This document shows, piece after piece, positions 1 to 64,000 of a stretch of DNA of 64,000 nucleotides. The first letter of the stretch is position 1. Every line of letters starts with the position of its first letter. The stretch comes from Heliocidaris erythrogramma (taxonomy: Eukaryota; Echinodermata; Echinoidea; Camarodonta; Echinometridae). The position numbers and the translations under genes were made by a program. The stretch covers positions 19,050,994 through 19,114,993 of the forward strand of contig CM046869.1 in NCBI GenBank assembly GCA_025617745.1, written 5' to 3'. The notes below the pieces were generated by a model that worked only from the letters and a program-made list of their open reading frames with translations, was not told where the DNA came from and did no database searches.

Positions 1-155
1 AAGTGGATTAAGATAAATGGAATTGTCAGTCATATGGCCAGTACTAGGCCCAGTCTTCAGGCTTCAAAAATTGCAAATATTGGATATCATATGAGGGCAA
101 TGTACCAATGCAGGAATTCCATATTACATGTAGGCAGCCTACCATTACTCTTTAC

Positions 156-774
156 TAAGCCTGAGTCGAATCGATTGGTTAGCCGGTGTTCGATCGAAGA
201 CATCGAATCCCGAATACGTTTTGGCAAATTCGGTGCATCGATTTGTAGTCCGCCAGATTTTTGACTACCGTAGCCACCATGAAAAAATCAAATAAAAAAA
301 GAAACTCTGTAACGTACAGCATATATACTAGCAGAGAACGTGAAGGCGACTTCAAAGTTCAAACTGTTGGCTAACTTTCGCTAATTCGCTCGCGCAGGAC
401 TTCGCGCTGTACCTGTGCTTTCTCTATGGAAAAATCGTTTTGTCGTTACGAACTGAAGTTTACGATAATTTTCTTGCACTCTCTCTAGACATACGGACTA
501 GAAACTTAAGATTTTGGCTCGTCCGCTCACTCCGCTGTGATTTTTACTAGCCATTGGCTAGCGGGCTATCGTTAATTTCGAGCAGCGAGAGCCCATACAA
601 CATATGCCCGCGATGCCAGCGGACCGGTCACCGGTGCATGGTGCATGCACTGCGTGCAACTGTGTGCAACTCTGTTTTCACCGCACATCATTTATCGATT
701 AACCGGTATTCGATCGAATCAAAGCCGTCGAATCCCGGTTTATGAAATATTCGATATGACTCAGGCTTACTCTT
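156..774. repeat. Probable foldback or TIR element, degenerate
   Basis: The left side reads TAAGCCTGAGTCGAATCGA near 158, and the reverse complement of the right side near 750-775 begins TAAGCCTGAGTCATATCGA. A short segment around TTCGATCGAA (near 187 and 708) and ATCGAATCCC (near 200 and 728) also recurs in direct orientation. Together these suggest a decayed mobile element. No transposase is visible and I cannot assign a family. The short predicted ORFs in this stretch look non-coding. Confidence 0.35.
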
Positions 775-1896
775 TACATCAATTTAATTTTAGATTTGGA
801 AGGGGCATGATTATCAAGTGCAACTTTGCAGAAAAAAAAAAAAGAAAAAAAAAAAACCCCAGGATAAATGGCAGCCCTGTTACATTTAAACTGAAATACA
901 GGCAAAGTCAGAGGCATGATCACTTCCATCCAGCAACCATGCTCTTGCTCTACTAGTTAATCCAATCACGAACATGTGATTCAGGGTTCCCAAAGAAATT
1001 TGAGAATCATCAAATTCCATGATTTGCCATGAGTGACTTTCCATTCACCATTTTGGGTTGCAGCATCCAAGCAGATTACAAATATCATTCAGTGAGTGAT
1101 ATACATTATTTCACGTTTGTGATGGAAGGCTGCCATAGCCACACAAGTCAAGGCCTACAAGCATGATCGATTTCCATGAATGTGTGAGATTTTTAAAATT
1201 TTCCATGACTTTCCAGACTTTCCCATGACCGTGTGAACCTTGTGATTCCAAAAGCACATCATATTCTTGAATTCTCCAAATGATGATGACTGGAACATCC
1301 TGAACAGCATCTGCCATCTAGGATCCAACAATTTTCCAGGTCTTTCGCTCAGTGGCTTCAAGATCAAAGAGTGATATTCTGGGATTTCTGCACTTGTTTT
1401 TGTAGATGAACAGAGAATCAGACCAGCTGTCATCAATGGAAAAGATGTAGATTATTGTAAATGATCCTTGAAAAGCAAATTCTATTCATCCGTCATCTTT
1501 CGTATTAAACTATTATTGTAGATTCTACCTCTCAGCAATCTTTCCATGTAAATTACAGCAACAAGCTTCAACTGAAGTTTGAACAGAGCTTACTTTAGTT
1601 TAGAGGGACTGCAAGTCTAAGACCTAGGCCCCTAGACCATAATCAATTTTCGTTTATCCATGTTCATGTGCTGGACATACTTTTCAATATTCATGTCGAT
1701 CATAATTCAGTCTGACTAGGTCCGCAGCCTGCTACTTAATACTTATGCTAGGCCTGCTAGCAGACATGGCAGAAATCAGATCCATCCACATGTCCACTCC
1801 TGCCAATGTCATGTCTCTGAGTCTGCAGCTAGTTCATGAACAGGTCTTCAGAGCAGAGTCAAAATAAAAATGTAGGTCTAGTTGGACTTTGGATGA

Positions 1897-2202
1897 TCAT
1901 TCACCACCTCTAAATTCTCCAATTCGACTTGACGTGGATGGAACAGGCCTGGGATCGAACCCAATTCGTGTGCGAATTCTCTCATCTCGAGTCCTCGCGT
2001 CAACAACCTCACCAGCGGGAACTACCGTTTCTTGGTGGGCCGCTGCCCCGTTCGATGTGCTAGCCTGTCCGTTCTTTTCGGTGGGGCTCAAGCCCACAAC
2101 TTGTTCAACTCTTCGCTTCTGCTCTAGCTCCTTCTTTATATTATCGAACTCCTCAAGATCTTCTAGCTTTAGAACTATCCTCGTTGGTCCTCTCTTGATC
2201 AT
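1897..2202 (-). CDS. CDC26: CDC26 (APC12), anaphase-promoting complex subunit, 101 aa
   Basis: Single-exon ORF whose N-terminus MIKRGPTRIVLKLEDLEEF matches the strongly conserved CDC26 start (M-x-R-x-PTR-x-x-LKL-x-D-x-EEF). The C-terminal part (TRDERIRTRIGFDPRPVP) matches the conserved DRIGYxPxP segment. Human CDC26 is 85 aa, so 101 aa is slightly long; the extra length lies in a low-complexity middle rich in A, T and S. CDC26 is a small structural subunit of the APC/C ubiquitin ligase; its N-terminus binds inside the TPR superhelix of CDC16 (APC6) and stabilises it. The start ATG is at 2202 on the minus strand and the stop is TGA at 1899-1897. No poly-A tail or flanking direct repeat marks it as a processed retrocopy, though an intronless copy could still be one. 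The identification rests on the two conserved blocks. Confidence 0.85.
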   Translation of the reverse strand: MIKRGPTRIVLKLEDLEEFDNIKKELEQKRRVEQVVGLSPTEKNGQASTSNGAAAHQETVVPAGEVVDARTRDERIRTRIGFDPRPVPSTSSRIGEFRGGE

Positions 2203-3515
2203 GTTTACAATTACAGTTTACAAACCACGTAAATAGCTATAAAAGTATAAGTATAAGGAGGATTTAAGTCAGATTTTGATTTCTCTCCAATACTTAGAAA
2301 TTCGCGCGTGAGTCGAGGTCTTGCAATAGAACTGAATTCAACGACTAGATTTTAGAACTTCTTCTTCTTCTTTCGTTGTATGGTATCGGCAATCAGTCAA
2401 ATTTGACTATTGTTGCCAATGACGTTATACATGTAATTCAAATTCAGTATTTCTGACTCCTTCTCTCTTTTAAATTTAATTTACATTTAGAATCAAGTAA
2501 TCATTTAATACTGTATATGCATCTGTATTTAAAGCACCACATGCTTCAGCTCAGTTCCAACTAGCGCCTGCCTAGCCCTTTCATAGATGCAATCTTACCG
2601 ATACGGAGCGGTACTTTGCGTCGTTTTTTCGGACATGCCTAGGTAACTCATGCATAGACATAGGGGCGCTGTTGTACCTGTGCTTACTGATGGGTTGAAC
2701 ATGTATTTTCGATAATTATCAATTAATGAGATGAAAACACTTGTGGGCTAAGTTAGTAGAAAATGGAGCTTCTAAATGCACATAATTGTGTGCGTGCATC
2801 ATTTATACATTAAGACATAACTTTTATAATATACACAAAGGAAGAAAATACATTTAGCATTGAAACTCAGACATACATAAAATACAAAATACTAGTATCC
2901 CTCACTACGAACACGATAACAAAAGAGAGCGGACAAAATACACAGCCCCCCACCGCACCCCACAACCGCTCCGGCAGACAAAAGAACACCCCTCACCGCC
3001 ATTATGCAAAATAAGCAGAACATGCAGGTGAAAATGCATGTGGCTCCTGTTCCACATAAAAAATTATATTCACATTACAGCAACGAAGGGACGCTCCCCC
3101 GTCCAACAGAGAAAATGCAGGAAGCACAGTGAGGAGCCGTATACGGTATACCCCGTCCGCTTCTTTGCCTGCCATGTTCATGTAGTGCCTAGAACAAAAT
3201 AGCTACGGTGTCACTAACTTGTGCAGTTTTTTCCCTTCCTTAGTAATGCACATAGTGATACATACTAATTAGCCTAATATAGTATGCGTAGAATAGTGTG
3301 GCCATGAGGGGAGGGCAGCAAAGTTAATAAGATGGGAATCATTTATTTGCCCAAGGCTTAAATTGCCAATATTATCTGGGAATTGGGGGGGGGGGGTGGT
3401 TGCTCCCTTCCCCTCTTTCTTATCTAATTGATAAATTGCATTCTCTTCATAGTATTAAAATAATCGAATTTTACAATAAAGTTGAGACTTTCCCGTTATG
3501 CCCGGCTTCTCTCTG

Positions 3516-3516
<1 letters not shown>
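2203..3516. other. Intergenic; upstream region of CDC26
   Basis: No coding exon recognised. The first few hundred bases should hold the CDC26 promoter and 5' UTR (transcription towards lower coordinates), but I see no clear TATA box or initiator. The rest is AT-rich with a short C-rich patch near 2945-2995 and a poly-G run near 3385-3397. Confidence 0.4.
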
Positions 3517-3553
<37 letters not shown>

Positions 3554-3562
3554 TCTCTCTTT
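3517..3562. repeat. CT then CA microsatellite
   Basis: A (TC)n run passes directly into a (CA)n run and back to CT. A second CA-rich run lies at about 3818-3848, in the equivalent place after the first copy of the local duplication. Confidence 0.85.
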
Positions 3563-3572
3563 TTTAATAAGT

Positions 3573-4306
3573 GTTTTTGTTTATTCCTCCAAATTGAACT
3601 ACACATAAGTGTACAACATAACATAATAGTAAATATAAAACCAAATACACAAGTTACAAAGCACGTCATAACTCCAAGTAAACATAACATAATGTACATG
3701 TAACAAATATTTATAAGCAATGTCCCTAACAATAATTGTATTCAAAATATTTAAATAACAAAACAAAACGAAACTAAGAAAAAGCTGGAGGAACTTGAAA
3801 TCCTAAATCTCTCTCCCTCACACACACACACACACACACGCACACACAGAGCTCTACATGGCTTTACTTCCGAGGACAGGTATTGTTCCTCTATTGTTCC
3901 TCGTCCTCGGACAGTCGACGGAATAAAGCACAAATTCATTGTTCGACGTTCGAGGACTATTGTCCGGCTTCCGAGGACCATTGTTGTCATGAATTTTTTT
4001 TTGTTCTCTGTCCGAAAATGTCCTCGGACATACTGCTAAACAGACCCACTTTTTGTGTTTTTGTTTATTCCTCTAAATTTAAGTACTCATATATACATGT
4101 ACAACATAACATAATAGTAAATATAAAACCAAATACATGCACAAGTTATAAAGCACGACATAACTCCAAGTAAACATAACATAATGTAGGCTACATGTAA
4201 CAAATATAAGCAATGTCCCTAACAATAATTATATTCAAAATATTTTAATAACAAAACAAAGCGAAACTAAGAAAGAAGCTGGAGGAACATGAAATCCTAA
4301 AACTAA
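3573..4306. repeat. Local direct duplication, two ~240-bp copies
   Basis: Copy 1 (about 3573-3815) and copy 2 (about 4053-4306) are nearly identical. Both start at TTTTTGTTTATTCCTC, share ACATAACATAATAGTAAAT and end with GAAATCCTAAA. The ~240-bp spacer carries several GAGGAC/GTCCTC words in both orientations (about 3871-4030). There is no coding content. This looks like a recent segmental duplication, or two copies of one repeat with the CA microsatellite between them. Confidence 0.8.
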
Positions 4307-4649
4307 AAGGGCCGAAGATAAATTAAAAAGAATTCAAACTTTCTCCACTTAAACTTACCCCCCCCCCCCCCTTCCCCACCCCATCCCACCCATATATACA
4401 ACACACACTCAGACACACTCCTCTCGCAAATGGTAATCTGCTCACAAGAGAACATCCAGTAATATAACTTTAAAAAAAATACTAATAACAATAAATGGCT
4501 GCCTGTGAAAAAGATAAGAAAAAGGAAAAAACAAAATTTGATCATACAGAAGCGGCATGATCTTCAAGAATAATAAAGGCCATCAACATCATAAAATAAC
4601 CTACCAAATACTGCTATAAATTTGGCCCAAGAACTGACATTTGATTTTA

Positions 4650-6176
4650 AAAAGAATAAATAAATAAATAAAAAAAAAAATTAAAACTTAACCTTAAATG
4701 TAAGCCCATTTTCCCTATTTTCATTGCCAATACCTTTTCCTCTTCATTATAGTCCAAAATCATTTGCCTTATTCTTTCGATTGATGGTACCACACCCTCT
4801 GTTCTAGACTTGAAAATAATAAATTTTACACTAAGAATAACTGAATTACAACATTTAATTCTAAAGGAATTTCCTGCCAACCGAACAAATATATCCTCCC
4901 AATCCATATTCCTAATTTCATTCAAATCAAAATGTTGTAAAACTTCTTGCCATACCTGTTGAACCTTTCTGCAATATCAAAAAACATGTCAGTATGTTTC
5001 TACATGCATTTGACAAAAAGAACATAAGTTATCTGGAACGAATCCGAACTTAAACAAATGTTCTTTAGTGTAAATAGCACCATGCAACAATTTAAATTGA
5101 AACTCTGATGAGGGTTACTTTCCGGAGTCTAAGAAAAATTTCTTTCAATTCATAATCCAAATAATCAAACTGAGTATGTCCATCTCTTATCTGTAAAGTA
5201 TCAGCATTTTGAAGTTTTTTAATAAAAAAAAATCATACATTTTCTTGATTTTATATCCACAAATTTAAGATTATAGTCACAGATGTTTAACCTTATTTCA
5301 TACCCATGAACATCCCCTTGTAGAAAATTATCAAAATCCACAACCTCTCTCCACTCTCTTGGAATAGCCTGAAAAATTTCGTTAATTTAAAAAAACCATC
5401 ACCTGTAATACCGAGATGCACAAAGTTTGCAGCAGGCTTCAAACTCCCGTTCTCTATATTGTGATTCACTTGAGTTATACCATGTTCATACAATTCCCTA
5501 TCAAAGATCATTTTATTTGCAATACATATATGTCTATTATTAAATATAAAAGGATTAATTTGTGTGTTATTAAAACTTCTACACGATTCCATCTCGTGCC
5601 AGGCTTTCAAAATTAAAAAAAAAAATTGTGGAACTTTCAAATGTAATTGACCAATATTATAATCACAGAGAAAAATAAATCTTCCTCCTACTGCACTATA
5701 GCAATAATCAAAATAAACTTTCCACCCTGAATTATTATCCCCATATAAAAGCCTTTTCAACCACATTACTCTTTGAGTTTTAACAAATATCTCAAAATTC
5801 CACATTCTTAGCCCCCCCCCCCCCCCCAGATTCATAGTCCTGAAACATAATTTTCCGTTTTATTCTATCTTTTCCACTTCCCCATAAACCAACCGCCGAG
5901 CTACAATAAGAGATGAAACATAATTCAATTTTTAAAGTGGATAATGTTTTTAATAAATGTATTTTCCCCATAATAGCGAGATCCCTCTCTTTCCACCATC
6001 CCAATGACTTTTTTTATTTTACTTAATATCTCTTTATAATTTAGCTCTTCTTTTTTTTTAACATCACGTACAAATTGAACTCCCAAAATTTTAACTTCCT
6101 GTACCAATTTTCCAAATAAAGGTACTTTGGGTCTCTCATAGAAAATTTGTTTTGCCTTTATTAACTTTAAGACCAC
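4650..6176 (-). pseudogene. Degenerate L1/Tx1-like non-LTR retrotransposon, 3' part of ORF2
   Basis: Read on the minus strand in several frames, the region shows the segment that follows the reverse-transcriptase core in L1/Tx1-type LINEs: LGVQFVRDVKK near 6090, then GWWKERDLAIMGKIHLLKTL near 5950-6000, then VMWLKRLLYGDNNSGWK near 5745. Near 5020-5050 comes NLCSFCQMHVETY, resembling the terminal cysteine motif of these ORF2 proteins. Frame changes (at the poly-C run 5813-5826, for example) and in-frame stops show it is dead. Only the 3' third is present, so it is probably 5'-truncated. An A-rich stretch near 4660-4680 would be at the element's 3' end. The clade call comes from remembered motifs; that it is a non-LTR element is firmer. 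Confidence 0.65.
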
Positions 6177-6211
6177 TCAATTTTTCAATTTTTTCAAAAA
6201 TAAACTATAAC

Positions 6212-6543
6212 CTGTCTATAAGCCAGTTCGTAGATGCAATCTGAGCATGAGCAGATAAAGGTCATCTGTACCAAATTCTAAAACCCACTGACACTAATAT
6301 TTGATATGTGTCATGAATGTCATGTATTAATCATTATTCAATTATGCACTAATGGTGCATTCCATGATATCCAGGTGGAAGTATTCTTTTTAAAGGGGGA
6401 AACAAAAGCTATTCATGAGGCACCTCTATCACTCCCAGAGTTATTTTTCTGAAGTGCACATAAAGGGACCCTCCATGTCTAAAATATCTGTGGATATTTG
6501 GGGTCATTTGTACCATGTGCTAACTACGAACTGGTCTATAGAA
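6212..6543. repeat. Small TIR element (MITE-like), ~330 bp
   Basis: The left end reads CTATAAGCCAGTTCGTAG and the reverse complement of the right end reads CTATAGACCAGTTCGTAG, with further inverted similarity inside (GGTCATCTGTACC against GGGTCATTTGTACC). There is no ORF. This fits a non-autonomous DNA transposon. Confidence 0.6.
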
Positions 6544-6568
6544 GTACCATTTTGAACAAAAATAGTGA

Positions 6569-6815
6569 TATAATAATAATAATATTGGATATTTATATAG
6601 CGCTCACTCCACCAATGGTGCTCAAGGCGCCGGCCAATATTACACTGGCTTTAGCCCAGCTGCCCTATAAGGCGCTGAAAGCATTCAAGGAATAAATTCC
6701 TACCAGGTACCCATTTACTACACCTGGGTGGAGAGTGGCAAATGTAGATTAATGTCTTGCCAAAGGACATTAGGACATATCTTCTGCGTATACACCCCCC
6801 CCCCACACACACACA
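6569..6815. repeat. Dispersed SINE-like repeat next to an ATA run and CA microsatellite
   Basis: The segment has ATTTATATAGCGC, CTCAAGGCGC, GTACCCATTTACTACACCT and CTTGCCAAAGGACA, a word order I know from widespread repeats in marine invertebrate genomes. It begins at an (ATA)n tract and runs into C-rich and (CA)n sequence near 6796-6822. The family name is not certain. Confidence 0.45.
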
Positions 6816-7300
6816 CACACATACTCTTGGGTCATCTTCCACTTCAAAAACTGACTAATGAATCAAATTAGAAAGGTCCTTCGGCATTTTGAATAGGAAA
6901 AAAAGCAATGCGAGTTGACCAACATTGTGCCTGGGGGTAAAGCAAAGCATTTTCATGGCCTTTCCGAAAACTTTCTCATGCTGACATAACCAATCTCATT
7001 TCAAATGCCATGCAGAATCAGACAAAATAATTTATTAATTAACTATTAATATAATGTCCCTATATATGCTGCACAGTTCGGCATACATATTTTGTCGGTT
7101 TCAATGCATCATTGATAAACACTTTTGATGAAACACATTTAATGAAAGTAATAGCAAGAAACTCTCCACGGCAAAGGGTGTCAATTCAGGGGTGGATCCT
7201 CAATGAGTCACGTAGGCATATGCAAGTCCGTGTAAATAAAAGGGGATACTTTTTTCCGAACTATAAAAACTTATTTTCAATTTTTTTTCCGAACTTATGA

Positions 7301-7872
7301 TCTATATATAGCGATTAGTCAGTTGCATAAAACCTTCTTTTCCCCGCTACGCAAATGTATTTGTGCGTCGAACTGGGTGAGGAGCTAATTGTCATGTCGC
7401 CTCATTCCAAATCGATGAACTGCCGTGGTCAAAATTTTGCATTAATACAGGTAGGTCATTCTATTAATTTTTCTTTTTGTTTTTGTTTTCTTTTTGGGGG
7501 GTTTTATTTCATTTCTCCTGGCCTCGTATAACAGAGCAGCAACGGAGGTCTTGGGATTTCTCTTCGCGATATATTTTTGAAGATACCATGTGCACGCTAA
7601 AATTAAGTCGACAGGTTCAGGAGTAGACTTTGATGTTGGTATGAAGAAACCTTAATATTTTAGCTTAATATAGATTTAGATTTACTCATTTCAAAGAACA
7701 AGTTGATTGCAGGGTTATGAAATTGTTTATTATCATAAATATCAAGTTGATTTTGTTTCTTTTTACTCCTGCTGTTTGATAAATGGATTTGAATGTTACT
7801 GTGGAATTAAGCCCAGTCCGACTTATTGAATTTTGTGTGATGTCGGTGAAGTTTTTGAGACATGTTCGATGT
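7301..7872. other. Non-coding AT-rich sequence
   Basis: No exon, RNA gene or clear repeat end recognised. Confidence 0.4.
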
Positions 7873-7877
7873 GGGGG

Positions 7878-7909
<32 letters not shown>

Positions 7910-7923
7910 CGGGGGGGGGGGGT
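7873..7923. repeat. Long poly-G tract interrupted by single C bases
   Basis: About 50 bases almost all G, broken only by two isolated C bases. It is one of roughly a dozen G/C homopolymer runs of 10 bases or more in this window, and could form a G-quadruplex. Length in the assembly may be unreliable. Confidence 0.9.
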
Positions 7924-8204
7924 GCATTAGAAAAAAATGGCCTAATCCTGGAATAAATCTTCTCTCATTCAGTGTGTACGCACACATGTTGCGTGTTATG
8001 TCCACTGGAATGAAGTCACCATACTGTTGTTGCACGCAATAAACCGATATACTGTGCGGAGTGAATGAGGGGTGACTTAGCCTTAGGCCTAGGAGTAGGA
8101 CATGACTTAAGACAAGTTAATCTATTTCACGATAATGCAAAAAAAAAAATCAATATTTAGACAATCACCACCAGATATACGAGCAGCAATTGCCTAAATT
8201 TGGG

Positions 8205-8690
8205 CTATATCGTGGTTGAGGAAACCACTTGTACGTTAGCACTAGTGCTGGGACTAAAAACCGGGTACCCGGGTCCCGCCCGAGAGCATCGGGTCCCGGG
8301 TCAAAATATTACATGCCCGTTTCCCGAAAATAAGTATTTAATGATTACTCATGTATGTAACATGACAAGGCGGTAGATAACGTCCACCAGCCGTTCAATA
8401 TCTACATGTAAATATCCATGTAGCGCCCCACTGCAGTGATGCGCTTTCAAGTTTTTCCCAGTGTTAATAGCTTCTTAAGGGTAAATATAAGCTTGTAATT
8501 TGTGTTATATGATTTTCGGGTAACCGGGAACCCGCCCGAAAAAATACCCGAAACTCCCACCCCTAGTTAGCACGCAAAAATAAAGTGCAGGTTCTATGGA
8601 CGAGGAATGAGGAAACCAATGCATGTACCGCAATGAACATGATGTCTTCTGTGCGAAGTGAATGGTGGTTTCCTCAACCAAGATAATGCC
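8205..8690. repeat. Foldback element interrupted by a hAT-like insertion
   Basis: TCGTGGTTGAGGAAACCAC near 8210-8229 is the inverted partner of GTGGTTTCCTCAACCA near 8666-8681. If the inner element (8243-8565) is removed, an element of about 160 bp with these arms is left. No ORF is present. Confidence 0.6.
8243..8565. mobile_element. Non-autonomous hAT-like element, 323 bp, with 8-bp target duplication
   Basis: The ends are TAGTGCTGGGACTA on the left and, as reverse complement of the right end, TAGGGGTGGGAGTT: terminal inverted repeats with a few mismatches. The flanking octamer GTTAGCAC is present exactly on both sides (8235-8242 and 8566-8573). An 8-bp target-site duplication is the hallmark of the hAT superfamily. 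GGGTACCCGGGTCCCG-type sequence lies just inside the left end, with related inverted sequence inside the right. There is no transposase, so it would move only in trans. Confidence 0.85.
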
Positions 8691-9297
8691 TGTGCATGTC
8701 TCTATTATCAGTAAACCGAGACTGCAATGAAGTACAAAAATCAAAAGTGTCAAAAATTTATGTCGCTTCTTTCAGCAACTTGCTCGCAAACAAAATTTAG
8801 AAACAGGAATGGTAATAGCAGCAAAAAGTGCATGTATGCCTGTGTGGGGGGGGGGGGGGCACTCATACATGTACTAGGTTATGGGGTGCACACATTAATG
8901 CACCATGAGTAGAGCTATGACAATACACCATCATTTCTTTTTTCTCTGACTCTGCTACACTTTTTGACAAGATGGGAATGAAGTAGACTTCTCAAAAATG
9001 CTTGTTTTTCTTTCCACATGAAATTGACCTGTCATGATCAATGAGCCCTGATGAGACCCCTTATATATATTATCCCAATAACTTGGTATAGAGTAGTTTA
9101 TTTTTGAGTGGAAAATGAAATAACATTGGATGAATTGAGTTTTTACCACATGAAACAATAATTAGGCAGTGGCAATATGCTGTATAATTCAAATAGGATT
9201 AAAAAGATTATTTCCAACTTCTTTTTCACTTTCAGAACTTGATGGTATAACAAGTTTGACATCATCCAAGTATCTTTGGCAAAGAATTAAAGTTAAG

Positions 9298-12200
9298 ATG
9301 TCTGCTGACTTCAAGGTAGCTCGCAAGGCATGGCGTTCTCTGAGTGGGCTGTTTGCAGTGTACAAGCCAGAAGGTCTATCACCTCAGAAAGTCAAGCATA
9401 TTGTCAAAACCACCCTCCTTGAAGGCAAGTGGAACCAAATCCAAGCTATTATATCCTGTACCTTATCAATCACAAAGACTATGGTGTATCTAAGGATGGT
9501 ATTAACTTGATACCCCTCCTACTACTACTAGAGCTTAGATCAGACCAAATATCAGGTAAAACGATACTTAAAAGTGAATAAATTTATGTCCATAATTTCA
9601 GAACGGATGGGATACCAGATGATCAAATATCTTGGATTTGTTAGAAATAACAAGAGCATCATAAAGGATGGACTAAGTTTAATCTGGCCAATTTTCAAAT
9701 TTACGTTCCCTACATATTACTATAATTCTTTTATAAATTGAGTAAATTGTAGATTTGTTTTATGAATGTTTTTTAAATGGAGCTGTGGAAATAAATTCAG
9801 TTAAATTGTTGTAAATAGCTTGAATGATTTAAGAATGCATGTATTGATGTTGAAATGATTTGCTTGCCTTCCGGACTTCTGGGTAGGTCTATTTCTTTTA
9901 CGGTACCCCTCAGGAGTTGATTGTAATTTACTTCACTAAAAGCTTCCTATACCTATGGGTTTACGCCAGAATATTCTCAGGCTCAGTACACGCATTCAGT
10001 TAACCCATATATTGATGCAGTACCATGCTATTTATTTAAAAATTCATTTCTGTCATCTCTTGTTTTGCAGAGCTGAATTCACTGAAGCAGCGGCCTCAGA
10101 ACACCCTGGTGAAGATCGTCCCAGAGAGCGATGTTCGTGTCACAACCACCAATCCCGATGCCCTGAAGGCTGTGGAGGTAACCAGCTTCGCAGACCATCC
10201 GCTGGTGAGAGGACCTGCTTACAGGAACATTGGCGTGTCTGTGGTGTCTATGGGGTTGGACACCAAGGCCTGTGGTGTGATGGGTAAGTAATTTGGATAT
10301 TTGAAGGATTGTAGGAGGAGGGGGAAGAGGAGTAGGTTGAGCAATAGGAGGAAATGGGGAAGGAGCAGGAGAAGGAGGAAATGGGGAAGGAGCAGGAGAA
10401 GGAGGAAAAGGAGAGGGAAGAGAGGAAGGCATGTAATACCACCGGAAAGAAAATTTCTGCATTTTAGATGGACAGTAAAACTTGCATCTTGAATCAAGAG
10501 GAGGGGGAGGATGAAGAAGGAGAAGAGAGGGAAGAGGAGAAGGAGAAGGGTAACTGACATAAATATAGCTAGGAGCTCCATGTCTGAACTCCCATGTAAC
10601 TGCAGGATTTCATAGAAATATGCAGCAATTAACTTTTTTTTCTATTTCATCTTCATCTGCCCTTTCATGGTGTATTTAAATGTGGCCATCTATATTTTGT
10701 ATGCTTGAATTCAGTGTTAGCTGTACGGGATGGCAGTAAGCTTGTCAGCCAGTATCAGGCAGCAAGGTTACCACGACAGTACACCATTAGAGGGCGCTTT
10801 GGCGTGGCAACAGACACACATGACAGCGAAGGCAAGATCTGGCAGAAAACAACCTATGGTATGTTTATACTATAAAAAGACTTGAAAGACTTGACTCCTA
10901 GACCCAGTTGCAAAATAGTTGTATGACCAATTACTGCCCTCCAGCAATTATTTACCTACGTAAATAGGCTCTAGTCTTCAAGTGTTGACCTTTACACGCT
11001 TTATTACAAAATAATGTATCTTGAGTCAATCCTGTGCCCTCTTTACAATGGAGGGGAGATGTCAGCTGGCCCTGTGAATGATTCTCTAGCCTTCATATCA
11101 GCCAACTGCCAACCTGTTATCAATCTGAGTTGGGTCTCTCGAATTGTAATGCACAGATGTACCAATCCTGTGATGTGTGTAAACTCATTGTACATGTCTT
11201 GTTGAAAATTTTTTATTTTGTGCTTCTAATCATGGACAGTACAGAGATTACTGTTGATGACAGAAGAGTCCAGTTCTTGTAGACGACATGTTAAAAGAGA
11301 TGTGATAGGGCTTGAAACAGGTACCTATGGCTATGAAAGACGGTGCAAGTACATGTACCAGTGACATGGTAATACCTTAGTATGATAGTACATCTTTTCA
11401 ACAACCTTGCATGTACATGTACATGTCTCCTCTAAATTGAAGAGGCAAATGTTGTAGATTCAACTTCATATCCATAACTAAATGTAGGATACACCGGAAG
11501 ATGAAAATCGATTGCCCCAGATTGTAAATAACCATCTTAACATCCATGTTTTCCATCTAGGCAATCATTCAATAGCTTGAGTCTTTGTTTTGGACTGCTT
11601 TTCATCCAACTGATATTTCCTTGAGGTCTGTGAATTCCATGAAAAAGAAAATACAGTCTAGTGATTGTACAAATTTCCGTTCACTCGAAAGATCATATCA
11701 CCATGGAGAAGCTGGATCGCATCACCTCCAACATCCATCGCAGCTTCCAACGAGAGCTGATCCGGCAGTCGGGCGTCGACATCCAGAGCCAGGAGGCCTA
11801 CGAGCTGGCAGTGAGGGGGCTGTTACATCCGGTCGGACGGACAAACCCCCTTCTGACAGACATCACCTGCACCATGTTTGAGCCTCCAGACTTTGAACTG
11901 GGTAAGTCTCCAGAGAGGTGTTATGCTCTAGTTGATTCGTCACAGTAGTGTGGAATACAAGATGCAGGGTTTGAATATCTGCCACAGTGTTAAACGTCCT
12001 TTGACAAGACATTCATTTACGTTTCCCACGCTCAACTCCGGTGAAGTTATAATGGGTACCTGTAGGAAGTAATACCTTGCATGCTTCATTGCCTTCATCG
12101 TTGATGTGAGGCTAGGGTCAAGGTAATAATCCAAAGCTCTTTGGGTGCATATAAAGAGATTGTTAAAAATGTAATATGCGCTAAACAAGAGCTGATTATA

Positions 12201-12818
12201 TCTTTATTATCAGTGGTGGTGGTGGTGGTGGTGGTGTAGTGATTATTTATTATTTTATTCAAAGAGAACTTTTAGTTAGAGGCAGCATTCTTGTTAGTAC
12301 TTACCACTCCTGGGGCCTCTTGCATAAAAAGCTGTCCTTAAATGCAACTCCAAAAAGTAATCAAGCTGGTTGTTTGAGAATGAAGTAAAATTATGTTTCT
12401 ACTTTTGCGTAAATGTAACTTTTAATGCAAGAGTCCCATACGCCAAGATTTGATTTTACCACAGGTGGAAACATTCATGATTTCATGTAGTAAATCTAGC
12501 TTTTGTGTTCATTTGTTTCCAGAGGTTACCAGCTACGCAGAGACAGCTCAATATCTAAGGAAGGTCATTCATGATATAGGTCAAGAACTCAAATCCTCCG
12601 CCATAGCTATGCAAGTGAGACGAACCCATGATGGACCATTTAGTGTTGAGCATGCACTGCTCAAGAAACATTGGAAACTGAATCACGTAGCTGCAGCCAT
12701 TGAGGAATGCCGGCCGCTGGTGAGGCCGTCGGACCTTGTCCCGCTTAGTCAGGGTAGGGAGGCAGTTAAAGTGATGCAGGAGGTGGATCAGAGGTGGAAT
12801 CAAATTCACCTGGAGTGA
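9298..12818 (+). CDS. TRUB2: TRUB2-type mitochondrial pseudouridine synthase, 329 aa, 5 coding exons
   Basis: Coding exons 9298-9424, 10071-10283, 10715-10858, 11692-11901 and 12523-12818 join in frame, all introns in phase 1, to 329 aa (human TRUB2 is 331). The family converts uridine to pseudouridine; vertebrate TRUB2 acts in mitochondrial RNA granules on mt-mRNA. The N-terminus has the TruB block GLFAVYKPEGLSPQ. The catalytic motif is GLDTKACGVMVL, with the nucleophile Asp at about residue 106. QEAYELAVRGLLHPVGRTNP and the C-terminal AIAMQVRRTHDGPFSVEHAL also fit TRUB2. The ATG at 9298 gives an N-terminus of the right length; an acceptor ending at 9235 suggests this exon also holds 5' UTR, with a non-coding first exon upstream. 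The first intron appears to use a GC donor (GAAG|GCAAGT), needed to restore phase and the LLEELNS junction. The last eleven codons lie in a tandem repeat. Confidence 0.92.
10299..10556. repeat. Polypurine tract in TRUB2 intron 2
   Basis: Long stretches of A and G on the plus strand (GGAGGA, GAAGGA, GGGGAAG words), with one mixed interruption near 10430-10500. Part of it repeats with a ~24-bp period (GGAAATGGGGAAGGAGCAGGAGAA-like units near 10345-10400). Mirror-symmetric purine tracts of this kind can form triplex DNA. It is not coding, although both strands give long ORFs. Confidence 0.8.
11945..12235. repeat. Dispersed repeat and (GGT)n run in TRUB2 intron 4
   Basis: The segment from about 11945 to 12200 has the word order TTTGACAAGACATTCATTTACG, AATGGGTACCTG and ATATGCGCTAAACAAG, resembling SINE-like repeats of marine invertebrates. 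A short GGT run follows at 12214-12235. Confidence 0.4.
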
Positions 12819-13290
12819 CCGGACATTATATCTGTGGTTTGATGCAGGCTTGGAGATCAACCAGGGAACCTACCACTTTACATCCTATTCCAAGGGACTA
12901 GGAAGACAAGGTTGGATGGATGGATCAGAGAGGGAATCATATTTACCAGGATTGACTGACTGGACACCATCCCTGGGGTTTGACGTCAAACTTATGCAGG
13001 TTTGGAGATTCACCAGGGAACCTACATGTACATGTACCACTTGAAATATCTTTTGTAGGGAGTACGAGGACAAGGTTGAATGGATTGATCAGAGATGGAA
13101 TCGTATTCACCAGGATTGACCTACAGGACACTATCAGTGGGGTTTGATATAAAGCCAATACATGGTTGAAGGTCAACCAGGGATTTACCACCTGATGTGG
13201 TATCCAAGACAAGGTTGAATGCATTACCAAAAGACTGGTATTCATCTGATCGGATCAGGAATGTTGGTTTGTATATCAACCTGGGTTTCC
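12780..13290 (+). repeat. Degenerate tandem repeat spanning the TRUB2 stop codon, about 4 copies of 135-165 bp
   Basis: The words TGGATCAGAGGTGGAATC (12784), TGGATCAGAGAGGGAATC (12921) and TTGATCAGAGATGGAATC (13085) open three copies. Each is followed by a TTCACC/TTTACC word and TGA, then by GGAGATCAACCAGGGAACCT or a variant (12851, 13001, 13168) and ACAAGG. A fourth, poorer copy follows near 13221. Copy 1 includes the last TRUB2 codons and the stop, so either the gene end was the source of the repeat or a repeat was taken into the gene. Confidence 0.75.
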
Positions 13291-13299
13291 AACAAAGCA

Positions 13300-14230
13300 T
13301 GTGCATGCTGTAGAGCGGAGTAACTAGGGTACTTATGGCTGGAAGTCCTATCCAAGTGTTTGGAAGGATGATTGCATAACCTCCAATACCTCCAATAACA
13401 TTTACCAAGAGGGGTTATTGGTCAAATATGTTGAAGCCCACTAAAGTTTGGGGTTTTAAATGCCAGCCTACATGTAGGATGCAAAAAAACACAGTGAATG
13501 GTTGGAGGGAGCTTCTGAATAATTATTGATCATATAGTTTAGCACGATCTATGAAATTGTTGAAAAGAAATCATGGAGACGTGTGACTAATGCAATATTT
13601 TTGTGTCTCTTTGCTTCTGACAAAATCTTAAAGATATTTTTTTAATGAAACTGATGCGGAAAATGTCTTTTATATTTAGTATTGAATATTAAGCTCAAAT
13701 CCTGTCTGATGCTGTGAGAATTTGATATTTCATACTAGACTATTAAAGAATTAAGATTAAAATTAATAATTAAGATTCTCATTCATTTCAGTGATGCGCA
13801 TCAATTACACTAGGTTTATTAACCCATTGTCTACTGGAACCAAGTGGTCCCTGTATTAACCCTTTCGTGACAAGAATCATACACGGGCAAAATTGATCAC
13901 ATTTCATTATTCAAATTGGCAACAAAATATTTTTCTTTTAGTGGTACATGATTCTAATAAGGTGTATGTCTTTGAAAACAAAATACATGGTTGAGAATTT
14001 TGATTAAAAGTTGAAAAAATTGCCAATTTTGATGAAAAACATTGATTTTGAACCTCTCAATGTGTTGCCAATTTAAGGATTTCACAGCTTATTCTCCTTT
14101 TCAAATTTCCTGGCATCAAACGCAAATATGGTCATGCAATAAAAATGGACATAGTTTGTGTAGAAATTTTTGCTCCTTCTACTCATGCATCCGGTATATT
14201 TTTACAGCTGTGAATCAAATGTTATTGAGC
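13300..14230. other. Non-coding; TRUB2 3' flank
   Basis: AT-rich, with no exon seen. TTAACCCATTGTCTACTGGAACC near 13818 recurs, reworded, near 24580 and 34585 and marks a dispersed repeat. Confidence 0.4.
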
Positions 14231-15000
14231 CAAACCACAAAATGTGGTCAATTGTCTTGAAAGGGGGAATGAAAGGCAACAGACATTATCCTGTAATCAT
14301 GTAGATAATTGTCAGCCACTTACAAATATCTTGAAATTTCTCCAATTTGTTTATTTAAGAAGGAGAACAGAGTCTCAAAAGATTGCAGTTTCCTTGCTAG
14401 ACATTATCCCATGGGGGCTGCCATTTTCTTTACAAAATAATGTCAGAGCAGTGCTATTTGTGAGATACCAACTGACCTGTATACTAGCTACGATAACCCT
14501 CATGATCACCTGTGGAATAAATGCTTTTATCCTGTCATAAAACCTACATGTATTTGAGTCAAGATATCTGGTTCAGCTGTGTTATAGGTGGGGCAGTTTC
14601 TTTTGTTAAGCAGGATTTGGCATGCACAAGTTGTTGCTTGGTCAGAGAAAGGTTTGTCAATTCTTCAAAGAGATGACAAGGACCTACATACAACTGCTCC
14701 TAGATATCACCTGTGCGAGATGCTGGGGGTACCAAGATGGCTGCCATTTTGCTTTGGTGGCTTTAGTTGTACAATAGCTATTCATTGTGCAACATCATAT
14801 CCATTGTGTACAGGTAAATGGACATCACTATTTTTCAAAATGGCAGCCCCATGGAATAATATCTAGCAAGGAATGTGCAAACTTTAGAGACATTTTTCTC
14901 CTTGCTGAGTAATCAAGTAGGAGTGTTTTCAAGATATTTTGAACAGGCTGACAATTTTCCACATGATTATCGGCTAAAGTTTGTTGAGTTTCATTCTCCT
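14231..15000. repeat. Long foldback element, ~770 bp
   Basis: The left arm (about 14231-14440) and right arm (about 14840-15000) are inverted copies. ATAATCATGTAGATAATTGT on the left matches, as reverse complement, ATAATCATGTGGAAAATTGT on the right, and CCATGGGGGCTGCCATTTTC pairs with AAAATGGCAGCCCCATGG. There is no transposase. It abuts the next element at 15001 with no gap. Confidence 0.75.
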
Positions 15001-16612
15001 TTAACCCTAAAAGGGCCGGGATATTTCGGCTATGCCACAGCCGGGGGGGGGGGGGGGTGGAATCGGGGTGGAATCCACCCCCCCTGATATCTCGACCGTC
15101 GACCGCGCGGAAAATCGGCACGCACGTCGTCCACAACGTAATCTACAAAACTGTATAGTTAAATGCTCCGAAAAATTAATTGTGCAAATTTATGCATGAA
15201 ATCAAAATTTTGCTCTAAATCATTAAAGGAGAATTAACACTAGAATATAAATGTACTTATGTTCAAAGGTGTAATATATTCTTAATCATTGACCTGTATC
15301 ACTTTAGAAATAAAATCAGAAAAGGGTTTAAATCAAGACATTCTAGCACACGGTATCATCTGCTAACACTTCATGGGGGCTGCCATTTTCTTGATGACAT
15401 GGAGTTGTACATGAACCATTGGAGACCGTTCCGGTCAGGAAGATATTTTTAATCCACGAGCTAAATTGCTTCTATTCATTATAAAAAAGTCCCTTATATG
15501 ATTGGAAATACATAACAGGTGTATACATTTATTTTAAAATTTGAAATTTATAGATTTCTTTTTAAATTCTCCGGTTTCGCTAACTACAAATCGATTTCTT
15601 GGTCTTGCCTGGCAGAGCAGAACATAATTTATACAACGCGCATTCTGACTTATGAAGTCCATTATCTCAAAGCAGGTGAATGCATAGTTTGTCACTATTG
15701 ACGCTCGGGAAAGTCATCATACATAAATTTGAATTAATTCGCTCCGTCACGTACGTCATAGTATCAAGAAAATAGATTGATATTTAGTAAAATCGTAATT
15801 TTCAAAGAAATTTTAGAATATATGTATATATCTGTTAAATATTTCAAATCTCAATGGAATTTTGTATCAGGAAGAAAGACAATTTTGCATTCGGATTAAA
15901 AATATTTTTATGTACACATCAAGAAAATGGCAGCCCCCTGGTATCGCTAGCAGACGATAAATCTTGCTGATAAAATCCTGATTTATACCCATCTCGTATA
16001 TTTTAATGCAAAAATACGTAGGGCAACAAGAAGGAATAGATTACATCTTTGAATATGAGCATATTTATATTTTAAGGATAATTCCCCTTTAAATAAAGCT
16101 TAAAATATGCTAATTTTTGGTCTAGACACTCTTTCCACTATTCTTAGCAAATATACTTGAAAAAACTTCGGTATCAAAATTGATTTCTTATGTATTTTAT
16201 TGTATTTAGAATTTATGTATTTCTTGGTTTTTTATTGTTTTTTGGATGAAATTTGTCGGGGACACTTTCACGAACATAAACAGCCTAAAATAAATTAATT
16301 TCAATCTGCAAATGTAAAAATATTCATAGATTTCTAAATTTTGGCTGAAAACACATTTTGTATTGAAATTATACATGAAATCACGTTTTTGAGCAATTTC
16401 CGGTCTGACGTGCATGTACGAAATGTTGCGTAAATTCCGAACCGCATGCCCGGACATCGCGAATTTGGTCTCAAAAGATGCGTGAGATTCGAAAGAAAAA
16501 AGTCATGAAACGCCGCGGCGACTGCTTTGTGCGTTGCGGACATATCGCGAGAAACGTCTAGGGGGGTGTGGATTTCACCCCCCCCCCCCCCCCCCGGCCC
16601 TTTTAGGGTTAA
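15001..16612. mobile_element. TTAA-bounded TIR element with a second element inside
   Basis: The ends are TTAACCCTAAAAGGGCCGGG and its near-perfect inverse CCGGCCCTTTTAGGGTTAA. Internal sequence near the ends (G-rich, then GGTGGAATCCACCCC against GGGGTGTGGATTTCACCCC) is also inverted. TTAA at both borders fits piggyBac-like insertion, but no transposase is seen. Another foldback element occupies 15223-16092. Confidence 0.75.
15223..16092. mobile_element. Nested foldback element, TTAAAGG ends
   Basis: It begins TTAAAGGAGAATTAACAC and ends GGATAATTCCCCTTTAA. The arms carry CATGGGGGCTGCCATTTTC (about 15373) against AGAAAATGGCAGCCCCCTG (about 15925). It sits wholly inside the 15001-16612 element. 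The GGGGGCTGCCATTTTC word is shared with the 14231-15000 element, so the two are relatives. Confidence 0.7.
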
Positions 16613-17330
16613 ATGAGAGCATTCAGCACCAATTGCTCGACCACAGGAAAGGTATATGGTGGTCAATGTATATCAAAATTTTGAGCATAAATCAAGCACT
16701 CCAAATATATGATTAGAATTATATGCTACCATAGAAAATTTCAGAGAAAATAACGGATTTTTAAAAAGACAGTAGTAAACAAATGAGAAACCAAAATAAA
16801 ATGGACAAAAAAGAAAGTCAAATGTAATTTTCAATAATTCTCATGCATAAAGTTGGGTAAATTAATAATGTTTGGTATCATAAGAAATGGTAAAAGATTT
16901 TCCACAAGTTTTGTACACAACATTATGTGAAATAATAGATGGTTAATGAAGTGCAGACATTTGAAAAGTAAGATAAATTTTGAAGAGAGCTAAACCCCTT
17001 GGCACAGTAATGAGCAAGTGCAAGGTATTGGGCCATTTTATGTCATACAAGGTATTGTCTATTAAAATGTGAACATAAATCTTCACCAACTGTGCTACTT
17101 AGTATTTATCATCATATTTGCTACGATCCAAGCTCTACGAGGGCTAAATACTCATCTTAGGTGTGGTCAGCTATTTATAGGACAAAATAGCTTACAAGTA
17201 CTCCCATATATGAACCTTATATGTGATGTACATGTACATGTATCCTATGCTTGAGTTGATCCAGAGTTAGCCTTATATAACCATAATAAATACAACATTT
17301 TCACGCAGTTGTTAACTTCTTTGTGAAAAT
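16613..17330. other. Non-coding intergenic sequence
   Basis: AT-rich, with no exon or clear repeat boundary seen. It lies between convergent TRUB2 (plus) and the oxidase-activator gene (minus). Confidence 0.4.
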
Positions 17331-18912
17331 TCATTTTATTGCAGTTCCCAATGTTCACAACTATCAATAAATAAAATCATTTTGAATTACAATAATACAG
17401 TACCTAATTGTTTAGCATAAAATGCAGCCTACAACACACATGTACATACATTATATAAATGACTTTTGTGAAATGTACTTCATTTTTTTTTTCAAGAGAA
17501 AGTTACATGGTGACTGTAAAACAAAACAAAATTTTGCAAGTTTCTCAAGCTATACAAATATGTTAAAATGAAATATGGGTGCAAAAGGTGATAACCCTTT
17601 TTTCTACAAACAAATCCAAATACTTATGACTTAAAAGAAGGGAAAACAAGAGTAAACATATATTACAAAGATACACAAATAGTTTATATACCTACATGTA
17701 CGTTTATTAAATTAAGATGGGAACAATTTTGTTCATAAAGCAAACAAAATATAAAACACTAAATGGTGATGTTTGTGTTGTCAAATAAATAATAGACAGA
17801 TGATTCACATAGTATATATGAAATCCTCTAGCAAAATATATAACGATGTACTTTTATGGAAGAATGAGCATGTATATTATCATGTTGATTTGGCATTTAT
17901 CAAAAATTACAAGAGATGGTATTTTATACATGATGAGGAAACACAAGGCCACGCAATATATGTACATCCTGAATCAATAAAAATGTTCACACACCACTAA
18001 CAACATGTAAACAATCTATGCACAACACAATGTCAGAAACAAAGCAATGCCACAAAGACAGGTAAAACAGGTACTGCATAAAATAGCATCTTTAAAAATA
18101 AAAACAGACAATTATAAAATTTATTTTGACAATTTGAGCACATACAGTAATAGAGATTGAGGTTCTCATCTGGACTTGTACTATCTATGGAATCCTGAAA
18201 ATAGAGAATTTCATTCTGTCATCTCTACAATAATAATATCATTTGTGAAAGCTGTACATCACATTTATATTTAAAAGTATGCTTTGCACCACTTGCATCA
18301 TATAAAAAAGAGGAAAATATGCACCCTCTATTTCGTATAAAAGATAAAATTTTAACCACAAATATATCAATTTACAATTCAATTTCTTGATAATGATGAC
18401 AGTGAGCACTGGTTCAAAGATATCCCGACAATTAGAACAATAAGTAAAGAGATTATCATCTTCATCATAAAATGCTCATTTTGAACATGGAAAAATATCT
18501 AAGCACTTCTGAAGTACATGTTGTGGTAGTTCATCACATAGTCACTTATGTTGTGACAGCATATGACTGCTCCCTTACCATGGTAAACAGTGGAATCTTG
18601 TTATAATGAGCTATGCTATCACAAGGCACCTGATTAAACGTAATCATGCAAGTCCCATTTCCATTCTATTTTAATGTTTTGTAGCAATGATATAGTGAGA
18701 TGCCTGATGAAGCAAAGAAATTTCAATGGGCCCTGAAAAAGCTCGTCTTGACAAGGTCCCACTGTACCTGCAAAAACTCTGACTCCCTAATAGTTTCTCA
18801 ATACAAAAAGACAATACATAGCTGCAAGCAGAAGCACCATACTGTGTGGCAATGAAGACGAATCTGCTCTAAAGGACGACGTTTGAAAGACTACGGTCTC
18901 CTCTTCACTGAA
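17331..18912 (-). other. Probable 3' UTR and 3' flank of the oxidase-activator gene
   Basis: This is the sequence downstream of the stop codon at 18913. On the minus strand AATAAA-type words occur at several places, including 17335-17340 and 17364-17374. I cannot tell which is used, so the UTR end is not fixed. No conserved ORF is present. Confidence 0.35.
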
Positions 18913-19967
18913 CTACACCCCAGGCTTGCTGAAGTCTTTGACGCAGGTCCTGGGTACACGGCCTTTGCGACCTTTCACCTCTACTTCCAACCAATCGCCA
19001 GCTGCGGGTGTTAGAAAGATGAGACAAAACTGGAAGATTAGTATATCTTGTTGTCATAATGATTTTATGTTCTGTGGGCACCATTTTCAAGAGTCCCTTT
19101 TTGTGACATCACAGACATATAATAGTCCAACATTCAACAATAATGACGAACAGTATTCATAAAGGGATGTCGTGTTCCTTCTGAATCAATTAATGATAAA
19201 CATAAAGCTAATGGTCTTGATTTCTGAAAACTAAAAAATCAGAAATTTCCGAACATCACTTTTAAAAATAATATTTGACATAGTGACTCAACACTTACTC
19301 CAAGACATATTTACAGTCTTCAACTTTAAGATCTGCAAATCTAGAACTTGATATGAAGTGGTAGTATATAAAAGAATCGAATCGACATTTTTGCACACCT
19401 ACAGAAGTACGGTAAAACATTGTTGTATACAAACTCCTGGGAAATTTCTTTGTTAAACGAAACCTTGTTAGATTGTACTGTACATGTATATGTTTTAAGT
19501 GCTTTATAATCCAGAATATTATTATTATAAAATCATTCCTATTATCATCATCATTATTATCATAACATCAGGGCTAAAAAACACTAGAATACAAAAAAGT
19601 GAGAGCAGCAAAACTACTTTGGTAGTTTTTTTATAGCAGTGTTTCCTAGAACAAGGTTCTACTGCATTTCTTTCAGCACTAAACAAGAATTTCATATTTC
19701 AACTGACAAGGCCAACAGGTTCAACATACCTTCTCCTGTGATGGTGATCAGATCACCCTCCGATACAGACACCTCTCCTTCTACATCAGTCTGGTGAGCG
19801 GCTATGACGAGGGCTGTCTTCCGCTTGCCTGGCTGGTTCGGCCCTGGACCTTTACCCACACGCTGCTTGAGCTCTGACTTGAAAGCCACGATGGGTGGCT
19901 GATTTCCAGCCACATTGGGCTTGTTTGCGGTCGCAGGCTTAGGTCTTTCTGTTGGGGCTGGTTTTTG
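18913..19967 (-). CDS. Last two exons of the oxidase activator: C-terminal SH3 domain
   Basis: Exon 19967-19730 ends GGAGAAG|GTATGT and exon 19001-18913 begins after CACCCGCAG; joining restores phase 1. The SH3 core reads ALVIAAHQTDVEGEVSVSEG, DLITITGEGAGDWLEVEV, then KGRKGRVPRTCVKDF and a short tail to TAG at 18915-18913. The acidic SEGD, the ligand-binding Trp of DWLEV and the GRVP proline are present. The usual ALYDY aromatic pair is replaced (ALVIAAH) and the terminal Tyr of PxxYV is Cys, so ligand binding may be altered. In p67phox the C-terminal SH3 binds the p47phox tail; whether this one does so is unknown. The region before the SH3 is basic. Confidence 0.8.
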
Positions 19968-22900
19968 CTGCAAGATTAGTTAACAGTATTTAAATCTATG
20001 AAATTCTCACAGAAATATGTTAAGTCACCATAAAATCTTTCCTTTACTTTATATTTTGAATTAAAAACTATAAAGACTTACAGTCTTGAAAGACTGATTA
20101 CAAAATGAAATGAATGCGGTGCATAGTAGATTCTTTATATTTCACAATTTTGATGATTGTTTTGCAAAAACTAAGTGCATAATGTCTACAGAATCAATGT
20201 CAAGTCTGGACACAGATTGATCAATGAAGACAATGCAAATTTAGCTTGACCGTATCATTGCGCATCAGGACACAAGGATTTCTGTCAATATCCCACCAAT
20301 GTGGATGTGCCGACTAAATAATGATAAAGTATATTTCTCTCAGAATCTAACAAAATTTACACTGAAAATTCAGTAAAACATATAAATTACACATGTATTT
20401 TCACCAAACAAACTGTACAGAGAACATAACAAGCTGATTGATTAGAAAACAAAGATGAGTAAATCAAGCTGGCAGTTCAGAACAACAGATCAACAAGTCC
20501 CAATCATGTATCGTCATGCTGGTGTTTCGAAAAGTTTACTAGGTAAAGAAAACATTATCTGCATGATTTAGAAAAACCTTTAGCCAGTTCCTCTCATTAT
20601 CCATTCTTATTTTATACCAAAACTGACAATTACAGACATTTGACAAGAGTTGTTACCTCTTTCTGCACTGTGACAGCAGCAGCTTTCCTCACAACAGGTG
20701 GGCTGTCTGACACAATCTTGACCAGCTTGGCCTTGTTACCAGCAGGCTTTCCACCATTAGACACTACATGGTTGTTGAACTGCTTGCGTGGAGGAACAGG
20801 CAATGGCCCTTTCTGTGGGGGAGGTGGAGGCGGTAGTTCTGGCAGTCCAGGGCTGGATGACCTCCTTCCTGGATTTAGGAGCTTGTTTGCATTTGAAGGT
20901 GGTGGTGGAACGGGTCTATCTTGAAAGATGTTGCCACTTCCAGGCTTTGGCCTTGGCGGAAGCTCAGGTTCTCCTGTACTGGACCCAGGGGTAAGTGGTA
21001 CTGGTTTTGTCTGAAGACTATCGGCGGAGGGTTGCCTGATGGGAGAACCAGGCATAGGTCTGGGAGGCAGTTCTGGCATTGATTGGATTGGTTTTGGAGG
21101 AGGTGGTCTTGATGGCAAGTCATCTGGAGGGCCTCCTGTTGGTAATGCAGGAATGGGTCTGTTAGGTAAATCAAACGAGTTAGTCTTCATAACAGGAATC
21201 CCAGGTAACTTGCGTCCTGCATTTGGGGAAGGCGGGACTGGTCTATTGCTTAGGTCACTCGTTCTTGTTGCAGTTGGTAAGGGCCTGGGGGGTAAGTCTG
21301 GTTCATCTTTCCCAGGAGGTGGGGGCACTTGTCTATTACGAAGTTCTGGTGAAGCAGTGCCAGGTCTAGGTGGAACAGGCCTATCAGCAAGGGATAATTG
21401 TCCACTCTGATTATCAGAATTGCTAGGTGCTTGTGGCAATGGCCTCTGAGGTAGCTCAGGGGTACTAGACTTTTGGGGAGGGCCAGGTAATGGTCTATGT
21501 GGAGGAGGAGGGCTGCTTCGGTTTGGTGTCGGCAGAGGTCTGCCAGGTGGAAGATCTTCATTCTGTTCTAAGACAGGCCTTTGTGGCAGCGGGCTGGCTG
21601 GGACTGGACTGCTACGAGACGGTGCTGGCAATGGTCTAATTGGTGGACCATCACCAGTTTTCTCTGGGACAGGCCTCTGAGGAAGTGGTCTATCAGGGGC
21701 TGGGCTCAAACGAGTTGGTGAAGGCAACGAACGATTTGGTGGTAACTCAGAGCTATTTTTTCTTCCAGGACTCACAGGAAGCGGTCTATCAGGAACAGGA
21801 CTTAATCGAGTTGGTGAAGGTAGAGGACGACTTGGTGGTGCCTCAGAACTGTTCTTCTTCCCAGGACTTACAGGAAGCGGTCTATCAGGGACTGGGCTTA
21901 GACGAGCATGTGGAGATATTGAAAGATTAGATGATAGCTCAGAACTGATCATTCTCCCAGGCAGAGGTCTTTGAGGGACAGGACTACTGGGTGGCGGTGT
22001 CTGCGGCAGTGCTCTGTCAGTGTTGAACCCTCCAGAATGAGATGGTGGAGCCCTGTTTGGTGGCTTGGAACTCTGCAAAGACTCAACTGTCACAACAGGC
22101 ATCTTCCATGGAGCTTGAGTATCCGGTAGACTAGGTTTTGGCTGTTGTGTCTTGCTGATTGGAACTGGCAGGGCTTTAGAGTGCGCAGATGATGGTGTCG
22201 GTGTTCTACTTCTTGGACTTAATGCTGGTACACCAAGAGAGCTGGATGTCTTGGTAGGTGGAGGAGTCGAGGAGCCCTGCGATGAAACAAAGACCATAAA
22301 AAAGAAATGTTGACTATGCTGAAATCATATTTTCAGTAATTCTTTAAAGGGAAAGTCTATCCAGGTATTCAGTTGATTTCAATAAAAGCAGAAAATGAGA
22401 GAAACAGATTAGTGAAAGTTTGAGCAAAATCCAACAAGAAATAAGAAAGTTATGAATTTTTGAAGTTGTAATCAATCAAACACAAATTGGCAACTGTACG
22501 TGACTTATCTTGCGAGCTGCTCTCCCATTTCTTCTGTAGAGGAAATTTCATAAATATTCATTTTCTTAGTTATTGGTGAAGGCATACACTTATCTCATAC
22601 AGGTTTTCTGTAAAAACATGTGCAATTATTATATCTAGGTTTCATGTATGATTGAATATTTTATTGACAAGAAGTGGAAATTTATGATTTTTTTTTTAGT
22701 ACAGGGCAAATGGGAGAGGAGCTAACATAAGATACGCCATGGAGTTGCCAATTTGTTTTTGATTAATTACAACTTCAAAAATTCACAACTTTCTTATTTC
22801 TTATTGGATTTTGCTCAAACTTTCATTGATCTGTGTCTTTAATTTAATTCTCATTCATTTAAAACCAACTTGATATCTGAGAGGACTTAAGGTTTTAAAG

Positions 22901-25900
22901 TAGCTGCATACACAGTCAAACCTGCTTTAGCGACCACCTGTATAGAAAGACCACCGGTCTATAAAGACCATAATTTTCGTTTCCCTTGAAAAGTGTTTCT
23001 CATTGAAACATGTATTAAAAGAACCTGTACATAAAGACCGCTTTTCTTGTCTCCCTTGAGTGGTCTTTATAGACAGGTTTCACTGTACTTCAATGAAATC
23101 AAAATTGGTTTATTTATATCATTATTGAAGAGAGCACATTCTGTACAGTACATAATTTTGTAATTTCCATTCAGGCATTGCCGTTTCTTGGCATGGGTAG
23201 ACAAGAACTGTTCCAGAATCTTATTGGAAAGCAAAATTTATTTTGCCCCCACAAAACAGGTTTACCATTTCTCTCAAACTCTCAAGGATTTTTTGTCTTA
23301 CATGCTCAGACAAATTAATACATCCTCAGACAATACCAAACCTATTTTTCTACCATGTGAAATACTAAATATTATCTTAATTATTATTTGACTCAAGCTA
23401 AAATTGCATTTAAAGAGTGTCAAGAAAGATATACAGTGGAAACTCTCTACAACGAGGACCTTCAGACCATGAAAATTACCTTGTTATATCAGGAATCTCC
23501 TTTATATCAGGGTTAACGAACAAAAGAACAAAGACCTGTGACCAGCAAATTTGCCTTGTTATATCAGGAATCTTGTAATATCGCAGCTCTTTATAACAAG
23601 TTTCCACTGTAATGAGAATGCATCATACTGTAAATCACTAACCCTTCTCACTGTTGGCAACTTGGCAACAATCTTGGCTTTGCCGAGGTAGTCCTTTCTG
23701 TCCAGGTTATCGATCTTGGACTTGGGTGGCTTGAATAGTAGCGTCTTTGGAAGCTCATAGAGTTTGAAGGGGCGACCACTCTGCAATGGATCATACACAT
23801 AATAAAAGTTAATAAAAATTATGTATTCATTGACAAATGAAACATAACAGAAGAGTTTGCTGAAAGAGATAGCCATGTCATACCCTTGTATATCCTCTCA
23901 CTGCTCTGTGATACACACTAGATACTGAATACAAATCATCTTTTGTTTAAATTTCAACTTCTGCCTTTATCACAATGTAGAATTTTAGCAAGACCTGGAT
24001 TGATAACATAAAGCAGTGGACAGGATGTCTTTTGAGCAGCTAACTAGGACAGCTGAAGACAGAAAGTTATGGAGAACCTGTGTCTCAAGATCCATCAGAC
24101 TGTCGCCCCAACGGCCTCTAATCTATGTATGGGACATAGATAGATACCAGTAGATAGATGGATAGAATTTGACAAACTGTATGTACTCTAGCAAACTGTT
24201 CTAAAACGAATCCTTCATAGATGATAATAATAATAACAAGTACACCAGTAATTCAGCACAACTTTTTCAAGGTTCCACTGATAATGAGAACATAGAAATT
24301 TCCCTCTTCATCATTTCTAAGTGAAAATTTATTATAATTTTGGATTGGTTTAATGAATTCTATTCAAGTCTATCACCATAAATGGTGCAAGAATTTCAAC
24401 AAAGCTTTGTTTTGGAAATTTGTTTTTTCAGCTTTTTTAGAATATTGGAATTTTTAATTTGTAAACAAATCTTTCGGCATATTATTGGAATTGTTTTGAT
24501 ATTTTCTGCAATCCACCATTTATAACATGACCAATTAACTCATTCATTTACAAATAATGTTTTGTCACTCCGCTTTTTTAACCAATTGCCTACTGGAACC
24601 GGGCAGTTCCTGTAATAAGCCTGAGGGTGAGAAGAGAATTCATAATCAAGGGGTTAAACGGTTTATTGCATCATGTCTGAATAGGGCTTTAGGGGTCACT
24701 GCAGAATCATAATCATAGAATCTGTATGTCATGCTTACAGTGAAAGCCCTGTAGGAGTCGTCTATCTTATCATGTCTGGGATCGGCCTTGCATTCTCGGG
24801 CCTCGTCCAGTTGGTTCCGAGCCCAGTCTTTCTGGTCTAGTTCATTGTAGGCCCATGCCTGATTATGAAGAACCTGTACAGGAAATTATGACATTAACAA
24901 GTGACTTTCATATTACAGTGAAACCTGTATATAAAGCCTGTTGGCTGTTCAAAGGAGACAAGAAAAGTGATCCTTATGAGCATTTGGTCTTTATGTACAG
25001 GTTACTTTAGTTTCAATGAAAAAGTCTGTTTTGAGGGAAACAAAAACTGTTTTTATAGACAGGCGGTCTTTCCGTACAGGTGATCAAGCAGGTTTCACTG
25101 CATGGTATATTCTTGAACCAGTGTAAAAGATCCTCAAAGCAACAGGAAAAATACAAATGTAGCATAATACGGCAAAAGGAAATCCCAGACAGCACATTAA
25201 ACTTTATAAGCCATACAAGGGAAAGATGACATACCCACATTTTGTAATTATTATATTGTCACTTTGTAATCATGCTAACTCTTAGTGATCATCTGCTGTC
25301 AAAAACACTTGATAGTTTGAAATGATTAGGGATTTTTTTTTTGTGACCACATCGGACATACAAGATAAGCTAGAATTATATCACTTTTTTTAGCAGTATC
25401 AGAGCTTAATGCATTTTTACAGCAACCTACCTCACACTTGTGGAGTTTGTACTGCAACCCGAGCTGCTTGTAGTCAATCGACTTGCCCCTGAGGGTCTCT
25501 CGTGCCTTCTCAAAGGCATGCCATGCACCGTCGCACCTCCCGAGGAGACCAAGGACCACACCCAATTGAAAGTGACCAATGGCGAGATGAGGATCCCTTG
25601 ATACGACCTCCTTCAAAGTCTGAGCATTAAGGGTGATAAAGGAGGGAGACAAGATAAATAATAATTAGCGATAGCACGCAAGAAGGGCATTCATGTGAAC
25701 TGTTAACGTTGGTAATCACTAAGGCACAACCTAATAAAAAAGCAGAAAATATGTAATAAGCTTTATCAATAATCAACGGCAAGATTGTGATCCCTTGACA
25801 CGACCTCCTTCAACGTCTGAGCATTAAGATTGATAATGGGAGGAGTGACAATGAAATGTACAATGAAATATATTTATCAAGGACACACGAAAAAGACCTT

Positions 25901-28900
25901 GATGCAAATAATGGGCATTGATTCTTATTCAGCATAACTTTAACCCATTCTGTGACATCAAATTCTTGAACATCTTTTTCGTAGGTGACTTTTCAAGAGT
26001 CAAATTTTGATGATTTTGATGATTGCAAAATGTCTTGATAAGACTGGCCAGGGTTAAATAAAATTATCCTCACTGAACTAGCATCCTCCAGCTGTCCCAG
26101 TGACTTCTGCAGGATACCGATGCTATAGAGGATCTTTGATGATGGATCAACAATGCCGTTCAGTTGATTCAAGGCCTCGGTTGGATCTCCTTTCTCGAAG
26201 GCCACTACCCCCTCGTACCAGGTTGCTATGGTGTCCTTGTGCGTCATCTTGGCAACCATCGAGGGAGTGGGTGAAGAGGAGCCATTGAATGTTGGAGATG
26301 GGTCCTCGACGTCTGATAAGTCATCGTCTATGGGACGGAAGGAGGTGTTTGGTGGGAGTTGGAGGCTGTTCTTTGGAGCTTGGAAATTCTACATGAAAGA
26401 AAAAATAAAGAGGTAAGGCAATGATAAATTGCTAGATTTATTAAAAATGGAAGCATAAATTCTGTTCAAAGGAGAGAGGTTGACTACCAGAGATTATATA
26501 GAGAAATATAGTTTCATTCATATAGCCATGGTCACAAAAAAGTCAACTGCATGCCTATGCGGATAACAGTTTAATATTTAAAGTTTAAATCTTTAAAGAG
26601 GAGGTTGAGTTCTGGGAAAGGTGAAAAATAATGAGCTTTCTCTTTCCTTTTATGTCAGTTTGGAAGAACATCATAGGAAAAATTTCCCCAAGCTGAAAGG
26701 ATTGCTCTTCAAATGCCTTCATATTTGAAACATGAGGGCATTTGGCAATAAAATTAATCCTTCAATGGCTTATCAAACTTAGATTTATAAGTTTAAAAAA
26801 TTAAGGGAAAAAATGAATAAAATTGAATAAATTGAATTTAAAAAATAAAATTGATCTATACATGAATAACTGTACAAAATAAATCATGAAATGGACAAAG
26901 AAAAGCAACAAGTAGAAAGTAAACTACGTGTCCACTGACACGTAAAAATGTAATACAGAGTGAACTTTGTCCTAAAAATGCAAACATTCTAGATGTATAT
27001 TTAGTTAACTACTTCCTGACACAGACATGACGCATCATTCTAGTAATTATGTATATAGTAGGCCTATAATAAATTATATGTGGTCATATTACTTTGCCAT
27101 CTCCAGTGGTGTAGCCATGAGGGGGGGGGGGGATAAAGAAAGAAATAAAAGAGATAAGGACAGAGATAGAAAATGATAGATGGGAAGGGGACAAAGAAGA
27201 TGATAGAACCTCATTCAACACTATCCCTCTATTGTGTGTTATAGTGGATATGCACTTCTTACACTAATGCTGAAGCCTCCTCAATGGCTGGACCCCATCC
27301 CCCCTGGTTTATTAAATGGCCAACACAAAAAGAGAGGGGGAAACAAAAAGTGAAAAAAAAGACAATACAACCCCCTCCCACACCCTCCCAGTAATTGATG
27401 GCCTCAAGTGCTAATCCACCTTTCATCAACCTCTCAGTACCAGTGCCCCCCCCCCCCCCCCCCAGTGTTCGGACTCAGCTACACCACTGCACATACATTT
27501 CTCTCATTAGATCCAGCTGGTACCAGGATAACACGTACACAGAGAAGTGATTCATTCTCAATTTAACTATTAATCAGACATCATTTTGTGGCTTTTGATA
27601 TATTCATCAGGTTGTTTATTCTGCAGTTTTCAATTTATTACCTAATTACTTCCCTGCAGGGTGGAAAAAAGTTCAATGTCTATATTGAGGCAAATCAGCC
27701 AAGGTTATGTGTTCACTGATTTTACACACTAAAACTTGTTGACAAACAATAACATGTACATGCTAATATTTTCATTGGGGTAATTGTTAATATATATCTG
27801 GATATATTTAAGGTCTTGGGGCTGTTTTCTCTCATACAATTCAGCTTTATACTTTTATCTAGGTGGGGGAAAGGTGCTTCCCCTCCACGTCTCTGTTTTT
27901 CCCCAATTGAATATAAGAGGGAGAGGCTGAATTACCATAATTCAATTTCTGCACGATGTTGTATTTCTGGCCTACAAGGGGGATTTTTTTGGGGGGGAAG
28001 GAGTGTACTCCTGCACACATAGGAAATATCAAGGTTCACATTAACATGTCATTTTTGCTTACTCATTGAAAAAAAACCACAGACACACATAACAAATACA
28101 CAGTCTATTCAAAACATTCAGAACGTTATAACTCAGTGAAACCGCCAAACTGACTCCAAACCAACTCCAAAGTCCAAACTACTGTAAACGCTGTTATTTT
28201 TGCGCGATTAATTTTTTTTTCCACGCTGAGCAACCCAAAAACTTATACGCGGGTTCTTAAATTCACGCTGCACAATTGCTCGCTCGAATACATACGGTAT
28301 ACATAACTACACATACATGCTAGAAAATGAATTGCACACACACACTGTGACACACACACATTAATTTGCTGAAGCGCGCAATTCAAACCGCATAGGAAAT
28401 CATGCTAATATTTTTGCGAGTTCTAGAATTCACGCTTGCTGAAAATACCGGTAGCGCAAAACAACGAAAATTTCCACGTATACAGACAGTAATACAATCA
28501 TGGCCATTTGGGGTAATGCAAATTTTTGGTTGGTCTGTTCAGAGGCAGATCCAGTATTTTGTAAAGGAGGGGGCACAGTGCCGTAAAACTGTATGGTACT
28601 TACGGTATGCCAGTTGGGTTTCAAAGGGGGGGGGGCACAAACAGTCCAGTCTCCCCCTATGCAGATCCACCGCTGGATCTGTTGTCCGGCTGGTGTTAGT
28701 CCCTTTAACTTTACTGAGGTAAATATGGGGATTTCCCCTCCCCCCTCAAAAAAAGTATCAAAAATAAAACTCATCCCTTACATAAACACACCCAGTAACG
28801 CTCACTTCTGTTTCAAACAGAGTCTTCTTTTCAATATTCAAAAAGTTAACTACCTGAAGAAAGCATACTAAAATGGGTATTTCCAAACAAAAGTAAAGGC

Positions 28901-31900
28901 TCATCCTTTTAATGTAAACAAACCAATAACTGTACCTTTCAATTTCAGCTGAATGATTCCTATTTCTTGTCATACATGTATAAAGTAAAGGTCTTACTTA
29001 GATTAAAGGGAAGGTTGAGTTCAGGGAAAAGTGAAAAATAATTTGTGAGCCTTCTCATTTCTTATATGTCAGTTTGGAAGAACATCACAGTAGAAAAGTC
29101 CCCTGAAAAGGATTTCTCTTCAAATGCCCTTATATTCCAAATATGACGAAAAATAGCTGAAGTGTTCGGGCCGAACATTCATGCCACATCTGTGTGCAGT
29201 CCCATATACCCATTTCTGTTTGCGGTGCATGTGCTTCTGAGCGAGTTTGGGTTGATTTCTTATCATTTTTGACAATTCCAAAACCTCACAGTATACACCA
29301 ATCCTTATTTAGACATGATCAACCTTCCCCAATTGCTTCCAGACAGTTTCTTTCACAACGTAATCACATGAACTGAATTCAACTTTATCTTTAATAGTGA
29401 AAGCATTAATATTGTTGTGATTAGGGGTAATGGCCGGTACGACCACATGCGAAGCTTCCTTTTGTTAAACCTGAAAATGTTTTCAAACAAAACTAAAATA
29501 AGCCGATAAACAAACCAATAACAGTCACTTTCAATAGGGATGATCTGTTTTTCTTTTGATGTGTAAAGGCCTTGATTACAAGTGAAAACATAGGTTGGTA
29601 TTCTATTAATTCACTGAAGCGGGATGCATGGTTGAAAGTGATGTGTAACAAACAAAAAACTTTAGACCTCAGTCCATGCAACCGTGCAAGTTATCTCAAA
29701 TGGTTAGCCTAATTATGGAGTTTCCTTTTCTTCTTAAAACATGGGGGGGGGGGGGGAATCACTCAAACATAAAATAAGGCTCATCCTGTACATAAACAAA
29801 CCAAGAATAGTCACTTTCAGTTTCATCCATTTTTCCTTTAATGTGTACATGTAAATAGGCCTTGCTCAAACTACAAGTGAAAGCATAAATTCTGAAAAGA
29901 GGTGTCTGAATTTGAAGGCTGAATGTTTCCTTTTCCTCTGAAAACATCATAAGCTGAACTTCCATTTGTCATATAATTACCTTGTTACTCCCAAATATAA
30001 ATTCAAGTACTCTTTGCACCTAAATTGCATTTTCATTTTTACATGTATATGTATACCTCATGTATCAACAATAGAAAAGCCTATACACATCGAACATTAT
30101 CCAAATCCCTCACTTGAAAGAGAAGGTTGATTTCTGGGATAGGTGAAAAATAATTTGTGAGCTTTCTCATTCCTTTTATGTAAGTTTATAAAAACATCAT
30201 AGTAGAATGGTGCCCTGTAAAGGATTGCTCTTCAAATGCCCTCATTCACAATACGACGAGAAATAGCTGAAGTGTTCGGGCCGAACATTCATGCCACATG
30301 TATGTGCAGTCCCATATACCCGGTTCTGTGTGCAGTGCATGTGCTTTTCGGTTAGATGGGTCCATTTCTTATCATATTGATGATTCCAAAACCTAATAAA
30401 CCACTTCTTATGTAGACATAATCAACCTTCCCCAATTGCTTGGAAACTTTACTTCTTTCATAATGTAATCACATGACCAGAACTCATTGCTATTTGTAAC
30501 ATATGTTTTTGCTATTAAATGTTAGGGAGAGGGCACTTTGTAATCAATGATGGGGGTAATAAAATTTCAGTTTTGAGCGCTGCTTTTTTAGACCTTAGTG
30601 GATTTGACTCAAAGTGAATGACAGTCATTTAATGCATTACAATCCACTGAAATGATTTGTTTTTGGAGGAGTGTCCCTTTTTCACTGAATTACACTACTT
30701 TTATGATGAATTTATCAAAACATACAGACAAATTTAGACATGTTGTACACATAGCAATAAGGTACTTGCATGAGAAAGTGAAAGTTCTAAAGTTAACTTC
30801 AAAAGTTACCTCGTCACAATTTTAGCCTACTCCATGAGCAGGAATTGAACTGCATGTTTACTATACTGTGTACACGTATGACAGTAAATGCAAATTACCA
30901 AGATATTTCAAAAGATAATTGCTAAAACCACTGGGAGATAGTTTGAATAGGGATTAACTTTACAGAAGGGTAAGAGTGCTCAATGGAGACAAAGGTTGGC
31001 CCTTGAGTGTTAGCTAGCACGGAGGCCCAGAACCAATAAATGCCAGTGATACCAATTCAAGAAAAGGACCACCTACAACTAAGTTGGCTCCAGAGAAATA
31101 ATTGGGAGATCTGTGTGTGTGCGTGTGTGTGTGTAATTGGGTTTTTACAGACGTGTATCAATCAGATATGATTATTTACGTCTGGGACCGACCTTTAACG
31201 TCACCATCCCAAAGACGTGACTCAGTCTCGAACCTGGGTCCGCTGAATCAGTTTATAACTTCCACTGGTAGCTGGATTACAGGCGCACGCCACAACGCCC
31301 AGTTAATTGGGAGATCTGAATTCTAAAGATCTTCATGTACATTGTATATATGTATATGTATGTTTGCATGTCTGGTAAAAGCTTGGTGAAAGCACTTACC
31401 AGTATCCACAAACATCCATTTTATATTGTTCGTAATTAATAGATGGTACAAATGACCCTATGTATAATGATCCTAATTTTTTACGCACATGTGCATTTGT
31501 TTTGGTGGATGCGCTACATGTTTAACAAGTAAAATCATGCTGGTGCTCGCATCATGGTGCACAATCTATGAAAGCGTAAAGGTAAAGTGTACTAAGTACA
31601 AATGACATTTATCTGCACATGCGGAAATTGTAATTACAAACTGATTACAAACATGTACATGCTGAAACCTTCAATCAATCCATCCATATAGCGCCCCCAA
31701 ACTTGCAAACAGAAAATCCACCGTTTTCATTTTTTTTTCCTCTTCAACAAAATCAAAATGTATCAGCTGTGAGGGAAACTTTAACATTTACATATCTTGG
31801 GCGAAAAACTTATCAAAATGTATTATCGATGAGGGGAAATTGAACAAAATTATGACATCAAAACATTCTGTAGGCGAGAAATGAACGGCAACATATTATT

Positions 31901-34900
31901 AACAATGAAGCACTTTCAAATAGATGTAGTTCATATCCACTTCAACCTTGAAAGAAAAGGCTTCTTAAAGGAGCTCATTAATGCAGTTTTTAAAAGGAAG
32001 AATCTCATTAAACTAGAGATGGAAAGTAATTCATAGCATGAAGCAGAAACCCGAAACCCGACACTGCCACTACACCATGATTTTAAGATTCTTGAATGGG
32101 TGTATCGCTGAAAAGCGATGCTGACTGAAAAGCATACTGCAGCCAAAAACAGTAAATTATAAAGAGACATTATGATTTTGCAACTGACTACATCTGTTGC
32201 CAATTTGATCATGTATTAAAGGGTGTGTTGCACGGCAGATACTGGTTAACGCCATCTATGTCTTTTTTTGGACAACTGCACGTAAACGAATGGACCTCAG
32301 CTAACGGTAGTCAGCGACTTAATCTCTACATGGTCAGCGTCTGCTTAACAGACGGAAGTTACCTTTACTCTTCAGTTTTCGCGTATGTTGCACGTAAGTA
32401 CGTGAGGGAATAGCATGGCCCGTCCAAAGAGTTGCGAATAAACTCGATTGGCCCTGAGTCAGGCCACGGGAAAGACACATAGTCTCGTCAGTCTACACCC
32501 CCTTTAATGCTTCTTTTTCTATGAAACAGAATACATTTAATATTCAAAAAAACTATTTTGCAATGCACAAAACTATACACAGATAGCAGCAAATTTTCAC
32601 AACTAATGACAAAAAAACCCCAACAATCACGATAAAATGAAAACAGATGTGCCATTTTTTCTTTCTGGTCTGTAAATAACATTTATAAGTCTCAATTTTG
32701 GGCAAATTTACATAAAGTACTACTTGTGATATCTAAAATAAAAGTAACTGAAATAAATATAAATAAATAAAAGTGGGCCTACTCACTGTTTCATTGTTGT
32801 TGTTGCTTGACTCGGGCAACTCGCTGACCACCTTCGCTTTGCCGAGATAATCCACATCCTTCAAACCGGCAACTTTGCTCTTGTTTGGGCGGAACAGCTG
32901 GTTGCTAGGCAACACAATAGGCTCGTAAAGCTGATTGGCCTGCAAGAAATATAGAGGGAGTGTCAGATGCCCCAAATGCATACTGTGCAATTGCATTCTC
33001 TCTGCAAGAGACAAAATTTTTCTCCAAGAAGAGACTTGAGTCATGAATTTTTTACTTTGAAATTTCACTGTCTAATAATTTGATCATTCCAAGAAATCAC
33101 AAAATTGCTCAATCTCATTCTATCTCTTTAAATTGTCATCTCCTCAACTACGGAAGTTACAATGACAGGTCTTTAAAATTTAATTACCTGTTAGGACGTA
33201 CTTATTGAAACAGAGTCCATTAAGGGCTGTAAATTGGGCAATTATAGACAAAACTCAGCCACAACACCAAGCAAATTTTTCATAGCAATAGTATGGGTGA
33301 CTCTCCTCTTGTGATGGAAATGAAATACTCTTGATTTTCCAAGGAGTGATAACTCCTTGTTTTTTCTAATAAAAAAAGTAACATAATGGCTGTATTTACT
33401 GTGGAAACTCACTAAAACGAGGACCTTGGGACCATAAAAATTACCTCGTTTTATCAGGAATCTCCTTATATCAGGGTTAAAAAAAAGAAGACCATAAAGA
33501 CCTGGGACCAGTATTAAAAAGTTCCCTTGTTATAACAGGAATTGTTATATTGGAGCTCTTTATAATGAATTTCCACTGTATGCTATTCCAAAATGTGTTC
33601 TCTTATTATCATGTATTTCTATCAGTTCTAAGTAATGAATAATTATACTTAGTTCATACATGTATAATGAAATTAGATGTTTCAAAATAAAAACAATGAA
33701 AACATAGCATTTTAAGGAATGGTACATGTACATGTTTCGGAGTCATGCAAACTCCATCGTCAGCCTGAAGTTTTACAACAGAATCAACTTTATAAATACT
33801 TTCTGATTACAAAGAATATCTACACCGTCATGAGTGAATAAGTGACAGATTTCTAACTCAAAATAAAAGAAGGCCTATACATCAAATGGACCAAACCACA
33901 ACTCAACCAACAGGTGTACAATTATCAAATGATGCTGTCTATTTAATTAATGTATTGTCTATTAGGGTTGTTGACCATTCAGGTCCTTCACCCAATTACC
34001 TGAATTCATAACATACCCTGTACTTATTCACTCATGATGGTTTAGATATTCTTTGTAATCAGAAAGTTTATATAAAGTTGATTCTGTTGTAAAACTTCAG
34101 GCTGACGATAGGGTTTGAATGACTCTGAAACATATACCATTCCTTTAAATGCTATGTTTTCTTTGTTGTTTTTATTTTGAAACTGTTATTGTGTCGTACT
34201 TTTGGAGAAATTAGATGTAAATATAATAATCCATTGATCATCTCTTTAAAGATAAAAGAACAAAACAAAAACAACAAAAACAAAAAAAAAGAAAACATAT
34301 ATGTAGTTGACTGCCATTTAAAAACGCCTTCGGATTGAAGTCTATCTTTTGATTTACGTATGTATTCTTACCAATAATTGCTTCTGGGCCTTTTCAATCA
34401 ATGGGCCATGCCGAGCCTCGACGACGGCTTTCCGAGCTTCTTCAAGTAAATCCAGAGCATACTCTGAATTGTTCATCATGGTAGCATAAGTTAGGGCTAA
34501 ATTGCATAGAACCTGCAGAAATTCAACACCAATATAAAGATCAATTTAAATCAAACATCATGAAGATTTTCTTTATCATTCCCTTAACCCATAGACTATG
34601 GGAACCGGGTGGCTCTTGCATTAAGCCTATGAGAGTTAAAGAATTCAGTAGCCAACGGGTTAATAAGGAGACTTCAAAAGAAACATTGTGTACCAGAGCA
34701 TTCAGCGTACAACAATAAATGTACACAAATCACATCATTGTAAATTTTCATTTTCACATGAAACGTCCTGAAATAATTATTAGTTAACGGACAGTAAAAT
34801 TTCCTTATACAAGAAAAAAGAAGTGAATCCACAGATTCAGGTTTCATTCATAATATCTGTCAAGTTTTCACAGACTTTACCCAAACTAAGGAAATGAAAA

Positions 34901-37900
34901 TTCAAATTAGATTGAAAATAAAATCACAATTCAAATCAAATTGAATTCAATGTACACTGTGGTACTGGCATTTCTACTGATTGTCAATTTCTGATGATAA
35001 ATGAAAGAAAAAATTGACTTCACGAAGCCAAAAGGAAATAATATGTAAACATAATACATGTACATGTATACAGTACAGTGTACATCATTTTATGTAAAAT
35101 CTTGAGTTAATGCCCTGTTGGCTGTGAAGAGCTGAATTCTCTTGTAAATACATCCATGTACGTACGTACCTCGCACTCATAGAGTTTGTGGACGAAGCCA
35201 AGCTGCCTGTAGTCGATGAATCGGTTGCCACGGAGACAGGTCTTGGACTTCTCATAGCTGTTCCTGGACTCATTGTATCGATGTAAATGATAGTTGACCA
35301 TACCAAGCTGGAAGTGGGCCAGGGCCATGTGAGGGTCCTTCTCTACTGCTGCAGAGAAGTTCTAGAATAAAATGTCCAAAATGTGAGGTCATGGAATTTT
35401 AGTTTTGAATGTGAAATGACATAAAACTTATTTTCACAAGATTAAAACACCACACAAAAGTATTATGACTAGTTTAAGTAAAGTATACATCAAGGGCATT
35501 TTTAACAACTGCATACATCAGTTGTTGTACAATAATTGTTTTAATGATAATTATAACTGTTTAAATGGAGCAACTATGAGTTCTCTACAAACCATTGAAA
35601 TTCATTAATGCATCCTGTTCAAAATATCAAGAATCATAATTTTGTAACAAAGGATCAGACTTTTTGTCATGAAATCTTTGGGTTTGCATGTCTTTACTAA
35701 TGTGTGTGCTAATTTACATGTTTCCTTTTTCCCCCAATGAGTACCAAAAAAAGCTGTTAGATATAATTACATGTACCTGTAGCTTCTTCATGTATGATAA
35801 TAATTTCATTAACATTAAAAGTAAGACTCTTCTAATTTTAATATATCAAAGCCTTTCCAGCTACAGGTACAAGTAGCAGACCAGGAAGTTTCTACAATAT
35901 GCGTTACAAGATTTCGTTATCAAACACACTCTTGTTAGAATACATCATCTCCAGAAATAGCCACTCTGTCTACGAGTCCATGAACGATTAAAAGAAACTA
36001 TTCCGTACTCAAAACGATGACCCAAGGAAGTGAATTACAAAAGCCCTCTGTTCCCCCTCCCAACAAGCCATAGCCATTTCCTGTTTTCTTCACTCTCTAA
36101 TCACATTCCGGACAGAGAGAAACTTTCCGAGAAGTCCTAGAAGCAGTTCTTGTGACGTCATCAACCTGAGAAGTGCAATACCTGACTCTACTGTGTCATG
36201 GCACAAGCAGCTGTCAAGAAATCATCATCACGCCTGCCTACACACGACGATGGCCTATGACTAGGCCAATGTCAACCCACTTAATTATTCATCATGAAAA
36301 CAAACAATTTCATTCATGTGACTGCTAATTAACAATGCATTGTACACAGTGGACGACGTAAATTGTGCATCATCTTCAATACAGATAAAGTTGAGCACAA
36401 TGAGTAAAAGAAACTCAGGAAAGGCTGATAATACAAAACATTAACAAAAGTATTTTGTATTGCGAGGTTTCAGAATCATATGATATGATAACTAAGTAAG
36501 TTCAATCTTGATATTGCTAAAAATCATGTTAAGTGAAAATCACTGGTAATAAAAGCAACAAAATAATAAGTTACACAATTATCATGCAAATATTCATATT
36601 TCCTATTGTGAATTCTAAACAAGCTTGCATGATTAAAAAAAGTGATTTTTTTTTCACTGTCATGTGTAATCAAAAACTTGGTGGCACTGTGAATGTTTAA
36701 AATATGAAGGGGAAAAATTAGTCCTATTTATGATAAACATGTAATGGTCATTTTCACGGTAAAGGGTGTAACTCTGATAATTGAACATTTTCAGCTCTAG
36801 TAATATCATAAAGCTACAGAATTCAAAGATTTTTTGGCATATGATACCCCTACTTGGGTGCTGCCTTGGGTAGCATAAGCATCATCAGGGATTACTTCGT
36901 TAGATTTTGGCGGGCACATATGTACCATAAATATGGCCTTTGTGGCATACACCAAACACATAGATATTTTTGTAGAGCCCTGCATTTTTTTCAGGAACAG
37001 TGAGGATTGTTTTTGTTATGCAGATGTGAAGTTAGATGTACAATGAAAAGTACCAAAGAAGTGTCACTGCCTCTCAGTTTTTGAGAACAGGGTGTTGCTA
37101 TTTGTTGTTTCAGAGACTTCATTTTCCGTTAACAATAGTAAACAAACTTTTATGGAAAGAGCTCTGGTGTGTAAAATGCTTTCTGTCATGTTCATTTGCT
37201 CTTCACTTTTTCTTTATTCATTCATGTATGAAGTATGTATCATAATTATGAGTGGCATCAAATGAAAGAAGAAGTTCCAAGCTTTACAAATATGTGTCAG
37301 TTAGCTGAATTTCCAGCCAAGGCAATCCAACATAGGAAATGGTCATCTTTGTTTACATCACAAATAAACTGAAGCCTCCGAAAAATATGAAATTTCAACT
37401 TCCTCATTTGAAATGCGATTTCACTGGAATTTTCGTTGGTAACTAGCCTTCACTGAATGGTATTCGTATAATAATTCTTACTTTGCTTTAACTCTTGGAA
37501 GATAGGAAAATTTTTTAATTTAAATGTCAAAGTCATATTTTGTCTTGAATTTGAAAAAAAAAAAAATGATTTTTTTTTTTAGACCGAATAAGTTTGACCA
37601 AAGCATTCAAGTACATTAGGATGGCAAATGAAAAATGAGTAACGTCGTCCATCGAAACAGATATTTTCTTTCCTTCCTGCCACTTTGTAATTCTTTCCTC
37701 TCTTTATCCGTTTTTCCGATTTTCTACAGTTGATGAATCAACTCTTTTTTTCTTTGAAACATTATCAATTTCTAATTCAAAGAACTGGTATGTATATATA
37801 CATGTGTTATTTCACTATTAAAACAAAACAAACAAAAAAGAAGAAAACATCCTGTTTTTTTCAAATTGAAACAAGATGGCTAACTGATTTAATTTTTTAT

Positions 37901-40322
37901 CTTTATTGCATGCATGATATCAGTTCACGAAATCAAACCTAAAGGAAAATTTCTCTCCCTTTGTGTGATATCAAAATAACATCTTTTTCTTGGCAAAGTT
38001 CACTTTTTTGAGCATGATCGCAGAAATAAACCGGATGTCTTCAAGCTAGCAAAAGCAGAAAATTGTCAAAGAAATCTGTGCAAACACAAAAGTGCTAAGA
38101 ATTCACTGAACGGCACAAAGACCTGTTTACTTTTGAAACAGAGAAGAGAGACAGACTACGGTAATGATGATTTTTAGAGGTGACCTCAAATCTGACACTT
38201 TTTTTGTTTGACCAGTGCAAAAGCTCAGCATATGTCTCATTGGCATTCTGCCCAACTCGCACTTGATTGCTTTTGAACTGTAGTGCATGTGGGCTGGGCA
38301 ACAGGGAAATCCCCCAAAATATAATTACACATGCACATGTATGCTCACTAATGAACAGCACTAATTTGCAAGAAATTTCCAGTTCCCATGTTTGTGAACT
38401 CTCCCTTACCTCTTACTCTACTTTATTTAGTATCTCGTCAATGCATTCAACTATGAATATTACATCTGATGTAAATACATGTATTAGTAAATGAAGAAGC
38501 TTGATGGGAGGAATTTTAACACTGGGAGTAAAATGCCTAAAAATTTGTTTACAGATGTAAATATTATTCACAATTTTTGAGGGATTATGACATAGATAAA
38601 TTTGTAAGTTTGATGTAATTTTAGCTTAAAATTTACACACACATATCAACTTCCATTTCATACTTGCATTGAATGGAATTTAAGCATTCTCTTTCTCCCT
38701 TATCTATTCTTGATTATTTTTGTTCACATATGTACCTGGCCTATACCTGGCCATGATCTAAAGAACTAAAGGAGAGAGTTTTCCGTCACTGACTGGACAC
38801 CTAAAAACACTCCATCCCAATTTTTTTCAAGAAGTTCTTTAGACTTATAATGGCAAATCTCAAAAGACCCGAATCATTATCTTCATTGTCATCACCATCA
38901 TCATCACCATCATCATCACCATCATCATCACCATCATCATCATTTTCATCATCATAATCACCATCATCAAAAATATGCTTTCATAATCATCAACACTGTC
39001 ATTATCTCATTACCGTCTACATATTCTAAAACTAATACAACAAAAATCCATGATAATATTGCTTATGATAATTGAATACTCGTTTCTACCAGGGGCGGAT
39101 ACAGGATTTTCAGAAAGGGGGGGGGGGGGCGCACACTGAGGAACCCTCCATTTGACGAAGCCAAACGGCCATCTAGGAGGTCCGGGGGCTTACTTTGTCA
39201 GACAAAACAGGGGGGGCGCACGCCCCCTTGCGCCCCCCTCTGGATCTGTGCCTGTCTACAATAACACACATCATGAAGATAAACTCATGAAAGAAAACAA
39301 CAGCATTTGTTAATTGGTACACTACATGGAACGGAGGAAATTGATAATTAGACACTATTTTCAGGTAACGCACGTCTGAATTTATTAGCGTCAAACTATG
39401 CAGAAGCTAAATTGACCTTCCTAAATGTATATATACATGTATGCCACATGTATTGCACAATCACAAAAAGCATACATTTATTTTCTGACTACTCTCATGA
39501 CATGCACGTGCAAGGCAGAAATAGGACTTTATTTAGGTATGTACATCCTTTTATTAGCTGTATAAAGCTCCACATGATTACCTCTCAAAACTACTTAAAG
39601 TATTTCCCATCCAGACCCAAAAACCTATAAATAACATTCAATCAATATAGTTTACATGCAGCTAATATAGCTAGTATTGTAGCTACATGTACATGTAATG
39701 TATTGTCATGTCAACAGTATTTCTAACTTATGACTTGCCACTGAAAGTTTGAATTCGGTACAACTTGAAATGAATCAAAACTGTATTAGGTCTACATGTA
39801 ATTAATTTTAATTTTCAATTATCAAAAATTAGGGTTTATCACATTTTCTATTGATTCACTTTCTCCCAATATTCCCATGCAACAAATGCTTTGAAATATA
39901 TTAAAAACTAGTTTGCAATATAAAGAACACTAGTTTTCCAGGTCATCTACTTTCGAGATTTTCCAGCAGCTTATTAGAATAAAAGAAAATTGCCTTAAGA
40001 ATTTATTCAATAGGGGTGGGGGGGGGGGTTATCAACTCATACCCTCCCCCACCTCCATCCCCCTCTAGTAACACCCTATGTATGATCCTTGTTTCGAAAT
40101 TGAAATAATTAAAAACCTTGATAATCATACCTCTTTGGCAACCTGGGGGTTCCTGAGCACCCAAGCAACCTGCCCCAAATTGAACCTCATTATCGCGGAA
40201 TAATCCCGGATGGATTGAAAGCTGTTGAAGGCATCGTCCCATCTCCCACACTTTGCACTTTCTACGGCATTATTCCAAGTCCCGATCACCTCCTTGAAAG
40301 AAAGCTTTGTAGCATTATCCAT
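18913..40322 (-). CDS. p67phox/NOXA1-like NADPH-oxidase activator with duplicated TPR-activation module
   Basis: Eleven exons join with matching phases to ~1130 aa: 40322-40131, 35361-35170, 34512-34372, 32939-32787, 26388-26074, 25619-25431, 24873-24739, 23780-23652, 22276-20657, 19967-19730 and 19001-18913. All junctions are phase 0 except the last (phase 1). Order: TPR module 1 (residues ~1-175), activation motif DYLGKAKVV (~205-213), linker, TPR module 2 (~269-439), DYLGKAKIV (~469-477), proline-rich region (~483-1022), SH3 (~1065-1125). In human p67phox the TPR domain binds Rac-GTP through an insertion including LRGN; that loop is kept as LRGNRFIDY in module 1 and LRGKSIDY in module 2. 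The activation motif promotes electron flow in the NOX flavoprotein. No PB1 domain or middle SH3 is seen. MDNATKLSF at 40322 is the start closest to human p67phox; the frame stays open to an ATG at 40583. Two separate genes remain possible, but the acceptor and open linker before module 2 argue against it. Confidence 0.75.
20657..22276 (-). CDS. Giant proline-rich exon of the oxidase activator, 540 codons
   Basis: The open frame runs 1620 bp from acceptor CATCGCAG|GGC to donor GAG|GTAACA, phase 0 on both sides. It is dominated by Pro, Ser, Arg and Leu. The middle consists of repeated ~32-36-residue units with RLSPVPDRPLPVSPG-like cores, and RPLP occurs ten times along with RPVP, RPIP, RPMP and RPPP variants. 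These are PxxP-type SH3 ligands. The DNA at about 21690-21920 is itself a tandem repeat with a ~96-bp period. Human p67phox has only a short proline-rich segment, so this block is unusual. The plus-strand ORFs across it are shadows. Likely roles are binding SH3 partners or its own C-terminal SH3, which is inference. Confidence 0.85.
22344..22890. repeat. Foldback element in the oxidase-activator intron
   Basis: It starts TTAAAGGGAAAGTC. The left arm contains AAGTTTGAGCAAAATCCAAC, AGAAAGTTATGAATTTTTGA and ACAAATTGGCAACT; each has its inverse on the right (about 22735-22830). The ends have diverged more than the middle of the arms. No coding content. Confidence 0.7.
22913..23085. repeat. Short TIR element, CAGT(G/C)AAACCTG ends
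   Basis: It starts CAGTCAAACCTG and ends CAGGTTTCACTG followed by TA. A second member lies at 24916-25100 (CAGTGAAACCTG...CAGGTTTCACTG). The contents, including TATAAAGACC words, are shared. The end sequence fits non-autonomous pogo/Tigger-like elements, which duplicate TA. Confidence 0.65.
23434..23609. repeat. Short TIR element, CAGTGGAAAC ends, TA target duplication
   Basis: It begins CAGTGGAAACTC, ends GTTTCCACTG and is flanked by TA on both sides. A sister copy of nearly the same length is at 33399-33578 (CTGTGGAAACTC...TTCCACTG, TA on both sides), with shared GAGGACCTT, TTATATCAGG and GGAGCTCTTTATAA-like words. This suits a Tc1/mariner-type (pogo-like) MITE. Confidence 0.7.
23652..26388 (-). 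CDS. Oxidase activator, second TPR-activation module (exons 5-8)
   Basis: Exons 26388-26074, 25619-25431, 24873-24739 and 23780-23652, all phase 0. The first opens directly after acceptor TTTCATGTAG with 42 codons of Ser/Pro/Asp-rich linker (NFQAPKNSLQLPPNTS...), then MTHKDTIATWYEGVVAFEKG, the first TPR helix. The next exons carry DPHLAIGHFQLGVVLGLLGR, the LRGKSIDYKQLGLQYKL Rac-loop region, and NQAWAYNELDQKDWARNQL with the DPRHDKID turn seen in p67phox. The last encodes FKPPKSKIDNLDRKDYLGKA, the activation motif. An alternative donor GGG|TTAGT-like site at 23642 would add three codons to exon 8. Confidence 0.85.
24916..25100. repeat. Second copy of the CAGTGAAACCTG TIR element
   Basis: It starts CAGTGAAACCTGTATATAAA and ends CAGGTTTCACTG. 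It shares AGGAGACAAGAAAAG and TTTATGTACAGG-type words, inverted, with 22913-23085. It lies in the intron between exons 6 and 7. Confidence 0.65.
27104..27489. repeat. G-tract TIR element, ~386 bp
   Basis: The left end CAGTGGTGTAGCCATGAG with a following G run mirrors the right end, a C run followed by CAGCTACACCACTG. No ORF. Elements with related layout (CAG-rich end plus G run) are at 28540-28675, 39090-39254 and 49810-50506. Confidence 0.65.
28540..28675. repeat. G-tract TIR element, short copy
   Basis: CAGAGGCAGATCCAG at the left and CAGATCCACCGCTG at the right are inverted partners with GGATCTG/CAGATCC cores. G-rich runs lie inside. Confidence 0.5.
28769..29965. repeat. Interspersed short repeat, four copies of ~50 bp
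   Basis: TAAACAAACCAATAACAGTC-type sequence followed by CTTTCA recurs near 28778, 28914, 29506 and 29790, three times preceded by GGCTCATCC-like words. The copies share one orientation and lie in the exon 4-5 intron. Confidence 0.6.
31170..31305 (-). repeat. SINE-like copy with a 7SL (SRP RNA)-like head
   Basis: On the minus strand it reads CTGGGCGTTGTGGCGTGCGC then CTGTAATCCAGCTAC, close to the conserved 5' domain of 7SL RNA (GGTGGCGCGTGCCTGTA...CCAGCTAC). It continues AGGTTCGAGACTGAGTCACG and ends TTAAAGGTCGGTCCC. The later half matches another copy at 53508-53560. A B-box-like GGTTCGAGACT is present for polymerase III. The 7SL comparison is from memory and needs an alignment. Confidence 0.5.
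32217..32508. mobile_element. TTAA-bounded TIR element, ~290 bp
   Basis: The left end TTAAAGGGTGTGTTGCACG mirrors the right end ACACCCCCTTTAA. Short internal palindromic words are present. It probably belongs to the same broad group as the other TTAAAGG-ended elements. No ORF. Confidence 0.6.
32787..40322 (-). CDS. Oxidase activator, first TPR-activation module (exons 1-4)
   Basis: Exons 40322-40131, 35361-35170, 34512-34372 and 32939-32787, all phase 0 and bounded at the same protein positions as exons 5-8. Exon 1 carries KEVIGTWNNAVESAKCGRWD and MRFNLGQVAWVLRNP. Exon 2 carries DPHMALAHFQLGMVNYHLHR and LRGNRFIDYRQLGFVHKLYE, exon 3 VLCNLALTYATMMNNSEYAL. Exon 4 has LFRPNKSKVAGLKDVDYLGK and ends GAAACA|GTGAGT. 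That donor's phase fits the acceptor at 26389, giving a module 1-linker-module 2 protein. Upstream of MDN at 40322 the frame remains open for at least 87 codons to an ATG at 40583; this stretch lacks recognisable domains and could be N-terminal extension or 5' UTR. The 4.8-kb intron 1 shows no further exon. Confidence 0.82.
33399..33578. repeat. Sister copy of the CAGTGGAAAC TIR element
   Basis: CTGTGGAAACTC at the left, TTCCACTG at the right, and TA on both sides. It lies in the intron between exons 3 and 4 of the oxidase activator. Confidence 0.65.
33676..34182. repeat. Foldback element, ~500 bp
   Basis: TTTCAAAATAAAAACAATGA and AACATAGCATTTTAAGGAAT at the left are inverted at the right (ATTCCTTTAAATGCTATGTT, TTTTTATTTTGAAAC). 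AGAATCAACTTTATAAA also pairs with TATAAAGTTGATTCT, and CAAAGAATATCTA with TAGATATTCTTTG. No ORF. Confidence 0.75.
34560..34680. repeat. Dispersed repeat fragment
   Basis: TTAACCCATAGACTATGGGAACCG followed by AAGCCTATGAGAG resembles segments near 13818 and 24580 that contain CTACTGGAACC and are followed by AAGCC or AACCC words. Confidence 0.35.
38881..38965. repeat. (CATCAT/CACCAT)n microsatellite
   Basis: About 85 bases of CAT/CAC trinucleotides, in intron 1 of the oxidase activator. Confidence 0.85.
39090..39254. repeat. G-tract TIR element
   Basis: The left end CAGGGGCGGATACAGGATTT plus a G run mirrors the right end CCCCCCTCTGGATCTGTGCCTG. The CAGGGGCGGATCCAG-type end is common in hAT-like non-autonomous elements (remembered, not searched). 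Confidence 0.55.
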
Positions 40323-40751
40323 GTTTTTAGTCCTTTTCAACTCGTTTTCATTCTCCAAATTTCCATGGACTGGACAAGTCACGAACGATTGCCTCTGGGG
40401 CGACGGATCCCCTCGCAGGGGCACTATTTTGATTGACTGCTTTGTACGGTGTCCTGTGATACAACCGACTTGGTTCCCCTGAAAGTCCAACGATTTTCCC
40501 TGTCCCTTATCGCAGCAACATAAGCCAACATATCTGTCCTGGTTGATGTTGGAAAGTTGTGACGAGGAAAACATCTGCGTCATTTCTGTCAACAATTTTC
40601 GCCCCCTCGTTGAAGATTTAAACTTTCTGATGAATCACTATAGGGCCTTTGCAGTGTACAGTCTAGCCAGTCTATCACAAATTCAGTAGTTCATGACCAA
40701 GCACATCGCTGCATAGTCTTCCAATGAATGAGGCTGAGCTGGGCACATGCA

Positions 40752-40891
40752 GAATAATACGGCATTCAACTGAAATCCGGATATGTAATTGTATGCTCAA
40801 TCATTCACAGGTACATGTAGATCTTGATAATACGTCATCATTCAATTGAAATCCTGGAAATGTAATTGTATGCTCAATCATTCACAGGTAG
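40752..40891. repeat. Tandem duplication upstream of oxidase-activator exon 1, two ~65-bp copies
   Basis: Both copies contain AATACG, CATTCAA(C/T)TGAAATCC and ATGTAATTGTATGCTCAATC followed by ATTCACAGGTA. They lie ~170-310 bp upstream of the longest possible ATG (40583), so they could fall in the promoter. No regulatory role is shown. Confidence 0.7.
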
Positions 40892-40899
40892 AACTTCTA

Positions 40900-41946
40900 A
40901 TATCAATTATCATGGTAATCAAACTCATAGCCATAGGCATGCAACGACCAACCGCAAAGTGAAATTGTGAGAAAAAGGTCCCAAGTGCTGAAATGAAAAG
41001 AAAACTGGAACTAAATGGTCATTCCAAACAAACAAACAAGATGGGGGACCAGTCCAAGGCAAGATAAGAAATTAATGTTAACAAATTAACAAGTTACAGA
41101 TGAGATTTCATAATTTGCAATCTTCATCCGATCGTGTTGATCTGGCAAATGGCATATCATCTGACAATTCCTCACATAGTCATAGCAAGGAGTTATCACA
41201 GAACTTGGTCATAAGCTTTAGTTTAGCCTACACAACAATGACCAGTGCTAAGCCACATCAAGCGGGCGAGGTCCCAGAGTATCAGTATCACACCCGAGTC
41301 GTTGGACTTGGAATAGTTGACTCCATGGCATGGCAACATACAGTTCCGAAGTCGAAGCGCGAAGAGCCGAATAAAATTAAGAAGAAGGCTTACTGACCAT
41401 GCTCACTTCGGCCCTCAAGCTTCTCACAATTGTTCCTCAACTACATCTTTTTTCCATGAATCTCTCCATTTATAAACTGTCAAAACGGATCCATTCTATT
41501 TAATAAGAACGGAATAACTGCCAAACAGCTCACACCTGTTGATTGACTGAGCCGTCATACATTAATTAAGCCACGCCTACAATACGTATTACGTCATAGT
41601 TTAACATGAATATTCATCATGGTCAACCGGTCGATTGTCCATTGGATAAAAAGTTTCCACTGCCCCCAAACTTAGTCATATAATGCAAATGTTGAGAACC
41701 TGGTACTGCGGAGTTTTTTTCTGAGAAAGGCAGAGATTTCAACATTTTCATGCCAAATCTAATAAATTATCAAGATCCTCTTGTATCTACAAATTATTCA
41801 TTCATCGTGACATGACGTAGGCCTACTATTCTCGATATTTCGTTTCAGTGAATACATAGACCATCGGAGTACAATACAAGAATAAACAAAAAGTCGAAAT
41901 CCAATTTTAACCAAATGCTTATGCTCCCACAACTTTATCTCTCTCC

Positions 41947-41981
<35 letters not shown>

Positions 41982-44900
41982 GGACTGACTGCTACCTTAC
42001 ATTAGGTGCGTCGCAGAAACATTTTTAATTAGGGTGGATGGCCGGCCAAGCTTTACCCATAAGTACAGTTCGCCGATGGATTGTTAAACAACGAAAAAAA
42101 AATAGGTTTATTTGGGGCCTCTGATTTCATCGTTTGTAAAAAAACTGGTCATAACGCATAGCCTGAATGAAAAAAAAATAATGTAGGCTATTTGGCTCAA
42201 GAAAATGATTTTCATGGATAATTTTAAAGACAAGGGTCATAGGCCTATATGGCGACAAATTGTATATAAATAAAGACTACCTCTCTAACCTCCCCTATTT
42301 TTCTCTCTCTCTCTCTCTCCCTCTCTCTTAAATTTTTCTCTCTCCCTTTCATTTTTTTTTTTTTTTTGGGGGGGGGGCACCTGTGAGGCAATACACTTTG
42401 TGTTTGTTTAGACCAAAGTGCCCCCCCCCCCATTCGGAAGAGGGGCCGGGGTTGGGGTTGGAGGGTGGACTATACTGAAATTCGCTTGAGGAATTTTGAT
42501 GCGACCGGCATACTCAACCTATAAGATACGCTCATCAACCGGTCCTCATGCAGACCACAAATCGACACACCCTCAAGCCAAAATGTCGAGCGGCTGGTGG
42601 GGAAACTCTTCAAACTTCCCATGGCCAGTTCGCCCCTGGAAAAGGATGGGGGTACATGTGTCACAAAGGGCTGTCAGGTAACAAGAAAGTTCTCACAAGT
42701 TTTCAGAGGCATTACTACCCAAAGAGTCCCAAGACAAGACAAGAAGAAAAAATATAAACCTTTGCCAAATTTTGCGCATATTTTCTTTCCAGTTTATTGC
42801 TACAGTTATAAGGCATAGTTTTTGTTGTTTTGTGTTTTTGTGCAGAGCATTGGGGAAGGGGGGGGGGGGGTGGACTTGCCCCCATCCCTGGGTCAGCTAT
42901 TGTTATCTTGAACCTGAAACCGTACCTATACGTATCAAGGTAGTCAGGTCTGGGTGTACCTATGACTAAGATATCACTTTTATTTTTTTGCTTTGCACCC
43001 GTTCGGCGAAAGCAAACACGAAGCAAACGCGTGCAATTTCGACGTTTTTGTTAAACAAACAAAAAAATCCACATCCCAGATGAGCATTAATTTCTTTCAA
43101 AATCCGAACTGGTACCTATTCGTATCAAGGTCTCCAAGGATGGGGATATACCCGTCATGACTCACTGCCCACACATACGACTGATAATTAAATAGCATTG
43201 TTTCCATAGCACCCGCTCGTACACGGGAAAGGTGGTGCCATGCACGGTGTGCCAATCACAGCGGATGTCATTCAGTTTCATTGGTTGTGATATCAGTCAG
43301 ACACACTAATTATTGAATAATAATAGTTTTGGTCAGACCGTGACCCTGTCATTGAGTCTAAAGTTTGTTCCTGGTAGTATTGTTTTAGATTTATCTATAT
43401 AAAACCACGCCAACAAAATCACAAACTTTCACAAAGTTAAAATAAGCATCGATGGCTCATGCACTGTCCCTCAAATTTCAGTCAGGTTGGTTCAATGATT
43501 TAGAATCGAATAAAGGATCCAAGTTCAGAAAGGAGAAACAGAGTAAAAGAGAAAGAAAATGTAAAAAAAAAATGATTAAACGTTCAATTGTATTCAAAAT
43601 GCTTAAGGCCTCAACCCGATTAATATGCAGGTGTACTCTTTAAAAAATTGATCGATAACACTGACGTGACTCACCGGGGGAATAAAATATAGAGAAAATA
43701 GACTGAAAAGATCTAACTACAGGGGTCACGTAGACCTATATGCCGACAAATTTCATTCCATTTGATTTTGTTTCAACACGACAACACTTGCTTCAGCCAA
43801 TGGCTGTTCTGCAAGTTCGTGCCTATATAAAAAGACATACCAACTAATACATAAGGAATATCTCATCGAAAATAACTAAAGAAATACATGTAAATAACAT
43901 ATACATACACATATATCTATACATAAATAAACAGTACGAGTAAAAACAAAACAACATGAAATAACATAACAATTACTTGATTAAAAAATATCGAGAGAAA
44001 AAAACAGAAGAAAAGGAAGTGATCTCTGATATGACTCCAGGGGAAGTGAACATAAAGTGAAAATTCTCCCTTTTTTAGAGAGAGCGCAAGAAGTGTATTC
44101 ATATGAATGTTGGACTATATCACAAAATTGAAAGCCAGAATGACATTATTCTGTGTTTTATGATATGGATTTAGACCTTCTGGCTCTCACCAGATGATAT
44201 TACTTGATTACAATGTCATTTTGAGAATAACAGTCATAACCGTTCAAACTAAATAATTTGGGGCTATATTAGTTTGTTTATATCGTCAGCTTTATGCCAA
44301 AAGGGCCTTAAGGCCATAGATTTTATACAGTGTAAGGCCCTTTTGGCATAAGGCCGACGATATGTTTGTTTAGTCATAATAGTAACGCTTCCCTTTCCTT
44401 GTTCCTTGCCGCTTATTCATTGTTACAATAAAACAACTGCGGAAAACCGTATTTTTCTGGGAAATCCAAGTGTATTTGTTTAATGGAAAATTATTATAAA
44501 CGAGAGAACCATTATGAAATAAGGGCACTGTGAGGTCTGCCCATATCGTTCAAAAATGTTTATTGGATATTTCAAGACTAAAAATGTGAAAATGCGTGTT
44601 TCACTTGCCTTCTGCGAGCTGGCCTTTACTCATCGGTAAAGTAATACCATGCACAACAAATGGAATGATATGAAGTTACAAGCTGGGTATGATTCCTACA
44701 TTTTCTGATTTTATGCGGGATGTGATTTTGAAAATATAATTTTTAGAAAGGAGAGAGAGGAGAGAGAGAAAGCGAGGGAGAGGGGGAGCGAGAGAGACAG
44801 ACAGAGAGTAGATAGAGAGAGAGAGAGAGAGAGAGAGCGGGGGGAGGGGGGGGGGGGGGGGGAGATCATATCACACACGCATGCACGGGTGTGTCGAACC

Positions 44901-45211
44901 CAACTCTGCGGAATTATGAGTATGGTACCAAAGACAGAGGGAGTGAGAGAAGGGGGACCCAGCAAAAATCATTATTCCCTTTTTGACACTTGCCTTTCCT
45001 GGAGAATAGCAGGATTATTTTTTTTTAATAGAACATCTGAATGTGCCCTGATAGCCTCCACTCCGCTGCAGGTTGAATTAGTTAGCGTAACCAATCGGGG
45101 TTAGGAGAAAGGTACCCCATCCCCATCCCTATCCCCACCGCCCCCCAAAAAACCAAAACAAATAAAATAATAATAATAATAATAAATATCAAATAAAAAA
45201 ATAAAATAATA

Positions 45212-45260
<49 letters not shown>

Positions 45261-45300
45261 CTAACAAATAAATTAAAATAAACTATCATAATAATTGATA
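40900..45300. other. Repeat-rich non-coding stretch between the two candidate promoters
   Basis: No TPR or other recognisable exon on either strand. Visible items: (TC)n at 41949-41980 and 42301-42346, poly-T/poly-G near 42352-42378, a poly-C run at 42421-42431, a G run near 42859-42871, a short palindrome at 44279-44363 (both arms with GCCAAAAGGGCCTTA), (GA)n at 44742-44840 followed by a G run, and (AAT)n at 45165-45254. Confidence 0.6.
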
Positions 45301-45332
45301 GCATTGAAGTAAATTTGAACTAAAGTCAATAC

Positions 45333-47477
45333 GTTCACACGTAGAGCGATAGCATCGATGCTATCGAGGTGTCGATGCTATTTTGGTGAAGACCAGATAG
45401 TGTCGAGACCAAACGCTGTCTGAACGCAGATAGTCACGAGATAGAAGCGAGTTTCCAAACTATTCTTGCAGCGAGTTTAGCAGGAGTAAATCTCAGGATC
45501 CAGCGACAAAGCATCGACGCTTTGCGGTAGACCACCCACCGCGCTTGTGACTATTTGCCGTGTGAGCGCAATCGCTGCTATCTTCACTCGCTGCTATTAT
45601 AATTCTATCTGTTTCATGTGGTGCTATAATATAATGCAATGTATGTATTCATGTGATGTACCCTCTTCCCTACTTTTTTTTCTATTATCATTCTGTCTGT
45701 TTCATCTGGTACTGTAATATAATGTATGTATTCATGTGATGTATATAGGGGTATAGTAGGGTAATGTATATACTGTGTGGTAAGGAAGGGTTTTTTTTTG
45801 GGGGGGGGGGCCGGGTTCCGTCTTTTTATCTTTTTCTTTTTTATATATGTGACCAGGCACCACAAAACCACCCAAAAGTCGCACTGTGTGATTTTCAGTT
45901 AGAGATCAATCAATGTGTTTTGGTTGGCATGCATGGTCAAATTTCAGTTTTGGGTATTTCCTGAAAGAGTATACTTTTTTCTAAGTAATCTAAAATGTGG
46001 AGGCACCAAACAATCTAGAAGTGGTATTTTTGCCAGCTTTTTATCAGACTTATGTGTGTCTTCTCTGGATTTTGTTGTATTACTTTTCTTTTTCACGACC
46101 CTGAATACTTGTCTCATTTTAATCTCCCATAAATCTCCCGGAGTAAGTTCTTGCATTGATACTTGTGCACTATGATAAACAGGATATGTCTATGTAGTAT
46201 GCCAAGTTTTAGGACAATCTGATAATCTCTTCATAGAAATTTTCATTGAGTTCTAATCCTCCATTTGTCACCTTAGCACAACACTTTGCAAGTCAGAGTG
46301 CTTCAATAGACTGCAAACTTTAAACCCTTATTAAAGGAGAATGAAACCCTGGGGAAATATCCATTTTAATGAAAAGATAGTAAAGAGAGAAGCAATTAAA
46401 AAAAAGTTCCATCAAAATCGGTTAAGAAATGAAAAAGTTGTGAAAGTTTGAAAAGTCCCGATTTACTTTGTATGGCGATCCTCAAATTGGCTATTTGCTT
46501 CAATGTGGCAGGTTTTTGTGGACAACTCTCCATATGTTTTGTACACAAAATTTCATATTTTCTCCATTATCTCTAAAGATGCTGCTTGTCTCTTTGTGAC
46601 CTCAACATATGTTGTGTAAAATACATTTTACCATGATATACATAGAGCTAAAAAAGAGACAAGCTGTACCTTGAGAGTTAATGGAGAAAATCTGAAATTT
46701 TGTGTACAAAACATATGGAGAGTTGTCCACAAAAACCTGCCACATTGAAGCAAATAGCCAATTTGAGGATCGCCATAGAAAGTAAATCGAGACTTTTCAA
46801 ACTTTCACAACTTTTTCATTTCTTAACCGATTTTGATGGAACTTTTTTTTAATTGCTTCTCTCTTTACTATCTTTTCATTAAAATGGATATTTCCCCAGG
46901 GTTTCATTCTCCTTCTTTAAGAAGTAACATTATGAGGGACTGTGCATTCTTCTCTTTGTACATTGAGTTATGAACATCCAATGAGTTATATATCATTTTA
47001 AAGCTGAGAATCTGCTCTTTCAGAATCAGACGTTAACTAAAGTATGATGTGGTCTTTAGATATTGATTTACATGTGCTTACCAGAGAATATAGTGTGCAT
47101 GCATGTGTTTTATTTTGGCATAAGATTGGAGTTCAGTCAATTTTGACATGTACAAGGTTTATTTAAATTAAGTATTATAACACATGTATTTGCTACTTAT
47201 TTGTATTAACGATATAACAAATGAATTGTTATTGTGTTATTATGTTGATTTGTGAAGACATATAACTTGCGCGCGTTTGACCATGCATACCAATTATACT
47301 CGGGTCACTCTGTGTGGCGCAGTAATTATTGTTTTGGCAGCGGGTGAGCGATGAATAGTCACGAGTGGGTGATAGAAGCAAGTCGATCACGGCCTGTCTG
47401 AACGTACTGGAAATATTTTTGAAACTTACATAGCATCGATGCTAACATAGCATCGATGCTATGTACTACGTGTGAAC
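45333..47477. mobile_element. 2.1-kb non-autonomous TIR transposon
   Basis: The left end GTTCACACGTAGAGCGATAG and the reverse complement of the right end GTTCACACGTAGTACATAGC match, followed on both sides by the palindrome AGCATCGATGCT. TCTGAACG and AGTCACGAG also recur near both ends (45418-45437 and 47357-47403). No transposase ORF is present. A separate 590-bp foldback element lies inside. Superfamily not assigned. Confidence 0.7.
46331..46920. mobile_element. 590-bp near-perfect foldback element, TTAAAGGAG ends
   Basis: The two arms of about 240-290 bp are almost exact inverses. GGATCGCCAT on the right answers ATGGCGATCC on the left, and AGGTTTTTGTGGACAACTCT pairs with AGAGTTGTCCACAAAAACCT. 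The ends are TTAAAGGAGAATGAAACC and GGTTTCATTCTCCTTCTTTAA. The high arm identity suggests recent activity or gene conversion. The transcript would be one long hairpin. Confidence 0.85.
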
Positions 47478-47659
47478 ATAACTAATGTCTCCGACTGGTC
47501 CTCTATAGAAATTCGTTGGCATGGATTTTCCCGACTTTGGAGGGAAGACCTGTCTCATTGGTAGGCCATGATATAGCGTACGGGTATGGATGTACCCCCT
47601 ACGCTCGATGGAAAGAGAGGGGCTATGTGTGAGATTGTTACTTAATTGCTTCGACGGGG

Positions 47660-47731
47660 GCCCGGATAGCTCAGTTGGTAGAGCACTGGTCATGTAATCC
47701 AGGGTCCCGGGTTCGAATCCCGATCGGGGCA
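47660..47731 (+). pseudogene. tRNA-Thr(TGT)-like pseudogene or SINE head
   Basis: A 72-nt cloverleaf can be drawn. The acceptor arms GCCCGGA/TCGGGGC have one mismatch. The D arm is GCTCAGTTGGTAGAGC. Anticodon arm CTGGT-CATGTAA-TCCAG has a mismatch at its last pair. T arm CCGGGTTCGAATCCCGA holds a perfect B box (GGTTCGAATCC), and a 3' A follows. The body from TAGCTCAG to CCAGG resembles animal tRNA-Thr(TGT), whose loop is CTTGTAA; here position 33 is A instead of the universal T. It is therefore probably a pseudogene or tRNA-derived repeat. An A/T-rich stretch follows at 47773-47830. Confidence 0.65.
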
Positions 47732-48243
47732 TTGTAATTTTCTCACATTTACTTTCTTTATGATATATTCAATAAAAAATAAATAAATATTAATAATAGT
47801 ATGTAAATTTTTAAAAAATAGAAAATAGATAAATAAACAAAATATGAATATTAATGAATTGATTAATTAAATAGTAATATAAAAAATCCACATTTTTTTA
47901 CATTCTGGTGGTAAATATACTGGGAGTTTTTATTTTAAAATGATCGCAAATACTCTCGAAAAATGAAATTAAGGCAATTTAAATAGCCTTGTCCACCAAC
48001 TACAGAAATATGCGAACTATCAACATACAGCTATAGCTTTTACAAATAGTGTGGCTTTCCTTTCTTTGTTCGACTGTCCGTGTAAATATTATTTCATGAT
48101 AGAAATAAACTACATGTAGTTCACAGTTGACAAGTTATCATGATAGATCATGAGCGCCACCTACGATGGCATCATTATAATTAGATGTCATGGTTTACCA
48201 TTTTCTCATTCTCTTTCTCTGTTTTTCTCTATCTTCTCCCCGC

Positions 48244-48248
<5 letters not shown>

Positions 48249-48281
<33 letters not shown>

Positions 48282-48345
48282 TCTCTATCTCTCTCCCTCT
48301 TTCTTTCTTTATTTTCTCTCTCTGTCCTCTCTCCCACTCTCTCTC
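48249..48345. repeat. (CT)n microsatellite
   Basis: About 95 bases of CT/TC with few interruptions. Confidence 0.9.
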
Positions 48346-49011
48346 ATGACAGTACTTATTTATTAAAGATAACAATACTCTGGACTATAGTCTATAGTGT
48401 GTAGTTTTTTTTTTTTAATTCTGAATATCTGATGCATGTGTTTACAAAGCACCAATCCATGAATCAACGCAGTTTAAAGACCTCAGCCTGACCCAAAACA
48501 ACCATATATTGACGTAAAGCTTAGTAAACAAAGAATATAATTACCCTGGGTATTCATAGATTTTCGTCTCCGTTTATCCATAAAAAATAAAAAAGATAAT
48601 TTTTTTTTGTCCGCCCCCTCCCTATTGCGTAACAAGAGAGGAAACTGCAGGGGTCGCTAGACGTGTGACGACATGTCATGTATACAGCTCCGAGTGCGTC
48701 TACACGATATGTCGTCATCAAATTTTCACCCCCCGCAAAGTAGCGTTCCTCAGAGACGGGGCCCTCGTCAGAAAAACCACCGGGGCTCAACATTCGGGAC
48801 GCTGTTACTCATTCCACAGGAAACGGAATCTCATGAAGTTGGTTTCAATTTGTTCAGAAAATATATAGCTCCCCGTGGATGAATAAAGTGTATATTTCAA
48901 AATTCGGTCAGGCTGAGGTCTTTAACAATAAACCGCAACGTTTACCACTGAAATGCTCGCTTAGTTGAAAAAGGAAAACATTCATAATACGCTCCCATGC
49001 ATATCAGAGGA

Positions 49012-49139
49012 GCGTTTCATGAAAGGACTTGTCAGATATTTTATCCGACAACTGTTATAAGCTACTAAAATCCTTGCATCTGATTGGCTGAGAGCAAATT
49101 TGTCGGGTAAAATATCTGACAAGTCCTTTCATGAAACGC
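49012..49139. repeat. 128-bp palindromic MITE
   Basis: Ends GCGTTTCATGAAAGGACTTG and CAAGTCCTTTCATGAAACGC are exact inverses, and TCAGATATTTTATCCGACAA pairs with TTGTCGGGTAAAATATCTGA. The centre ATAAGCTACTAAAATCCTTG recurs at 56977, so this and 56931-57061 are one family. Confidence 0.85.
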
Positions 49140-49619
49140 CCCCCTGATCTCACACACAAAAAAACAACGTCCTTTCTGAAATCCCTGAAAGGATAATCAT
49201 CTTTTTTTTTTAAATCTCGCCCCAACTACAAGAAAGAGACCTTGCACACATTGTGTAGACTTAAAAGTACATTAAAGGACACTTTAAAAATCAAATTTAA
49301 GGCGCGCTATACATGGGGACATCGGAAAATACATGTGCATGGGAACTAGGTAAACAAGATATATTATCATCTATACGCAAAAGTGCCCTTTCAAAATGAA
49401 AAATTTGTTTTGTTTTTAAGTCTTTTATGACATAGACAGACGATAAATAGTTGAAATTGTGGCGAGTGGGAATTTGTTGGAAAATCTAAACGGCATTTGA
49501 AATATAATACTTGTGCCCCAACCCCTCTCATGGATGTACCGACCCTACTTTCTTGTTAGACACGGCATCAGAACTTTTATCCAATAATAAGCCTTTGTGA
49601 CGACTAATTTAAAGTTATG

Positions 49620-49760
49620 AATATTCTGTAAAGCACTAGGACCCCGCCTTATAAAGAATTGCAATTGATCGCAACTTAAAATTAATCGCAACTCCGATCT
49701 CTTAAGAACACAGTTGCGATTGGTTTTAAGTTACGATCAAAATTCGAATAAAATTCGCCT
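49620..49760. repeat. Small palindromic repeat
   Basis: GATCGCAACTTAAAATTAATCGCAACT is partly mirrored by AGTTGCGATTGGTTTTAAGTTACGATC. No other content. Confidence 0.5.
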
Positions 49761-49809
49761 CGTACGCCTATGCTTTTGATTTAACTTTATTTTTTATCTA
49801 TTGTAGTCA

Positions 49810-50506
49810 CAGGCGTAGCCAGGACTTTTCAATAGGGGGGGGGGGGGGGACAGACGTGAAAGATCCAACCGCACAGCGAAATTGGTGATGAGCACGCAAA
49901 GTGTGCTCCCCAGGGGGTGGGTGCAGGAAGTTTTCCCCCTCCCGCGAGAAGCGCGAAAGCTCTGACGTTTTAGAGCAAATTATTTTGAGAGAAAGATAAC
50001 GGCTCGGAGCACCCTTTTTTAGGCGGAAAATTATTTCGACGTCCGGACTGCTTTTCTGTTATTTGGACATACTACTGCGCTGTAACAGGAATGGGTGCAA
50101 GGGGGGGGGGGGTCCCCTTTCCGGTGCGAAGCGCGAAAGCTCTGACGTTTTAGCAAATTTGAGAGAAAGATAACGTCTCGTATATATAGCAAACCATTTT
50201 CTAGCCGGAAAGTTAAAGTTCGACGCCCCGACTGCTTTTCAGTTACTTGGATTCAATATTGCACTGTATGTAAGAGGGGTGGGTGCAGGGCATAGGTGCA
50301 GGGATGGGGGAGTTTCCCCTCCCGTGAGAAGCGCGAAAACTTTGACGTTTTAGCAAATTTTGAGAGAAAGATAACGGCTTGTAGCGCCTTTTTAGGCCTT
50401 TTTCTCTCTCTCTCTTACCCCGCTTTTTCGCTCTCGCTTTTTTTTTGGGGGGGGGGTGGCTGAACAGGGGGCCATGGCCTCCCTGTGCCCCCTGTCTACG
50501 CCATTG
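49810..50506. repeat. TIR element with three internal ~190-bp repeats
   Basis: The ends CAGGCGTAGCCAGGA and (reverse complement of the right) CAATGGCGTAGACAGG are related. Inside, GCGCGAAAGCTCTGACGTTT occurs at 49951, 50131 and (one or two changes) 50331, each followed by TTTGAGAGAAAGATAACG. G runs are present at several places. Confidence 0.65.
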
Positions 50507-52300
50507 ATTGTAGTGTTAGTAGCCAGAGTACAATGATTCCTGGATATTTGCCTCATTGCGTTTTGACTGAAAGGCTAGTCTTTAGACAGGTTAATGTTTT
50601 AGCGGATGAACAGGGGAGGGGGCATATCACTCTTGTGCCCCTGGCTACGCCTACTATAGAGAAGCATAATATCCTGCCAATTACATATATATTTCCTGTA
50701 TCTTTCCATGTTTTCTGAAAAGTCGAAAATATGCGGTACCTGGTACAAACATGTTTGTCATGTTTGAAATTGAATACATCATGTTTTCTTGATATTGGAA
50801 GTAGTGATCAGGAAGAAAATAGCACATCACTCCTGACAACGTTCTTCCGGAGGTTAGCGTGGGTGTGCTTTAAAAATGATGAAATTATACGATTTTAAGG
50901 GAACAGTTCTTTTTCTAGAAAATACGCCGCCATTCGTCATCACTTTACGCAGTTACATAACAGGCCTAGGTCTCTTAATTATTATATGCAATTGGTAGCA
51001 TCAATGGGGTGTAATCCTACTGTTTCGAATGCTGATTTAAGTAATTATAAATTCATTAGCGGATCTATATAGAGAATAAAAAATCAGCCGCCCCCCCCCC
51101 CTTCCCCAAACCAATAAGCGTTAAACCTTACGCTATTTGAAAATTGCGGACTCCCCCCCCCCCCCCCCCCCCAGTACCCCCACTGAAAATCCTGACTCCG
51201 TCTCTGAATATACAGTACATGTACCTGTATTGTACGTTTTACAAAATGAATCTTGAAGTTTTGATTATTAGGATCCTGTGTTGACTAGCAGAACTGCTGG
51301 ATTTGTCTCTTTAAATAAATCATATAATTCTCTTTAACATTAGCGTAAACTTCTTTTTTCATTAAAGATTTTACGTGGCAGCAAGCCCAAGCTCATGTGC
51401 CCCTAAATTCAAATGCTAATCATAGGCTCACATTTGCGGCCAAAGTTTTAATATACCGATAGAATGTTGAATAAGATCATAAAATTTAATTTAAAATCCA
51501 TTATTGAAGGGGGTTTCCCTCGGCCCCCTGATTCTTCGGCTAGAATAACGATCTATAAGAGCTTACATCTGACTGCTAAGCAATAAGGAAATATAAATCA
51601 CATGATTAGCTTCATTCTTTCCTATCAAAGTCCCGGTATAACAAAAAATAATGTAAGACAGACTATCACGTGTTTGACGCGAGGCTCACAAATCATAGAC
51701 CTACACAAACAGACGAATATTGCAACCATCATTAAATCATACGCAAGAAGGAACAACACCGTCATGCTAATAATTTCCAATAGATGTATTCAACATTAAA
51801 ATTGTGTCACTCCTGAAGAGTGTGTTGCATGCAGCAAAAAGGGGGAAGCACCTGTTGTGGGGTGGATTGAATAGGAAAATGGAAATGCAAAGTCATGTAA
51901 TTGTGCGGGGAAAAATAGGGAGAAAATAGGGAGTGTTAATTCATAATTTTGTTCTTCTAATTTTAGTTCTTTTTAGATTTTACGGGGTTTCGTCACCACA
52001 AATTCTGTCGGAACAGTAAACACTGTGCACTGTAGGCCAACACTTCCTCGAGATGAAAAGCATTAATTGTCTAACATCATAATTATAAGCACGTGGGAAA
52101 GATTCGAATACGCAATCAACTCTCTAAGGACTGGACCGCTAAACCATTCAATAACCTAATACACATCAGTAGTCCGGGGGCTTGAAGATCCAGGGTTCGA
52201 AACCCGCTGATGAAGATGGATCTACGCCCCTGTAAATATGCAAAGTGTTTAAATGAAAATGGAGAGCGGCCGTCTTTACGACGCAATAAAATTTGTAATT
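50507..52300. other. Non-coding, repeat fragments
   Basis: No exon recognised. Poly-C runs at about 51089-51100 and 51155-51172 belong to G-tract repeat fragments. A tRNA-like B box (GGGTTCGAAACCC) lies at 52194-52206. Confidence 0.45.
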
Positions 52301-52423
52301 GTCATCCCCCGGCTACATTAATGTGTTTTCTCATTCAGTCATCAAGATCACGGCTAACGGGCAGAGGCGGATCCAGCACTTTGTAAAAAGGGAAGGGGCA
52401 TAATTCCGAATGAATATCCGACA

Positions 52424-52468
52424 ACCCCCCCCCCCCCCCCCAAAAAAAAAAAAAAAAAAAAAAAAAAA
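52424..52468. repeat. Poly-C followed directly by poly-A
   Basis: About 17 C bases and then about 28 A bases, in a G-tract element beginning near 52363 (CAGAGGCGGATCCAG). Confidence 0.9.
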
Positions 52469-52870
52469 GATTATGAAAACTTTTCAGGTGCCTTTCGAGG
52501 CGAAAAAGGGGATGGTATATTTTCTTGGTTGTGGAAGTAAAGTACGCCAAGTAGGTTTCAAAACGGGGAACGGTAAGTCAAAAGTCAAGTTGAATAACAC
52601 CACAGGCTGATATCTAAATAAAATGCCTGAACATGTATATAGGCTTTTGCGTAATGAATTCAAATTGAATACCTAATTTTTGTCAAGTACCTATAATTAT
52701 TTCATACACCAGTTACGAATAATTGCATTTCAAAAGTCAAAATGCGAATTGCATTTACAAATATACAAAAATGGGAATTGCATGCATTAAGTTGTTAGGC
52801 CGGCCATGCCATAATGTTTGTCTGACCTAGCAACAACTAATGTGCGCAGTTTTTTATTTCGGCTATTGAA

Positions 52871-52921
52871 CCAGAAGGGTGTTAACTCATATGCTTTACT
52901 ACAGAGTTAACGCCCTTCTGG
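52871..52921. repeat. Short perfect hairpin
   Basis: CCAGAAGGGTGTTAACTC pairs with GAGTTAACGCCCTTCTGG around an 18-base loop, with one G-T-type mismatch. Confidence 0.75.
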
Positions 52922-53494
52922 CTCTCAACAGACGCGAATACTTTGTAACAGGTTAAAATAAAATTACGTTTCTATAGGCAAGCGTGTATTATATTTGACA
53001 GCATTATGAAAATGGTCTATCGAAACGCAATATGATTGTTACCTTGAACGTCCGCTTTTCAAAGAAAAGTGGACGTGTACTGTCGACAACCGAATAACCT
53101 CAATTATGACTAAAATAACTCGGCATCATACCGAGTAATTCAGTGTCAGTTGCTGTTTAATCAAACAGGATATTGAAAAGAAGTCATGAATTCAGGTCAA
53201 CCAACAGGAATATTCTGTCAGAGTTCTGTGATTTCGTGGGACAAAAATGAAATATGGCCTCAAATTAAGAACTATAATATTCCCACAGTCAGATTGTTGT
53301 CACAGTTCAGAATGTGAGGTATACATTTTTGTTGTTCAAGCATGTTGACATAGTTGATGTACCTTTTTTAATCGTAAACTCAAAATAGTTGTTTTATGCA
53401 CAAATATCATGGGGTCAGTGTGAGTGTGAATGTGACCAAGGAGTTGATGTTATTGGGTTTCCAGCTATTAAGCACTTGCTTCAGACATATGGGC

Positions 53495-53615
53495 CTATCA
53501 TTCTGATCGGAGACCGACCTTTAACTATATAAAGACGCGACTCAGTTTCGAACCGGGATCCTTCAGAGTCGATTTATATAGGCGAAGACAAAGTGCTAAC
53601 CAATAGACCTAGCCT
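53495..53615 (-). repeat. SINE-like copy with a tRNA-like head
   Basis: On the minus strand it reads GGTCTATTGGTTAGCACTTT, then CGGTTCGAAACTGAGTCGCG, and ends TTAAAGGTCGGTCTCC. A-box-like and B-box-like words are present. The second half matches the 7SL-headed copy at 31170-31305. Confidence 0.5.
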
Positions 53616-53816
53616 ACTCTACTGACATCTCCAGAAAATGAAATTAAATACAGTCTTTCAATAACAGTGGCGACTCCGAGGGGCACAGGGGCACATGTTT
53701 ACCCCTCCCCACCCACCCTATTCCGACATAAAGAGACACATTTCGTTGAATACGTCACGTACTTGCTCCGGCGACTATTGCTCCGCAGTTAAACACTAAA
53801 CCTAAACCAAACCTTT

Positions 53817-53838
53817 GTCCTAACCCTAACCCTAAAAC
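53817..53838. repeat. Short telomere-like CCCTAA run
   Basis: TCCTAACCCTAACCCTAAAACC, about three CCCTAA units, with degenerate CCCTGACCCTAA nearby. Too short to show a telomere fusion. Confidence 0.6.
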
Positions 53839-54063
53839 CAAATTGCAACCCTGACCCTAATCCGATATATATGACGAAATAAATTGTCGGAGCACAATTC
53901 ATTAAGCACAAACAGAATATGTGCCCCCTAATGGCGCCGCCCCGACAGCAAATTTTATATATCTTATTTTTATTGGGGTTTTTTCGGGTGAGGGCTTGTA
54001 ACAGCATTTCCTGGATTCGCCACTGATTTATAAGGAACTCCTATACATGTAGGCTACTCTTAC

Positions 54064-54246
54064 CCCTTTGGCTTCCTCGAAGCGATACTGGCTAATCTGG
54101 ACGTGACCGATGTTGAAGAGAATCGTGGCGGAGGGGTCATCGATACCCAGGAGGGTCTGAAGAGCGGCGTCAACGTTCCCCTGGTCGAACGTCTGCACGC
54201 CCTCATGCCAGGCCTGGAGCATGTCCTTGTGCGTCTGCTTGCTCAT
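54064..54246 (-). CDS. Third p67phox-like first TPR exon (alternative first exon or relic)
   Basis: ATG at 54246 in a good start context (CGACCATGA) opens MSKQTHKDMLQAWHEGVQTF, then IDDPSATILFNIGHVQISQY and EEAKG, and donor GGG|GTAAGA ends it in phase 0. The 61 codons align with the first TPR exon of both modules; QTHKDMLQAWHEG is closer to module 2 (MTHKDTIATWYEG) than to module 1. No partner exons 2-4 are visible between 54.0 and 40.6 kb. All later exons start in phase 0, so it could splice to exon 2 at 35361, giving an isoform with a different N-terminus from an upstream promoter. It could also be a remnant of a third copy. The open frame and intact splice donor argue for use. Confidence 0.7.
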
Positions 54247-54309
54247 GGTCGATGATGTCGTTATTCGATGTAGAAAATAACACGTTGGAGAAATAAAAAT
54301 CAACACGTC

Positions 54310-56140
54310 CGAATAAAGTAGATCAGTCTAAACCCAAAGCCAAAGGCAAATATTAGTGGTCCCTGCGTATCCCGTCAATTATCGCTGTCATTTCGTGGTC
54401 AGACAAGACTATAATGTGGTTCAGATGTGTGTTATTCTCGGTAAATTAAACACTCTCGATTCGGCAGTCCTCTGATTGGTCCGAAGTACAGATTGTCTTG
54501 AAGTCTTCGTTGGCGTCGATATATTTACCTTCAGAAAGAAATATATATCCTTACAGCATATCCCAAATCTTTGCTTCACAAAACTACAAGCGCCAAGTGT
54601 CATGACCCATATTGAGTGTTTATAGGGACCAAGCAAAGCTGGTAGAGTACTGTTACACAATGTATACCACTATACCAGGAAGCGAGTTCCGATGCATTAT
54701 TACATGTAGTAGTATACTAAATCCCTTGTTATTCCCTACCTCAGCCTGCTGATCGCATACAGAAAAGAACCAAGCGGACACACAATACGCCCGTTAGGTG
54801 ATCACTCTTTTGTTTGGGTTTGTTATGTGTCATTGGTGCTGTGACCTCTAGATATTTCCTAGTCAAACGGATATTTACTGAACATCATTTACGGCACATT
54901 AAATTCACTCTCATATACAAATTATCCAGGTCTAAATGTATGGTTGTATGTAAACATGTACAAATATATATGTATATACATACGTATATGTTCTCTTGGG
55001 GGCTGGAGGGGGGGGGCTATATCATAATGTATAAGGTCCATTATTTGGGATGGTGTGCTCTACTAATGCTGGTTTATTCCATTATGATTGATAGATAATC
55101 ACTATTTTGGGTACATACGGAGTAAAATAAGTCAGGCGGGGGAGGGGGTCAGAATGCAATTGGTGTTGTTGTTTTTCAGCACAAGGAGTGAGAGTCTAAG
55201 AAATTTTTATAAAATTTGAAATGGCGTCCTCAGAGGTCTAAATGTAGACTGTAAAGAGGGCCTGGAATTGCAAACAATATTGCTCAAATTATTTCAAATT
55301 CTACAGACCACATAGCATATATAGCCTGCCTACGGCGAATAGGACCACAGTGCCAGAAGCGCATGGACTTTTGCCCCTTGTTTATTGCATTCGCAACTTT
55401 CTCCCAAATTTGTCTTAAGACATGTAAGATGAGCCCGTACTTTCAAGTTATTATTACTTAATGTTCACAATGACGATGGCGTAGCTTGGGGGTCCTTAGT
55501 GAAATGAGGATTATTTTCATAATAAGGGACGCTTTTCGGCACTTATGTTATTCAAAACAGTATTTTCCTATATTTTATTAGCTATGAATTCATTGTGCTG
55601 TTGCTAATATCATTATGAATAGAACTAATACAAGTAAATCAAAATCATAGTTCATAAACTATGAAGAGAATGGTGAAAGGAACATCCACCCCCACGCAAA
55701 TTAGGGAAGTTATCATTACTTTTTTTATGGGCCGGATCACATTTGCTTGGAGGTTTTGCCCCCTGAAGCCAAGCACTGTACAAGTGCGGCTTGTCATCGG
55801 CTCTTCCATTTTCATTGACGTGATGGTAACAAATGAGCCTGTTACTGTGCACAGCCGCCCCGATGCTTAAAAGTTAACGTGGCTTATTTTAGGACTTCAG
55901 AAGAGCACACTTTGTAAGAGAAAGGGGAAAATAGAAGTGAACATGGACACTTATTAGAAATATTAGGGGGCACTTTAAAGCAGAAGTAAAAACGGGCAAT
56001 TATTGAGGGGATACTCCCCCGCCCCCCCCCCCCAACACGCACACACAAAAACGCGCGTGCGCACACACAGCATTAAATCAGATTTGTTTTTTTAACCTTT
56101 TATTATCAACTCTACGTCAATTCTTTAAAAAACATTTCTT
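54310..56140. other. Possible upstream promoter region of the 54.2-kb exon, then non-coding sequence
   Basis: No other exon recognised on either strand. A G-rich run lies near 55003-55014 and a poly-C run near 56020-56032. Confidence 0.35.
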
Positions 56141-56789
56141 TTAAAGGTCCATTGCAACCCAAATGCAAGTTAGTTTCTGTTCATGTGCAGTGATGCATAC
56201 AACTCATATTTTTTTATTCAAACATCTAAATATGTTTCATAGATTTTTAAATATTTTTTAAATCATTTTCTCAAACATGCTAAGCTCCACCCTAAAAAAA
56301 TGCTCCAGATCTCAATCCTGCAGTGATATCATCAATCATTAGTGAGCTAAGGAGAGACAGTGGTATGTAGCTTTGCCAGAGATGACCATATATTCTAATA
56401 GACCATACAATGTATACATAGTAGTTGCTATGTCAGACATGCTGTAGCATCACCAGGAAAAGAATGGTATTGAGGAGATATTGTTCGAAAGCATGCATTT
56501 CTATTGTGAGCATGTGCTGAGCTGGGGGAAATTACATTCCACTGTCTATCAGTAGAATGTTTGTGTAGCTGACTGATGATTGACAGATGATGTCATTGTA
56601 GGAATGGGATCTGGAGCTTTCTTAGGGTGGGGCTTAGGAGGTTGGAAAAAATATTTCCAAAGATATTTCAAAATCTATGCAACATATTTAGATGTTTCAA
56701 TAACAAAATATTAGTTGTATGCATCTCTGCACATCAACAGCAAAAAAAAACTTGCATTTGGGTTGCATTTGGTTGCAGGGGCCCTTTAA
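56141..56789. mobile_element. 650-bp foldback element, TTAAAGG ends
   Basis: Left: TTAAAGGTCCATTGCAACCC, AAATGCAAG, GATGCATACAACT, AAACATCTAAATATGTT and TAAGCTCCACCCTAA. Each has its inverse in the right half, which ends GGGCCCTTTAA-like at 56789. GCAACCCAAATGCAA-type sequence is doubled at the right end. No ORF of note. Confidence 0.8.
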
Positions 56790-56930
56790 AATCGGGGATC
56801 AGGACAAGGGACAAAGAATCTTGCTATAATGTACGAAATGTTACTAATGTCCATGCCTCGCCCTCTTGTTAGAAGCACCCTTTTCGCCTTTATACAGTTG
56901 AGCAGCTCCAGCACAGCCTACTCCATACCC

Positions 56931-57061
56931 CGTTTCATAAAACTTTTTATCAATAACAAGTTACAAATACTGTCATAAGCTACTGAAATCCTTGAATTGA
57001 CTGAGAGCGAACTTATCATAGAAATGAGGCAGTTGTTATTGATAACAAGTTTTATGAAACC
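56931..57061. repeat. Second member of the palindromic MITE family
   Basis: CGTTTCATAAAACTTTTTAT at the left and ATAACAAGTTTTATGAAACG-like sequence at the right are inverses. The centre ATAAGCTACTGAAATCCTTG matches the copy at 49012-49139. Confidence 0.75.
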
Positions 57062-57239
57062 GGGCCCAGAAGCACTACAAGGTAGAATGTCTTGTAATTA
57101 ACATAACATGGCCTTCGTTTCCATCTAGTATGGTCTACATACCACGTCGAGACAACGTTTTGAAGCAGGTACGCGAATAATCAACGTAAAGCACAGGTAT
57201 TATTCTCTTTTTTTCCTTTTTTTATTTTGTTTTGTTTAT

Positions 57240-58190
57240 TTATTTATTTTTGTTTATGACAACATTTTCATTTACGCGGATTCCAGAATGTCCAGGAATC
57301 CATTCAAAAGCCACCCTGCAATTCTGATTATGAATATTTAGTAACATTAATCTTATATCACATACCCGTTTATTCCCAGGGTTAAACTGCGAAATGGCTT
57401 GAATGGCACTTAAGCAATCCATAAAAATACATACATGTACAGGCTGATATTCTTCAATTCACTCAAGTGCCATGAGCACAGCAAAAAGTTCTGCTGTATA
57501 AATGGAGGTATTATCATTTAAACGTACATGCTTGGAGCATTTAAAAAACGGAATATAAACGCTACTCCCTGTAATATTTCTATTCTGATCAAATGATCCA
57601 TCTGTATATATCGCAGTGATTGACTCCACTTTGTTTGAATAATTTCTCTTGCCAAAAAAAACATTTTCATTTATATCCACAGAATGCTTAACTGAGTCAT
57701 ATATCTCTGTAGAAATAAATGGTTCATCAAAAAGCCAGTACGGAAAAGGATTATGCAAGGGATATATCGTTCCTGTATCATTCCACTTCCCTTCAAATGG
57801 GGTGTGGTGATCACTTTCTTTCCACTTGTCTGCAAAATAATGCTTTTGCCAGCAGTTCTTTTGCAGTTGATGATTAGGGTAAGAGTAATGAATACTAAGC
57901 TTATCCTTGTACAATTGACATAAGAAATCTCGACTTAATTGGAAATGGTGTTCACCACATTCAACCTGTAAGGCATTATGGGGTGTACCGCGTAAGCCCC
58001 AGTAACAAGAGCCTGGTATTGTATACTTTCGAGCTTTTGTTTGTGTGTCTTAGAAGCTGAATTAAAGGCCTCACAGCCATACTCTAGAATGGGTTTTATG
58101 AGCATCTTGTATAGACGTAACAGAGTGCAACTATCGGCACCCCATTTCATACCATTCTGCAAGGCTAGTGACGAGCCTTTTATACTCCCA
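57240..58190 (-). pseudogene. LINE fragment: end of reverse transcriptase plus RNase H domain
   Basis: Minus-strand fragments in order are NGMKWGADSCTLLRLYKMLI and KPILEYGCEAFNSASKTH (58160-57990, the RT end typical of jockey/I-type LINEs), then AIYTDGSFDQ (near 57615), IYTAELFAVLMALE (near 57465-57500), MDCLSAIQAI (near 57400) and FEWIPGHSGIRVNENV (near 57290). These are the RNase H DGS, E and D catalytic blocks and the WxPGHxG region. Frame breaks near 57930 and 57455 and early loss of the domain end show it is inactive. An A-rich tract (57188-57260 read as minus strand) follows the last block. The 5' part is absent. Confidence 0.8.
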
Positions 58191-58357
58191 GGGAATTTTT
58201 TTATTCTTCAATATTAACAGTAGTGGCCATTCGGGGAAATGAAATGTTATGTTCAGTCTGATGTCGGCCTGGCGCCGGTCTCGTCGGTCTCGTCGGTGGA
58301 CTGACTATAAATACGACCTTTTCTTTACTTAGGGTATAGCTTCATCAGATTACAACG

Positions 58358-58587
58358 AATAGACCGCTTCGGTAATGTATGCAAATTTTATACATACCTT
58401 TCAAACAAAGGTTGTTCTTGACAACCTGAAAGCTTGCTGGACATAGCAACAAATAATGTATGCAAACTGGATTCCAAGCATTGAGGCTCATTTTTAAACA
58501 GCAGGTTCAAGTCATGGAATAGCTCGTCACTAGGTGCTCAGAGAATATATGTGCATAAATTTGTATACATTACAGAAACGGTCTATT
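58358..58587. repeat. 230-bp TIR MITE, copy 1
   Basis: Ends AATAGACCGCTTCGGTAATG and (reverse complement) AATAGACCGTTTCTGTAATG. It contains TTGACAACCTGAAAGCTTGC and GACATAGCAACAAATAATGT, shared with copy 2 at 58902-59124. Confidence 0.85.
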
Positions 58588-58741
58588 GTCCACACTAGGA
58601 ACACTTAAATGCAATGGATTACAAACAGGTGGACGTAATAGTTAATTACTAGGAGTTTGACAAAGAGGTAAGCATTAAATTTGAATGCATTTATTACGAA
58701 AATGGCCTATTGACTGCATTACGAAATTCTCTATTCTCTAA

Positions 58742-59479
58742 TAGTTACGTACACAGACGGCTCCTCATGAGATATAGTGTTCACTTTTTTTTTGTTTTTA
58801 CATACATCAGAATTTGGGCACCTGACACATATTTGGCCACCATATCATATTCACAACGAATCTTTGTATTTTTAAATAAAAATAGCCATTTATTGAGCTT
58901 CTATAGACTGCTTCGGTAATGTATTCACATTTTATATACCTTTCAAACAGAGGTTATTCTTGACAACCTGAAAGCTTGCCGGACATAGCAACAAGTAATG
59001 TATGCAAACTGGATTCCAAGCATTGCGGCTCATTTATAAAAAGCAGGTTAATGAAATAGCTTGACACTCGGTGGTCAGAGAAGAAATGTGCACAACTTGG
59101 AATACATTACAGAATCGGTCTATTACTTGAGAAAAAGCATTTGAAGCTCTCTTTTCGACTCTAGTGATTAACTGGTCCTTTGGGCCCTTTGGGAACAAAT
59201 ACCAGGCCCCTGTGGTTTTTTATGGGTCTTAACCATTACACATTACCATATTCCAGTGGGTATTCAACACCAAACGTTTCTAACCCCATGCAAGGTTGGC
59301 TCTGAAATGCATAAAAACAATGGCTGGCCACTTAAACATAACATTTGGGCACTTTAGGACACTTTTTGAAATAAAAATCGGTCTGTGCCATCGTTTTCAG
59401 CATCAAATTTTACATAGGAATCCATGTTGAAAAAAAGTGAACACTATTTCCCATGAGGAGCCGTATGTGTACCTAACTA
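58742..59479. mobile_element. TIR element with ~45-bp ends, carrying a nested MITE
   Basis: The left end TAGTTACGTACACAGACGGC plus TCCTCATGAGATATAGTG mirrors the right end (reverse complement TAGTTAGGTACACATACGGC plus TCCTCATGGGAAATAGTG). The 230-bp MITE copy 2 (58902-59124) sits inside. The element ends about 27 bp before the splice acceptor of the SLC16 exon at 59507. Confidence 0.75.
58902..59124. repeat. 230-bp TIR MITE, copy 2 (nested)
   Basis: TATAGACTGCTTCGGTAATG at the left and CATTACAGAATCGGTCTATTA at the right. The body is nearly the same as copy 1 in the same orientation. Confidence 0.85.
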
Positions 59480-59517
59480 TAAGTGCTAATTCTGCTCTCT
59501 AATACAGGTTTATTAAA

Positions 59518-62500
59518 ATGGCTGAAGTTCATAGTGAAGATTCGAAGGGCAGACGGAAATACATTACTGTATTCAGCAAATTTGTCATTAATTGGATCGA
59601 GATGGCGATTTCCAAGTCATTCGGAGTCCTCATTCCTGTAATGATCCTAAATTTCTCAACAAATACGAGGACCTTAGGTTTTGTATGTAGCATGCCATCT
59701 GCCTGTATGACGGCGACAAGTAAGTTCTCTCTTTCTCCCCCCCCCCCCCACTCACCCTTCGCTCTTCAGCGGCGGATCCAGTTGAAGGCAGCGGCACGGG
59801 GGGGGGGGCACATCAAGATCAAGTATAAAAAGAAACTGCCCCCATTTATGCCCACTGGCGGATAATTTAGACACCCACTGCATGGGCACCTGCGAATGTG
59901 AAAGCCTCTTTTTCGTTCTTTTTTTTTTGTTGTTGGTTTTGTTTATGTTTTTGCCCTTTTTTTTCTTTTTTGCTTATAAGATTTTATTTTTAGAAAGAAG
60001 GCACCCCAAAGTAGAATAGTGATATTCCTCTTATGCGTGTTTATATTTTTGTTTTGCTTGAGAATTTGGAATAAACAGGCACTCAAAAAATCCTTCTTTT
60101 TTTTTCTTTCTCTTTTCTCTTCTTTTTTTTTCTTGTCAGAGAATTTTCAGAATTTTGCCCCACCCCTATAGCCAGAGAATCCTGGATCTGACTCACTTCC
60201 TGATCCACTTTCTTCCTCTATCTCCTTCCTCTGTCTCTCCTCTCTCGTCTGCTAAATTATTCTACGTCTACATCTGCTTCAGATATACGTTGGTAACCAC
60301 AAATGCATTTGAATGAGTCGCCACTTTTATTCATAATGGAAAGGCCCTTTTGAATAATCTAATTATATTTTAGAACATCAACCCCTTATCACTGTGTCAG
60401 CAATAATTTGTATTGCATTTGTGTGGTCGTATTGCAACCAGTTATATCTTATCCAAGAATATAACCAAACTTGACTGGGGAGGGGGAGCATTGTGCCCCT
60501 CATGCTTCCAGCTCTAGTGGCAGTAACTGTAACGGCATCGATTCTTTGAAGGTAGATATAACAAAATTATAGGTAAAAGGCAGCACCAAGCAGAAAGGAG
60601 AATTTATTGGAAAGAAAAATGGACACTTTTTGTAGTAAAAGGGACACTTATTCAGAAGTAAAGAGGGGCGCTTTTGGGTGTTTGAAAAAATGGGGGCACT
60701 GTGCTCCCCCCCCCCCCGGAGCGCCGCCTCTGATTTGCAAAATAAACAGTGCAAACAACACTTTGTATAATAAACGCGTATAATTGCCTAAGCAGGCTCC
60801 ATTGGCGCGATTGGCGCAGGTTATGACACAATCGAAATGACGCCTCGTGTGAGCCGGTCCTAACCGTTCAAGAAAAAAACTAAATGAAGTGAAATTAACA
60901 CCTTTTATGTTTATTTGCCCGTCCTTATATCTGCCAATTTATTCCGACAGGTCCCGTCGTTGCCTATGTCCTGAAGATTGGCGTGGTGAAACCTCGAGCG
61001 ATTGCTCTCACTGGTGCGTTCTTGTCCTCAGCAACTCTCATTGCTGCTGGCTTTATAACATCCATCCCAGCTCTTGGAGTATGCCTCTCAATAACGGGTA
61101 AATACATGTACTCTGATTCTAATTAAGGCCTGGTCAGACCTCACTGATAACGATAACGATAGCGATAGAGTGTATGCGTATAATATTGTACCGATAATAT
61201 ACGGGACTTGTGGTTCCGAAACGTTAATTTAGTGAAACTTTAAGTTAACAAAACAACGGCTCACTAACAGCGACGAGGGTTCAAACGGGCCCGAAACGAC
61301 GACGCTCGTTGTTCTGAGACTACGAGTCGAGCGTTAGTCATTTAACACGAGAAGAGAAGTCATCGTTAACAACGATATTGCTCAACTTAAAGTTTATTCT
61401 GTCCACACTGTCCGTAACTACGATGACGACCCCCGCTGCTCATGGTTCAGGCGTTAACCACAAACTCGCTGTGTTTCTGGAACTACAAGCGAAAGTTAAG
61501 CTCACTTCGCATGCTTCGTGTGAACCTGACTCATGATAACGACAACAGTGGTCAGACCTCAACGATTTTCGCAAAGATAAAATCATTGGTTCTGTCAGTC
61601 AAACACCATTGACACAGACACACAGCCTCCATCCCTTCCTCTTTAACTGACGTCACATCAAAGGAGTGGAATGATTGGCTCACAAATATTATCGTTGAGG
61701 TCTGTCCTGAAGGGGGAAAAAAAATCGGTCGCCGAGCGATCCAAACGAGATGACAAAATATCGGTCAGGAAGACTCAGTATAAATTGTGGAAGTCTGAAC
61801 TGGAACGACGGTTTTCAATGCCTTTTTAATACACATAAACAAGAGCGTGGAGCGATTTGGGAACGATTTAACGTTATATTTATAGTTTTCCTTATCCGTG
61901 GTTGAATGTTTATTTCAGGCTACACAGTGTCTCCTGTCAGTGACTTTTTCTTGGGGGAGGGGGGGGGGGGGGGGCAACAGTATATCTTTTGATCTAAACA
62001 CTATTTCATATAAAGTAAAAATTACAAAAATCACTGACGCGTTAAGGGGTCCAAAAACGCTGATTTTCAACAAAAAGGGGTGCTTTTGACTAATCTGACC
62101 GAAGTCAAACCTGTTTAGGGGTTTGGATGATGAAAAACCGCGCAAAAATCCTCGTTTAAGGGGTCTTTTTTCATCCAAGTATAAAACCTGTTTGGGGGTA
62201 TTTTGAAGACCCATGGACACGTGTACCTGTGTACACCCATATATCTGAGCGCCCCCCCCCCCCCCCCCCCCGGGACCCAACTCCTAGATTGTGCAGCCTC
62301 CCCCTTTTTATTTTGCGAGATATCTTTCTTTTTCTTTCTTTTTTCTTGTCTCATAATTTATGAATATTGGCCCGTATTCTCGAAAGGCGCCCAACTAAGT
62401 GTGTAGATTTAGGCCACCGAATTATGGAGAGCCACTGTCACCCTCTTTTAACCCTACAAAATCACCATAGTTCTGGGACTGAATGCAAACACAAAAACCG

Positions 62501-64000
62501 ACACTATAGAATTGAGTTCTGATGCTCATTTCATGCCGGAAAACGATTTTGTTTCTTTATTCTGTTACATAAATATAGTAATTTATACGGGACCTAAGCG
62601 TTGACGAATGGCCTTCCATAAATCAGGGGCCTAAGTGAAACCAGTCTTAACTGAGGACACTTTCGGGAATACGGGCCAGTGTGCCTCTCCGGCTCCTGTG
62701 GCGAAAAAGCATCATAGACCTAGCATTGAACATAATGGATAGTTTGCATTTTTAGCCGTTGGCTCTGAAGTACATGGAGGGCAGACACGAAAACTGCTTC
62801 CTCGCGAAGTGGCGCTGTTCATATTCTCAGTGCCGTTACCATCGATCTCTACCAGTCACAGACATAGATGTGCTCTCTCTTAGCCTCGATCACACTATAG
62901 AGTGGCGATAGGTCGCCGACCAACGACAAACCCAAAAAAAGCTGCAACCATCGACAACCACTGTCACTGAATTATGGAGAGCCATAAATATTAAAGAAAT
63001 TTTACTCGGCGACTGGTCGCCGATTGGTGGCAGACCAGTTATTAATTTATCCTTCAAATGGAAAATTGATAATTAATTAGCCACTAACGGGAATGTTAGC
63101 AAACGGTGGGCGGCTGGTCACCGACTGGTTGCAGATTGTTGGCCATTGTCTGTGCTTCTATGTACCTCCATCATGACTGATGAAGAATGGTCCACTAACG
63201 CAAACGGAAGAAATAAATATTATTGATGGGGAAGCGGTGGTCTACAGGTCGCCAGTGGGTTGCAGAGTGAGTGCTAAATGTTATATACCAGCCGGCTACC
63301 TTTAACTGGACAACCGACTGTAAATCTCCAGCCGACCAAAACCAGTCGCCGACCTTTAGAAAACTGACAACCAACTGCTTGTCGCTGGTCGGCGACCTTT
63401 CGCCTCTCTCGTGTGACTGAGTCTGAGGCACAGCCAGATTCAATCGAACTTCTGAAGATTCTGTTTATCTCTGTGTCAAATCATCTCCTCCTTTTATTTT
63501 CTTTTTAGGTATTGGCTTATCAATGGGATATCTGCTCTTTTTGTTTTCTTTTTAGGTATTGGCTTATCAATGGGATATCTGCCAGCGAAGGTGATGTTGA
63601 ATGAGTATTTTAAAAGGAGTTACGTGTTGATGGCTGCAGTTGCCAATCTGGGTAGTACGTCGGGTGCTTTCATCGCGCCGTTTATCATCGAGAGGTCGCT
63701 AGAGGCATACGGTTACGTTGGAGCGATGCTCATATTGGCTGCAATTACCTTGCATGCAATACCAGCAAGTGCAACTTTGAGGGAACCCAGAAATAGCCAT
63801 TCTAGATCCCCAAGAAAGAAGACAGACTATGATGAGACAAAGGATCTGCTTGCGGAAAGGGTGGATGATAGCGAGGGGGAAATGGCGAGTGTCGAAGACA
63901 AAAAAATGGAGCAATTTTATTCGAAAAATGAGGTAAATTCGTCCTCAGAGTGTCTTCAAAAATTTAGGGGGTGGGCTAAAAGTTGCGTTTTGATAAAAGA
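59518..64000 (+). CDS. SLC16-family (monocarboxylate transporter-like) gene, 5' three coding exons, runs off the window
   Basis: Exons 59518-59719 (acceptor at 59506, so a 5' UTR exon lies upstream), 60951-61097 and 63556 to beyond 64000 join in phase 1. Exon 1 encodes a short N-tail and the first membrane helix, FVINWIEMAISKSFGVLIPV. Exon 2 encodes VVKPRAIALTGAFLSSATLI and GFITSIPALGVCLS (TM2-3 region). Exon 3 encodes GIGLSMGYLPAKVMLNEYFK, then LMAAVANLGSTSGAFIAPFI and GYVGAMLILAAITLHAIPAS (TM4-6), then a charged cytosolic loop. The EYFKRS...MAAVANLGSTSG stretch matches the SLC16 YFxxRRxxAxGxAxxGSxxG signature. The DGGWGW motif usual at TM1 is replaced by RRKYITV, so substrate cannot be guessed; some SLC16 members carry monocarboxylates with protons, others do not. 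A GAG|GTAAAT at 63932 could be a donor, but the frame stays open to the end. Confidence 0.8.
59766..60760. repeat. G-tract repeat fragments in SLC16 intron 1
   Basis: GCGGCGGATCCAG followed by G runs near 59768-59812, and GGGGAGGGGGAGCATTG near 60477 with a C run and GGAGCGCCGCCTCTG near 60707-60733, resemble element ends of the CAGGGGCGGATCCAG type in opposite orientations. Confidence 0.4.
61131..61712. repeat. Compound TIR repeat in SLC16 intron 2
   Basis: TGGTCAGACCTCA occurs at 61129 and 61551, and its inverse TGAGGTCTGTCCTGA-like near 61698. GATAACGATAACGATAG-like and ACGATTTT/AATATTATCGTT words pair across it. It may be two related elements end to end. Confidence 0.5.
62369..62677. repeat. 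TIR element, 309 bp, GGCCCGTATTCTCGAAAG ends
   Basis: GGCCCGTATTCTCGAAAG at the left and CTTTCGGGAATACGGGCC at the right are inverses with one mismatch. AAGTGTG/CCTAAGTG words lie near both ends. No ORF. In SLC16 intron 2. Confidence 0.8.
62885..63421. repeat. TIR element, ~540 bp, GGTCGCCGACCA-rich
   Basis: CTCGATCACAC...GGCGATAGGTCGCCGACCA at the left mirrors TGGTCGGCGACCTTTCGCC...GTGTGACTGAG at the right. Several internal GTCGCCGA/TCGGCGAC words add more stem potential. In SLC16 intron 2. Confidence 0.75.
63488..63582 (+). repeat. 47-bp tandem duplication of the SLC16 exon 3 splice acceptor
   Basis: TTTTCTTTTTAG|GTATTGGCTT... occurs twice, at 63497-63535 and 63544-63582, identical over 39 bp with a 47-bp offset and two changes in the polypyrimidine part just before. 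Using the downstream AG (63554-63555) keeps the frame. Using the upstream AG (63507-63508) gives GIGLSMGYLLFLFSF and then TAG. Confidence 0.9.

Follow-up and report, generated by a model that had tools for sequence, protein, structure and literature searches.

The window analysed here, a 64,000-nucleotide stretch of Heliocidaris erythrogramma DNA, carries on its minus strand two sets of exons for the TPR and activation domain (AD) module of p67phox-type NOX activators, which raises the question of whether the sets belong to one gene or to two neighbours, and whether both modules would still work with Rac. In human phagocytes p67phox turns on the oxidase that produces superoxide, and each NOX2 is activated with a single p67phox module. 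A natural chain with two diverged modules would let one ask if oxidases can be clustered by one activator molecule, and a different Rac contact changed in each module would provide a means to ask which residues tune Rac binding. The architecture itself is already known, which makes this a useful test case and not a new kind of protein: a p67phox-like protein from Strongylocentrotus purpuratus with two TPR and AD sets has been in print since 2007 (Kawahara & Lambeth 2007; PMC2121648), and a preliminary description of this DNA was thus wrong to hold that p67phox and NOXA1 proteins are all limited to a single TPR domain and a single AD. On the sequence at hand, the locus is probably a single p67phox-type NOX activator gene in which the whole TPR and AD module was duplicated internally, with both modules Rac-dependent.

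Gene layout

Eleven minus-strand exons between 40322 and 18913 join into one frame of 1130 codons plus a stop, with no frame break (Table 1). Exons 1a–1d form set 1, exons 2a–2d set 2 and exons 2e–2g the tail. All ten introns have GT/AG ends; nine are in phase 0 and only the last is in phase 1. The two sets of four p67phox-type exons with DYLGKAK(V/I)V were correctly recognized in the preliminary description, and the exon boundaries of one set correspond in position to those of the other. The donor of exon 1d (GAAACA/GTGAGT, 32787) and the acceptor before 26388 share a phase, as had been claimed. Scored leave-one-out on the ten introns only, this donor (7.1 bits) and acceptor (4.4 bits) fall among the values of the remaining nine introns (3.3 to 8.1 bits for donors, –3.9 to 12.1 bits for acceptors). 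The linker ahead of set 2 is open as described, with a length of 43 codons to the first Met of set 2 rather than 42. No acceptor is found at the ATG of exon 1a; the frame is open for a further 104 codons upstream, to 40634, at a codon score of –0.04 per codon, a non-coding value. Within the intron preceding exon 2b lies a partial copy of the start of that exon together with its acceptor (25774..25851, minus strand; tblastn E 0.088). It is broken by an in-frame stop and, if spliced, would truncate the protein.

Table 1 Exons of the predicted activator gene and the candidate upstream exon (all on the minus strand).
Exon	Position	Strand	Content
0a	54064..54246	-	First-TPR type, own ATG, donor GGG/GTAAGA, phase 0
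1a	40131..40322	-	ATG start and module 1 first TPR
1b	35170..35361	-	Module 1 TPRs, with Rac-contact hairpin LRGNRFIDY
1c	34372..34512	-	Module 1 TPR region
1d	32787..32939	-	Activation domain 1, VDYLGKAKVV; position 204 Val
2a	26074..26388	-	Acidic linker, 43 codons, and module 2 first TPR
2b	25431..25619	-	Module 2 TPRs; hairpin LRGKSIDY, shorter by one residue
2c	24739..24873	-	Module 2 TPR region
2d	23652..23780	-	Activation domain 2, KDYLGKAKIV; 204 Ile, 196 Lys
2e	20657..22276	-	Proline-rich tail, 540 aa, 17 RP[LVIMK]P motifs
2f	19730..19967	-	SH3 domain, first part
2g	18913..19001	-	SH3 domain, last part, and stop

The two modules and their Rac contacts

Both modules have a p67phox-type N-terminal TPR domain. 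Pfam finds TPR repeats in each, and both align end to end with residues 1–209 of human p67phox, with 49 columns invariant across the three sequences. The top matches in a search of PDB sequences are human p67phox TPR-AD chains (E 1.7e-39 for module 1 and 2.6e-35 for module 2), far beyond chance resemblance. Set 1 and set 2 have 75 of 209 aligned residues in common (36%), and human p67phox shares 78 of 207 residues with module 1 and 74 of 203 with module 2. As the pairwise identities among the three are all near 36–38%, the duplication would appear to be old, though three sequences cannot date it.

The TPR edge of p67phox hydrogen-bonds Rac through S37, D67, H69, R102, N104 and D108 (PMC3314626), among which Asp-67 and Arg-102 are described as the two critical contact residues (PMC2121648). 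At these six positions module 1 has A, D, H, R, N and D, and module 2 has S, D, H, R, K and D. Each module thus keeps five contacts and has lost a different one (S37A and N104K, respectively), while Asp-67 and Arg-102 are kept in both. The hairpin of module 2 has also lost position 106 through deletion of one residue. In the activation domains DYLGKA is intact in both modules and position 204 is hydrophobic in each, Val in module 1 and Ile in module 2; for comparison, two fungal NOXR proteins are reported to have Leu there (PMC2121648). Position 196 is Val in set 1 and Lys in set 2.

The last two exons encode a C-terminal SH3 domain (Pfam SH3_9, E 1.1e-9). A PDB search with it returned spectrin, Shank and CIN85-type SH3 domains, and none of the 37 sequences listed is named p67phox. 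Pfam finds no PB1 domain, as present in vertebrate p67phox and NOXA1, in the exons scanned. Exon 2e, which matches no Pfam family and contains a 96-bp tandem repeat, is rich in one type of motif: its RP[LVIMK]P count compares with a shuffle mean of 0.65 and is reached in none of 1000 shuffles. SH3-ligand motifs number 17 of class-I-like type (shuffle mean 5.0) and 12 of class-II-like type (shuffle mean 4.9). For plain PxxP there is no clear enrichment (48 versus 40, reached by 60 of 1000 shuffles).

Comparison with known activators

With its Ile at 204 and Lys at 196 in set 2, the predicted protein is, by sequence, of the same kind as the two-module S. purpuratus protein. The second AD of the latter is described as having Ile at the Val-204 position, and a basic residue like Lys-196 is reported, among p67phox-like proteins, only in this C-terminal AD (PMC2121648). 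Two TPR and AD sets, C-terminal proline-rich regions, an SH3 domain and the lack of PB1 are likewise common to both, and PMC2121648 describes sea urchin and Ciona p67phox-like proteins as lacking PB1. The two differ, in a comparison by description and not by sequence, in that the second AD of S. purpuratus is in that paper's wording not well conserved, whereas the window keeps KDYLGKAKIV; and the passages of PMC2121648 on this protein mention no alternative first exon, whereas the window has a candidate, exon 0a. Human p67phox (NCF2) resembles the window protein in its TPR-AD module, Rac contacts and C-terminal SH3, but has one module and also PB1 and a central SH3-A, neither of which is found in the window. 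NOXA1, compared by its description in PMC2121648 and not by sequence, is similarly a TPR-AD activator with a C-terminal SH3, but is a vertebrate duplicate with one module and PB1.

What the H. erythrogramma locus adds is modest: a second AD that is well kept in a protein whose two modules differ at their Rac contacts, a tail that is an RPxP array, and the existence of a candidate alternative first exon. A literature search over titles, the starts of abstracts and a few passages returned no two-module activator beyond PMC2121648, and no functional test of the two-module architecture was found in the literature. In viral contigs there were 59 pattern matches, with no relative by tblastn.

One gene or two

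Exon sets 1 and 2 and the tail very probably form one gene, judged from sequence features. Two adjacent genes, with set 1 encoding a TPR-AD protein without a tail and set 2 plus the tail an ordinary one-module activator, are distinctly unlikely. Such an arrangement would leave set 1 without a docking tail, since no relative of the tail or of the SH3 domain was found by tblastn at E up to 10 in the 6.4-kb gap between the sets (26389–32786); a separate tail for set 1 within the gap was rejected on the same search. When 8 of the 11 minus-strand ORFs of at least 60 aa in the gap were run against Pfam, they gave three weak matches, all under the cut-offs. Exon 2a has an acceptor that allows joining in phase 0, and the published S. 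purpuratus protein has both sets within one model (PMC2121648). For two genes speaks an in-frame Met in exon 2a (MVAK) at the position of the human p67phox start, so that a separate start there is possible. The linker that precedes it begins directly after the TAG of the acceptor, and an open stretch of 43 codons occurs by chance in 1264 of 16727 intron windows (7.6%), or in 29% when the base composition of the linker is used. The codon score of the linker is the highest, and no window among 5580 from introns attains it; the scale, however, was derived by training on the gene itself and in part reflects GC content, as the other two frames of the linker also score high (0.39 and 0.30).

Base composition also bears on this choice. 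Over set 1 the observed/expected CpG ratio is 0.44, compared with 0.47 in the gap and 0.39 for set 2 and the tail together, and the loss of CpG is paralleled by an excess of TpG/CpA (1.29, 1.26 and 1.24, respectively). Outside the gene the ratio is 0.77 (40.7–54.0 kb), 0.72 (55.3–63.0 kb) and 1.07 (15–17 kb), but 0.29 at 17.0–18.9 kb. Invertebrate methylation is reported to lie mainly on transcribed gene bodies, where methylated CpG is lost by mutation (PMC11292947, PMC8857923), and the depletion over set 1, gap, set 2 and tail therefore looks like the footprint of a single transcription unit. The 1 kb preceding exon 2a has a ratio of 0.14 (rank 5 of 631 windows), compared to 0.60 for the 1 kb preceding exon 1a and 0.79 for that preceding exon 0a. 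Two CpG-rich patches within the gap, at 28.0–28.5 kb (1.25) and 32.0–32.5 kb (0.90), could be a promoter, as two genes would have it, or mobile elements. With its open frame, no second tail found in the gap and the common CpG depletion, the single polypeptide with two modules proposed in the preliminary description is the better-supported reading.

The linker (26262–26388, minus strand) also resembles the start of an AD exon, with the pattern LPxNxxFRP. In a post hoc comparison the likeness had shuffle values of 0.003 against exon 1d, 0.014 against exon 2d and 0.068 against the human sequence, and a profile score of –2.8 bits. As a weak lead, the linker could be what remains of an additional AD exon.

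Proposed roles of the two modules

In the single two-module protein, the tail would dock the chain on a p47phox-like organizer, Rac-GTP would bind a module at its TPR edge, and electron transfer would start as the AD of the same module engages the dehydrogenase domain in an oxidase of Nox2 type. An insertion in NOX2 is described as the site where both p67phox and Rac dock in the activated human complex (PMC13296129). Module 1, with Val-204 and a hairpin of canonical length, would most likely be the main activator, and module 2, with Ile-204, Lys-104 and a shortened hairpin, most likely not a dead copy but a second module that has diverged and depends on Rac, with another strength or partner. 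As each module keeps five Rac contacts and has lost a different one, both may still use Rac, with different strength or partner.

It is doubtful that module 2 is instead a relic or a purely structural element that has lost Rac binding and activation and serves just to space or inhibit module 1. The N104K change, the deletion in the Rac hairpin and the Ile at 204 fit such a loss, as does the published verdict on conservation of the second sea urchin AD (PMC2121648). However, the two modules are equally close to human p67phox; module 2 contains no stop or frame break and retains S37, D67, H69, R102, D108 and DYLGKA. An extension of the favoured reading, which we regard as rather improbable, is a bivalent activator whose two different Rac-dependent modules hold two oxidase heterodimers together or serve two Nox2 paralogues, with exon 0a possibly swapping the Rac face of module 1. 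The preliminary description had put forward bridging of two oxidase heterodimers or of two GTPases as a possibility; in each module one Rac contact is altered. Since S. purpuratus is reported to have two Nox2 genes, Nox2A and Nox2B (PMC2121648), assigning one module to each paralogue would be reasonable, but only as a guess.

A candidate alternative first exon

Besides 1a and 2a there is a third first-TPR exon, 0a, which lies 14 kb upstream of the gene start, outside the span described earlier. It was found in two ways, by tblastn with module 2 (E 9.9e-13) and with a three-sequence profile (E 1e-12), and has 61 open codons from its ATG and a donor of 8.3 bits. Its identity is 44% with exon 2a (27 of 61) and 28% with both exon 1a and the human sequence. 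Exons 0a and 2a differ at 24, 22 and 38 of 61 first, second and third codon positions, respectively, so most changes are at third positions. A complete third module was rejected, as partners of the b, c or d type are missing among the 2229 six-frame ORFs of the window. Splicing of 0a to 1a, with 1a as an internal exon, was also rejected: there is an in-frame acceptor at 40575, but it has no pyrimidine tract, and the frame upstream of exon 1a scores as non-coding.

Exon 0a may tentatively be read as an alternative first exon of the same gene, either replacing 1a by splicing to 1b or giving a one-module form by splicing to 2b. This does not exclude, and is compatible with, the single two-module gene. 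An intact ATG exon with changes concentrated at third positions, 44% identity to 2a and a phase-0 donor like those of 1a and 2a agrees with such a use, as does the finding of no exon of 1b–1d type between 0a and 1a. Against it, the 13 kb between 0a and 1a are not CpG-depleted (0.77) and hence do not form a gene body like that of the activator. On its own 0a matches no Pfam family, and its match to p67phox in the PDB is weak (E 0.01), with repeat-rich designed TPR chains scoring better. It could instead be an orphan exon or part of another gene.

Other features of the window

Downstream of the activator gene, an ORF at 1900–2217 (minus strand) matches Pfam ANAPC_CDC26 above the cut-off (E 3.8e-12), and pieces of a TruB-type pseudouridine synthase gene lie on the plus strand at 9166–12815, with matches to TruB_N (11643–11945, E 0.0026) and TruB_C_2 (12426–12815, E 0.00078) that are both below the Pfam cut-offs. 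An RNase H-like ORF at 57465–58049 (minus strand; E 0.0068, below the cut-off) is possibly from a retroelement. At the far end of the window, an exon of the major facilitator superfamily (MFS_1, E 2.6e-8) occupies 63456–63998 on the plus strand.
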